DNA from: Symmetrospora coprosmae
Lineage: Eukaryota; Basidiomycota; Cystobasidiomycetes; Symmetrosporaceae
Assembly (NCBI GenBank): GCA_008802785.1
Contig: VUYT01000029.1
Span: 176,768 to 240,767, forward strand
Length of the DNA stretch: 64,000 nt
Direction: 5' to 3'
Positions 1 to 64,000 of this stretch are shown here, in pieces. A model generated the notes under the pieces. That model made no database searches. It was not told the DNA's origin and saw only the letters and a program-made list of their open reading frames with translations. Numbering within the stretch: the first letter of the stretch is position 1; each line of letters begins with the position of its first letter. Made by a program: the position numbers and the translations under genes.

Positions 1-64
1 GACCAGACAGCCGCGGACGGGAGGAGGTGCGCGTCGCAAGGGTGCGGCAGAGGAGAGGAGACAT
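1..64 (-). CDS. 5' end of an unidentified gene leaving the window on the left
   Basis: An ATG on the minus strand (bases 62-64) opens a frame that runs off the window edge. Its first 21 residues are rich in Arg, Ser and Thr, lack acidic residues and begin MSPLLCRTLATRT, which looks like a mitochondrial presequence. The gene would be divergent from CTF18. Too little is visible to name a product, and the frame is also open upstream of this ATG, so an earlier start or a chance ORF is possible. Confidence 0.3.
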   Translation of the reverse strand, partial: MSPLLCRTLATRTSSRPRLSG

Positions 65-698
65 CAGGGCAAGCCGCGATGAGTTGATGTGCCGGGCCTT
101 GGAGGAAGAGCCGAGCTCTCCTGTCGTCCAGACCTTTGCGCACCTCTGCCGTTTTTGGGACAGCTTCGCAGAAGACCTCGAGCTGACAGACAGGGAAGGC
201 CACGAGGGTGACGGACGCGCAAGGAGATCAGTATTGTGGGTGTCGTCGTCGCCGTCGTCGCGGCGACGAGCCAATGCGTTACGTTGTCGACGGCGAGCGC
301 ACCTTTAGCTCTCCGTGGGTCGTCTTGAATGTCACGGACTGGGAATGCAGGCGGCAGAGAGGGCAGCGACGACGTTAGCTGACTGCGTCCATCCATGCGC
401 GTCATCCATAGCAGCACTCTCACCATCCTGTGTGTGTGTCTGTAAGTTGTCCTGTGTATGCGAATCAGTAGGCGAAAGAGCAACCTCGCCCTTCGGTCCC
501 TCGCCTCGTCCTCGTCGCCTCTTCCTCTGACCACGACGACCACCACCACCACAGAGAGGGACATTGCATCAGTCTGCATGCGCATGTCAGAGCAGACTGC
601 TGCGTCATACCTCTCAGGATAGACGATAGACGGGGGACCCACACGCGTAGACGACCACGGCGGGACGCGTCGAGGAGGAGCAGCAGAGCACGGCAGCG
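65..698. other. Intergenic region upstream of CTF18
   Basis: About 630 bases between the putative leftward gene and CTF18. Long frames here are low in conserved features. A short CCA-type triplet run lies near 538-553. I see no clear TATA box or RNA gene; it probably holds a divergent promoter. Confidence 0.4.
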
Positions 699-3600
699 AT
701 GGACACGTATGAGGAGCAGCAGGAGCATATCAGCGATCCGGACAGGGACAGGGACAGGGACAGGGAGCAGCAGGCGCGTAGCATTGAAGACGAGCTGCAG
801 GAGGACGAGGTCTTCCTCGTCCAGCTCCCGCCGAACACGCCCGCTGCCACCGACAACAACGACGACGAGGCGGGCATGAACGACAAGGAACTCGAGGAGG
901 ACGACACGTTTTTCATAGCGCACACTGCTGCCAGTGATGCAGACGGTCCTGGTCATGCACAGGGCCGCCCGCTGTTGCAGCCAGAGGATGTCGACAATCC
1001 CCTCGAGGAGGATCCAGCGTTCCTCGTCGCGTCGCTTGGTGGACAGCCACAGCTATCCCAGCTGGCACAGACACGCACAACGCATGGCAATGTGAACGAC
1101 GACGACGACGACGACCTACCAAGCGTCTCGCAGGTCTACGGCAATGTCACCAACCAGGAAAAGCACAGGCTGGACGTCTCGAATCTCCACCTCGGACAGA
1201 AGAACGACCCCCAGCGCGCAATAGGCGCAACCACCTACAGCGGCCATAGGATCGTCTTTGAGCGAAAGCTAGGCAACCGCATGATTGGCCAGGTGGGCTG
1301 GGCTGCTTCCCCCTTCTCGTATCGAGGCGAGGCGTCCTCGGCGCGACACCCTACAAACGCGTAAATGGGCGCGCGCGCTGACGCCACATTGCCGCATTGC
1401 AACGCAGACCCCAGCCCTCGGAGAAGCCGGCGACACAGACCCGAAGGCACTTGCAAAGCTCGCATTGACGCTCCTTGACGCGCCCGTGCACGTCCTCATG
1501 GAGCGCATCGAGGCCGATATCAACGCAAAGGCACTTGCAGTGGCGCAGGCGGCCCTGGCCGGGTCGGATAAGCCGGCAATGATGCTCGCGCCAGCTGCTG
1601 GCAGCAAGCATACCGCGAGGAAAGCCAAAGGCAAGGGCAGGGACGTTGACGGGGACAAGGAGACGGACACGCGCACCTGGCCAGACCGGTACAAGCCAAA
1701 GCTCTTCACCGAGCTCCTGGGCGACGAGCGCACGCACCGCCAGGCCATGTCGTGGCTGAAGGAGTGGGACTCGTGCGTCTTTCGCTCGACGCAGTCCGCC
1801 GCGGCGCGCAAGAAGGCGAGCATGAAGCGCGCGCGGGACGCCGCCTCTGCCGCTGCCTCTGCCTCGGCTGGTGGTGCTGGTTCTGGTCCTGGGCTTCCAG
1901 GGGCTAGCGAGAGCACGGACGCGCACCACCGCCCGCAGGACAAGATTCTCCTGCTGACGGGCCCGCCGGGCTTGGGCAAGACGACGCTCGCGCACGTCAT
2001 TGCCGCGCAGGCCGGGTATCGCGTCCAGGAGATCAACGCGAGCGACGACCGCACCGCAGGCGTCGTCAGAGACCGGATCCGGCAGAGCTTGGAAACGAGC
2101 TCCATCTCCAACTACCGGGTGCAGAGCGGACCCGCCGTGGCTGCGAACCTGAAGAGCAGGCCGACGTGCTTGATCATTGACGAGATTGACGGGGCGGGAG
2201 GAGGAGATGCGGTGAGCGAGAGCGAGAGCGAGAGCGCGCCCACGCAGATCGCATCCAGCAGTCCTGGTTGCAATAGGAAAGCTGATCGTGAGGGTGTTGG
2301 CAGGGCTTCATCCGGACGCTCGTCAAGCTCATCCAGGACGGGAGCAAACCGCCGTCGAAGGCGAAAGGAGGTGAGTGTCCCAGTGCCCGCTCGTGCGCTA
2401 CGTGCAACAACTCATTCTCCTTCTTCCGTCACGCTGCCGGCCAGGCAAAGGAAAGAAGGACTCGCCCCCACTCTTGCGGCCCATCATCTGCATCTGCAAC
2501 GACCTGTCAGTTTGCGTGTGTACAGCGTTCTCCTCCGTAAGTCGGTTATGCTGACCGATTCAGACGCCGCTGCTCGCAGATACGCTCCCGCCTTAAGACC
2601 GCTCCGGACCATGGCCCGCATAGTCCGCTTCCACCCGCCGACGACCGCACACCTCACCAAGCGCTTGCGTGCTATCTGTGACATCGAGGGTCTGAAAGCC
2701 GACAATAAGACGCTGACGACGCTTGTAGAAGTGGCCGAAGGCGACATGCGGAGCTGCTTGAACACACTCCAGGTGGGGCCTGCTTCCTGCAGGTGCTGCT
2801 TCTCATCACTGCGGTCGGCTGACGAGGCACTGCCTGCTTCCTGCGATGATGTGCTAAATCACCAGATTGTGCGGACTCAGAGCGACACGCTCCATGAAAA
2901 GATGATCCGATCCACCGCGCTGGGGCTCAAAGACACCGCGACGTCAGTCACTGCCGTGTGGGACAAGCTCTTCCGAACGCCGTCGAAGAAGCGCCAAAAG
3001 GGCATCGAGGAGGCCATCGGTGACAAGTACGTCAGTCCGCTCGTCAAGGACATCTCGACATGTGGCGAATACGACAAGCTGGCGCAGAGTAAGCTTCTCG
3101 CCTTGTCCTTGCTGCTTCTCTCTCTCTCACGACTCGGCGGATCGCAGCTGACGCTCACCGTCACCTACCGCACTCGTAGCCTGCTTCGAGAGCTACCTCA
3201 AAGTCAAGTCGCCCGCGGACGGCCTCAAGGCTATCAACGCGGCCTTGGAGTGGCTAGGACATTACGACCGCTTCGACCAGCAACTGCGCACAGCCCGCGA
3301 ATACGACATCATGCCATACATTCCGTATACATTTGTCGCGTGGAATCCGCTCTTTGCGTCCGTGGCAAACAAGACGCCAGAATGGCCAAAGGTTGACTAT
3401 GAGGTGCGCCTTATCAACAATAGTACACGAGCTCTGCGCAATGTTAGAGCAGCAGCTTACGCGTTCTCCTGACACTGCATCCGTCAGATGTACCTCCAAC
3501 GTACGGCACACCAGGAGATTGCGGACGCCCTCGCAAAATCGCTGCCGCTTACGCTCAAGAATCTCTTCACGTCCACATCTGTGGCATGCGAGCTGGCTCC

Positions 3601-4350
3601 ATCACTCGTGCGCATCCTTTTGCCGGACCTGCGGCCGGTCAACCAGCAGCTCATCAAGGCGGACGACCGGCTCGTGCTCAAGACGCTCGTGCAGCAGATG
3701 GCGGACCTGGGCGTCTCGTACCAGCCGGACAGAAACGAGGACGGCCAGATCGTGTACAAACTCGAGCCGCAGCTCGACGCGTTTGCACACTGGGACGGAA
3801 AGCGCGCCCCTGACCTCCCGCCCGCCAGGTTCAACCTCCGACAGCTCGTCGCAAAGGAGCTCGAGGCGGAAATGGTAAGGAGGGGCGGCAGTGCGGCAGG
3901 CGTCGATGGCGCAGGCGGGAAGAATATGACGCGCGAGATAGGCGATGTTATGAAAGCCTACAAGGCGTAAGCTGCGCTCATCGATCCGTCTTGCCCCACT
4001 TTTTACTCTGCTGATCGTCGATCTATACCTTCTCCAACAGGACGGCCAAAGGAGGACAGCTCGCTGGAGGGGCCAACGGGGCCCCACCACCCGTCCCTGT
4101 CGCACTGGATTTCTTCGGCCGGCCTATCCTCCCGAAGGTTTTGCCCGCTCCTGCCGTCGACCAGACCAACACCAACGGCAATGGCGACATCGGGCATTCA
4201 GACCAGGAGAACCGCTCCGTCGAGAACGGCCGACCGGCCAAGCGACAAAGAAAGGAGCAGAAGGGCGACGTTAAGGTTTTCTACAAATTTCACGAGGGCT
4301 TCTCCAACGCAGTTCGCACCAATATCCGCGTAACTGATCTGTTCCGCTGA
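699..4350 (+). CDS. CTF18: Chromosome transmission fidelity protein 18 (alternative clamp-loader large subunit)
   Basis: Probable large subunit of the Ctf18-RFC clamp loader, which loads PCNA in the nucleus and supports sister-chromatid cohesion. The acidic N-terminus carries an Asp-Arg repeat and repeated L(E/Q)ED(E/D)xFxV motifs. A Walker A box (GPPGLGKTT) lies near base 1965, a Walker B box (LIIDEIDG) near 2170, and further AAA+/RFC-like segments follow. The last exon ends in the Ctf18-type tail (YKFHEGFSNAVRTNI), which in this family binds Ctf8-Dcc1. Several introns interrupt the gene; one after Walker B holds a GAGAGC repeat (2214-2236), and the last runs from about 3969 to the acceptor before 4042. 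Exon limits near 1300-1420 are not settled. The start is the first ATG before the acidic N-terminus. The gene converges on PUS4, with 75 bases between stop codons. Confidence 0.9.
740..766 (+). repeat. Hexanucleotide ACAGGG tandem repeat inside the CTF18 N-terminus
   Basis: Four to five tandem copies of a GGGACA-type hexamer encode an alternating Asp-Arg stretch (DRDRDRDR) near residue 20 of the CTF18 product. The period of 6 keeps frame, so copy-number change would be tolerated. Confidence 0.8.
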
Positions 4351-4425
4351 TGCACTGCTCTGGCTTCTGTGCCCGCCGGTGATTGTGCTTGCTGTTGTCG
4401 TTACTCGTACATGCATGGCCGCCTC

Positions 4426-5851
4426 TCATTCCTGGTTCAACGCCTGTAATATAGCATCTTCCCACGGCAGATGCGCTTTCGGCTCTTCGTTCTCAGCCGT
4501 ACTCTCGGGCTTCACTTCCCCCTTAGCTGCATGCGGGGCAGTCGCGTGCAATACTGTCAAACCGTCTTCTATAACGGACCAGGGCACAACGCCATGCAGC
4601 GGTATTGACGTGTCATCCTGTCCCTCGACGGTGCTGGTTGCAGCAGGGTCAAGTGCGTAGCCGCATTGCCGGGTCCGGACGAGCTCGACGACGTGCGCTG
4701 CACTGCCTAGAGCCTGGCCGATGTCATGGATGATGGAGCGGACGTACGTGCCGGAGGAGACCGTCATCGTGATCTCGAACGCGGGCGGTAGGGCTGGGAC
4801 GAGACGCAGGGTGGGAGCAAAGTCAGCCGGCTGCATCTGCGAGACGCATTCGCGGCGTCAATGAGGTTGCCCCAACCTTCGTTCGCCTGTTCAGTCGGCG
4901 CTACTGTTTCGGGACCGCTTGAGGTCACAATGTGCGCTTCTTCCGTTGATGTGCCAGCTGATGCATCGGATGTCGAGGCTGACGCTGAGGTAGCATTCTC
5001 CGCAACAAGCCGTTCCAGTCTCTCCATCGTCTCCCTTTCTGCGTCCGTGACCTCCCGCTCCGACCCTTTCCAGCTGTGGTCGTGTCCTTGCTTGAAGTTG
5101 ATTAGCTCGAGGTTGTATATAGTACAGTCCCGCTTCTCGATGGCTCTTGGCAGAGGTAGATTCTGGCGCGCGTAATCATACAGGGGCTTGCCATCCATCT
5201 TGATTGCCGAGTAGATTGGCGGGAGCTGCTTGATTTCGCCCCTGAACTGGTCTAGGACGGCCTCGACCTTTTCGCGCGTGACGTGCTGAAATGGCGCGCT
5301 GCGCACGCGCCGCCCGTCGGAGTCGTACGAATCGGTGGAGCAGCCGAGGAGGCCTGTTGCACGATACTCCTGAGTGCGTGTTGTGCGGGCGGTGGCGAGG
5401 GTGAGCTGCGATCCGACTGGGGCTGCACATCTAGACATGACTGACCTTTGTGCCGTGCAGGAACCCCTGCAGCTTCTTGGTACCGTCATTTAGACCAACA
5501 GCTGACAATCATTGGCAACGGAGAAGCGTCGCCTCAGCTCGAAGCGGCGTCCGAAAGTGATGTCGCAGGTGACTCACCGAGGACTCCGCTGGCGAGAGGA
5601 TCCAGAGTACCCCCCTGTCCGAGCTTGACGACGCCCACGGCCCGCCCGCGCCCGCTTATCTTGCCCCATCCTCGTCTGCGCTTCTTGTGCCCGTAGCGCT
5701 GGTTCGGGTCATCGGGCACTGCAAAGTAGGGCGACGTCTCGAGGAGCTCCTTCATCGAGTTCAGAAGCTTCATCGTGATGGCGCCGGACGGCTTGTCGAT
5801 GGCGAAAACGCCCGACAGCGGCTGGATGGCCGACGAGGTGACTTTCGGCAT
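4426..5851 (-). CDS. PUS4: tRNA pseudouridine(55) synthase, TruB/Pus4 family
   Basis: Probably converts U55 to pseudouridine in the T-loop of nuclear and mitochondrial tRNAs. The N-terminus has the TruB hallmarks: GVFAIDKPSG, then GQGGTLDPLASGVL with the catalytic Asp. After an intron comes GTKKLQGFL, then PPIYSAIKMDGKPLYDYAR, and in the last exon the SGTYVRSIIHDIG motif. At least three introns are present. Relative to bacterial TruB there is an acidic Ser/Thr-rich insert before the last exon and a C-terminal extension rich in Glu and Lys. The start (bases 5849-5851) is chosen because the conserved block begins about 10 residues later. The gene is divergent from SEC59. Confidence 0.9.
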
Positions 5852-6399
5852 GGTGCGGACAGAGATACGTATGTGAGAGCAAGCCAGCTCTGTTATGAGG
5901 AAGAGCGAAGACAACATCCGTCTGGCCCTGGCCTGCCGTCGGACGCGGTCCGGAGGTGCTCGGGCACGGATTCGCAGACATAGGTCATGCGGCCGGACAA
6001 CACATGGGACAGTATTCTGAGTACTGGACTGTCTATAAAAGCTACCTCGTTTCCCGGAGCGATGCGTTGTTCCTATGTTTCAGGATGGGTCTGCTCGGGT
6101 ACCCCCAAGGCTCATGCAGATGCCTGTTCGCTAAGCTGAAGGACGAGCATAGAGACCATTGAACCGGCTCGCGCACACTGCGGCGTGATCATTGCTGTCC
6201 TCTAGCAGTACACCCGCATCTCGTGTTCTCCCATATATCCATATATCAATATAGCAGGTGTCTGTGCTTTGCCAAACCTGTGACAGCTTACATTTGTCAG
6301 CAGACACGTGCGAGCTGAGCTCTTTGTAGGCGACACTGGTGCTCTTCCCTCCCTCTCTCCTGTTTCTGCTCCAATGCCATCGATTTGCCGTCCATAGCG
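5852..6399. promoter_or_regulatory. Divergent promoter region PUS4 / SEC59
   Basis: About 550 bases between divergent start codons. A TATAAA box on the plus strand lies at 6034-6039, and an AT-rich stretch with repeated CATATAT occurs near 6230-6255. The TATA box is some 360 bases from the SEC59 ATG, so it implies a long leader or another short transcript. No convincing ORF is present. Confidence 0.4.
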
Positions 6400-9300
6400 A
6401 TGAGGAGCGCCGTCAAGGATATCTGGAGCACGCTCAGCGGGGCTCCTCCTTCCTCGTCAGCGTCCTCCGCAGCTCCAGGGGATGGCAGCAGCAGGCGCAG
6501 AGGGAGATCGTCCAAGCGACTCAAACGCGCTTCTCCCGCAACCACGGCAGCAGGATCCGCAGCAGCCGCGATATCGAGCAGACTGTACCCTGATGCGTCG
6601 TACAGCGCCGTCTTTTCGAACCGCTCATCTCCAGAGACAAGCCCGGAGCGCGCCGCCCTGACGAGTGCCAACAGCGCGCGGCCGGAGAATGAGCTCAATC
6701 TTACTAGGACGCTCACGCCGACGCTGTACAGCCGGAGAGGGCAGAGTCAGCCTACGACACGCAGGCGCTCGAGCAGGATGGAGCGTCCCGTGGTTATTCC
6801 GCGTCCATCAGCAGGCCCATCCGTCTCGCCCGTCCCTGACACGCCAGCGATGGAGAAGATGGCCTATTTCGGGTCAAACGAGTCCGAGAGGGAAGCGAGC
6901 AACAACGATGAGGATGGTGATCTCTCCAGCTCGGAGGACAGCGCAGCAGAGAACGAGCTGCTCGATACGGCACTTGGGCTCGGACAGCCGGAGCGGCAGA
7001 GCCAGAGTCAGGGCGGGAGCCAGCTGTGGCAAGATACTCAGCACAAGCCGACAGGGCCGCCTGTGACTCTCCTTGCGGACGCACTTGACGCAGGAGATGA
7101 CACAGACCGAGCCGAGACGCCGCCCATATACCCCAGCATGCTCGTCACTGAGCCAGACGAGATGCCAAACACCAGCATCGCGCCGCCACGCGCTCCGGGC
7201 AGTGTGACAGCAGCCCGTCGAGACCTGTTGATTCAGCGTCCAGTCCAGGAGCAGCCCCACTTCCGTTCAAGCTGGGAGGACTGGGAGCATGCGCTCCTGC
7301 GCCCAGCCAAGAAAGCCTCGGCGCATCAGCTGCGCTCTTCATCGCCAGGGCCGGCGTCCCTCGCAGCGCGACGCAGAGGCTCTCCAGCCGCTGGTATCAT
7401 GATCCAAGAGCACTTGCCGTCAGCCTTGGACGGCAATACGCACGATGACGGGAGAACCTCTCCGGTACCGTCATCCGCATCGCCGACCCCAGGCTCTGGC
7501 AGGGGAACTCCCACCTCGTCGCCTGCGTTGGAAGCTCGTCCGTCAAGCCCTAAGCAAACCGCGCACCGTTTATGGAGCATACGGCGCATACCATTCCGCA
7601 GCGATCTCCTGGCCGAGGTCACCCTTCTCACCATCAGTCTCCTCATTGCTGCCTATCGCCTGCAGCAATTCCGGACGCCCTTCGACGCAGAGATGAAGCA
7701 CAAGCTCACACCGATACCCCTGTCCCCTCTGGTCATGCTGCTCGTGCTCATACCTTGCGTCGCGCTGTTCCGCAGTCGACCAAGCCTCAATCTAGGAGGT
7801 CCAGATCACCAGACCGCGAGGCGCAATCTTGTCCCTGCCACAGCAGCCGGCGGGAGAGGCAGTGTGCGTCCGAGAAACAGCGATGGGCCGCACGGATACT
7901 ACATGTTCCCGTTCACGGATGAGCGAGGCTACAGGACACCCACGAGTGTGGACGACGGCTTTGCTGTGGGTGCCACCATCCCGGTCTTGCTTGCGGCGGG
8001 GTTCCTATGGGACATCGTTCGGCAGGGCAAGCGAGTAGGAGACCCCTCTCTCGGGCCCAGCGACACCTTCGGGGGTATGGCCAAGATCATGGACGTCTGG
8101 CACTCAGCAGGACTGGGACCGGAAAACACGAATGCAACCTTTTACAGCAACATGCCTGCAGGAGCGGTGCATCGCACAGTCGTCATCGCTCGCATCTCAC
8201 TCATGCTCTCCACCAGCATCAACAGCTTCATTCTCGTGCTGCAGCTGCTCCTGTCCCGCACCCTGCTGCGGGTGGACCGTCTGCCAACCAACAATACGAA
8301 ACGACTCTTTGGGGCAATGGGCGTGGCAACCCTCGTCAGCTTCACTCTCTGGACTCTGCTCGCTCTCAATCATCGTTTCGCATGGGGTGAATGCGGCTTT
8401 GCTCTCCAAAAAGCCTAATCAGTCCCTCGACTCACTGACACGAGCTTGCCAACCTCGATCTACCCTGTCTCTTCTCCGCAGCCTCACCCTATATCACTCC
8501 ATCAGAAGCTGCAGTATCGTCGTGGATCTACCAGATGTCGATGTATACGATATCAAGACTAGTACGACGCGGCTTTACGCTAGGCGAGCTCAGCTTAGCC
8601 ACGGGTTCGGGTATCTCCCTCAGTCTTGAATTCTGGCGGATCACAAAAGCCCGAGTAGGTCGATGCAGCTTGGAAGATACCGAGAACAGCAGGCTGACGG
8701 AATGATATCTGCCCGGACCAGCTGTTCTACGCACACTTTGGCGGCATCCCAGCCACCTTCCGCATGCCAACCCCTCTTATCCCATTTCATCATGTCATGA
8801 TCCCTGGCGCATTCCTCACTGGCTTTCTCTTGTCACCACTGCTTGTGCTATCGCGCAACTTTGCTCAGATGCCGAGTCATCGATTGAAGGTGGGCCACCC
8901 GCAGCCCCTGCAAGACCCAAGATTCGACAGTCCTCGTGGCAATGCCCTCCTGCTGACACTAGCGATTCCTTCTCTACAGTGGCCGCAAGAGCGAGGACGA
9001 AATCGCAAACTGGTCGCCCTAGGCAGCTTCTCCGGCTTTGTTCTCATCATCTGCCTTCCATTCGCCGGCTGGGTCGGCTGGGCGCTTGGCGGAGGTCTCC
9101 GTACACCCTGGGCATGGGGAATCCGGTACTGTGCCCTGGGCGGAGACGGAGCTGTCTCATCTGCGCGCTCTGCCGCGCGTCTGAGCGAAGAGATGGTTGC
9201 AGCAGGACCCTCAGGCTGGCGTCGCTGGAAGCGGATCCTGCTCGCGCTCTATTGGCTAGCGATTGTCGTCTCGGCTGTGGGAGGGTGGCAGACCCGACTC

Positions 9301-10243
9301 GTGCGTGCGCGTCGGATCCGCATCGCCAAAAGCAAAGCTGGGAATGGCACCGCTGCTGGCACCGTTCATCAAGGGCAGGCCAGTGCACGGGACGGCAGCA
9401 AAGGCACGGCAGATGCGATAGGCTTCCAAAACGGTCACCAAGCTGCATCTGGAGGCATTGCAGGCAAAGCGACCATCGAGATGGCCGGTGTACAGAACAT
9501 CCGCGAGAATCGAAGGATGCACGTCGCTCTCGACCTGCGCCGCAAGTTCTTTCATGCTCTGGCGGTGGTCATGTTTGTGCCCGCTATTGCCATCGACGTG
9601 GGTGACTCCTTTTCCTTCACTAATTGTCACGTATTACTATTGCTGACCTGGGTCATCCGCAGCCTGCCTTTACGTCCTTGGCTTTCTCGGTTGCCTTCGC
9701 CATCTTCTCCTTTGCAGAGTATGCGCGCTACTTCGCCATCTACCCCATTGGAGCGCCGATCCACGTCTTTTTCAGCGAGTTCATCGATTCGAAAGATGCC
9801 GGACCCGTCATCCTGTCGCATTTCTACCTGCTCACAGGGTGTGCGGGCGGTTTGTGGTTGGAAGGGAGAGGCATTATGAATTTCACCGGCGTGCTTGCCG
9901 TTGGTATCGGTGATGCCTTCGCATCGATTCTCGGTCGTAGATTGGGCACTACACGCTGGCCAGGCACATCCAAGACGATCCTTGGGACCGCGGCCTTTGT
10001 CGTCTCCATCTTTGGATCGGCCATGTTGCTGCGCGTCACCGGCATTGTCGAGCCTTTCTCCGTGAGCCAGGCCACTGGATGTAGAGCTTACAGCTGCGCT
10101 GACCTCTCTGTTGGCGATCCTAGGCACCCCGATATCTGTTTGCGACGGTACTCTCCGGCCTTCTCGAAGCTGTCTCTGCTCAGAACGATAACCTCGTCAT
10201 CCCAATCTACTTCTGGTCGCTCTTATCACTGCTGGAAGTGTGA
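6400..10243 (+). CDS. SEC59: Dolichol kinase
   Basis: Dolichol kinase uses CTP to phosphorylate dolichol at the ER membrane, supplying the lipid carrier for N-glycosylation, O-mannosylation and GPI anchors. The first exon gives a Ser/Ala/Arg-rich cytosolic N-terminus of about 400 residues, then several hydrophobic segments. The conserved C-terminal half contains RRKFFHALAVVMFVP, a segment ending in FSEFIDSKDAGPVILSHFYLLT, and the CTP-binding-type region with GIGDAFASILGRRLG and WPGTSKTILGT. The last exon ends ISVCDGTLSGLLEA and then IYFWSLLSLLEV before TGA at 10241-10243. At least four introns are needed. The ATG at 6400 is the first in the long open frame. The N-terminal extension is long compared with yeast Sec59 (about 520 residues). 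Confidence 0.88.
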
Positions 10244-10688
10244 AGTGCGCAAGGCATTACATGCCTCTGTCGCCGCTCAGGTAAAGCGCCGCCCGGCACT
10301 CCAGCAACGCGGAGTGGCCAGATGTCCCTCGGAGACAGCAGCCTTCGACATTGGGACCTGGTCCCCATGCGATGGCAGTTCTGCCGCGGTTCACCGTCAA
10401 CACGAGACGGGCACTACGAGCCATTTCGACTTGTTGGAAGTCAGGCCTTCATGCAGGTCTCGCTGGAATCCTTCGCGAGGTACACTTGCCAGCTGTCCAG
10501 CAGCATGCGCCAAAGCATGCAGGGTCCCCGCCGTAAGTCTGGATTCCACCTGCGGACATGCACCGCCTTTCTGGTCAAACGAGGTGGCAAAGGACGGGCG
10601 TGCTGAACGACGCAGCGCACAATGCGATCACGGCTGCAAGCTTGGCTCCCTGCCGCTATCGCTCAACCACGTATCGCGTCGCAGAGTC
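10244..10688. other. Intergenic region between SEC59 and the first CAAX gene
   Basis: About 445 bases. An ATG-started frame of 94 codons (10322-10606, plus) exists but shows no recognisable motif. I call no gene here. Confidence 0.4.
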
Positions 10689-10696
10689 TATATAAG
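10689..10696 (+). promoter_or_regulatory. TATATAAG box directly before a start codon
   Basis: A good TATA box match sits 5 bases before the ATG at 10701. If it directs transcription, the mRNA would start downstream of that ATG and translation would begin at an internal Met, for example the in-frame ATG at 10749. Confidence 0.4.
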
Positions 10697-10700
10697 CAGC

Positions 10701-11138
10701 ATGGCTCGCTCATCTTCGGCTACGGGTGGACGACACATCCCGCTTCAGATGCAGCAAATGCGTCAACAGCAGCTCGCCGGCACGCCAGTCAGTATGCAGC
10801 ATCTCATGATGAGCCCTATCAGTACGCCCAGCAGTCCACGGAATGCAAGCTCGCAATTCGGTCATCCTCCTCCCTCTCCTCGCTCGGCAGCTTCAAGCTA
10901 CGGCGGCAGCGGTCACTCCTCCTCTCGCCGCGGAGGTACCTTGCCAATGCCTGTCCAAAGTACAAATCACATGAGGCACAACCAAGATGGACTGCAGATG
11001 CCTGAGAGCCCCTTCGGTGGCATGCAGGGCCGCACAGGCGCCATGCACCGGAGCAATCAGGCTACGGGACAGCGAGACGACTCGGAAAGTGAAGGAGGCA
11101 GCGGTTGCTGCTGCTGCTCCAAGTGTGTTATCTCCTGA
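10701..11138 (+). CDS. Small Ser/Pro/Gln-rich protein ending in CVIS CAAX box (first of three)
   Basis: A 145-residue single-exon frame with no recognised domain. It is rich in Met, Gln, Ser, Pro and Gly (QQMRQQQLAG, ISTPSSPR) and ends in an acidic Ser stretch, then GCCCCSKCVIS. The last four residues form a CAAX box; Ser at the end favours farnesylation. The four adjacent cysteines could be palmitoylated, as in Ras tails, so the protein is probably membrane-tethered. There is no signal peptide or membrane segment. Two similar genes follow on the same strand. An in-frame Met at residue 17 is an alternative start because a TATA box abuts the first ATG. The frame is open far upstream, so an upstream exon cannot be excluded. 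Confidence 0.65.
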   Translation: MARSSSATGGRHIPLQMQQMRQQQLAGTPVSMQHLMMSPISTPSSPRNASSQFGHPPPSPRSAASSYGGSGHSSSRRGGTLPMPVQSTNHMRHNQDGLQMPESPFGGMQGRTGAMHRSNQATGQRDDSESEGGSGCCCCSKCVIS

Positions 11139-11581
11139 TATGTACATCAACCTAGCGGGCTATGCCCGGGCATCACCACGTTACTGTCCGATCCGCGACC
11201 AGCGCATGCCCATGTCCTGCGACTTACAGTCAAATCGCTTCCGCACGGGTACGGTGCCCTCTAACGCTTCTACTGTCAGCAGCTGCTTCCAAGCAGGCAG
11301 GTCTTGAACTGCGAGGGTTGACTCCCGTCTGGCGAAAAGCACCGCCCCGACCGGTCTACGGTTTGACGAATGAAGGACAGAGTGCAGGACCACCCAGTAC
11401 TTGAAGCACTTTGCCGTCCGCTCTGCCTTGTCTCGCTCTCCCCAGCTGGTCATCTCTACACCCATCCGAACCACCCTAGCCTCTCCCGCTGTCTACAGAC
11501 CCCGTGCCGGACTGCTTACTTAGCCTGCTCAGCCTGCACAGACCTTCAGTAGACAACACCAAGCTTCAACGCATTCCGAAA
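11139..11581. other. Intergenic region between CAAX genes 1 and 2
   Basis: About 440 bases, pyrimidine-rich towards the 3' end. Short overlapping frames only; nothing recognisable. Confidence 0.4.
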
Positions 11582-11995
11582 ATGGCACCTCCTCCATACC
11601 AGCCGCGTACTCCCGGCAAGTCGCAGGTCCCAGGATTCGCCACGGGCTCGCCCGGCGCATACGTTCCCGGCAGCTTCCCCAACACGCCAGGCCTCCAGCG
11701 CAGCATGATGGGCGGAGCGAGCGCTCCTGGTACTGCTGCGCAGGGCTACCCGGGATAGTCCGGTCTTCCAGGCGGTCAGCAGGAGCCGCCGCAAGCGCTG
11801 TTTGTGATGAAGTCTCGCCAGGACCCGACCAGCCCTTTTGCATACAAGGTGCACCTGGACGGCAATGACCCAAAGAAGGGTCTGGAACAGGCTCTCCAGC
11901 ATGTTCGCGCCGAGGAAGCGCGGGCTAGGAGGGAGAGAGAACAGGAGCAGATGGCGTACGAGAGCGATGAAGGATGCTGCTGCGTTATCGCCTAG
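11582..11995 (+). CDS. Small Pro/Gly-rich protein ending in CCCVIA CAAX box (second of three), with in-frame TAG or tiny intron
   Basis: The ATG at 11582 opens a Pro/Gly-rich frame (PPPYQPRTPG, PGAYVPGSFPNTPG). A TAG at 11756-11758 interrupts it, yet the same frame continues to a convincing end: a charged helical stretch rich in Glu and Arg, then DEGCCCVIA and a stop at 11993-11995. The CAAX box CVIA with preceding cysteines matches its two neighbours. A candidate intron 11730-11771 (GT at 11730, TTCCAG at the end) is 42 bases, a multiple of 3, and removes the TAG while keeping frame; the product would be 123 residues. The other reading is a CAG-to-TAG nonsense change. No known domain is visible. 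Confidence 0.55.
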
Positions 11996-12550
11996 GATTA
12001 CGGATTGTCCGCTCGATAAGTAGACAAGGAAATGAACCGATGACCGGACTAGGATATCAATTGATGACCGGACTTCAATGTCGTCCTGTGCGCTGCTCGC
12101 AATTGCAGGACGTATCTATACTCTGCATAGATCTGAGCCAGGTCTGCGCTTTGCGCTTCTGCCTCGCGCCATTGCGGCGATCGCCTTGACCCTGTCTTGC
12201 ACGGCGCTGCAGATGTGGTCAGAAGCGCATCGTCTGTATGCGAGAGCCATGCGGGCGCGCAGGAGTCACGCAGCTTGTGGTCAGCATGCATCAGCTGACG
12301 CGGGTCTGACAACCCGGGTTGTGCTTGTTTAGATCGCCACCGGACAGCGCCCCGACGTACACAATGGCCAGACAGGGTTACGCGCTTCGGTGCGGCATGA
12401 GACGATCAACCGATGCGTCGCTCGCTGTTGCTTGACTTCCATCTGCACGCACCGATATCCGAACCCCTTCTCCCGCATCCTTCGCTCACGACAGCTCCTT
12501 TTTTTGGGTAACAGATCCGTTCGACAAGCCCTAACACGTCAGTGCACGAC
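11996..12550. other. Intergenic region between CAAX genes 2 and 3
   Basis: About 555 bases. A CTAAC branch-point-like element followed by CGTCAG lies 7-20 bases before the ATG at 12551, suggesting a 5'-UTR intron or an upstream coding exon of CAAX gene 3. No other gene is seen. Confidence 0.4.
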
Positions 12551-12871
12551 ATGCAGTACGCGCTCTCCCCGCCGCAGCCGATGGTAGCTGTCCAGCAGCC
12601 CTTCATGGTCCCAGGCGGCGGGTACCATCCAGTTGGTGCATACATGCCCGGGTCGCCGACCGTGATAGTTCCGGGTTCACCCAGGAGCCGCAACGGCCAT
12701 CACCCACACCCCAGTGGTCGAAGACGCCAGCCGCGATCGCGCGATGCCCGAAGCCGAGCTCATGATGATGAGCAAGCGCTGCTCGCGGAGCAGATGCAGA
12801 TGGCGCAGATGGAGGCGTCGATGGCGCAGGGCAACGCAGACAAGAGCAGATGCTGCTGTGTTATTTCGTAG
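12551..12871 (+). CDS. Small Gln/Met/Pro-rich protein ending in CCCVIS CAAX box (third of three)
   Basis: A 106-residue frame with no recognised domain. The N-terminal half is rich in Pro, Val and Gly (GAYMPGSP, VIVPGSPRS), then a basic His/Arg/Ser stretch (GRRRQPRSRDARSR), an amphipathic Gln/Met/Ala/Glu stretch, and finally DKSRCCCVIS before the stop. This repeats the layout of the two upstream genes: disordered Pro-rich body, charged segment, Cys cluster, CAAX. Farnesylation plus palmitoylation is inferred. A branch-point-like CTAAC and CAG just upstream of the ATG suggest that an upstream exon exists, so the N-terminus may be incomplete. Confidence 0.6.
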   Translation: MQYALSPPQPMVAVQQPFMVPGGGYHPVGAYMPGSPTVIVPGSPRSRNGHHPHPSGRRRQPRSRDARSRAHDDEQALLAEQMQMAQMEASMAQGNADKSRCCCVIS

Positions 12872-13023
12872 TAGCATCGATGAGACTTCGTGATGATCGT
12901 GCCGTAGGCGAGCATCCATCCCATCTTGAATGACCGTTGGCGCCTCTATCGCGAGCATTCTGCACCCCTGCCTCCGTGCGTGCCTCTGTCGCGGTCGTTG
13001 ATCCTCCTCGGATCTATGGCGAC

Positions 13024-13275
13024 ATGGAGGTAGCCGTGCGAGGCTGTGCTCACACGTCTGCGGTGTCGTGCGATAGCTGCTTGCTGTTCCGACAGATGCC
13101 TGGCGAGAGTTCAGAGAGCATGACGTCGATGCGAGGACCGCGGATATTTGTCGTGTCGCAGGACCGGACTGCATTGATGGGGGCGAATGAACAGCCACAG
13201 CCACAAGTGCGACTGCCCAGCGAGAGCATGCTTCTGAGCGAGCAAGATCAGTCTTTGTTGCGCGGGAGTGATTAG
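13024..13275 (+). CDS. Possible 83-residue hypothetical ORF
   Basis: An ATG-started frame between CAAX gene 3 and YKT6. The C-terminal half (ANEQPQPQVRLPSESMLL, then SEQDQSLLRGSD) has a protein-like composition, but there is no CAAX box and no known motif. The opposite strand is also open. Weak call. Confidence 0.2.
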   Translation: MEVAVRGCAHTSAVSCDSCLLFRQMPGESSESMTSMRGPRIFVVSQDRTALMGANEQPQPQVRLPSESMLLSEQDQSLLRGSD

Positions 13276-13285
13276 ACATTGTTGG

Positions 13286-13304
13286 GGCAGGCAGGCAGGC
13301 AGGC
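13286..13304. repeat. GGCA tetranucleotide microsatellite
   Basis: Four full GGCA units plus a partial one in the 730-base stretch between CAAX gene 3 and YKT6. Apart from the weak ORF at 13024 and a heptamer repeat near YKT6, this stretch holds nothing I recognise. Confidence 0.8.
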
Positions 13305-13566
13305 CATGCTCCAGCTGGAGGGTCAGTTTGTCATCAGTTTGTCAGTCGTCAGTCACTTCAGTCGAGACAGAGCGCAGCAAGCTAGCAGCAGTGGACCATT
13401 CCTTTCCATCACACCATGTCGAGCATCGGCATATCGCATCGTGTCGCGTTGCTATTTGATGCACATGTCGTCATCCAGCCACACCCGGTGTGGGCGGGCT
13501 GGACGGGGAACAGGGGGACAGGAGGAGGGTCACCTTCCTACCATCACCACATCACAGCACGCAGCG

Positions 13567-13594
13567 CATAGCACATAGCACATAGCACATAGCA
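13567..13594. repeat. (CATAGCA)4 heptamer repeat just before YKT6
   Basis: Four exact tandem copies of a 7-base unit end 8 bases before the YKT6 start codon, in its presumed 5' UTR or core promoter. Confidence 0.85.
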
Positions 13595-13602
13595 TAGACA
13601 CC

Positions 13603-14692
13603 ATGAAGATCCTCCACCTCCAGCTCTTTTCAAAGTCGGCCGACGCCAACAGCTCGGTCCCGCTGGCCCACGCTTCGGAGCTGTCGCAGTTCTCGTTCCT
13701 GCAGCGAGGGAGGTGCGCTACCGCTACGAGTGCGCTGTGATGATGGTGCATGCGGTATGGGCCATGCTGATTGATATGACCTGTCTTCTCCAGCATCCAG
13801 GAGTTCTTGAACTTCTTCAGCAAGACCGTCTCGGAGTGAGTGGCGGCGAGGATACACACATGGCTACAGGACAGGCTGAAGCCCGCGACGCTGTGGCCTC
13901 CCATGATGCTGGTCGGTGCCGGTGCTGACGCTGATGCTGATGCTGATGCAATGCTCGTCCACGCTCGGCCTCGCTCGCTCGCAGCAAGACGCAAGCAGGG
14001 CAACGGCAGTCGATCCGCGAGCAGACGTACACGTTCCACGTCTTCTGCATCCCCAACACGGGCGACCTCTCTGCAGTCATGGTGACGGACGAGGAGTACC
14101 CCGTCCGGGTGGCCTTCAGCGTGCTCAACAAGATCACGGACGAGTGGCAGCAGACGTTCCCGAAGCAGAGCTACGAGGCCGACGTCACCAACGCCCGCAT
14201 CTCATCGCCCACCGCGCCCAGTGCCAGGTTCAGGGAGAAGGACTGGCCCGCACTCAATACGTACCTGCAGAAGTACCAGGACCCGAAACAGGCAGACACC
14301 ATCATGAAGGTCCAGCAGGAGCTCGACGAGACAAAGATTGTGTTGGTGCGTGGAAGGCTCGCTCGGACTCACTCTGGCTGACAGCTGGATGGTTATCTCC
14401 GTGCAATAAGAAGAATGCTGACTTGTGTCTCTCTCTCGTACGCTCGTCCAGCACAAGACGATCGAGTCCGTGCTTGAGCGAGGCGAGAAGCTCGACAGTC
14501 TGGTCGACCGGTCCAACGCGCTCAGCGCACAGAGCAAGATGTTCTACAAGACGGCAAAGAAGGTGGGTGTCTGGCCTTCTGCGCTATGTGCGCTTGCACA
14601 CTCGCCGAGACGAAGTCTGACACGGGCCTGTCTGTTCCCTGGTCTCTCCTCGCGTCGCTCCACAGCAAAACTCGTGCTGCGTCGTCATGTAG
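13603..14692 (+). CDS. YKT6: Synaptobrevin-type R-SNARE Ykt6, lipid-anchored
   Basis: Ykt6 is an R-SNARE for ER-Golgi, vacuole and autophagosome fusion; it has no membrane segment and relies on prenyl plus palmitoyl anchors. The longin domain begins [11 protein letters not shown] and continues through [30 protein letters not shown], and a region ending in [10 protein letters not shown]. The SNARE motif follows as two exons ([15 protein letters not shown], then [20 protein letters not shown]) and [16 protein letters not shown]. The last exon encodes only QNSCCVVM, the expected CC-a-a-X end (CCAIM in yeast). Five exons; the intron after SKTVSE holds a GCTGAT repeat (13924-13948). The length fits the family (about 200 residues). 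Confidence 0.93.
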
Positions 14693-15443
14693 AGACGCCC
14701 GGCTAGTAGTTACTCTATGCTGGCGGAGCTGGCGAAGCAGACTCGGAAGGATCATCCAGCCCACTTCTCTCCCTGGCTCCCTCCCTGCCTATCCCTGTAC
14801 GCGCCTCCGTCTCAGCCCAGCCCATCCCGCTCCGTCTTTCTCCTTTCCCTTCCCAACTACGACGCCTCTGGGACAGTAGCCGCCCACGATACCGCTCTAG
14901 TATTTCCCTTTTCTGCTCGATCCTGGTCCAGCCCGGCGTGCTCCTTCCCGTGCACGATTACATAGTTCTGCGCCTTCCCCCCTAATGTGTATGGCACGCG
15001 CTTGCAACGAAGTATGACCCAAGCAGGCTGCGCGGAACTGGCGAGTGTTTCACTGTTTCTCTTTCTCTATGCGATCCCTTCTCCTCTGTACTGTCCTGTC
15101 TGCCTATGTGCCGTAGCTGCTTTTGCCACTCCCCTCCCCCTCCCTTCCTGCACCTTCCCCTCTTCCCCTCCCTTCCCTCTGCTCCCTCTCACCAACCCAG
15201 GATCCGCCGAGACTCCAGAGTCGGGCGACAACGACGGTGAGTAGCAACGAGGATGAGCATACCATTGATTGCAGCCTGCAGCTGAATCCTCCATATCGTC
15301 CATCCTCACCGTGCTCGGACCGCAGCCGACCCTCTGTTTGGGCGTCGTCACTTCGTCCAGACGGGTCGAAGAAGAAGCGATACACACAAGCCTGTGTGCT
15401 CGTTGGACTCAGCTCGACGTTACGGGACGAAAGCGAAGGACTA
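14693..15443. other. Intergenic region with long pyrimidine tract upstream of the coiled-coil gene
   Basis: About 750 bases. A C/T-rich tract (about 15125-15200, only a few purines) precedes the large gene at 15444, as often seen at fungal transcription starts. The frame of the large protein is also open upstream of its chosen ATG to 15269. No separate gene is seen. Confidence 0.4.
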
Positions 15444-18400
15444 TGGCGGGCAACCTGCGCAAGAGGAAGGGCGAAGGGCTGGCTACATCGTCCGAGGTGG
15501 ACGAGATCATCGATGACGAGGGCAGCGCCAGGCACAGTGGGCCAAGCGCAGGCAATAACGCGCCTCGACATGGAGAAGGAGTATCCACACCGCGATTCAC
15601 CGCCGACATCCCCCAGAAGAACATCGCCTTCTCGTTCGGGCGTCCCCCCGCCGCGCACAGGGACGCTCCTGCCCAGACTCAGGCACGGGCACAGGCACAG
15701 CCGGCCTATCGTCCGACAGACCGGCTCGCCAACGCAGGTACCTCTTCTGCACGCGCCGCCATTGACGCCGTGGCAAACGCAACCAGGCAGCAGGGCACAC
15801 GCTCTGTTCCGCAGATCGGGGGAGGCGGCAGGAGAAGCCTCCAGATTGCCCCTGGGACTTCATCAAACGCCATGGCGCATCCCAGTCCGGACCTTCCCCT
15901 AATTCCAGCTGCTCGCAGAGCGTGGAACGCAGACAAGCCCGCCCAGCAGTCCGACAACCAGCTGAGCTTCGCTACCCTGGCAGCAGGGACGCGCACCCAT
16001 GCAGCCGCTTCATCGAGTGCGCCGCCGCCCGCACGGAACCCACGAGCCAACCTCCCTGCAGCAGTCAACGACTTCCCTTCATCCTCGCTCCAGTCGCTTC
16101 CTTCGGTCCCATCCGCCGTCTCGTCCACGCAGACTAGCGCGCACTCGCAGCCTCCAGCACACGTTTCAGCACATGTGCCAGAGGCTCTGAATGACCCCGA
16201 GCAGACAAGCACGGCAGGCCTCGAGCCCGTCATCGCACACACGGAGTCTCTCGTACCCCACCTGCTGGACCGCATCGACGAGCGCACAGAGCTGCCGACC
16301 AGCTCACCGCGCTCGGTCGTGCGACGGCCGCAGCAGCAGAAGGACATAGACAAGGGCAAGGAAGCGCGGCGCAGCCCTTACGACACGCGAGGGTTGAGTA
16401 GGACCTACCGCGACGGCGAACAACCATCGAGTGAGGCGGACGCTTCGTCGAAGAATGGCGGGCCGAGCTCGGACGGAGTGGACCAGGGAGGAAGGGCGAC
16501 AAAGAGGAGGAAGAAGCAGAAGGGTGCAGCACCGCTCGAAGAACAGGATGACGACGACGGGCTTGCTGCAGAGCAGGCCGCAAGCAGCAGCGGCAGCAAG
16601 AAGCCCAAGCAGAGAGCCCCGCCCGCTGATAAGCTGCCAGCCCCAGCGCGTGAGGAAGAGGAGGACATGGTGATCGAATCGGAGAGCACTCATGGGAAGG
16701 CCAGGCGAAAAGCAAGACCAAGTGTCAGAAAGAAGGCTGCAGCTCCAGCTGCAGTAGCCATGTCCCCGCCTGCACGAGCGGTCAACGCTGCCACCTCTCA
16801 GATCGAAACTTCCACGGTCCCTGCCACATCTTCGACATCGAAGAAGCAGCCCACAGAGCATCAGCCACTGGCGCCTTCAATGGACAAGCATCCTGCTCCA
16901 GCGACCCTCGAGGCAGAGCAGTCCGAACCGGCTCAGTCAGACCTGCTCAAAGGCAGCACCACTGCTTCACCGCCAGTGGCCTCTGCCAGCACACGCGGCC
17001 AGGCTCCTCCTGTCGCTCCGTCGCTGAAGCCCGAGCAACGGGCCGGACTGCAGCAGGTTGGGCTGCAGCAGGTCGGGCGGCACCTGGAGGAGCCAGCGCC
17101 TGCTTCAATTGCAGCGCAGGATGCGGATCCTCACACCGCCTCGAGAGTCGCATCGAAGCCTCCGTCTACCAGCAGTCAGCATGCAGTCACGTGCGCTACT
17201 GCATCCAAAGCATCTGCGTCGGCATCCTCGTCCTTTCCCTCAGCGTTCGCTGCGCCCGCTATGCCTCCCGCTCGACAGCCTCGGCTACTTGCGCAGGCGT
17301 CTTCCGACCCTTTCAATCTGGCTCCCCCTGCGCATGCAGCATCAGCAACCCAGGCAGCACCCACTATGCCAAGCGGCCCACCTCCCAGCGCCGGTCTGCC
17401 ACTGAGGAAGAAGCGCAACTTCGCGGATATGTCGACGCCTTCTCCCGCAACGGCGGCCAAGCTCGCCGCGCTCGGAGAGCAGAGAAAGACGAGCCCGCTC
17501 AAGCGGCAGCGAACGAGCAGGGACGCGACGCCTCTGAACACGATGTCCATGCTGCCGCAAGGTAGAAAGACTGTCGGCAGCGTGGGCCAGACCCTTCCTG
17601 ATGCCGGCACAGATATGGCGCAATTGAGTGGAGCCGGCGATGTCGCTATGGAAGTTGCAGGAGACCCTCTCACCGTGCACGCCGTGGCCGATCCCGCTGC
17701 CGTACAGACCACAGCTCCATCAGTGCCTGAAACTGGGTCAGCGTCGGTCCGATCGCACCAGCTTCAGCGTGGCAGCGCAAGCAAGGAAGCCGGGACGCGG
17801 GGGCTCGCGCCTAATCAGGCAGAACTCAGACCGTCCCTTGTCGCGTCCACTGGTCCAGGGCGAGCTACTCCGAGCGAGAGTGTCAATCACCAGAACCAGC
17901 CCAAGCCTGCCCCTGACGAGGCGTGGGGCTCGTTGCTTCATTCCGTACGCGATGCTTCCATTAATCCGAGCATGTCAGTGACGCAGAGCTAACATAGATG
18001 ATGGCTGTAGATCACTTTAAGCGAAGCCGCCTATCGCTCTCTGAAGAGCGCAGCGCAAGATTTCGCCGCCAAGGAGAAGAAGATCGCCGAGCTGAAAGTG
18101 GAGCTGGACACCATGAAGGAGAAGAAGTCGAAGTACAAGCGAGAGGCAAAGGAGCGTGACGAGTATGCGCGGAAGAATGTGCACGTTGCGGGCGAGCTGC
18201 GGAAGGCACAGGCGGAGCTCGCGAGCAGCGGCGAGGAGCTGCATACGGCCAGGGCGGATGCTGCGCGGGTCTGTCAGGAGGGGCTGGTCAGGTAAGATAG
18301 ATCTGAACGAAAGCTGCTGTTCTGTGCTATGGCCGCTGCTAACTTTGGTCCTGCCATCTCCGCGCTGCAGTATCAGCCAACACCTGCGCGAGCACTTTGA

Positions 18401-21400
18401 GGTGCAGGAAGCAGAGCTCTGGGTCCTTCTCAAGTCAAAGGGCGTCCGGCTCGATGAGACCCGCCCAGAGCCCGCACAAGCCAAGCTTGCCGTGCAGCTC
18501 CTACTGGGCAGTACGCTTGAGATTACTGATACGCGAACCACTACCACCGCTAACACGCTTGGGTGCTGATTGGCCGTAGAGCTGCATGAGCTGTACTCTG
18601 CTCACGAGACATCGGCTGTCAAGGCAGTTCAAGAGCAAGTCGCGACGCCGGACTTGACGGACGAGCTCAGTCAGGGTAAGGCTGGACGGCATAACGTCGC
18701 GTACGCGATGACGCTGATTCAACGTACGTCTACGATCGCAGCCCAAGCCCTGCTGGCGGACCTAGAGGCTGTCAACGCCACGCAGGCTGGGCTTATTCAC
18801 ACGCTCACAGAGGAAAGGCAGACATTGGCGGATCAGATCGACCAATTGCACGATTCGCAGACAAAAGCTTCAGCTACCCACCTGCAGACCTATACCCGTC
18901 TGTCGAAGTCGCTAGGTAAGCCTCATCGCGATTCCGTACTTATCGCAGCCATGACTGACTTGCCCTTGTTGTGCATTGCCGGTCTCAGCGGACACGCAGA
19001 CGGCGGGTGATGAACAGATCAAGTATCTTCGGGGCATCATCGAGAACGACAGGGCGGTCCATGGCAGGGAGACGACGGCGCTGCAGGCCCAGATCAAAGA
19101 GAAGCAGCGAGCCCTCGACGAGCTGACGACGGAGCAGCAGGAGATAGGGAGGAAGCTGCTCGAGTCAAACGGTGCCACAATGGGGAGATTGGAGGTGAGC
19201 AACCGATGCCTGCTGCTCCTCATCGCTGACTAATAATCTGACGCGCTCCTTCCAAACAGCAGACGGAGTTGGCGGCAGCACGTACGGGGAACCGCCGCAG
19301 TATTGCAGATGCCCGGTGCTGCTTTGACTGACGGAGCTGCACCATGCCAACACAGGTCGCCAGAGCTCCAGCCTTAGCAATCAGCTCGAGAGCTTGCGCC
19401 AAAAAGCAAGGGAGGACGCCGCAGCCGTGCGTAGCTGACATAGCATGCCTGCGAGTACCGCCCTCAACGTATCTGACGGGTGACGCGCGCCACTTCCAGG
19501 CGACCTCCGCACAAACAGCCCAGAACGGGGAATGGCGAATGGATCAGCAGCTCCGCGAGTCGCAGGCGAGAGTGCTAGAGCTCGTTGCAGAGAAGACGGC
19601 CCAGAACGCCGAGCTGGACTTTGCCAAGGCGACTGTGCCCGAGCTGGCCAGTCGGCTGCGAGATCTGCTGGCAAGCTCTAGGTAAAATACTTGTTCTACC
19701 CGCAACACGGCATCGGGCGTACCGTATGCTGATATTGGACGCTGGTACGGGTTGCAGTGCGGGCAAGCAGCCAGAGAACATCGCTCAGATCATTACTGCG
19801 TTGAATGAAGTGCCGACCGATGACTTGCGCGGGCAGTGCACGGCGGTGCTCCTCGCTGTCGGAGGTGAATGGAATCGACTTATTGCTTGCGTCGAACATT
19901 AGCTGACCCGTCATACGGGCAGCCCTTTACGGTCATGTCGAAGGTCTGAGGTCCGCTCTTATCCAATCTACGACAGAAGTCGCTGATCTGAAAGCGGAAG
20001 CCTCGAAGAGTGAGTGGCAGGCTACGCTACAGCTTGCGGTGTTGTCGATACTGAGGCTATGGCACCTCGACAGATCAACAACAACAAGCCGAGCTCACAT
20101 CACGCCTGCAAGGGCGGGATGCTGAGGCCGCTAGCGCCAAAGCAGCGTCCGATGTCCTCCTGGCAGAACTGCGCACCAAAGTCGACGGGCTCGATGCACA
20201 GGCGAAGAGGGCAGACTCCCAACTTGAAGCTGCGAGTGCGTGCAAGTCTGGATGCGCTCGCTCGCTCAGCTGTGGCGAGTTGACTGACTCCTTCAACCCG
20301 CTTTCTGAAGCTCGCGACCGCGATGCCATTCGGGCGGAATGCCAGGGCCTCGCAAGCGAGAAAGCGACCTTGTCTATCCAGCTAGAAGCTGCAAATACTC
20401 GCATTGCAGAAGCAGAGCGATGGGTGGCCGAGAGCATGAGGCAGACTGAAGAGCAGCGGGATGCGCAGACCGCGGCAGAACGGGAAGCGCGTGCAGGAAG
20501 AGATGCAGCCCTGAAGGTGAGCCACACACACCGTCATGCTTCCGCTGCTACAGCCTGACAGTGCACTCTCTTCCTTTCCAGGACCAGCAGAAGCTCTTCG
20601 ATGCCGAGCGGGAACAGCTCCGATCACAGCATCGGGCCAGCGTGGAGGCAAAGCACGCTGAGCTATTGGCTGCCAGAGTAGAGAATGGCATGCTGACGGG
20701 CGCACAGAGCCAGCTACACCTCAGGTGCACGGGCGCGGAGAACGCGCTCGCGGCGATCCAGACCGAACTCCAAGAGGCGCGACAAGCTCAAGCTGCCGCA
20801 TCTGCCAAGTCTACCGATCTTATGCGAGCCAGCGAGGAGAAAGAGGCAGAACTTCTCAAGCTACAGCTCAAGATTGACGGATTCCGGAAGGTGGAAGCTG
20901 AGAAGCAGCAGCTGAAGCAGCAGCTGGATCAAGCGAGAGCGGAGAGGGCAGAAGCGCATCGCTTGAAGGAGGAAGCGGCGAGCGCGCATGCCCTGGCGGT
21001 GACGCAGAGCGAGGAAAGTATCGAAGCATGGCGAGCCGAGCTCGAGACATATCGGCAAGCAGCTCAGGAGAAGGTGAGCGGCGACACTTGCGCTCATATC
21101 GGACCGGTCTGACTTCGTCTCGTGAGCCAGGACGCACAAGCTGCACAAGCTCAGGCGGGGTATGAGACTGTGAGTGTGCAACTTCCTTTCTCGGCAAATG
21201 GCAGCCGGCTTACTAGTTGTCGATGCGCCCACAGACGCTCGAGCGGAAAGATGCGACCGTAGGTTGCGCCAGACTTGTACAGCTCGTGGGAGTACTTGTG
21301 ATGCTGACACAATGCGCCCCAGATAACTGCACTCCAGAGGAAGCTGGAAGAACACCAGAATCGTGGGATCGGCTCTTCTTGTGAGATGCATGGTGATGCA

Positions 21401-22602
21401 GGATGGCAGCTAACCCTTGATTTCTGCGACGTATGACATTCTCAGGCATGCTCACCATCAGTCAACAAAAGGCGCAGCACAACAATCAACGTGCGATTCC
21501 GCAGACCATCGCTTCGCAGACGACAGTGTCAGAAGCCGAAAGCCTGGCCCTTACGAGTCCGCGTGCAGTCACGCCGGCAGAAGGTCCGCCGTCTGGCTCT
21601 GGCTCTGGCTCTGGCGCGGCATCGAGCACCCTCGCAGCACACCTATCGGGCGTGCCAAGTCGGTCTGTGTTTACCATCGGAGGCAAGCTCGTGAGCCGGC
21701 CCAACAAGGTCAAGCAGCCCAAGGACGCAGTCTCGCCCTCGCCACGGCTGCCAGGACCTGGATCTCAGGTGGCTCCGCGCAAGCCTGCGTCGAAGGAGAG
21801 ACCGACCTTGTCTGAAATCTCGTCGCTGCAGACGTCGTCGGCCGAGGCGCTGGAGGGAGGGATGCAGGGGCAGGGTGCGGAAGAAGGAACAGGACCTGCG
21901 GTCTCTACGGAAGAACTTGTCCAAATCGCTCACGATCTCGTGCACACGCAGGAGCCGGCGGGTTTGGAGACGCAAGTGCCGAGAAGGATTGGAGCCGCGC
22001 CCGCTGGTTACGCAGGGACGCAGGATAGAAGTAGGACTTCAAAGCCTCATCGATCCACGGCGAACGATGTGGACGAAAGCCAGGATGCGGACGCGACCAT
22101 GGTCGATGCAGACAACGATGACACGAAGGAGGCTTTGGAGAAGGGCGGAGAAGACCGAATGCAGCGATCAGGCGCCAAACCGTTGTCCGCTGCTGCAGCG
22201 TCGGCGGAAAGCAGTACAAGCAAGAACAGGCCGACGAGGACGTCCACTCGTAAGAATGTGGGTCATCTGTCCATCCTGAACGTTCCGTATCGATACGAGA
22301 GAGGGCTGATCTGTGTCTGTGGGTGCGTTCATAGTCGACAGTCAACAATGTAGCCAAGAACACGAAAGGGATGGAGGGAGAGACTGGGCATGGTGAGTTG
22401 TGAGAGTCAGGCCGGCGAGCTGGCATTGGTCCCTGGGTCCATTCGCAGCGAGCTGACCTTCGTCGACGTCCCAAGCAGACTCGGACTTGCAGAGCCAGTC
22501 AAGCAGGAAGGTAGGTCCGACTGCCTTTTCATGTCCCATTACCCTGAGGTCGCTTGGCTGACGCCTACTCCCGTTACCTTTCAGCGACCCAGGCGCACAT
22601 GA
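15444..22602 (+). CDS. Very large protein with disordered N-terminus and long coiled-coil C-terminus, function unknown
   Basis: I do not recognise this gene. The first exon (to about 17940) encodes some 830 residues rich in Ala, Ser, Pro and Gln with basic clusters such as KARRKARPSVRKKAA and KKRNFADMSTPSP, probably nuclear and disordered. An intron with GTACGC donor at about 17948, a GCTAAC branch point and an acceptor before 18011 joins it to a coiled-coil region (ITLSEAAYRSLKSAAQ, then Lys/Glu heptads). The coiled coil continues over many short exons to about 21100. A low-complexity region follows, with a GSGSGSG repeat (21592-21614), and two more introns lead to a basic end (RKRPRRT) and TGA at 22600-22602. 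The layout suggests a structural nuclear, spindle or kinetochore protein, but that is inference. Exon limits in 18.3-21.4 kb are approximate. Confidence 0.6.
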
Positions 22603-22830
22603 GAAACGAATCAGTTCCCGACAGATCAGGCTGGATGCCAGGTAGCGAGTGTTGGTGATTTGATGATGCAATCGGGGCGCGCACGGAGCGTGCTTCGCAG
22701 ATCATTCGGTCCGCATTCTGCAATGACCTCACAAGTGGCATTGCATTGCATTCCGTCAGGCCTGCTCTGGTCTTGAACCGTCATCCTTCGTGGGATGGGC
22801 CAGTTAGTCACAGACATGTCTATTGTCCGC

Positions 22831-23501
22831 TCAGGCAGTCTTTGCCGTTCCTGCGTCGCGGATGATCTCCTGATCCCCACTGCCACCCGCTCCGACACCT
22901 CCCTCAGTCCCCACGCTCCTCTGGATGGTGTCTGCCTGAGCAGCAATGTGCGCAGAGCTGCCCGTGCCCGCAGTGGCTCGCTCGTTGAAGCTCTGTCCAG
23001 CGGGCCTCTCATCCCCCTCTGCGATGGCCTCCTCGGCGTCGCGTCGAGCATCCTCCTGTGCGGCGAGCTCGTCTCGGAGCTCAGAGTCGACGCCGCCCCT
23101 GGAGGAGTTAGGAGGAGAGCCAGGTCAGCCGGATGCGGGCGAACTGATGCAGCCATGCCCACGTAGTGCGCCAAGGGCTGCGCACGGCTCCGCTCCAGTC
23201 CAGCCCACGCACCAGTTGTGGCCGCCCTCTCCACCCTTCTTCATCACCTGCTCCCCACCAACGCCATGGCTGTGCTTGTCTCCGGCGAGCGCCTTGTTGT
23301 ACGCTGTCGTCGTCGTGCCAGCGTGTGTGTGCGCCTGTGTCAGCTATGCTATGCTCTGCCATGACGTCAAAGCAGCACGATCCTCGCTCACCCGCGCGCG
23401 TGGTGTTGCCTGCCGAGAGGGGACGACGACAGAGCAGCGTGAGGTATCAGCGAGGCTGTACAGACCGTGCAGTGGCGCTCTATCCCACCTGAGATGGTCA
23501 T
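22831..23501 (-). CDS. Small HABP4/PAI-RBP1 or Stf2-like protein (three exons)
   Basis: Reconstructed from splice signals: exon 1 is 13 bases (23489-23501), exon 2 is 23213-23303 and exon 3 is 22831-23098; spliced length is 372 bases, 123 residues. The product begins MTISAYNKALAGDKHSHGVG, then has KKGGEGGHNWG, close to the GG-x-G-x-x-NWG motif shared by HABP4/PAI-RBP1 and Stf2-type proteins that bind ribosomes or mRNA. The rest is a Glu/Asp/Ala-rich helix-like stretch and a Gly/Ala-rich tail ending TAKTA. The exon 2/3 junction falls in the Trp codon of the motif, with a CTAAC branch point before the acceptor. The open frame plus conserved motif across two junctions supports the model; family assignment is tentative. 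Confidence 0.6.
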
Positions 23502-23669
23502 ATCGGTGTTGATGCTGTATGTCGTCGTCGTGCGAAGGCAAGGAGCAACGAGCGGGGACAGACGGGTGGCAAACGGGGACCTCAGGCCTAGGAGCAAGGC
23601 AAGGGAGACCGCACCAGGCCACGCAATGGCTAAGTCACTTGCTTGGGCTTACACCTTTCGCTAAGCAAG

Positions 23670-25251
23670 CTACGCTTTCTCGAGGCCATCCACGTACTTG
23701 TGCTCGGTCTGCCGGACCCACTCATCAATGATATTCATCGTCAGCGCCGTCGTCTCGGGCGAGCACCTGTCGCTTGTCGTCTGGCCGTCTGAAGGAGCGA
23801 AGGCGGCGAGGACGGTCAGGGGTCGGCGCATTGGCATCGCAAGAGATCAACCAGTCCATGCGTAGGATCACCCACCTCGGACATATCGAGCGACGGCATC
23901 GGCCTCCCAATGAAGCCCCGTCCCCTGAATCGGGAAATCGTACTTGGTGTCTTCCCACTCTCGAGCGAGCTTCAGCGGCAGCTCGCCCTTGTACTTGCGC
24001 ACGACAAGGTGCTCCGGCCTGCATGCTGACAGCGCGCCCGGAAGGATGATCTCGCTGGCATTTGCCAGTATCAGCTGGGCTCTCGGACCAGGCAGAGCGG
24101 AGTCAGGCAAAAAGACTGCGGCAAGCCATACTCACCCCTCCGTACCGAGCACTCGCACGGCCCCTTCTCCGCTGCCAGAGACAATGTTATTGCACATGCA
24201 CGAGGCCCGGGCGGTGATCTTCTTGAAGTCGAGCGTGATGTTGGTGAAGAGGTCTACGCCAGTCCGTGGGTCCGGCAGCGATGTCGCGGTGATCCTGCTC
24301 GGCGGCTCAAGAGCGTTGTCGGGATGTTCGTGGAGTGCCAAAAGACCCTACAAGGCATGCACGTTAGCGAAGGCCTCCGAATGGGTGCAATGGGCCTGCT
24401 CCGTACCCATAGGATACTGTACGGCCCAATGTCAAGCTGCGCCGAACCGCCCAGGTCAGGGTTGAAGACCCTGTGGCTCTCCGGGACAGTGTGGAAAAAA
24501 CCCATCCCAAAATCCGTGACGACGTGGTGGATGTCGCCGATGGCTTTCTCCTTATGGAGGAGCTCTTGGAACTTGTAGGCCAGCGGGAAGAAGCGCGTCC
24601 AGACCGCCTCCATCAGAAAGAGACCCTTCTCGCGAGCGAGGTCGAAGAGGATGCGGGATTCGTTTCCATTGAGCGTGGCGGGCTTTTCGAGAAGGACGCC
24701 CTTGCCTGCTTCGAGCGCATCTTTGGCGTTGGTGAAGTGAAGCGTGTGCGGTGTGCCTATGTAGACAATGTCGACCTCCTGTATAAGCACGTCTGTCAGC
24801 CCGGCTGCAAAGCTTCGCCTTCAGCGCATGGAACAGCGACGCACAGGGTCGTTGTACACCTCCTTGTAGGTCCCCACTGCCCGGACAGGCTGAGAGTACA
24901 GACCGGCCTGCTGGGCGAACCCTCCCTGCGGACACGCATCCTTGATGAACTGGTCTGCCTTGGAGACTTCCCTCGAGCCCACGACCACGATGGTGTGTGC
25001 TACATCGCGCACGTCGCGCCCAGCGGGGTCGAGGGCGAGGTCCTGTGGGCGAGCTATCAGCTAGGTTGTTGTAAGATCGGGCCACGGACTGTATGCGCAC
25101 GGCAGCAAATTTTGCCGAAATGCCTGCGGAGATGCCAACCACGACGTCAACTCAGGGCATTCCGCCGGTCGCATTCTGTACTGTAAGCGTGCCCAGCCCC
25201 ACCTCCAGACCCAACAATGCCCCAGCGACACACGAATGGCTTTCCTGACAT
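23670..25251 (-). CDS. Gfo/Idh/MocA-family NAD(P)-dependent oxidoreductase (dihydrodiol/xylose dehydrogenase-like)
   Basis: Probable cytosolic NAD(P)-dependent dehydrogenase of the Gfo/Idh/MocA family, closest in layout to dimeric dihydrodiol dehydrogenases and fungal D-xylose dehydrogenases. It starts MSGKPFVCRWGIVG (Rossmann entry), interrupted by an intron after the Gly codon. Next come HTIVVVGSREVSKADQF, VDIVYIGTPHTLHF and the family motif LLEKPATLN, then MEAVWTRFFP and a dimer-sheet region through NPDLGGSAQLDIGPYS. The C-terminus ends with IIDEWVRQTEHKYVDGLEKA and TAG at 23670-23672. At least five introns. The substrate cannot be told from sequence. It is divergent from GUF1, with 365 bases between starts. 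Confidence 0.82.
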
Positions 25252-25616
25252 GGCGACTGGATGGTAGCGCAATCAGGCGTGGTGGGTGGAACCGAGGGAG
25301 GCGACTTCGACTTCGTCACTGTGCACATGCGGGAATGTCGCCGAGCGGCAGCTGGTGACAAACGTCATGAGTATCGGCCAAGCGAGCTATAGCATATAGG
25401 TGGTCGCTCACTACACCAGCAGCAGCTCATACCGGGTCTGCAAAGACCTTGTCGCAGCTCGTTGCACAAGAGCGCGCCAGTGATATACTCGAGTAGATCT
25501 CGAGCGTACAGCGTTTTCTCGGATCAGCTCCGGATCCGTACCCTTTCGAGACGCCTTCACCGACATTCCGCAAGATCACATCGCACTGCTGAGCTGCTCC
25601 GCGTCGGCGATACCGC
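25252..25616. promoter_or_regulatory. Divergent promoter region oxidoreductase / GUF1
   Basis: 365 bases between divergent start codons. No clear TATA box or repeated element; AT-richer than the flanking genes. Confidence 0.4.
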
Positions 25617-28309
25617 ATGCTCCGGATACGCGAGCGATGCCGTGCGACGCTCGTGCAGCCGCGACTTTCCGGGCATGTCGGCGGTCAAACCGCCCGGCGC
25701 CTACACATCTCAGCTAGCGGTAGCCTGCCGAGCCATGCTCCCTCGACTCCCGCAGTGCGCACAGAGCACCGCATTCCGTCTTCCGTACGTGCTTCTATCG
25801 CCTCGCGGGTCCTGCACACCTCCGCAGCTCGCCAGGCACCGGCGCCTTCTCGTGCAGCAACCTTTTCGCTTTCGGACTTTCCCCCCGAGCGGATACGAAA
25901 CTTTGCCATAATCGCCCATGTGGACCACGGCAAGAGCTCACTTGCAGACAGGCTGCTTGAAATGACAGGGACTATCGTAGCGCGGGCGGATGGCGAGCGG
26001 AACCAGCAGGTCCTCGACACGCTCAAAGTAGAGCGCGAGAGGGGCATTACGGTCCGGGCGATGAGCGTGTCGTGAGTGCGCGCTTGCTTCCATCTGTAGA
26101 TGACGAATCCAGACGGCTCACGTGTCACCCGCAGTATGCTGTACAAGCCCGACGGAGAAGACAAACCCTACCTCTTGAACCTCCTCGACACACCGGGACA
26201 TGTCGACTTCAGCTCGGAAGTGCTCAGATCGCTCATGGCAGTCCGTGGGTGCCGTTCCATACAGGGATCCTATGACAAGGCCTGATGGTGCGCTGCCTTG
26301 CATGGCCTCGTGCAGAAGGAGCGCTCTTGCTGGTCGATTCCACGCAAGGCGTCCAGGCTCAAACATTGGTACGTGCACAGAGTATGGCATCAAACTCGTC
26401 AGACCACTGAACAGCCCTCGCTCCGTAGACCGTACTCGACGCCGCTCGTAAACGACAATTAGCCATTGTAGGAGTGGCGAACAAGGTGCATTTGGACGAA
26501 GACGCGTCTAACGCCGGCCAATGTTGGCTGACCTGCATTATGCCCGTGCGCCAAGATTGACCTACCGAATTCGAACATCTCGGGAACCAGGAGCGAGATG
26601 ACGAGTCTACTCAACGATGGCGATCCCATCCTGCCCGTGTCAGCGAAGACAGGCGAAGGCGTCACAGCTGTTTTGGATCAGATCGTCAAGCACATCCCCG
26701 CCCCTAAGTCAGCAGATCCTGGCAGCGCCTTCCGTGCCTTGTCGTTCGACTCTTGGTTTGACGAGTTCAAGGGAGTAGTCTCGCTTGTCGCGGTCGCGTC
26801 TGGTTCGCTCAAGAAAGGTTTGTGAGGTGTCGCCCACCGTGAATACGCTAGCGCTGAGATTGCCTCAAACTGCCAGGCGACAAGGTGACATCGATATTCA
26901 CGGGCAAGTCATACGACGTCAGCGAAGTAGGCATCTTGCAGCCTCAGCGGATCTCAATGCCGGAAGGATTGGCCACGGGACAGACCGGCTGGGTCACGAT
27001 GGGAATGAAGGACCCGCGAGACGCCTTCCTCGGCGACACTTTCCACCACACTGGCCGACCGACTGAGCCACTGCAGAGCTTCACGCCACAGCGATCGATG
27101 GTCTATGCCGGGCTATTCCCCTTCAATGCCTCCCAATTCATCAAGCTGGATGAGGCAGTCAGGCGGCTGACGCTGACTGACCGCTCAGTCACGATGCAGA
27201 GAGAGTCGTCAGCTGCGCTGGGCCAAGGCTTTCGACTGGGATTTCTCGGCGCTCTGCATGCAGATGTTTTCCGGCAGAGGCTCGAGGACGAGTAAGCGCC
27301 TCTCCAGAAGATCTCGGTCTCTTCCCACCCTCTAACCTGACTGCCGTGCCAGATACCAATCAGAAGTCTTGGTGACCAAATCCTTCGTCTCGCTCAAGCG
27401 TGAGTCTCTAGCTGCCGAGCGTAATGGCTAGCAGATTTGGCTGACATGTGTTGACAGTCATTGACCGCAACGGCGAGGAAAGGATCATCGACAACCCGAG
27501 CGACTTTCCCAGTCCTGCCGAGCTGTCGAAAGCGCATTACCGGAAGATCTTGGAGCCAACGATACGCGCGAACATCATCACTCCTGACGAGTTCACCGGG
27601 CCGGTGATGGAGCTCTGCGCTGTGCGTGTCTATCTCCCTGCGTATGCCTACCGACTCTGCAAGTGCTCACGTCGATCAACCGCAGGAACATCGAGGGACG
27701 CAAGTTGCCTTCACTTATCTGGACGAGTCCTCGTCTAGTCCGACCGGGGACAGAGTCAACCTGGTATACCAGCTTCCGCTCTCCTCCATCGTCGGATCCT
27801 TCCATTCTGCGCTCAAGTCTCTCACGTCTGGCTACGCCTCCTTCGACTACGAAGAGTCGTCCTGGGAGGCGTCGGACATGGTCAAGATGGACATCCTGAT
27901 CAACGGCAAGCCGGTTGATGCGTTGGCGAGCGTGCTGCACCGAAGCGAGGTAGACAGGGAGGCGCGCATGTGGACAGCGCGCCTGAAGGAGGTCGTGCCG
28001 AGGCAGCAATACGAAGTGATCATTCAGGCCGCACTGGGGTCAAAGGTCATTGCGAGAGAACGTTTGTCGCCCATCAGGAAGGATGTCGTGAGTCTGGAAA
28101 TACGGGCTGCATTGACGGATGCGAGCTGACAAGCTGTGCAGACTGGCTATCTATACGGAGGCGACGTCACACGCAAGATGAAGCTGCTCAGCAAGCAGAA
28201 GGCAGGGTTGAAGAAGCTGAAGAGAATTGGGAATGTCGAGCTTCCACCAGAGGCCTTCTATGAGGTGCTGCGGAGCGGAGGGCCGGCTTCGGGCGGCAAG
28301 AAGGGATGA
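25617..28309 (+). CDS. GUF1: Mitochondrial translation GTPase Guf1 (LepA/EF4)
   Basis: Guf1 is the mitochondrial EF4/LepA GTPase that back-translocates or remodels stalled ribosomes. An Arg/Ser/Ala-rich presequence of about 75 residues (with [18 protein letters not shown]) precedes the G domain: [20 protein letters not shown] (G1), then GITVRAM (G2), [10 protein letters not shown] (G3), and NKIDLP (G4) formed across an intron after the Asn-Lys codons. VSAKTGEGV, then [19 protein letters not shown] and [15 protein letters not shown] identify LepA. The LepA C-terminal domain with [16 protein letters not shown] and a Lys-rich end ([16 protein letters not shown]) follows. Seven or more introns. 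The start at 25617 gives an in-frame presequence. Confidence 0.93.
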
Positions 28310-28375
28310 TGCCATAGCTTTCGAGTGGTACGACCATACCGTGTTGTCATTTATGCAGGCAGCCCTGCGAACGTC

Positions 28376-29764
28376 TTAAACTATAACGCGCGACGTCCTA
28401 GTTTCCTCTGCCTCGTCCGCCTCTAATGCCACGTTGCTTGCCACCGATCCTCCTCTGCGCGTCGCAGTAGGCGCCCTGGTCTGCCGGATAACGCTCCTGG
28501 ATTCATGGAAGTCTCTCTTCTCTTCCTTGTTCACCTTGAGATTGCCTGAGTCAGGAGAGCTCTCGCTTGCACTCTCAACATCGTCAATGACCCCTCTGTG
28601 TCGCCTCCACGTCTGCCATGTGCATGAACTCCCCAGGGTGAGTTTCGATCGTACCCTCCCAGGGCGCGAAATCGCCTTCAATGACCTGGAAGTGCGGCCG
28701 AGCGCCCAGCCCAGTGATGGCCAGTCGCAGTGCGTCCCTCGCTTGTGAGAGAGTCGTCGACTCTGGATGCCGTGTTTGTCGCACTGCGATGTCTATATGC
28801 ACCAACGGCACCTCGCGGAGGAGTGGCAGGAAGGCTGGATTGGCCAGTGCCCTCAAAAGGGAGTAGAAGCAGTCCAGCGACGAGGTCTCCCATTCGCAGT
28901 ACTGTAGCGATTGCGGGAGAAGGGTGATGATCTGTTCGTCGAGTTCGATGTTGATGCTGCTAGCAAGTCGCACGAGGTTTGGGGAGGGATGCGAAAAGAT
29001 CTTGGCATTGCGAGTAAGGGAGCGGCTCCTGCATGTGAAATCTGCGGCCGAGCATGGTGAAATCCACAACCTGTCTGCCCAGGCGCTCTGCTGCCACGAC
29101 TGCCAGCTTCGCGTCATCGATGCCTACCAGGCCGAGTGATCGGGGAACGAGACTGGCAGGAACGAGATGCAGAAGCTCCCGAAAGCCCGCCGCATCGTGG
29201 TTACCCGGTTTGACAACCAAGTCAAGATACTCAATCCCGATGGGTAAGGATCTGAGTAGGTCGCGTGTAATGTGGCCGGGCTCTTTTGCCCCGTACGCCG
29301 GTGTCCCTAGATACAAAGTCAACGACACGAGCCAAGTCGCGGCCTTGAGGAGGGCCACCGTAGCCTGCGTATGCGAAAGGCCGAGGCTGAGCTCTAGAAT
29401 ATGTGGAGCGTGAGCGATGAGGCTTGTCGCGAAGTTCGACGGTTGGGATGCGGCGGTGAGACCCAGATGACTGCCTTGGCCGAGAACAGCGGGAGCCCCT
29501 GTGTACGCTTGACCGATCATCAGGCTGCGATACAGGCGCGGGATCGCGGCCTCCGAGAATGTCTTGTTGATGAAACAGGCTTGGTACAGCTCGCTGACCC
29601 AGAAGAAGTGGTCCAGGACGAGCTCGACCAATTCTGGCACCGCCAGCGCCATCGCTGCTGCCGATGGCCTGTCGCGCGAAAGCGAGTCGGACTGGGCAAA
29701 AGGAGGCTGCTCAAGCTGTGTCAGCTCACCTCAGCACATCGTTGCGCTTGTTCGTGGCCTCCAT
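28376..29764 (-). CDS. F-box-like protein, paralog 1, with a probable frameshift
   Basis: First of four related minus-strand genes. Exon 1 (29730-29764) encodes MEATNKRNDVLR; a GTGAGC intron ends at GCGACAG, and exon 2 continues into the F-box-like segment (ALAVPELVELVLDHFFW, then CFINKTFSEAAIPRLYRSL). A repeat-like C-terminal body follows. Near 28981-28984 the frame breaks: a run of four C bases must be read as three to pass from DLFASL into PNLVRLASSINIELDEQ. No intron that repairs this was found, so it is a one-base insertion, a sequencing error or a decaying gene. A terminal intron (GTACGA donor, CACAGAG acceptor) would extend the protein to 28376; without it the stop is at 28584. F-box proteins usually recruit substrates to SCF ubiquitin ligases. 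Confidence 0.55.
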
Positions 29765-29911
29765 TGCTGTCGTTGAGGGTTACTTGCGGCGTCGTGGTGG
29801 TGAAAGGAAGACCCCGACTTAGTGGACTTGCAACAGCCCGGTGGGCCGAATGCGAATTGCGATGCAAAAGAAGAAGACACAACAAGCGTACGACCACCAC
29901 ACGCGCCGAAT

Positions 29912-32900
29912 CTACGCGCCTCGACCTCTTCCACCGCGTCCGCCTCGACTTGCACCGCGTCCGCCACCTCCACCGCGGCCACCGCCTCGTCCGCCTCGCC
30001 CTCCACGACTTCCTCCCGCCTCCCCAGCGCGCTTTTTGTCCCTGGTCCGCTCGATCTCCTTTGTCCTTGCAAACCGCTTCTCCTCGTGCCGCTCTTTCTC
30101 GAGGCCAGCGGTGATCCTGTTAATCTTGCCCTTGTACTCTGCATCCTTCTCGCGCTGGATCTTCTGCCGCTCGCCCGCGAGGAAGCGGTTGTCCTTGCGC
30201 AGCTCGCGCACAGCGCCCTTCCGCTCCTTCTTGACGAGCGCCTTGAGCTTGGACGCCTCGTTGCGCTCGCTGTCTGGGTCAAAGCGGCGCCCCGGTGCGT
30301 AGCCCTCTTCGAACTTGGGCAGGAACGACGGGATTGGGATCGGCTTGTGTGATTGCAGCGTCAATGGACGTCGAGCTTGGCGAGAAAACTTGAGCATACG
30401 CCCAAGGCTGTCCGATACAGACGAGAGCTTGCGCTGTGGACGTGTAGATGGACCGCTCAGCTCGCAATACAGGACAGACCGCATCAACGTCGTGACTCAC
30501 CTGAACAGATGGTGGAAGCTTGACCAGTTCAATGCTCAACAAGGAGCGCAGTATCGGATCAAAGAGCTCAATGAAGGCTGGCAGGGTGTTGTATAGACCC
30601 GAGAACTCGGAGATGAGAGTGATGGCGATCTTTGCGAGTCCAACGCGCGCGGCTCCGGCGTCTGCTGCGCCATGAAGGAGCTGGAGGAGGTCGAGTTCGT
30701 CTGACCGCGTATCGTCGTCGGCTTCTTGGAGGCGCAGTAGAGTCCCTACGTCCTCCCTATCGAGGTCAGGCATGGGGTAGCTGCCGTGCTCGAGCGGTAC
30801 GGCCGGCTGCATCGGGAATAGCAGAGCAGCTGCCTGAGCGAGGAAGTTGACGGCTTCGGGCACAACACGCTTCGACATGCTCTCGTACTGCAGCGCAAGG
30901 GTGCACAGGAATAGGCCAGATGCCAGATCCGAGAGTGTGCGCAGCCTGCACTGGCCCAGATACTGCGAGACGAGAAGCAGCGCAGGCGCAGCGACCACGT
31001 GGGAGAAGTCGCTTGTTGAGAAGACGACGCCGACAAGGCGCAGCAGAGCAAGCTCTCCCGGGCCAGGCCAGGTCTTGGAAGTCGGCAATAGCGGCCCCGA
31101 GGCGAGTCCACGTGCGAGATTCTTCTGCATCAGGGTGAGCTTTGACACCACGGCATTGCTGAAGGTGATGGGGAAGGACTGGGACAGAGCCATGATGTGT
31201 GGCAGCAAGGCACTCGAGGCGGCGAACGAGGATGTTGCAGCCGTGTAGAGCAGATGATCCACCAAGACGGTGAGGAAGGTCTAGCACAAGGCAGAAGGAT
31301 CAACATCAGTTCGTCGAAGGTATCGTCGCATGCTTCGGCTGGGAACACGCACCGCCAGCTTCTGCTTGTTCCCCTCGGCCAAAGAAGGGTGATAGAGCGT
31401 CCGGATGCGCTCGATGACGACCGGCAGATCTTGCTCATCGGTCCCATCAAGGAGATCCAGCAGCTCCTCATGTGTCGCCGGACACGGAAAGGTGTATGGC
31501 AGCTCCTTGCGCGAAGTGGTGGCCCGCTTGCCCTTTCCCTTGCGAGCCGGCTTCACAAGTGCCGATATGGCATCCTCGGCCCCCTCCTCCTCCGCACTGA
31601 GCTCATCCCCGTGCAAGAGGTCAGCCAGCATCTCATTTTCATCCTTCTCGCTCCCAACATCCGACTCCCCGTCTTCCTCCTCGTCCTCCTCCTCTCCTTC
31701 ATCGTCTTCCTCAGATTCTCCCTCAGCCTCGAGGTCGCCTTCATCGCCCTCCTCAGCCTCCTCTGCTGTGTCTTCCACAGCTAGGCCACCTCCGAGCCCA
31801 AATCCGCGGACTTCGTCTCCCTCGAAGTTGAAGTCATCCCCAAGATCATCGCCCTCAGCTCTCCTCGCGCTCTTTCCCGCTTTGCTCTTCTTCCTCTTAT
31901 GCGAGGAGAGCTCGTCGTCAGAGCGCTCCGCATCGTCGGAAGCGCTGTCGTCCTCCTCGCCCCGCATCCGCTTGAGACGCCGCAATTCGCTCTTTTGCAG
32001 CTGCGCGGCAGCTTCCTGCGCGACCTCTGCGGGCGTACGGAGTCGGTCGCTAGGCGCTGCACGTTTCTCGAAAGCCAGCTCGCGGACGAAACGGTCGTAC
32101 GGATCGTCCGTGTTGGCCTCCGCGACGTCGTCCTCCTCGGTACGGCGGTGCCGGCGACGGAGGGGGACGGTTTGCTCTTCTGCATCGTCCTCTGCATGGT
32201 CGACATCGCCGATGTCGGCGCCGAGCAGCCCGGCCAGGAGGGAGCGGTCCACGCCGGAAGATGCGGTGCCGGACAATCCAGCAGTGCCGTCGCTGTCGAC
32301 AGGCGCCTTGACAAAGGTAAGCTTGATGCCACTCCCGCTTGGTGCGGGGTGTGATGGCGCGGCTTGGCTGGCTAGCGTCGTGTCTGCTGCCTGGGCTTCT
32401 GCATCTCCTGCTGAGCTAGCGTCGCTGCCATCGTCAAGCTCCCCGTGATCAGACCCTGCATCGTTGTCGTCTCCCTCTTGATCCTCGTCATCCTCGGCTT
32501 CGTTCTCCTCCTCGCTCTCGTTTCCATCCTGTGCATCTGATGCCTCGGGAGCATCCGAAGCTGACGGGACGAGGACGGCTTCCTCGCCTCTAAGCTTTGG
32601 CGCGGCAGACGTCGACTCGCCTGTCCGTGAGCGGAGATTTGGCGCGCCCAGCAGAGCTCGGATTCCAGCAAGATCATCGTCAAGGGCAAGCCGGATCTCG
32701 TCATCCTCTGTCCGGACACGTTGACGCTCGTACTGCGGCGCATGAGAGGCTAGATAGTCAGCACAAGTGAGCGGATACCTCGAGCGATCGTGGCACAGCC
32801 TGACCTTGTAAGCCTTTGATTTCGCAATGACCTCCTCCATGACTTCGGCTCTGCTCTTCTTGCGCTGGGGACCCGCATCGGCCGCATCTCTGCCCGCCTG

Positions 32901-33775
32901 GTCACCGCCGCCTTCAAGTGCCAGTGCTCCCCTCGCGGCTGGCCCGGGTCTGCCACTCTTCTGAAAGAACTCCTCCTGGTCCGGGAGGGCGCCTCTGACG
33001 CTGGCCAGGCTCTGCCCAAAGTGGGTGAGCATGTCGCCGCCATTGTCGTCGTCGCCTTCGCCGAGCAAGCCTAGCCCATTCTCCTCGTTGTCTCCGAGGT
33101 TGAACAGAGCTGCTTTGCCCGCTCGACGCTGTCGCTCAAGGGCAAATCGCTGGATGGCCTTCTCTTCGGGCGTCAGACTGGCGTCACCCTCGCCGAATCG
33201 GCGGTCGACGACCCCGCCGCTCCTGTCGCGGTCGAGTAGCTGGGGCAGAAGTGTCTTCTTGCGCTGAGGGCAGTACCATATGCAGCATCAGCGCTCACAC
33301 TGCGGAAGAATATGCAATCCGCCACTGGAATTTAGGGGAGGCTAGTCTGGACCCACGTTTTCGATGCCGACCTGGCGTGAGAGCCCCGGCCGCCCGGTGC
33401 TCCCCTTTAGCGGACGTGCGCCTAGAATGGCATGCTTGGTCTTGGATGTCTTGACGTCGAACGAGTTGAGGGACTGGCTGATGGCCTGGGATGGGTAGCC
33501 GCAGAGTCAGCTCTCAGCTCGCGGCTCTACCCTGCTCACAGCAGGCTTTGCGGTGAGCGGCTCCAGGCATCCGCTAACACTACAGCCGCCATTACTATCG
33601 TCTATCCACCCACCTCGAGCTTCTTCTTGCGAGCATCCGGGTCGCCCATTGAAGATTTCGCCTTTCCGCCGCCGCCGCCTGCCCGCTTCTTCTTGCTGCC
33701 GCTGCTGTTGCTCCTGGCCAGTCCGGCGCCATGGATGGCCGACTTGAGCTGTGTGAGCTGTGATCCGCCGGCCAT
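29912..33775 (-). CDS. NOP14: Nucleolar protein 14, SSU processome component
   Basis: Nop14 is needed for 18S rRNA maturation and 40S subunit assembly in the nucleolus. The N-terminus starts MAGGSQLTQLKSAIHGAG and is Lys-rich. Next come SLNSFDVKTSKTKH and the Nop14 signature of RRFGEGDASLTPEEKAIQRF with FALERQR. The middle is very acidic (several Asp/Glu/Ser runs between 31600 and 32550) with conserved islands such as DDPYDRFVRELAFEKRAAPS. The C-terminal half continues through NPVVPAQ and a segment starting KPIPIPSFLPKFEEGYAPG, then ends in a Lys/Arg helix and a Gly/Arg-rich (RGG) tail before TAG at 29912-29914. At least five introns, including those around 33270-33360 and 33500-33600. The RGG tail is an elaboration not seen in yeast Nop14. 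Confidence 0.92.
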
Positions 33776-33789
33776 GGTGGACGAGCAGG

Positions 33790-33790
<1 letters not shown>

Positions 33791-33820
<30 letters not shown>
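33791..33820. repeat. (TGC)10 trinucleotide repeat in the NOP14 leader
   Basis: Ten perfect TGC units, read as GCA/CAG on the NOP14 strand, begin 15 bases upstream of the NOP14 start codon between the divergent NOP14 and HAD genes. Confidence 0.9.
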
Positions 33821-33821
<1 letters not shown>

Positions 33822-33970
33822 ATGCTATATGCTTGCGAACGGGGTGATGGAGCGGAGTCGAGTGTCGGTCACGTGTTCGTCACGGAGGCGCCTACGAGGA
33901 CCTACAAATGGACGGAGGGAGTTGGCTCTCACTGACACCCACTCAGTCTACACATACCGCATCGACTACC

Positions 33971-34996
33971 ATGCATTCCTTCGAAGTCGAGGCAATCCTG
34001 TTCGATATGGACGGCACGTCGCGGCCGGATCTCCCGGACCCTGCGCGCTCGGACGGCTGACAGGATCCTGCACGTTCGCCCTCCTCAACAGGCACCCTGG
34101 TGGACTCGACAAGAGCGACTGATGAGACGTTTCGCCTCTTTGTCGAGCGACATGGCTTGGACCTGTCTGGTCACCCGCATGTCAGTACAAGAGCGCCCCG
34201 CCGGATCACCGAGAGTACTCCATCACAGACGGCTAACAGCGGACTTTGGCTAGGGCGTCCGAATGAGCGACAGCATGAAGCTATGGTTCCCGAACGCAAG
34301 CGAGGTCAGTCTACATCGCAAGCACCAAGGCACCTCCCACGCGCCCCTGCGCGGCTGAAGCGACCACATGCTACACTGCTACACAGGCCGAACGTACGGA
34401 ACTAGCAACGCAATTCGAAGCCGACATTATCGACGTCGCCAGGGCATTCACCAAGCAGGGCAAGCAGGGCATCCGGATCCTGCCAGGTGTCGAGCGTCTC
34501 CTCGCGCAGATCCGGCAAGGCGGTGGCGGGCGCACAGGCGAAGACGCTTACGCCATCTGCACGAGCGGTATGTAGCCTTGTCTCCCATGAAGTGCGGCAA
34601 TCTGCTGACATACGGATCTGCCTGGCAGCCACACGTGTCTTCGCGTCGTCGGCTCTGTCGACAGCCGGCATTACGACGCCGAAGCACCTCCTGACAGCGG
34701 ATGACTGCCAGAAGGGCAAGCCCGATGCAGAACCCTACCTCCGCGGTGCCGCCATGCTCCCCGCTCCGTCAGCATCAGCAAAGACCGTTCAAATAGGCGA
34801 TTGCTTGGTCTTCGAGGATGCGCCGGCTGGCATCAGATCCGGCGTGGCGAGCGGAGCGAAAACGATTGCAGTCTGCACGAGCCACAGCCGCGACAAGGTA
34901 TCGGACCTGGGTGCGGATCTCGTCATTGACACACTCGAGCAGGTCCAGGTGGAGTGGACGGCAGAAGGGAGGATGCGCGTGACGGTGCAGGCTTGA
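33971..34996 (+). CDS. HAD-superfamily phosphatase (DOG/GPP-like)
   Basis: Haloacid-dehalogenase-type phosphatase, similar in layout to yeast sugar-phosphate phosphatases Dog1/2 and Gpp1. Motif I (FDMDGTLVDS) carries the nucleophile and acid Asp residues. It is assembled across an intron at 34014-34091 that begins GC rather than GT: only this junction gives DGTLVDSTRATDE. A cap region with ELATQFEADIIDVARAF and ILPGVERLLAQI follows, then motif II near YAICTSA (split by an intron), motif III in KGKPDAEPYLRGA, and motif IV in LVFEDAPAGIRSG. The C-terminus ends GRMRVTVQA. It is divergent from NOP14 and is the first element of a duplicated block. Substrate unknown. Confidence 0.82.
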
Positions 34997-35438
34997 GCCG
35001 AACTGGAGTACAGTATCAATTGCCGGTCTGACCCCAATCGAGGAGCATCAAGTAGTCTGAGCGTGCTGTACACCGCAGCTTCCGCACGTAACGCCTGCAA
35101 TCAAACCAAGCATACAGGACAGCCGAGCCTCTCGATACTGATACCCCTTGTCTTGTTCCGGTAGGGGCCCAGGCACGTGGGGATATTTCTGCCTCCGGTC
35201 GCGCTACAGAACTCGCCGCTGCCGTCCGCCTCGGTGCAGCAGAGATACCCATATCCCCATCAGTACTCACTCCCGTCTCTTCTCCGTACAATAGAGAAGC
35301 GTGAGTTGGGCTCATTCCGCCCTCGAAAGTCCCAGCAGAGTGCCGCCGCCCTTCCCACGAAGGAGGCCCTGCTAGCCGCCTTGAGAAGCTCTTCCTGCGT
35401 CCATTACCCGACCATTGGCCCGCTTGCCCGAGGGCGGT
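34997..35438. other. Intergenic region between HAD phosphatase and DUF6534-like gene 1
   Basis: About 440 bases; presumed 3' end of the HAD gene and promoter of the next gene. No conserved frame or RNA gene is seen. Confidence 0.4.
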
Positions 35439-37026
35439 ATGAGCAGCACAGGTGAAGCGGCACCCGCCTCTTCGGCTGTCGCTGCCATGGTCCTCGTACC
35501 CGCCTCTATCGGGTGGTGAGTTGCACAGGGAGCCCTCTTTGCCTTACCTTCCCAAGCTTCCCTTCCCACACACACGTGCCGGCAACTGACACCCGTCACC
35601 TACCAGGTGCACATCCCTTCTTCTGTGCGGCATCGCGACAGACCGCGCAATCGCCGTGTTGCGACGCTCCTCGCGTCCTGGGAACGCCTTTGCGCGACCG
35701 CTCCTCGTTGCTGCTGTGACGGTCAATGCCCTCGGGGCAGTGAACGTCTATGCCTCCCTCATCAGCAAGATGGTCCTGCAGGAGCGGTCAGAGAGAGCCC
35801 TGGCCGACATCAAGCTACCAGACGCGCTGGCGCCGATCTTTGCCGGCACGGTCGGGTATGTCGCCCCGCCTCTACGCCACCGAGTTGGACAGTATTGACT
35901 GTCGAATTCCTTACAACGCGCAGGGCTGTTGTGCAGACATTCATGACGATACGTTGCTGGCGCCTCCTCAATCACAATTCCTGCTTCCTCGCGGTCGCAG
36001 GCACCGCAGTGACCGTCGCGTTGGCCGGCGCTCTGTGGAGTGCGGGCGAGGCATGTTAGTCCTATACCCTGGTAAATTTCGTACGCGTCCGCGATCGGCC
36101 AGAAACTGACGGGGCCCGTCATCGTGCATCCCGCCTCAGACGCTGTCACACAAGGCGCGAGCCTACTTCGGTTGTACGTCCCCGGGCAAATCTGGCTATG
36201 GACTTCGTTGGCTGTCGACAGTTTGATTACATTCTGCCTGGTCTATCTCTTCACAAGCATGAAGCGCCACGAAAGCAAGCCGTGCGTCTCTATCTTCGTA
36301 CACCATGCGTGCGGCGACTTCTTGGTCATCAGCCGGCTTACCCTCGTTCGTTTCCCACCGATAGGTCCGAGTACCTCAACTCGCTCATCCGGCTTTCGTT
36401 CGAGACATGCTGTCCGCCCACGATCTGCCAGATTCTCTCCGTCACGCTGTACGCATCGCTGGCGAAGAGCGACCATCTCTGGAATGTGTTCACCCTGCCT
36501 GCGTGTAAATGCGCCCTACCCTAATCCCCACTATAGACGGAAAGCTGAGACCGCGGCTCTTCATAGCCATGATTCCTTCGCTCTTCGTCCTCAGCTTCGT
36601 CTACTGTTTGGAGGGGACTGCAAAGACGCAGTCACTGACTAGGAACGTGCCGGATAGCATCGACTGCATGAACGGACCAGTGCCCATGAGTGGGTCCGTG
36701 CCACACGAGAGGGCAGGAAGTCAGCGCAGAAGCAGCCTCCAGGGTGCACGGAGAGGCATCTACGAAAGAAGCGAGTCCGAGCTTTCAACGGAAGAGGGCT
36801 TGAAGTACGGCGAAAACCTGGTAGGGTTAGCTACCGCGATTCTCCCCGGTCTAGCATGCTGACGCACGATTCACAGCGTGCAGTGGAGTCTGAAGCCCGG
36901 CAGGGCGGCGATGGCCCCTCACACGAAGGCAAGACCGCCCGTATCGCAGCCTCGTCAAGCGGCGGGGACGTAACATTGCCGGACCTAGCGCGCGATGCCC
37001 GGGCGAGCTTCACGACTCCTACATGA
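35439..37026 (+). CDS. DUF6534-like multi-pass membrane protein, copy 1
   Basis: A predicted seven-helix membrane protein of the DUF6534 type common in basidiomycetes; its biochemical role is not known. It starts MSSTGEAAPASSAVAAMVL. Hydrophobic segments follow: VPASIGWCTSLLLCGIATD (made across an intron in the Trp codon), LLVAAVTVNALGAVNVYASL, CFLAVAGTAVTVALAGALW, IWLWTSLAVDSLITFCLVYL, then the family signature YLNSLIRLSFETCCPPTICQ, and a last helix ending in SFVYCLEGTAKTQ. The cytosolic tail is Ser/Arg/Glu-rich, and a final intron joins ENL to RAVESEARQ, ending at TGA 37024-37026. The intron in the first helix is at the same place in copy 2. Confidence 0.78.
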
Positions 37027-37569
37027 CGCCTTCTTCAGGTACGGAAGCGCTACACAGCTTCTAGTCCGGGCAGATTCGAGCCCGTAGAGCAGGAGCGTAC
37101 ACATCCGCAATTTGGGAGAGAAGGGGTGAGTCGGGCCAGCTGAGGCGTCGCTCTGCCTAGACACTCGCACTGCATCATCTCACACTTCTACTGGCCTAGC
37201 AGGGTCCAACACTCTGGTGACGATGCTCTTTAAGCGATCCGCGCAGCCCTGGACATCTGTACTGCCGAAGGATACGGTACCTCGGATGGGAAGCACGGCA
37301 AGAGGCAACGGCATCACCGTCTGTCACCAGCAAGCCACCCTCCTCGCTCGGCCTCGTCCACGAAAGCGGCCGCTGCGGGAGCGAGCGAGTCATCCTGCTG
37401 CCCGCCAGCGGGGAAACGGTGGCGGACCTCACAAAGGCCCCCGGCATCAGCTGCTCGGACAGGTCGCAGCGGAGGACGTTGTGCTTAGGGGATGCGGAAG
37501 TACCTGAGAATGTCTGGGTGTTGGAGCTCCTGTGGACGATGGGAGCCCGCATCCAACGCACCAGTGCTT
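37027..37569. other. Region between DUF6534-like copy 1 and the HAD remnant
   Basis: About 540 bases. The 5' half of a HAD gene would be expected here by comparison with the first block, but I see no motif I or cap sequence. Frames on both strands are open yet show nothing conserved. Confidence 0.4.
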
Positions 37570-37880
37570 CTTGTCTCACCGCAGATGAATGCAACAAAGG
37601 AAAGCCCGACCCCGAGCCCTGCCTCCGCGGAGCCGCCATACTCCCCGCTCCGTCCGCAGCAGCTGAAGCGGTTGGACTAAAGCAGTGTCTGGTCTTCGAG
37701 GACGCGCCGGCGGGCATCGGGTCCGACGTGGCGAGCGGGGCGAAAGCGATTGCAGTCTGCGCGAGCCACCGCCGCGACAAGGTATCGGACCTGGGTGCGG
37801 ATCTCGTCATTGACACGCTCGAGCAGGTCCAATTGGAGTGGACGGCAGAAGGGAGGATGCGCATGATGGTGGACGTGTGA
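37570..37880 (+). pseudogene. 5'-truncated copy of the HAD phosphatase gene
   Basis: This stretch encodes the C-terminal third of the upstream HAD phosphatase: LTADECNKGKPDPEPCLRGA (motif III), LVFEDAPAGIGSDVASGAKA (motif IV), and the end EWTAEGRMRMMVDV with a stop at 37878-37880. Nucleotide identity to 34690-34993 is high; bases 37771-37816 equal 34887-34932 over 46 bases. The motif I and cap half is missing upstream, so a working phosphatase is unlikely. A frame is open upstream to about 37290 but is unrelated to HAD, so a chimeric protein is possible; a truncated pseudogene is more likely. Confidence 0.65.
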
Positions 37881-38319
37881 GAGCGACTCGTGTGCGGTAC
37901 ATTAGAAACGTCGAGAGTGATACAGTATGCGCAGCTACACGAGAGTCCATAGCATGTGCGCAGCACTATATTGGCATTTATAGTACGATGCCAGCAGTAG
38001 TGAAGCCGCTTGCACTTCGAATGATCTGCACTCGCCTGTTATTACTGAGCCGCATCCCGATCCGGCGGAGCATGCCTCTTGCTGACCTTCTTATGTCAGT
38101 GCATTCCGGCTTGGTGAGGCTAGGACAACCACAACATGAAGAGGATCCCGCTTGTCGCGCAGCAGTACAGTAGCGTACCATAGCTCTGGCTGCTGTCCTC
38201 CGTCTCGCCAACGCAACGACTCTCGGTCGCTTTGCTCTTCTGGCCAGCCCGACCTCGAAGAAGAAGAGCTCTTCCTGCATCTTTCTCGGGGTGGGCCTTC
38301 TCTGGCGCATAAGAATAGG
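37881..38319. other. Intergenic region between HAD remnant and DUF6534-like gene 2
   Basis: About 440 bases, almost the same length as the equivalent spacer in the first block (442). Nothing coding is recognised. Confidence 0.4.
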
Positions 38320-39863
38320 ATGAGCAGCACACCAGAGGAGCCGTTGGCCTCTTCGGCTGTGACAGCCATGGTCCTTGTCCCGGCTTCTGTCGGTTGGTGC
38401 GTCGAGCAAGAAGCTATCTTCCTCCTTGATACCCACGTGCACCCGCGCGACTCTGACATTCTCCACTCGACCCCCAGGTGCACATCACTCCTAATATGCG
38501 GCATCGCAACGGACCGGACCATCGCTCTGCTGCGCCGTTCGAAACAGGCCGGCAACGCATATGCGAGACCTCTTCTTATCGCGGCCGTCACCTGCAACGC
38601 GCTCGGTGCAGTTAACGTCTATGCCTCCGTGATCAGCTGGATGATCACTCAAGACCGGACAGAGAAGGCTCTCTCTGGCGTAAAGATTCCGGACGTCCTC
38701 TACCCGCTCTTCTCCGGTCTCACTGGGTAGAGCCATCTCTGAGCCACCTCGCCGCAATACTAAATATTGACGGCTGCCACATCGCTTCTCGCAGGGCCAT
38801 CGTCCAGACATACATGGTGATACGGTGCTGGCGAGTTCTGAACTGTAGGCTATGGTTCATCATCGTAGCCGGCCTGGCAATCGCCGTCGCGCTGGCCGGC
38901 GCGTTGTGGAGTGTGTCCGCGACGTGTAAGTCTTCAGAGCGCTCCGGGCCGTTCCTCCACGCACGAGGCCAGCCGTGTTTACTCGAGTACATCATCTAGA
39001 CGCTCTCTATCATGGCGCAGACCTGCTGGCTGTCTTCATCCCCGGCCAGATCTGGTTCTGGACATCTGCGGCCGTCGACGTCCTCATCACGTCATGCTTG
39101 ATCTATCTCTTCACGAGCATGAAGCGGCGTGCGAGCAAGCCGTGCGTCCCTGTGAAAGATCGTCGGCATCGTCAGCATCCGAGCCCCAGCTGAATCTTCA
39201 GCACTCTCGTCTGCACTCGACAGGACCGATAGATACCTCAACTCGCTCATCCAGCTCAGCTTCGAGACGTGCCTTCCACCTACCTTCTTCCAGGTTGCAT
39301 CGGTTGCGCTCTACTCGGGCTTCGCCAGCAGCGAGCATCTCTGGAACACCTTCGTCGCGACCTCCGGTCCGTGTCTCGCAACAGCGATCGTGTGGCTTTC
39401 AAGATTATCGCTCTGCTGACAGTGGCGCTTGACAGCCATCGTGCCGTCACTCTTTGTCCTCAGCTTTGTCTACTGTCTGGAAGGCACGGCCAGAACGCAG
39501 CTTATCGCCGGCAATACGCTAGCTAGCATCAGCGATGGGCATGGCCCAGCAGGCGCTGCGGAACCGGCTGCAATCAACGGGCGGAATCTGTCGCGCAGAC
39601 GAAGCCTGCGAGAGCTAAATGAGTCGGAGATCTCGCTGGAGGAAGGCTTGACACACAGCGGCAGTCTCGTAAGCCTGCCTACTGACGCGACCGGTCGTGC
39701 GTCTGCTTGTCAGGGCGGCGCTGACACGGCACACCCGCAGGGCGTTACCGAGGCCGGCACACCAAAGACCAAGACGAGTACTTTGGCATCTCCTGACATG
39801 GTACAGGCAATGTTGCCTCGCCTCAATCGTGATGTTGGGGAAGCAAGCACGAAGGCAGACTAG
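38320..39863 (+). CDS. DUF6534-like multi-pass membrane protein, copy 2
   Basis: Paralog of the gene at 35439. It starts MSSTPEEPLASSAVTAMVL and has the same order of helices: CTSLLICGIATDRTIALLRR after a matching intron in a Trp codon, LLIAAVTCNALGAVNVYASV, a segment starting VQTYMVIRCWRVLNC, WFIIVAGLAIAVALAGALW, FIPGQIWFWTSAAVDVLITS and a family signature starting YLNSLIQLSFETCLPPTFFQ. The last helix is AIVPSLFVLSFVYCLEGTA, again followed by a Ser/Arg/Glu-rich tail (SLRELNESEISLEEGL), ending at TAG 39861-39863. Protein divergence from copy 1 is much greater than that of the adjacent HAD 3' ends. Confidence 0.78.
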
Positions 39864-40610
39864 TGACATCGCCGGGCCCTTTTGCACTTTGAAGGAGGAT
39901 GCTGTAACATACGCCGGTCCGGCGGGGACTGTGGCATGATGGATAGAGTATGACAGAGAAGGCTGTCGGTATAGCATCGTGGTTGTTGACTCAATACTGC
40001 AACGGTGTAGACGCTGGAGGAGCGTCTAGCCAGCCAGCGTCAATGTCGATCTGGAGACAGGAGAATAGGGTCCTGCCTTCTGATGTGCGGTGAGTGACTG
40101 CCGAGCTTTCACCAGTGTGCATAGCATGTGACACGAGCGGAATGAATGGAGAGTGCCTTCGCTCGATGTACGAGCGGATTTCATCAAGACTGTGCGCCTC
40201 GGAATGGTTCAGTGGTCGAGAAAGCTCTACATACAAAAGCCAAGCTGGTGATGGGAAGAGCGTCATCGCCTTGGGTGTGTTACAGTGGGCGCTTGTGAGC
40301 TGCCGCTGAAAGGTATGAGCAGGGATGAACGTCATGCGTGGGACTGAACGGATTACGGGGGTTGATGCCGGCAATACAGGCTGGAGATGGGACTGACGTA
40401 ACGATGCAGCATGATGGCAGGTGTGACGACGTCCGTAGCGTGGAGGTCGCTCGCCTATGTAAAAGATGATGCGCTGGCTTCAAGGGATGAGTCGCCGCAG
40501 GGGAAGTGGAGGGGCGTGCCGGCGGTTGAGTAGGCATGAAGCGCGTAACGAGGGCTACACATCTCACCGGGGCCGGAACCGGCGTCGCGCGCGTAGGGAC
40601 CGCCAGTGCT
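39864..40610. other. Convergent 3' intergenic region
   Basis: About 750 bases between the convergent DUF6534-like copy 2 and SIW14-like genes. Small frames only (for example 40094-40309, plus); none has a recognisable feature. Confidence 0.4.
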
Positions 40611-43400
40611 TCACAGATCGTCTTCTTCGGTCTCGCTCGGATCCTCGTCGTCTGGAATTGTGCTGCCGATCTTGACGTTGACCCAGCTCTCCTTGAGCCT
40701 GACTTTGGGCTTGCCCTTGGGCGTCGAGCAGTCCGCTCCTTCACAGAGCGGCGATGTGCATCGGCTGGGCGTGGCGGTGGCCTTTGCTCCAGTAGGCGGC
40801 GTCGAGCAAAGGGCACCGCAGGGGAGTTGCTCGTCTCGGCTGCAGCCGCATACAGATGGCGACTCCGACCCGCACTCTCTCTCCTTGCCCTTGCCCTTGC
40901 CTGCGCCCATCCGCCTGCTCTGAGAGTACCCAAAAGCGGGCGAGGCAGCCGCCGAATGCGAGATGAGGTACTCTTCTGACCGCCCAGCAAGGCCCCCGTC
41001 CTCCTCCTTGCACCATTCTGGGAGCTCGTCCGCGGCGAGGCACGCCCAGTCCGGCTGATACAGCTCGATGAAGAGCTGGTCCATGGCGCGGGACTTTGGG
41101 AAGCTGAACTTGCGGTACTCTTCGAAGATGGCGGTCGACGACCAGCACTGCATCTTGCGGAGGCAGCCGACGAGGCAGCCCGTGCGGTGCTGTGGATGAC
41201 AATGCGAGTCAGCGGCAAGTCAACAGGATCAGCGTGAGGGAACATCGCCCACCTTGCCCTTGTTGCAGTGAATCATGATTGGGTGATTCCGCTTATCGAG
41301 GACGATCCTGAGTGCATCCCGAATCTTTCCGTCTGGGATATGGACGAATGGCTCCTTGTTTCCCGGAATGCCAATCTGGAAGAACTGGATCCCATCTTTC
41401 TCAAAGAAGCTCGCATTCTCCTGCGAGTACTCGTCCTGAACAAGCGTGAGCACTGTGCGGAGCCTCAGCGAGCGCAGGAATGGGTAGTGCGCTTGGGAAG
41501 GGAAGGACGAGCGGTAGACTCCGGGCGCAACCATGGCGAAGTTGTCGGGCGGGCAGAGCAATGGGACCGTGACCGGTTCGAAGGAGCCGTCGCCCGGGCT
41601 GGGGCTCCGGCTGTACGACGTCGAAGTGGACGACTGCCGAGTGAACGCCGGTGCTGCTCGCAAAGGGAGATGAGGGAAGGCGGCGAAGGGCGCGGGGCTG
41701 TCGAGCAGACTGCCGGCATGCGGGACTGCAGACGGGCCCCGTCTGCGCTGCTGGGGACCCTGTTGCGGTTCCAGGTCCAACTCCGGCTCCGAGGTAGCCT
41801 CTCCCCGTCTGGCGCCATCGTGCCCCTGCAGAACCTGTCCACTGGCGCTGCGTAAAGTCGGCGTGGGAAAGGGAGGCGAGACTGCGCCGGACGCCGACGC
41901 GTCCGATGGACTGCTCGTGCTGGCACTCGCGTACGAGAAGGCACTGAATCCTCCCGGGCTGGTACCCGGTGTCGACGCCGATGCCGCAGACACGGACGCG
42001 GCGGATGGCGAGAGCGCGGCGTATGGCAGCGTGGCCGTCAGGGCTTGCGACGTGCTGCTGGCCGTTTGTGCGGCGATGCTTGGCTCCGAGTGCACATCGC
42101 GGAGTGCGCCTGACCCGCTGCTCCTGCTTGCACCCCGGCTCCTGCCTCCGCTGCGGACCGTGTCGTAACTCCTGCTCTCTACGAGGCTCGGTGCGAAGGG
42201 CCCAGGTTGAGCGTAGCCTGCAGTAGGCAGATCGAGCGATGGTGGCGGCAGCGTCAGAGGCAGGAGCTGCGGCTGCTGACGACCGTTTCGACTAGGAGTC
42301 CGATGCGCGAGAGAGTCGAACGTCACTGGCGAGGTGGTCGCGCTGCTGCTCGCGCTGGCGCTGTGCCTCCCGTCGCTAGCCTCTGCGCCCTCTCTGCCCG
42401 TGCTGCTCGAATCGTAACTCCATACTGAGCCGTGCCGGGGCTGATGGTGGCGTTGATGCGCACGCTGCTGCTGCGACGATTGGTGATGGACTGGGTGCGG
42501 CTGCGTGTAGAACGGCATCGTAGGCGAGTAATAGTACGATGACGAGGTGGCTAATCGCGTGTCTGTGCCACCTGTGAGGGGCGAAGCGGGGCCGTAGATC
42601 TGGAAAGTGCTCCGGAAGGCCGGGCTGGGGGCCGAAGTCTTTGACATAGCAGGCTGACTCTGCTCCGTCCCTGTATGCAAAGCACCTCCAGGGGCGCGAA
42701 TACCGCGCCCGCGCCCCGTGGTGGCCGACGAGGACGAAGCGACGCTCTCGGATGAGGAAAAGCCGTCGAGTGACGAGTCGGTTGCAAAGTCCAGGGCGGG
42801 CTCGGAGGTAGACGACGACGCCGTTGTGGCTGTCGACGTCGTCGTCGACGTGGCCGTGCCTGCGCTCTTGGTCGACGAGGCATTGGAGGCGCGGCTCGAG
42901 ATGGCAGTGTCGTTGTTGGATGTGGTTGCTGACTCGGCGTTATCGGGCCCGGTCATTGCGGCCACGGCCGAAGTCAGAGCGGCTATCGGGGTCGACTGCG
43001 ACTGCTTCGCCATTTCATTCGTGTCGGGGAAGTGTTCTGAGGTCGCTATGGCTTCGCTGCTCTTTGCAGCTGCGGCATTGCCTCTGGCTGACAATGTCGT
43101 TTCTGCATCTTTGGGTCGCTCCTGCCCAGTCGCTGCCGATTTGAGCTGCGCCGCGAGGTGCTCCGGTGCGTCCGGACATCTGTCGACACTGTGCGTGTGG
43201 TGCTGCGGGATGCCGTCGCGACGGACGTGAGGCGGCGAAGCCTCGCCCTGACTCGCCGGTGCCGCGTATGCGCCGGGGTCGCCGCCTGAAGGCGCCTGCC
43301 GTGCGCCGTCACCCTGGACAGATTCGGCCTCAGTGCGCCGCTGCCGTCCCGCATAGATCTTGGCCAGGAACGGCGGCGTGTACGTCTGTGTGTGACCCAT
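40611..43400 (-). CDS. SIW14: Siw14-like atypical dual-specificity phosphatase with long disordered N-terminus
   Basis: Plant-and-fungi atypical dual-specificity phosphatase; yeast Siw14 cleaves the 5-beta phosphate of inositol pyrophosphates. The catalytic domain starts at about residue 610 with VPLLCPPDNFAMVAPGVYRS, followed by FLRSLRLRTVLTLV and IQFFQIGIPGNKEPF. The signature loop HCNKGKHRTG (Cys and Arg of HCX5R) is built across a roughly 62-base intron, then LVGCLRKMQCWSSTAIFEEY. The C-terminal tail is rich in Lys, Ser and Cys and ends in SETEEDDL. The N-terminal 600 residues are Ser/Thr/Ala/Pro-rich low complexity, unlike yeast Siw14 (about 280 residues). The start at 43398-43400 is the first ATG of a long open exon. 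Confidence 0.82.
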
Positions 43401-43573
43401 CCTGCTTCCTGTGTGTTCTGCTACGGGCGGAGGATGCCAGCTGGCCGCTTGTCCGGCCTGTGTCGTCGAAGGCTGGCTGGTCGGCGTGGCACCTGAGCGG
43501 CAGCAACGCGTGCACGCTGGTATTCAGTATGCCCTGCTCAATGTACGCTCCCTCCTGCTCCCTCGTAGCCGTA

Positions 43574-43608
<35 letters not shown>

Positions 43609-44035
43609 ACCCGGGTGCGGTACAGGGCTCTGCGCCTTCCCCCTGCGGGCTACAAGCAGCACAGATTCGGCAGCATGGTGGAACCGAGAGGATTGAAAGG
43701 GGCGTCCGGGACTCCCTTGCAATGTGCGAAGCACGTCCCAGTTGGATCTGATGGACGCTGTCGCTCTCCTGAGCTGAGCCTTCCCTTGGTATGTAGATGG
43801 ATCCGGGAGTCGGTGGGAGGAAAGAGCCAGCTGGGGTCAAGGGAATCCTCCTCTTGCGGGTCAGCCACTCAGAGTCAGGGTGACCAAAAAGACGAACACA
43901 CAGGGAACAAGCTCGAGCGTCATGTATCATGCATGCCACTGCTCTGTGTCCCATAGCTGTTTGGCTCTACCGTTTTCGGCCTACAACGGACCGAGGCAAT
44001 TTTGGATCATAGCAACATCGTCGAGCGCTGTTCCT
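43401..44035. other. Intergenic region upstream of the SIW14-like gene
   Basis: About 635 bases between the SIW14-like start and the LEU2 stop. It contains a CGTCGC hexamer repeat and otherwise no recognised feature. Confidence 0.4.
43561..43607. repeat. CGTCGC-type hexanucleotide repeat
   Basis: About seven units of a hexamer (consensus GCCGTC, first units GCCGTA) lie roughly 160 bases upstream of the SIW14-like start codon. Confidence 0.85.
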
Positions 44036-45611
<1,576 letters not shown>

Positions 45612-45884
45612 GACTGCAATGGCGCTGTGCTGCTTCTGCTATCCGGGTAGTCGTTAGGAAGCCGAGCGAGCTGGTGCTGCCATCGAGGAGGTGGCTCAGG
45701 GCGAGTCGGCGGAGATGGGGACAATGCGCCAGCACGATCAAGGCAGACGTAGACGACATTGCAGCAGACACAGACCATTCGTACAACAACAGCGAAGCGC
45801 GAGAGAGATGGGCGAAACGATCTGACTCGGCTAATGCGTGCAACCACGAGTGGGCCGCATCGCCCAGCCGACCGGCCTTGTGCA

Positions 45885-48055
45885 TCAGTAGCCCCGCTGG
45901 GCGAGCATCTCCGCAATGGCCAGATAGAAGGAAACTGGCTTGAACTTGATGCCCTTGCCCGTGAATTCGGCAAATGCAAAGCGGACAGGGCCAACCTAGG
46001 AAGGCGGATTCACGGACACGAAGACGTGGAGAAAGCGTCAGCCGCAGCGCCAACCTTGTGCCGTCTAGAGACGACAGAACCCACCCATCCGACCAGATCC
46101 AGGTGATTGACATTCTCGAGCGTCGCAATGTACTCGCCCCACTGGCAGCTCTCGACGCTCACCAGCCCGTCGTTCTCGCCCTCCTTCTCAAACACGACCG
46201 ACCACGGCAGGCGGAAAGGGTCCACAAAGCTTGGGCGGAACTGCGCTCCGTAGCTGTAATACTGGATCGCAGGGTCGTCGGGCGTGCTTTCGTTGAAGTC
46301 GGCCATCTTTGCCGTCGTCAAGGCGTCGAATGCCCGCCCTCCGCCGGGCATCTGGATCGCCTGCATAAAGGCCAACAAAGAAGGGAGGTTCCGCCGGCCA
46401 AGGACGTCGTCCTGTATGACGAGCCGGCAGTCCGTCAGTCATCTCTGCGGGCAAATGTGTGCGTTCGGGGAGCCGACCCACCAGGAGATAGTCCGCAAAT
46501 GGCGAGCCGCGATGAGGCGTCGCTATCGTCGTGCAGCTCTTGACGGTGAACTGTGTCGGCTGGAGATGGGTGATCAAGTAGCGAGAGTCGAGTCCTCCCT
46601 GATTGCCCGTACGGCAATCTCGTTAGCCCGATCCGCACTGCGATATGCAGAATTGACCAACTTACCATACTATGCCCTATCAAGTTGACCTCACGGCCAG
46701 GAAAGGCTTGTGCAATCTGTTCGCAGATGGCTTTCGCTCTTGTCTCGATGTCTGCGCGCGCGATAGTACACACGCCGGTATCAGCTCGACCACCTCCGGT
46801 CTAGTCTGTCGTCAGTGTACTCACTCCCGCTCGCCGGACTGCTCGTCATGAGAACCTCTACCCCAAGCTCCTCGAGCGCCTCCCGCACGCCGCGCCAGTA
46901 CTGGATCTGGAGCGCGGGCACATTCGACGGCCCAATGACAGAGAACCCAAACAGGCCGTGGAGGAAGACCATGGGCAGGCGCGGCTTCTCGTACTTGTCC
47001 TTGATGCGGGACCAGTCCGGCTCGTCGGACGCCGTGCGGTCCTCCTCGTCCATGTACTTGGCTGCAGGGTCCTCCCCCGCTTTTGTACTTTGCCGCCGCG
47101 CGCCAGGCGTGCTTGACGAGCTGCCGAAAGCGGGCAGCTGCAGTGAGGGCGCCTGAAGCTGCAGCTTGGGCATTGAGAGGCTGCTTATATTCGGAGCTTG
47201 GAACTTGGGAAAGGATGGAGCCTGCCAGGATGGCATTGAGGGCAGGGTCGGCAGGCTGAAGCGGTTGCTAGATGGCGCTGCAGCGGAGCCAGCATCGCTC
47301 TTGCTGCTCTCGAGACTATCGCGCCGCACAGTCTCCTCGGAGACATGCTCTTTTACGGTCCCTTTGCCTGCGATGAGGCTAAGCCAGCCAAAGTAGTCCT
47401 GTGGCTTGCTCGGCGACTCTGGCTGTACGCCTGCCTGGGCGCTACCTAGGCTCGCAGGCATTCCTTCGATAGGACTAGCAGGTAGCGAAACGGTTTTTGC
47501 TCCCCCAATGTCCTTCTCCCTCTCCTGCTCCCGCTGTTCCTGCACAGTCTGGCGCAGCCATGCGAACGGGTCCCCTGCGAGCGCGTCCTCCATGGAGTTG
47601 AAGCTAAGAGATCGCTGCCTGTCGCGCAGGAGGGGTCGCGTAGATGTATCTCTCCTACCTCTGCGGGGCAGCGCGAGCGAGGCGGGGCGAGATATGCCAG
47701 TGGTGCTTGCACTGCCTGAGTAGCTTTCGGCATCCGCGCTGCTCGCCAGCTCGTCAATGGCGGACGGACTCGCTAAAGGCGACCGCATGGCGGCGGATAG
47801 CTCTGACTGCAGAAAGGAGGACGTGCTCGCTGCTGGACTCGGCGCCTCGTTCGCGCGCGCAACAGAAGTCGTCCGAACGCGCACGTCGCTTGGCCGAGCA
47901 TGACGCGCCCCATCGCGCTCAAGGTGCGCCCGCTCCGGGTATTGCGGCGGCTTGTTGTCCATGCGTGCGCGCGTGTGCGTGTAGATAGGCTCAATGTTGG
48001 TGAATGACCGGCGAACGGCGCGCAGGGATGTCCGGATGGGTGCGGCGCGCCTCAT
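45885..48055 (-). CDS. Alpha/beta-hydrolase triacylglycerol lipase-like protein
   Basis: Probable serine lipase of the bacterial-LipA/fungal class. The first exon encodes about 370 residues of low complexity with Arg/Ser- and Leu/Pro/Ser-rich stretches, then the hydrolase core: LPMVFLHGLFGFSVIGPSNV (oxyanion region), YWRGVREALEELGVEVLM, VNLIGHSMGGLDSRYLI with the nucleophile Ser across an intron, SCTTIATPHRGSPFADYL, WSVVFEKEGENDGLVSVES with a likely acid residue, and NHLDLVGW with the likely His. It ends in YLAIAEMLAQRGY. At 48055 the start gives an Arg-rich, acid-free N-terminus (MRRAAPIRTSLRAVRRSF), suggesting mitochondrial targeting; a downstream Met (DNKPPQYP) is an alternative start. Four or more introns. 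Confidence 0.78.
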
Positions 48056-48340
48056 GCACGCCGCATTCGGGCCTTTCACGACGACGATGGCGAGGAAGCG
48101 AGGAAGGACCGCGGGCTGGCGGTGAGGATCAAGCCGATCGCTTTGACAGTATCGTTGCTGTTGCTGTTGTGCTGAGCTGGGCTGAGCTGCGCTATTCACG
48201 AGCCTGGTCGCAGGCCGATCGAGATCAGGTACGCGCACCGTGACGGGTACGTATGGAGTAACCTCTCACTCCGCACAACCCTGGGACACACCATTCCGCA
48301 TCCGTCTGGACTGCATCGAGCAAGTCTGCAGGAGCACGAC
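48056..48340. promoter_or_regulatory. Compact divergent promoter, lipase / alpha-beta hydrolase 1
   Basis: 285 bases between the divergent start codons of two hydrolase genes, with CTGTTG and GAGCTGGGCT short repeats near 48150-48190. A shared regulatory region is plausible; no known operator is recognised. Confidence 0.35.
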
Positions 48341-49990
48341 ATGTCTGCGAATGGATCCGCCGCCCCGTTGTTGTTGAGACCCAAGCTGTCCTGGCAGCCG
48401 TCTCCCAAAGACGCTTGGTACTATAGTACGCCGCTTGCGAGAGAGAACCCGTTCTATACGACATTCGTACGTCCCTGGCTGGGACCTCCAGACGACGCGA
48501 CGTTTGGACGGCACGACTTGCCCTGGTCGCCGCGCGAGCAGGCTCTGCGAAGCGACCCAAGATGGGATGTGTCGGACGGGCGCGCGTATTTGGACAGGGG
48601 TGCGTCGGCCAAGGGGAAAGCGCGCAAATGGGTCTTCTACCAGGTAGGATGTTGCATGCTGCATCGAGTGGCGCTTCACAAGCGAGTGCACGACTCACGC
48701 ACCTGCTCGCGATCGTCTGGCGTCAGGTCTGGGAGGCCAAAAAACCTACACGAGACCCTCAAGCAGATATCTGCTACTGCCATGGCATCAGTGAGCTCCT
48801 GAACGCACTATGGCACTCTAAAGCTTCCAGGTCCGTTGAGATGCGGCATCGCAGACGATTACGGCGGCAAGTTTGCAGAGCATGCCCCGCGTTTGCTTGA
48901 GGCAGGATATCGCATCATCGTACCGGATCTCCCTTCCCATGGCAGATCGACAGGCCTGCACGCCTACGTTCTTAATGTGAGTCCTTTCGAGCTTGACATA
49001 GGAGGTAGACAACGCGACGCTCTCCGGGCTGATGAAGAGAATTTACAGATGGAGGATGTAGCCGCAGGCGTCGACGCCGTCATCTGCGACGTTGCGCTCA
49101 AAGACATGGAACGTGCCGGCAAGACGGAGGCAGCAATCGACGAGCGCAAGCTGTTCGCCGCGGGTAGCAGCATGGGAGGCTTCACAGCTCTCCTCTACGC
49201 GCTGTACGTCCCTGGCCACTGTCCGCTCGAGCGCAGCGCAGCTTGCGACATGCTGAGAGACACTCTCCGCTAAACAGACAGTATCCCCCGGCCCCGCTTT
49301 CAGATGCAGCCGAGACAGGAGGCATCAGGGCCACCTTCAATGGCGTCAGGCGACCAGCACTTACTGGTGTCTTGCTATTGTGTCCGATGATACAGATAGC
49401 GCCTGTACGTCGCGCCCCTGCCTCCCGTATCACCCGCTCTCTGCTGAAAGATCTGCCGACCGCCATTTCCGACCTCAAGGAGTCTCGCCCGAGCATGCTT
49501 GTCGAGTATTTTGCGCGGGCGATCAGCTACTTTGCCGGTCGCTTCCCTCTAGCCGAAGCGAATAGGGGGCGGAACACTTGGGATGCCAGCCTTGAGCAAG
49601 AATGTGCGTTCGCTATAGCCTCTGCCATATCGTGGCCGCAGAATTGACACCCTCTGCTTCGCTCTGCTCATAGTCGATGCGGATCCAATGGCGTATACGG
49701 GCAAGTTGCGGATAGCAACAGGTCTGGCATGTCTGCACGGCATGCAGTCGGTTGAGGCGCGCATGCACGAGCTCCGACTGCCATTCAAGGTAATCCACGG
49801 CACATCTGACCGCGCTACCAACTGGCGAGGGTCACAAAAGCTGTTCGAGACGGCCTCTTCAAGGGACAAGGAGATCGAGCTCGTAGAGGGGGCCGAGCAT
49901 ATCCTCCTGCGCGTTGGGAGAGACGCGGAGGACGACAGGCCACGACAGGAGGTGCTGGCAATGATGCTGGACTGGCTGGACAGACATTGA
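48341..49990 (+). CDS. Alpha/beta hydrolase (monoglyceride-lipase-like), tandem copy 1
   Basis: Serine hydrolase related to monoacylglycerol lipases (S33-type fold). The N-terminus (MSANGSAAPLLLRPKLSWQP, then DAWYYSTPL) precedes the core: YCHGI and DYGGKFAEHAPRLLEAGYRI, the HGRSTGLHAYV segment, the nucleophile elbow AAGSSMGGFTALLYAL, LLLCPMIQIAP, and KVIHGTSDRATNW and VEGAEHILL with the expected Asp and His. It ends MMLDWLDRH. Six or so introns. The start at 48341 is the first ATG and aligns with the paralog downstream. Substrate unknown. Confidence 0.8.
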
Positions 49991-50304
49991 GGAGGCGAGA
50001 ACAGCTTTCGTCATAATGAATGGCGGAAAGTGACTCTGTGCAGCCTCTGCTAATGTGTGACCGTACCTCTCGTCGAACGGGCACTCTAACGCTCTGACGT
50101 TACTGCAATACTGCAATGACAGTACTGACAGCAAGAACAGCTCGGCTGACTGGTCCATGGCTCAGCATCTCTCGCGCTTGGCGTCTACTCTCCTCTTCTC
50201 CCTTTCGCATCTCTTCAATCCCCTTTGACTTGTCGTCCCCTTGCAGCTGGCATATCGGCTTAGCGGTACTTATCGCTTCACCCTCTACGATCAGTATCAA
50301 CATC
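49991..50304. other. Spacer between tandem hydrolases
   Basis: 314 bases. An in-frame upstream ATG at 50116 could extend copy 2 by 63 residues, but the paralog alignment favours the start at 50305. Confidence 0.4.
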
Positions 50305-52010
50305 ATGCTCAACAAGACAAAGGCCGCCTCCTCCAAGACTGCTACTCACATCCCATGGGCTCCTCCGGCCCATGAAGCTGCCTACTACACTACCAAGACA
50401 CCAGCGCTCACGGAGAGTGTAGTGTATACCAGCTTCATACAGCCCTTGACTGGAGTATCAGACCCGACGCACGGTAGAGACCTTCTTCCGAGAAGTCCTG
50501 CTGAAGAAGCTCTTCGCGCGGATCCGAAACACAGCGTCACCGAGTATCGCTGTCTCTTGGACGGCAGTGACGCCGGGCCCGTCTATGGCGCCAGAGACAA
50601 GAGCTCGGGAGAGCGAGCCGACACGTGGATATACTATCAGGTGCGCTGAACGCATTCGCATTTGCCCTGGCTTGTCAACCGCGCTAAACCTCACCTCTGG
50701 CTGTCGGCCAGGTCTGGGAGCTGACCGAGGGAGCAAGTACGAGAGATATCGTATACTGCCATGGGGTTTGTGACTACGGAGGCAACTTCTCCTCACATGC
50801 AAGCCACTTTCTCGATGCTGGCTATCGTTTGAGTGCGTCGGCTTCCCCGTCACGCTGGCCCTGCGCAGCTGGCTACCTCAGGCAGGCAGTCTGACCGCCC
50901 GGTATCTATCCTTGTCGCAGTTGTCGGAGACCACATTGGGCATGGCCGGTCGACCGGTCTCCATGGCTACGTTCCCGATGTGAGTAGCTCTCCGTTTCAG
51001 TCGAGCCCGTCTGACAACGGCTGAGCCGGACACCACTACTCCGTGCTGTTTACCAGCTGAAGATTCTCGTAGACGGGCTCGGAGCCGTGATCCGCGCCGT
51101 CGAACGCACGGACGAAGCGCACGGGAGGACTAGAGCTCAAATCGATGCCCGGAAACGTTTCCTGCTGGGCGCCTCGATCGGCGGGTGTACTGCCCTCCTG
51201 TACACCATGTAAGTGGCAATAGTGAGCGCGTGGAAGGTGGCCTTTCGTACTGATACAGATCTACTTCCAGCCTCAATCCTCCCACTTCTGCTCCGGGCGA
51301 CGCACACACGCAGAATGCCGGTGTCCACACAGCCAACAGGATCACCGGGCTGCTGCTGCTCTGTCCCATGCTTTCTATCGCTCCCGTACATTTCTTCCCC
51401 CTCTTCCATGACACTCGGGCTTACCTGCTTCCTTCCGCAGGAATCTCTTCCGCCAAAAGCTGTCCAAATCATAGGCACAGCTGTGGCGCGAATCGCAGGC
51501 CGAGTACCGCTGCTGAAGGGCCCAGCCGGAATGTCGAGTTCGGACATTAGCCTGGAAGAGCAGTGTGAGTCTGCAGCTTCCTGCTGATTCCACCGTGCTG
51601 AACCGTGCGCTCCGCCTGCGTGACTCTCAGTCGCTGCCGACCCGCAGACGTACTCCGGCAGATTCAGGATTGGCACGGCCGGCGCTTGTCTGAAGGCCAT
51701 TCAGTTGGTTGAGGACCGCTTAGCAAATGTACAGGTGCCCTTCAAGGTCCTGCATGGCGAGCAAGACCGCGTGACGTCGTACTTGTGAGGCTGCTCGCCG
51801 CTGCAAACGCTCTGCTTCATCACAGGCTGATGGGTGCCCGTCCGCAGGGGGAGTAAGAAGCTATTCGAGACGGCTGTGTCCGCTGACAAGGAGATGAAGG
51901 TCTATCCGGGCGAGCAACACGAGCTCCTTAGAGCCGGCAGGATACCCGCGGATCACGAGAGGCGGGCAATGGTGCTGCATGATATGCTCGAGTGGCTCGA
52001 CAGGCACTAG
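50305..52010 (+). CDS. Alpha/beta hydrolase (monoglyceride-lipase-like), tandem copy 2
   Basis: Tandem paralog of the gene at 48341. The N-terminus MLNKTKAASSKTATHIPWAP, then EAAYYTTKTP, aligns with copy 1. The core has IVYCHGVCDYGGNFSSHA, GHGRSTGLHGYVPD, the nucleophile elbow LGASIGGCTALLYTM (Gly-x-Ser-x-Gly kept), LLLCPMLSIAP, and KVLHGEQDRVTSYL with the Asp and YPGEQHELLRAG with the His. It ends MLEWLDRH and TAG at 52008-52010. Intron positions follow copy 1 in several places, for example after IYYQ and before VWE. Both copies keep a complete triad, so both may be active with different specificity. Confidence 0.78.
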
Positions 52011-52066
52011 CTGAGATGACACTGGTAGCAGCATCGAGTAGGGACTAGGTGGACTCGATACAATGG

Positions 52067-53568
52067 TCACTCTGTACCCCACTTCCGACGCTCGTCTTCT
52101 GCGAGCCTGTTCGCAAATGCCCCTGGCTTCAGAACGATGCCCCGCTGACGAGCGACCTTGACCAGACCCTCCCATCTGATCCACGTCTTTTGCTTCTCGA
52201 CGAACCTCTCGACTTCCGTCTCGAGCCCATCGAGGGTGTCGAGACCATATTTGATGTCTACGACTAGCGAGCGCAGAACAGGAAGATGCAACTCGTTCTG
52301 CAGGTACTTGACGAGAGGAAGTAAGCTGTACAAGTCGATTTGCATTTTGAGTGTCGAAAGCGTCGGAGGAAGATGTTGCAGGACGAAGCGACCGTGGGTG
52401 TTGAAGCGCTCCAGATTTGCCAGGCCTTTCAGAGGCCGGAGATCCGAATCGGCGTAGTATGTCGTAAAGCAAAGTGCCTGGAGCCTCGCCAAGACATGCT
52501 CAGGTACTGCGCTGCACAACCTCTGGCTCAGGAGTGGGCAGCCAATTGCGAGGCTGGTGAAGTGCGGGGAGCGTTCGAGCAGGACGGTGAGGATGTCCTG
52601 GATCTCGAGTGCGACGTTGTCCGGGGTACCATAGTACTTGGCGATTGCTGGCTCCATGCTGCCAGACACCGACCGACTGTATAGTGGGATGTAATAGAAG
52701 TCGAGAAAGCGCAGCTGCGGGAGCCCAGCGAACGCCTTCTCGTCGAACCAGTCGTCTTCAGGCCACCCAGTGGCCTTGCCAGCCGTATACTGGATGCGAA
52801 GGGACCGGAGCTCCGATAGCTGGATGGAGAGGAGCGGTCCCAGCATGATACTGAGATCCGGCTTCGCACCTTCCACCACCCTAGCCAAGGTGTCGAGCTT
52901 TGGAAGGCGCTGCAGGCTGGCGCACAGCTGTCCCATGGCACGAGCTGTCGGAATGTTTGCCATATGTCCATCCCAACCGAGCAACACGGCCGAAGCCCTC
53001 CTGCATGCATCTATGAGAGGCACGAGATGCTCCAGAATGCCCGTATCGCGGTCGGCGATCAGCTGCAGTGTTCGCACGCTCTCCGCGAGGTTTCGGCCCG
53101 GAAGATACCACTCTGCTGGTTCGCATAGAGTGCGGAACTTGAGTGAGATTGCTTGTCCGGCAGCCCTTTCCAACTCGTAGGGATGGAGCAGATGACGGTA
53201 GAACCTGGGCATCGCCTGCTCCGAGAACCGCTTGTTGACCCGACACAGGGATCTCAGCGCCCGCCAGTCGTCGGGATGTTTGACAACCTTCGAGATTTCG
53301 TCCTGGCTGTGTTCACGCGGCTTGATGACTGGAGTCGTCAAGTGGTCGCACAGGAGGCCGATGAGCTCGTGAGGGAGCCGGAGAATGGGCGCTCTACGTG
53401 CATGCGGACACTGCTGAGCTTTGTTTTCCTCGCAGGACGACAGGCGGGAATGCGGCCTACTTACATTCCCGTAGCAAGCTTTGCTTTATCCTCTTTCGGT
53501 CTCTGAGACTTCCTTGCACGGCTGTGCATGTTGGACACGATCCTTCGCGAATCGGACTTTGGCGCCAT
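52067..53568 (-). CDS. F-box-like protein, paralog 2
   Basis: Second family member. Exon 1 (53465-53568) begins MAPKSDSRRIVSNMHSRARK, a basic N-terminus, and ends at a GTAAGT donor; the acceptor CACGTAG places a phase-2 junction just before the F-box (LRLPHELIGLLCDHL). WRALRSLCRVNKRFSEQAMP and RFYRHLL follow, then a body of degenerate Leu-rich repeats (LPKLDTLARVV, LPQLRFLDFYYIPL, LANLERFNTHGRFVL), ending RLAEDERRKWGTE. About 450 residues. Some frames begin at a non-ATG codon near 53341, which is inside the F-box, so the upstream exon is needed. The stop is 57 bases from the stop of alpha/beta hydrolase copy 2 (convergent). Role in SCF complexes is inferred from the F-box only. Confidence 0.65.
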
Positions 53569-54005
53569 GGGGACTTCCTGAAGAGGCGGAGATATGGTTT
53601 AGATATTGAGCTGGAACGTATAATATTGACGATGTGAGGGAGCTGTAGACTGTTCAGCTATCATAAGCCGCGACTCGACCACGTTGAGCGGAGCAAAACC
53701 TGGCCTCTCCGCGTTGGCAGGACAACGGAGGAGGAACCCCTCAGAGCACAAGAGCACGATCAAGGCTTGAATGGCAGCTCGTGTGCCCGTAGCAATATTA
53801 GATGGTCGATCTCATCATTCCCGTACTTGTGCTTGCTCTATGCCTCGCATCATTGTCGACGCCTGCCTGCTACACCGATTCTCCGCCTCCGCATCGTCTC
53901 CGCCGGCCGCCCCGTCTTCCCGACCGCTATACAGTAAGAGGACGGCGAATGTCGGTTGCGTATGCGTGGAAGACTCGGCTCCTCGTTGATGTATGCGTCT
54001 GTCCT
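53569..54005. other. Intergenic region between F-box-like paralogs 2 and 3
   Basis: About 440 bases upstream of paralog 2 and downstream of paralog 3. Nothing recognised. Confidence 0.4.
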
Positions 54006-55516
54006 CTAGACGCACCACTCCTGGCGCACTTCCTCCGGCCATCCGAACGCGAAGCTTCCCGGCTGCAGCCGCAGATTGCGTTCGTGCGCATATGCCTTTA
54101 GCACAAACCAGGATTGCCAGAGAGCCGCGCGCTCGATGTCGTCCTCGTCGTCGTCCGGAGGCCCCAGGTAGGCGTAGGCGTCCACGCCCACCTCGAGCGT
54201 CGATAAAGCTGGTAGACTGTGCTGCTCCGCGAGAAAAGCGACAAGTCTGTCGAGCTCGTCCAATTCGCGCACCGAGAGGGCGAGACGTGCGATCTGAAAT
54301 GGCAGACGGTTCCAGGCGTCGTCATGGAGTGCGACATCGGATTGGAAGTGAACGAGCTTGTCCAGCCTCAAGATTGGGTCGATCCGGAAAACTGCCGCAG
54401 CGCCGAGATACTCGAGGGAGAGGCCTTGCAGCTTGTCCAAAATGAAGTCGGGTATCGCCATGCAGAGTTCGTCGCTGAGCATCTCCGACCTGATCTTGAG
54501 GCCTGTGATGTCTGGCGAGTTCCGAAGGAGTGCAAAGAGGATGTCTTGGACCTCCTGCACTGCTTCCTGCATCGAGGCATAGCAGCTTGGCAGCCGCAAA
54601 CTACCCCAGGTATCGATATTGACGGGCCTGAAAGCGAGATCGAGATAGCGGAGCTTGGGGAGTGCTGCGCGGACCTGCTTGTCAAACCAGTTCCTGCTTG
54701 GCAAAGGCGTCGATGCATGCGCGAAGTGAGTGAGATGCAGTGTCTCTAGATGGGGCAGCCGGATCGATAGCAGGGGCGCAACAGATGTTGCCATGTCAAT
54801 CTCGACGGTGTTGATGCACCAATCGAGCGTGTTGAGCTGTGGAAGTTGCTCGAGTCGGGCGCAGACTCGCTGCATTGCCGGGAGCAGCGCTTGTGTTGCC
54901 AGCACCGACCATCGCGTGAAGTTCAAAGTGACGACGCTGACGTTCTCGCAGGCTTCGAGTAGGGGCAGGATGTGCTGGTCGATCCCGATATCTCCACAAA
55001 TGCGCAGGTTGAGGGTGCGCACCATCTGCGCAAGGCGCAAGCGTGAGGCGTGGCCGGCGTGCCCCTGATTGAGGGACAGGGTCCGACGCTGCAACTCGAT
55101 GGATTGCCTTACATCGACCGCATCGGGTACCGCGTATTGGACGGCCGTGAAGTGCGATACGTGCCTGAAGAGCAAGGGCCGAGCGAGCGACTCGAAGCGC
55201 CTGGACACGAGGGACAGCGAACGCAAGGTGCGGAGCTGCAGAGGATCCTCGAGGAATGCCGCGCCAGGGAACCGGCTGGACCACTGAATCTTCAGGTCGG
55301 GCTGAGCGAAATGTCCGAAGACCTCCGAGATGAGCTCGTCCGGGAGGCGTGGAATCCTGTCATTCACAGAGAGGATCAGCATTTGTCGAAACACACTGCC
55401 GGATGCGCACGCCCTTACGGTGCACTTCATTCTTGCTTCTCCCTGATGCGTTTCGAGCGGCGGCGTACTGATATCGCCGAAGCGTCGAGCGCGTCGACCT
55501 TGCGATGGGGCGCCAT
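54006..55516 (-). CDS. F-box-like protein, paralog 3
   Basis: Third family member, with the clearest F-box: IPRLPDELISEVFGHFAQPD, then LRSLSLVSRRFESLARPLLF and RHVSHF. The Leu-rich body runs through LEACENVSVVTLNF, LEQLPQLNTLDWCI, LPHLETLHLTHFAH, LPKLRYLDLAFRPVNI and KLQGLSLEYLGA, to an acidic DDDEDD segment and GWPEEVRQEWCV. Two 5' models: an intronless start at 55430 or 55382, or exon 1 at 55437-55516 (MAPHRKVDALDASAISVRRR, then SKRIRE) joined by a GC-AG intron of 80 bases (55357-55436). The second puts a phase-2 intron exactly where paralogs 1, 2 and 4 have theirs and gives another basic MAP N-terminus, so I prefer it. Confidence 0.68.
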
Positions 55517-55862
55517 CACGGTGCGAGCGAAGGGGTCTGTACTCTGTCACGCATACGCATAGAAGACCAGATGGAGGAAGTTTCGTTCCTTCTGCAGCGG
55601 ACTCTTCCGAGCGGAGCTGAGAAGAGTGCCGCCTGTACACGTTCTCTACATCCTCCCCGCACAGACTTGCACTCGGAAGGGCAAGGCTGGAAGACCCGCA
55701 CCCGCTCGCGAGTATTAGACACGATGCGCGTCTCTCATTCTCGAGTGCCAGCCGTCACTGTCCAAGACGCGTCGAACGCCGCCATTTACAGCAGAAGGCA
55801 GCCCCCTTGCCAGCCTTTATTGTCTATTTGCGCCCAAGGCAGCACAACGTTAGCGTCTGCCA
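55517..55862. other. Intergenic region between F-box-like paralog 3 and LSC1
   Basis: About 345 bases; presumed promoter of paralog 3 and 3' end of LSC1. No feature recognised. Confidence 0.4.
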
Positions 55863-57932
55863 CTATGCCAGGCCCGCCTCCTTCATGGCCTTCTGCATCA
55901 TGGCCCCAATCTTCGCTGGGCTATCGCAGACGAACGCGCCGGCCCTCTCGAGCGCCGCGACCTTGTCCTCCGCCTTGCCCTTTCCACCGCTGATGATGGC
56001 GCCCGCGTGGCCCATCCGCCTGCCCGGTGGTGCCGTGCGCCCGGCGATAAAGCCGACGACGGGCTTGGGGTTTGCGCGCGTCTTGTTGTACTGCTCGAGG
56101 TACGCGGCCGCTTCCTCCTCCATGCTTCCGCCAATCTCGCCAATCAGCACAATGCCTGTCAGGTGACGCACACACACGCGCGCGCGTCAGCATGTTCATG
56201 CTTCTCGCTCGCCCGGATCTAAATAGGAGAGAGAGAGAGAACCCACCCTCCGTCGCGTCGTCCTCGAGGAAGTACTTGATGACGTCAATGTGCTGCGAGC
56301 CCGGGAAGGGATCACCACCGATGCCAATGACGAGGCTCTGGCCCAATCCCACGCGCGTGGTCTGGTCGACCGCCTCGTACGTGAGCGTCCCGGAGCGCGA
56401 GACGACGCCAATCTTCCCCGGGCTGAAGATGCGCGAGGGCATGATGCCAATCTTGCACCCTTTGCCGTCGGTGAAGCCGCCCGCGAGGCCGGGCGAGTTG
56501 GGCCCAATCCTGCCAGCGTCGACGCCCATATCAGCGTCAGCTCCACGCGACACGCATCAGGCAAAGAATCCCGAAGGGGGAGAGCGACGGGGCCAGTTCC
56601 GGGACGCACATGCGCGACTTGCTCTGCGAGCGCAGCGCCTGTGCGACGCGGACCTCATCCTGCTGCGGGATGCCCTCAGTGATGGCGACGATGAGGGGGA
56701 CCTCTGCCTCGATGGCCTCGAGGATGGCCTCTGCTGCGAAAGGCGGCGGGACGTAGATGACGGACGCGTGGGGTTTTTCGTGCTTGACGGTCTGGGCGCA
56801 GTTGTACACGCGGATTGGCATCAGTCCGGCGAGATGCATGCAAACGCGACAAGTGGGCGAACGCACCTCGGCGACGGTCGCGTAGACTGGCAGGCCGAGA
56901 TGGGTCTGGCCGGCCTTCTTTGGCGAGACACCAGCGACAAAGTTGGTTCCGCTGTGAGTCGGATCAGGTTGGCGTCAGGGCGTTGCTCCGTGGCCAGCTC
57001 GCGTGTTCGGGTGCTGTGCCATCAGCACCCAGAGGATTCTCCCTAACTCCCACTCACTAGGCGATGGACTCTTGGGCGTGGAAGGTGGCCGTCTTGCCCG
57101 TGAAGCCTGTGGAGGGTTGCCAGATACAAGCGGGGATGACATTAGCGTGGTGCTCGCTAATGGTGAGCCTCCTGCAGTGGCTGGGTCGGCAGAGTCGAAG
57201 CTCGTATAGCGTTTGACGATGTCAGCACGCGAGCATGTAGTCTGGTCCGGCTGGGCATGGCAGGCGGGGTGCCTCGGTCGCGGGTTCCTGCCCTGCCCGC
57301 CAGGCGAAGCGAAGGTGGGCGTGCCCTCATCCATGGCTGCCGCAGAGTGCCATGCCATTCTGCCTGGCGCGCTGGTATGCTCCCTCTTGCCTCCAAATGG
57401 GCACAGCCAGCAATGGGCGCAGCAGGGTCGTCCGCTTGCTCGCTCGCCTTCTCGTTCGCTGCCTCGCAGCCCGACCGAGGCGTGTCCCCGTCTCCGCCCA
57501 TTTGCGCTCGCCGGCGCAGCTCGCTCGCTACTCAATGAGCCAAGCTGCGCATGGGCGACTATATCATTGGGCCTCCCTGGTGCCTCCCAGCCCAGCCCAG
57601 CCCAGCCCAGCCCAGCCCTGATCGTCTCGTGTTGTGTGCCCGCGCAGCCAATGCAGGGGAGATAGGATGGTGTCCCTCACCCTGGCAGATGACCTTTGTG
57701 TCCTTGCTCAGGCCCAGGTTGGGGATGGCTGCGAGCATAGCACAGCATAGTGTTGTGTCAGCGCAGCATCCTGCATCATCCCCACTATATTGCTGCACGT
57801 CGTCGGTGACGCACTGGCGTCGTATCCCGAGCCATACGAGAAGGTCGACTTGTTGCGGATGGCAGCACCGACTCGGGATGCGGACGCGCTGGAGCGCAGC
57901 AGCAGCGTGCGCGAGGTGGTTGCAGCGAGCAT
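55863..57932 (-). CDS. LSC1: Succinyl-CoA ligase alpha subunit, mitochondrial
   Basis: TCA-cycle enzyme that makes succinate and NTP from succinyl-CoA in the mitochondrial matrix. A presequence ([20 protein letters not shown], then [19 protein letters not shown]) joins across an intron to [17 protein letters not shown]; after a long 574-base intron comes [14 protein letters not shown]. Next are [86 protein letters not shown] and [20 protein letters not shown] with the phosphorylated His in GHAGA. It ends [11 protein letters not shown]. At least six introns. Length fits the family (about 330 residues). Confidence 0.94.
57586..57615. repeat. (CCCAG)6 pentanucleotide repeat in an LSC1 intron
   Basis: Six exact CCCAG units lie inside the long second intron of LSC1 (57107-57680). 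On the LSC1 strand this reads CTGGG, a G-rich array. Confidence 0.9.
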
Positions 57933-58301
57933 GGTGTCAGTCTCCTGTGCTGCTTCTGGTGTATATATGTGGGATGCCAACCGAAGCTGGGAGAGAGGAG
58001 CGAAACGGCGCCGTCTGCTCTGCCTTCGCCTGCTCTGCCGGGTCGGGCCGGAGCAGCCTCCGCGCGGTGCCTGGGAACAGGAGGAGGACTCGCTTCGCTT
58101 CTCGACGGCCAGATTCAACAACGACAGGACATACAGTACAGTAGACAATGACTCGTTATCGGATCGGATCGGGAATGGCCTGGCCAGTTCGCACCTCCCT
58201 GTGCAGTGGACGCAGCTCGCTCTCCGCCAGGCGTAATTGGTCTTGGCCGAAGACTGCATTGTCAAAATGACGGGTCCATGTCTGTGCCCGTGCTGCACAT
58301 A
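57933..58301. other. Intergenic region between LSC1 and the HVA22-like gene
   Basis: About 370 bases upstream of the LSC1 start. No recognised element. Confidence 0.4.
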
Positions 58302-59748
58302 TTACACCCAGTCGTTGCCTTCAAGGCGCAGCGGCGACGCGAATGCGGACGCGGGCGCATACGGGGCAAGGGACAGTGACGGTCCTCCCGTCACCACCTC
58401 GAGCTCGCTGCCTTTGTGCGCATCAGTCACTCTGATGCCCGCATCGGCGAGATTGGCATCTGCATTCGTAGTGATTGCTATGCTGGCGTCGTTCCAGCCT
58501 AGTCCCGCAATACTCGTACCGATGGCCGCTGACGCGTCGCCGTCTGACAGCAAATGTGGCTGCAGAGACGCGTGGCCGTACTCGGCCTTGTCGTTGTCGT
58601 TGTCCGGCGTGAGTGGGATGCCCTCATCACCATCACCGCCCGTGCTCCCACCAGTGCTGGTGTCCGTGAGCGTGAGCGTGCTCGGCGACGAGGGCGCCGG
58701 AGAGGGCAGCGCGGCTTCCCTCATCCTGGCCATTAGCTCCGGTGGTTGCTGTATGATCACCGCCATTTCAGTTGCACAGGGGCAAGTCAGCAGGGTCCCG
58801 CGGTGCCGTCACTGCTTGGCTATGCTGTGAGGCACGCCAGGAAAACAGAGGGGAAGGGTGCCACCTACCCACCTGTGCCGCGTCTTCCGGCCCGGCCGTC
58901 CCTGTGCCTGTAGCGCTCCCTAGCACGACGTCGGTGTTCCCGCTTGTTTCCCCGCTTGCGCTAGACCCACGTTGCCGCTGCCATGGCCCTTCCGGTGAAT
59001 GCGCCATCTCCTGGTCCTCGCTTTCGTCGTCTCCTCCTTTCTTCAACAATCCGCGCGCAGTCATTCTCCCGCCGCCCGCCGCCCCTTCGAGGCCCGTGAA
59101 GAAGGCCGCGCAGGGTTTTACGAGCTTTTCGAGGATCCAGCGCGCGCCTTGGAGCTCCTCGTCCATTGCGTAGAAGAGGAGCACGCTCTTGAAGAGGGTC
59201 CAGCGGAGCGGTGTCCCCGCGAGCTGTGCGGCGAGCGTCTGCGTGCGCTGTCGTCGTTGTCGTTGTTGCGCGCGCGTCACTGACTTTGACACTACTGACG
59301 CGCTGGCTGCTGCTGCTGCTGCTGTCGAGGCGGGTGGAGTGGTCCGCGCAGAGAGCCGGGCGACGACCGACGAAAAGAGGAAGCGCGGGACGATGCGCAC
59401 GAGGTGCTGGACCTCTTTCAGGCTGTCGAGGCGGAACCGGGTGCTCTCGAGAAGGCGGACGCCGGCGTAGAGCAGCCAGTAGGACAGCCACTGCTCAACC
59501 GCGTGCAGCTCTGCATTATCAGTGAGGAGGGCGCGGGCCGAGCGGAAGAAGGGGACGAGCTGGAAGACGAGGTTGAGCTGCGACGAGGGCAGGATGGGCA
59601 GGAGGAGCAGCGAGGTGAGGATGGGCGTCGTCAATCGCGCGCGCAGGATCCGGTAAAGACGGCGCCGGCGGGTCCGGCTTGAGCGTCTGGGTGACCCGGG
59701 TGAGGGTGACGGCGACGGCGACGAGGGTGGTGCTGCTTCGCTGTCCAT
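58302..59748 (-). CDS. HVA22/TB2/DP1 (REEP/Yop1)-like membrane-shaping protein
   Basis: Probable ER membrane protein of the TB2/DP1/HVA22 family, which bends tubular ER. The N-terminus from MDSEAAPPSSP is Pro/Ser/Arg-rich. Two hydrophobic hairpin-type segments follow: LTSLLLLPILPSSQLNLVFQ, then VEQWLSYWLLYAGVRLLEST. The family-like stretch LFKSVLLFYAMDEELQGARW and ILEKLVKPCAAFF corresponds to the K-x-x-L-L-x-W...QGA-x-x-I-Y-x-x-x-V-x-P pattern, with an Ala-rich, Ser/Arg insert before it. After an intron (acceptor CATACAG) the tail is acidic, Asp/Ser/Thr/Gly-rich. The frame stays open upstream to 60225 through a GAC-type repeat, so an earlier start cannot be ruled out. Divergent from CAP2. Confidence 0.6.
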
Positions 59749-60295
59749 TGGTGCTTTGGTGCTCGAGGTGGCTTGCCTCGGATGCTCGCTGTTGCAGTGT
59801 GTGATGTATTTGTATCTGAATGGTGAAAGCGAGAGGAGGAGGGCGACGACGAGGACGAGGACGACGACGACGACGATGACGGCAATGAGGCCCCTCTCCG
59901 TCCCGCCAACCGACCATTGCACACCATCCAGATACAGAGATAGACAAAGACGGCGTGAGTGACAACAATGGATGGGATGGAGCAATAAGGCTGTTGCTGC
60001 TATGCTCTGGATGGGATGGGATGCCGTCGAGGATGGAGAGGGAGTGACAGCCGACACGGGCAGGGACACAGCCAGCCAGCACATCCTGCTGCGATGAGCA
60101 GTCATAACAATGACAATGACAATGACGGGCCATCTCCCTCTTCGCCATGATGTGGACGTAGAGATGGAGATGGACCCGGGTGACGGCATCCATGGGCCTG
60201 GACGTACCCACAGGATACAACACAAACAAGACTAACCCCCCCTCCCCACTCATCCACTCAGCCAGCTCCGTCACTCACCCACTCACCCACTCGCA
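59749..60295. promoter_or_regulatory. Divergent promoter region HVA22-like / CAP2 with simple repeats
   Basis: About 547 bases. It holds a GACGAG/GACGAC run (59843-59880), GGATGGGAT repeats near 59970-60025, and three AATGAC units (60107-60126). No TATA box seen. These direct repeats may be regulatory or simply slippage products. Confidence 0.4.
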
Positions 60296-61453
60296 ATGTC
60301 CATCAACGAGCTCCTCGACCTGTTCCGCCGCCTCCCCTCGCACCGCGTCGCCGACAACCTCGCCGACCTCCTCGAGTGCCTCGACCCAGACACGCAGGAC
60401 GAGCTGCTCAGCAGCGTCGACCAGCCTCTAAAGGTGCTGCAGGACGGGTCCGGGCGCGACTTCCTCGCCTGCGACTTCAACAGGGACAGCGACCCGGACG
60501 CCGAGACCGCCGAGGACGCCTTCCGGTGCGTCTGCGACTGCCCACTTCTCCACACGCTCTGTCTTGTTTTGTCGGATATGACGCAGCGGGCTGGAACTGA
60601 TCAGCATCGCGGTTCGGCCTGTACGTGCGCGCGCGCATACCTCGCCCCGGCAGATCGCCCTGGACGAACGAGTACACCCCGTCACTCCCCGATGGGACCC
60701 GGCCCTCGCAGCGCCTCCGCGTCCTCGAGCAGGCCGCGAACGACGCCTTCTCCATCTACCGCGAGCAGTACTACGAAGGCAGCGGCATCTCCTCCGTGTA
60801 CCTGTGGGACGTCGAGGACGGCGCTGGCACAGCAAGCGCAAGCGGAGGAAGCGGAAGCAGCAGCAGCAGCTTCGCAGGCGTCGTCCTCCTCAAGAAGCAG
60901 GTCAGGGACAGCGCGAGCTGGGACAGTATACATGTGTTTGAAGTCGCAGAGCGCAGCAGAGTCGGCAGCTACAAGTTGACATCCACGGTGAGTTTCTGCC
61001 TCTGCGATCTACTCGCTGCGGTTCGACCCTTGCCGCTGCTAGATGTAGCTCGGAGCTGACGGCATAAGCATTGCACCTCACCGCACACCGCAGATCATGC
61101 TCTACATGAACCGGCCCCGCTCATCCTCATCCTCGACAGCGGGCACGTTCGACCTCGGCACCGTCGAGCTCGGCGGCAGCATGACCCGGCAGCTCGAGCA
61201 GTCCCTGCCCCTCGACCCCTTGCCATCCTCCGCCCCGCCGACGACGCACAACACGTCGCACATCAGCAACCTCGGGCGCCTCATCGAGGAACAGGAGATC
61301 AAGATGCGCAACCTCCTCCAGGAGGTCTACTTTGCGAAAACGAGGGACGTCGTCAATGACCTCAGGAGCTTGAGAGGGAATAAAGAGGAGGGCGCGCGCA
61401 AGGGACTGCAGGGAGAACTGGTGGGTTTGCTCAGGGGAAAGCGCGCAGAGTAG
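60296..61453 (+). CDS. CAP2: F-actin-capping protein subunit beta
   Basis: Beta subunit of the actin barbed-end capping heterodimer. It starts [20 protein letters not shown], then [20 protein letters not shown] and [20 protein letters not shown]. An intron splits the Arg codon (FR) before [20 protein letters not shown]; next come [30 protein letters not shown] and [13 protein letters not shown], with an unusual Ser/Gly/Ala insert in between, then [20 protein letters not shown] and YKLTST. After an intron: [35 protein letters not shown] and [18 protein letters not shown]. It ends LLRGKRAE. The length fits the family. Three exons. Confidence 0.95.
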
Positions 61454-62258
61454 GCGTTTCGTACAGGAGGTTTCAGACTGCTAGCGTCACGACGCGCCTG
61501 TCGCATTCTTCGACAGTCTCTGCAGTGCAAGTCGTGGTTCCTGCATGTCCTTCATTGCATTCGTTTCGTAGTCTCTCGTCATTTCTGCTTTTCCGCGACC
61601 TTTGCTAGACCGTCATCACATAAGAGCGCTCTCCTTCCACATTCAGCAGCCCCATACGGCCGCGCAGCTCACGCTTACCCCGCCCTTCTCTGCCGTCTCC
61701 GCTCCGTCCTACACTGAAACGATGGACTGATTGCTCGATCCGCCTGCATACGATTTTCTTTTCCCTGCTCGGGTATGCAGCTCCTGCTCATTATCTGAGT
61801 GATTGTCGGACGAGGCTCCCCCTGCATCTTGCGTTGCCCATCCCAATAATGCCCACCTCCACCATATCTACCACATTTGCGTCAACAGCTTTGTAGCACT
61901 TTACGCCATTCGGGCTATGAGCTCCGTATGGACGCTGCGGCAGCTTCTCCCATCCTACGACAGCCTCTTGCCGCTCCTGTCCATTCGTTACTACTCTACT
62001 ATAGCCTTCGCCTTTTGCATCTTTCCCTCCTTTACGTGATCTCCGAGCTTAAGGCTCGATATGCTTGGTGGCTCCTCCAGTCTTGCCATCTTGCCCACAC
62101 CGAACTGGCAGCTCAGACCCGTGGTACTGCGAGCTTGCCTAGCGGCCTAACTTGATTAAGATGCCTCGCTTGCTGGCCACGGCCTTCAGCGCTTGGCAAC
62201 CTTTGCGAGATGCCTCAATGCTGGCTGTGTCCTTCCTGCCCGACCCGTCTCCGCCGAC
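61454..62258. other. Convergent 3' intergenic region
   Basis: About 800 bases between CAP2 and F-box-like paralog 4, comparatively AT-rich. Only short frames; no RNA gene or repeat recognised. Confidence 0.4.
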
Positions 62259-63657
62259 TTAATCGTCAACGAGCATCCCTCGTAAGCTCGGCAAATTGCC
62301 GGGGTCGGCGAGGAAGGAAGCTAGCTTGATGGACTCGTTGGCATAGGGAAGATTCATGCTTAATGTCTGAAGACAAGCCGGCAGACTATACCATGTGTCT
62401 CGGTGCAGCTGTACGAGGGAAGTGAGCGTATCGAGCCGCCTCATGCGGGACACAGGACCGATATCGGAGATGATACTATCCGCTGGCCATGTATGAGCCA
62501 TGGTCTGAGCTAGGCTCAAACCAGTGACCTTGTCAACGAGAGCTTCGGGTATGCCAGAGCACAGTTCAGGCCCCAATAGATTCGTCATCAAGGTGAGCCT
62601 GAGTTCGCTTGGACAGTTGCCAGTGAAGGCTTCGAGGCAATGGTGAAGATGACGAGCGGCCGCGTCTTGCGAGGTGAAGCCGGCGTGAGGCTGTCCGTGG
62701 TTGCTGCGAATGACACGTGTGTACTCAAGCTTGAGTCGCCGCAGCGCAGGGAATGTGCCCTGCCCGTTGCTGGTCCATAGCTCAATATCCGAGGAGTGGG
62801 GGGACATGCAGCTCATAAAACCGATGCTGAGATCCTGAAGCTGCGGCAACCTGGATGATGCGAGCGGCGCAAGGACTGCTTGTTCGTCAAGGTCACAGTC
62901 AATGATTTGCCATGCCAGATCTGTGAGGTTCTCCAGCTGCTCTAAGCTGGCGAAGAGACCTCGTCGCGCGATGGCTTCTCTAGTTTCGGCAGTGGGCCTT
63001 GAGATGTCGAACGAGACACCCGTCATGTTCTTGCACGCATCGAGGCGTGGAAGTATGTCGTGATCTATGCTGATATCGGCGCTGATCTGTACGTGGATTT
63101 TTCGCACGAGTGCCGCTAAGTGCTGGGCAGAGTCCACCAATCCCAACGTATGAGCGTACGAGCTTGAACAGAGCGAGCGACGGAGCAGAACCAGGGTGCC
63201 GATATGGGCGGGCTGCTCTCTTCGCCGATCGCCTGGGGAGCGCAATAAGAGAAGATGCCGGTATAACGTCGGACGAGCGAGCTGCTCGAACGCCTTACTG
63301 ACGAGGCAGAGACGTGCAAGGGTCGCGAGATCGGGCTTGGCCCCATTGTCGAGCTTAGGTAGTTGGTGCGCCGGGCTTGTAAGGTTCTCGAAAACCACTG
63401 CGAGGATCTCGTCCGGCAGATACGGGACGCGCCTGCATGCAATGAGTGATGTTCGGGAGTGCAGGACCCGCCTCGAAAACTACTTGTGGACGTGAGAAAC
63501 CAGATTCTTACGGCTATTGAGCTTCGGATGCGTCTTCCGCTCCCTCCGTCTGGCCTTCTTCGTGTTCGGGATCGGGCAGGCGAGCGCGCTTCGCAGGCGG
63601 CTCGCACAATCTTGACGCGTCGCTTTCGGGCTTCGAGCTACCGACGGTGTTCTCCAT
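62259..63657 (-). CDS. F-box-like protein, paralog 4
   Basis: Fourth family member. The main exon includes the F-box (VPYLPDEILAVVFENL), LARLCLVSKAFEQLARPTLY and RHLLLL, and Leu-rich repeats (LPRLDACKNMTGVSFDI, LEQLENLTDLAWQI, RLPQLQDLSIGFMS, LRRLKLEYTRVI), ending ADPGNLPSLRGMLVDD. The exon has no ATG before the F-box; the acceptor GCATGCAG gives a phase-2 junction as in the paralogs. A matching exon 1 begins MENTVGSSKPESDASR (63655-63657 ATG) with a donor GTGCGA in phase 2. A second, better-looking donor (GTAAGA) also has phase 2 but lies 2 bases after an in-frame TAG at 63514-63516. Which donor is used, and hence whether the gene is intact, is unsettled. Confidence 0.55.
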
Positions 63658-63866
63658 TGCGTTGTGTACCTCTTGCAGTGCGCTTCCTGAAGCTCCGACG
63701 GCGTGCACTTTCCGAATGGACGTGTTTGCTGAGTTGGTGGAACGGAAGAGAGAGCAGGCCATCGGCAAACGGAGCGGACCTTGACGACCACGGCGGATCG
63801 GCAGAAAGCGCGTACAGCACCAGCGAGACGGCCGCAGAAGACTGTTTCGATAATGTGACTACATCT

Positions 63867-64000
63867 ATGGCAGCATCGGCTAGACTGATTTGGCCTATGG
63901 GCTCACTCTTTCGCGGAGACCGTTCGATGCCGCCAAGAGGCGCGCGAACCAGCGCAAGAGTGAGCTCCTCAACCAGTATCCTCTAGAATGGCAGAAGGTC
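63867..64000 (+). CDS. 5' end of an unidentified gene leaving the window on the right
   Basis: An ATG at 63867 opens an Arg/Ser/Met-rich frame (MAASARLIWPMGSLFRGD, then PPRGARTSAR) that looks like a mitochondrial presequence and reaches a GTGAGC donor at about 63960. The gene would be divergent from F-box-like paralog 4. Another frame (from about 63880) also looks protein-like, so the call is weak. Confidence 0.25.

Follow-up and report, generated by a model that had tools for sequence, protein, structure and literature searches.

Organization of the locus

The window analysed is a stretch of 64,000 nucleotides from Symmetrospora coprosmae (contig VUYT01000029.1, positions 176,768–240,767 of the forward strand), and all positions given here are counted from its first nucleotide. 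Three small plus-strand frames, named ORF1, ORF2 and ORF3, follow one another in this window, each ending in a cysteine cluster and a CAAX box (Table 1). The first-pass annotation had described three such frames with these same ends, and they were found, ending at positions 11138, 11995 and 12871. Its treatment of ORF2 as intact is contradicted by an in-frame TAG codon, which divides this frame into two parts. The ORF1 product is rich in serine, glycine, glutamine and proline, with its cysteines confined to the tail, and has an alternative start at Met17 (position 10749). The TATA-like hexamer in front of ORF1 is the only match to TATAWA on the plus strand between positions 8001 and 15500, and four matches are present on the plus strand of the whole window. 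Its function is putative, and at six bases from the ATG it is unusually near for a TATA element, so the true start of ORF1 may be Met17. The start codon of ORF2 is in a good context (AAAATGG).

The gene upstream of ORF1, which we take to be dolichol kinase (SEC59)-like, codes for a hydrophobic, probably multi-pass protein, with hydrophobic stretches seen in 8698–9876. It gave no match in Pfam, and a search of the PDB with region 9690–10055 returned an unrelated enzyme at a best E of 0.12. A candidate frameshift in this gene, which would have hinted at an error-prone assembly, is accounted for by the second of its introns. Without meeting a stop, the ORF1 frame covers 504 codons (9624–11138) that reach into the SEC59-like gene, and retention of the same intron would fuse the two in frame, probably by chance.

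The downstream neighbour of ORF3, absent from the first-pass annotation, is, as judged from its sequence, an orthologue of YKT6, a lipid-anchored SNARE. Splicing with exon 3 beginning at 13997 gives an uninterrupted protein, an earlier start of this exon at about 13985 being possible by sequence. In the PDB it matches a YKT6 chain of known structure with an E of 1.4e-48, and it contains the Longin and Synaptobrevin domains of Pfam, both above cut-off. Its last exon codes only for QNSCCVVM. Head-to-tail units of about seven bases, resembling cacatag, were noticed by eye at 13560–13598, directly 5′ of the YKT6 ATG in the presumed 5′ leader. From the SEC59-like gene to YKT6, successive coding stretches are separated by gaps of 457, 443, 555 and 731 bp.

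Table 1. Features of the locus, in window positions.
Feature	Position	Strand	Description
SEC59-like gene (presumed)	8698–10243	+	hydrophobic, probably multi-pass; introns 9598–9662 and 10062–10123
TATA-like TATATA	10689–10694	+	six bases 5′ of the ORF1 ATG; putative
ORF1	10701–11138	+	145 aa, ends CCCCSKCVIS
ORF1 tail	11106–11135	+	CCCCSKCVIS
ORF2, whole	11582–11995	+	137 codons with internal stop, ends CCCVIA
ORF2, first part	11582–11755	+	58 codons (58 aa), Pro/Gly-rich
ORF2 in-frame TAG	11756–11758	+	splits ORF2
ORF2, second part	11759–11995	+	includes stop codon; 78 codons to 11992; first Met at 11807 gives 62 aa
ORF2 predicted strands	11792–11809, 11837–11854	+	in second part
ORF2 predicted helix	11870–11962	+	residues 38–68 of second part
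ORF2 tail	11975–11992	+	CCCVIA
ORF3	12551–12871	+	106 aa, Pro/Gly/Arg-rich body, ends CCCVIS
ORF3 predicted helix	12746–12826	+	residues 66–92
ORF3 tail	12851–12868	+	CCCVIS
YKT6 orthologue	13603–14692	+	five exons, tail QNSCCVVM
YKT6 exons	13603–13712, 13794–13835, (start ~13985 to 13997)–14345, 14452–14562, 14666–14692	+	

Elsewhere in the window, Pfam recognises an AAA ATPase with an RFC1-like lid below cut-off (1285–3393, plus strand) and a TruB pseudouridine synthase (4767–5489, minus strand). Nop14 (in two frames) and Y_phosphatase2 are also matched, at 30282–33287 and 41232–43523 on the minus strand. Two minus-strand frames are F-box-like, the one at 54009–55754 below cut-off and the one at 62262–63479 above it. 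The minus-strand frame 58771–60231 has a weak match to TB2/DP1/HVA22, an ER-shaping family (E 1.5e-05, 25.3 bits for a cut-off of 27.2). Rfam at gathering threshold and the tRNA search each gave zero hits in the window, and the scan for bacterial-type promoters and terminators is uninformative for eukaryotic DNA.

The interruption of ORF2

As sequenced, ORF2 would yield at most the 58-residue fragment of its first part or the 62-residue product of the internal methionine, barring a sequencing error, a variant, readthrough or an atypical intron. Introns that would remove the TAG were sought with lengths of 35–200 nt, a donor within ORF2 5′ of the TAG and an acceptor up to position 11899. There are 17 in-frame GT–AG candidates, none of which has a GTGNGY donor or any of six branch-point-like motifs. 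A donor of this type is present in all six introns placed in the two neighbouring genes, and an intron across the TAG is unlikely. The TAG may reflect a sequencing error, strain variation or a dying gene, or it may be read through or spliced out atypically.

Clustering of the CAAX tails

Four of the 2862 stop-terminated frames of the window end in the strict CAAX pattern C[VIL][VIL][SAMQC]. All four are on the plus strand and have their ends between 11138 and 14692, in a single run of 4 kb made up of ORF1, ORF2, ORF3 and a short frame, ending in QNSCCVVM, within which the last YKT6 exon lies. The strict pattern is expected 1.0–1.2 times per 64 kb by chance alone, so one end of this kind would carry little weight. 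For ends of the type CVI[SA], three are observed per 64-kb window, compared with 0.04, 0.05 and 0.00 expected from Markov sequences of window length and of order 1, 2 and 5, respectively (100 each, n = 300). This bears out the earlier view that a C-terminal signal common to the three frames is very unlikely by chance. When at least three cysteines in the last ten residues are required as well, none of the 300 Markov sequences contains such an end, as against three in the window. A looser pattern, C[ILVMAT][ILVMAT][SAMQCTLFN], is found in eight frames of at least 30 codons, namely ORF1, ORF2, ORF3 and five others scattered elsewhere in the window. Among the 1020 frames with 40 codons or more, 15 have at least three cysteines in the last ten residues, and of these only ORF1, ORF2 and ORF3 have a CAAX end as well. 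The cluster of CAAX tails at this locus is real and rather striking.

The adjacency of YKT6, its position on the same strand and its separate tail exon are what would be expected if the three tails descend from YKT6, a copied QNSCCVVM end-exon having provided neighbouring frames with a ready CAAX end. The codons of the tails speak against this: those of ORF1, ORF2 and ORF3 (TGY GTT ATY) are closer to one another than to those of YKT6 (TGC GTC GTC ATG), and we regard such a descent as improbable. The valine codon is GTT in all three tails, a codon that makes up 11% of the valine codons in the genes used to train the codon score described below; this was spotted post hoc.

Coding potential and kinship of the three frames

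The codon score was trained on 4175 codons from eight frames, among them one that has only the below-cut-off F-box match and one (6400–8415) that has no Pfam match, and was compared with 71 shadow ORFs. Codon bias is weak in the window, which makes the test low in power. The scores of the first and second parts of ORF2 are reached by two and three of the 71 shadow ORFs, respectively, and are gene-like. The score of ORF3 is middling (reached by 15 of 71), and that of ORF1 is reached by 28 of 71 and surpassed by the +2 frame of ORF1 itself. When only synonymous choices are scored, the corresponding numbers out of 71 are 1 and 25 for the first and second parts of ORF2, 12 for ORF3 and 31 for ORF1; by this measure the second part of ORF2 is unremarkable. 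Judged by overall codon use, coding is favoured for ORF2 and unsupported for ORF1, with ORF3 in between. The bodies preceding the tails contain neither cysteine nor tryptophan in their own frame over 135 (ORF1), 131 (ORF2) and 100 (ORF3) codons, whereas the five alternative frames of the same stretches contain 2 to 13 cysteines. This is moderate evidence only, because among open windows of matching length in the 64 kb, 9–20% lack cysteine and 5–10% lack both cysteine and tryptophan.

With the tails removed, the best local alignment score is reached by 12–19 of 500 shuffles for ORF2 and ORF3, by 29–40 of 500 for ORF1 and ORF2 and by 143–194 of 500 for ORF1 and ORF3. With the tails kept, these numbers become 2, 1 and 111 of 500, respectively. 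A search for DNA repeats, spanning only 10200–13650 and with the YKT6 tail outside it, gave two that ORF2 and ORF3 have in common near their ends, of 23 and 18 nt and 83% identical. The first is mostly the tail itself, and pairs so short can arise by chance. The first-pass annotation had spoken of a family. On these sequence comparisons, a single family would rest mainly on the tails; the similarity of the bodies is marginal for ORF2 and ORF3, the kinship of which is plausible, and weaker for ORF1.

These results may also be read to mean that only some of the frames are real, ORF1 and perhaps ORF3 being chance open frames and the tail being partly a coincidence or belonging to the decayed copy of a single CAAX gene. 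The unremarkable codon scores of ORF1 and ORF3, the weak similarity of the bodies and the stop in ORF2 all agree with this, and overlapping long open frames are common in the GC-rich window. However, CVI[SA] ends with so many cysteines were absent from every simulated sequence, and the gaps of 443–731 bp between coding stretches are gene-like; we consider this explanation unlikely, while giving it some weight. ORF2 is an interrupted gene and ORF1 a weakly supported one, within a real cluster of tails.

Predicted structure and database comparison

None of the four pieces (ORF1, the two parts of ORF2 and ORF3) matches any Pfam family at E up to 10, longin, synaptobrevin and GTPase domains included, in agreement with the earlier statement that no known domain is present. 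No transmembrane-like stretch is seen in ORF1, ORF2 or ORF3. The AlphaFold2 single-sequence model of the second part of ORF2 has a strand-strand-helix arrangement predicted with moderate confidence (mean pLDDT 68.8, pTM 0.41). The single-sequence model of ORF3 is mostly unstructured, with one helix (mean pLDDT 57.4, pTM 0.20). From the end of the predicted helix to the CAAX cysteine there are 11 residues in ORF3 and 7 in ORF2, as measured in these models of low to moderate confidence; farnesylated CAAX proteins have about 11 flexible, hydrophilic residues ahead of this cysteine. The earlier description of the bodies as disordered agrees with the residue composition of ORF1 and the first part of ORF2, and with most of the model of ORF3. 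In the second part of ORF2, by contrast, two strands and a long helix are predicted.

When the model of the second part of ORF2 was compared with the PDB using Foldseek, 64 matches were obtained at E up to 10 and none at 0.001, the best having an E of 2.0. By sequence, the same part, the only one searched against the PDB, gave a coiled-coil-like chance match at a best E of 0.36. Relatives of ORF1, the second part of ORF2 and ORF3 were absent from a collection of viral contigs, and relatives of the second part of ORF2, the sole query, from prokaryote genome contigs; both collections are non-fungal and say little. The frames had been called unmatched to any described family, and this holds within Pfam for all pieces and within PDB sequences for the second part of ORF2, a scope that excludes fungal proteomes. 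Among the papers listed by full-text literature searches, none was recognised as describing this gene set. The accessible part of PMC4894686 holds no list of small CAAX proteins, and the letters CCCVIA occur once in PMC3340392, a whitefly transcriptome.

Comparison with known CAAX proteins

Like YKT6, the three products have adjacent cysteines before an aliphatic aaX end and no transmembrane segment. They differ from it in lacking the longin and synaptobrevin domains, in having serine or alanine instead of methionine at the last position and in the extra cysteines of the cluster, which in ORF1 is separated by SK from the CAAX box. In CAAX tails of the Ras type, an S-acylated cysteine lies upstream of the box. 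The three tails resemble them in having a cysteine cluster near the predicted farnesylation box, after a linker that may be flexible, the best fit being CCCCSKCVIS of ORF1; no GTPase domain is present in ORF1, ORF2 or ORF3 according to Pfam. The likeness to Ras tails, already drawn in the first-pass annotation, is incomplete, and the adjoining YKT6, with its CC-aaX end, is the closer analogue of the tails. FBXL2 has a CAAX box of the same CVI type, CVIL (accessible part of PMC9141697). It differs in its LRR domain, which ORF1, ORF2 and ORF3 do not have.

Small CAAX genes in tandem are a pattern of pheromone loci, and the three frames might be precursors of mating pheromones, arranged as in the pheromone/receptor loci of basidiomycetes. 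Farnesylated pheromone precursors are short, have a single cysteine at the CAAX box and are linked to a STE3-type receptor. ORF1, ORF2 and ORF3 share with them the small gene size, a CVIA-type end and the tandem layout, but are longer (145, 137 with the stop, and 106 codons), have tails with 3–5 clustered cysteines instead of one and, in two of the three, a predicted helix before the tail. No receptor gene was seen either. Nine of the 11 open frames of the window with at least two hydrophobic stretches were scanned (6877–7266 on the minus strand and 32415–32537 on the plus strand being left out), and none matched Pfam with an E of 0.01 or less; the scan could miss genes divided by introns, and a receptor may lie beyond the 64-kb window. 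CVIA is also the end of yeast a-factor (accessible text of PMC1175975). Nothing like the three-copy motif of the h-type precursor, as given in the accessible part of PMC3068285, was found by eye in the three frames. Taken together, a pheromone function appears very improbable.

Proposed lipid anchoring

In the reading we prefer, to which we assign a probability of about 0.62, ORF1, ORF2 and ORF3 are tandem same-strand genes for small peripheral membrane proteins, which would be farnesylated and S-acylated and act at the cytosolic face as tethered adaptors or scaffolds. Each protein would consist of a low-complexity body, two to four cysteines and then CVIS or CVIA, and in ORF2 and ORF3 a predicted helix precedes the tail. 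FTase would most likely farnesylate the CAAX cysteine, after which the three terminal residues would be cleaved off and the new end methylated. Upstream cysteines would subsequently be S-acylated, with palmitate as the obvious acyl group, holding the proteins at an endomembrane or the plasma membrane. These lipid steps are the most likely ones from established knowledge of CAAX processing, and the tails are most naturally read as signals for anchoring by a farnesyl and probably an S-acyl group, much as the first-pass annotation had suggested. The adaptor or scaffold role is suggested, indirectly, by the combination of a low-complexity body with a membrane anchor.

In CVIS, CVIA and CVIS, the first two positions after the cysteine are aliphatic and the last favours FTase. 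GGT1 mainly prefers leucine or methionine at the last position and FT accepts many residues (PMC1175975, accessible text), so the serine or alanine of the three tails fits FTase. Ykt6 was earlier described as farnesylated and reversibly palmitoylated, with the palmitate proposed on the upstream cysteine (PMC7696345, in part). According to the accessible part of a 2025 paper on mammals and budding yeast, this upstream cysteine is geranylgeranylated by GGT3 after farnesylation; GGT3, which is Ecm9-Bet2 in yeast, contacts Ykt6 at its amino-terminus (PMC12001115). FBXL2 is recognised by GGT3 via the LRR domain (PMC9141697, in part), and its status differs between the accessible texts, being a GGT3 substrate in PMC9141697, while Ykt6 is called the sole protein substrate in PMC12001115. 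The Ykt6 amino-terminus (longin) and the FBXL2 LRR domain both lie outside the tail, and no Pfam domain was found in ORF1, ORF2 or ORF3; a GGT3 route is unlikely for them because GGT3 contacts domains that they lack.

A bolder proposal is that the three genes form with YKT6 a lineage-specific array of four CC-CAAX genes with a common lipidation route (farnesyl, then possibly GGT3-dependent geranylgeranyl on the adjacent cysteine), which would tune the membrane cycle of YKT6. We hold this to be very improbable. If true, it would add to the very few known substrates of GGT3, and the array would exemplify genes brought together by a common lipid anchor.

Known fungal CAAX proteins are mostly GTPases and pheromones, with a few SNAREs and chaperones. 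ORF1, ORF2 and ORF3 would be new, possibly lineage-specific, CAAX proteins, with a function suggested by their build and an anchor mechanism that would itself be ordinary. Encoded beside YKT6 and with no domain that can be recognised, three adjoining small CAAX proteins of this kind would add new clients to the prenylation pathway. The locus would also make it easy to test whether genes with a common anchor can come together at one site. Should the three proteins be conserved, they are candidates for adaptors tethered to a membrane; otherwise, they may reveal how new genes acquire a lipid-anchor tail.
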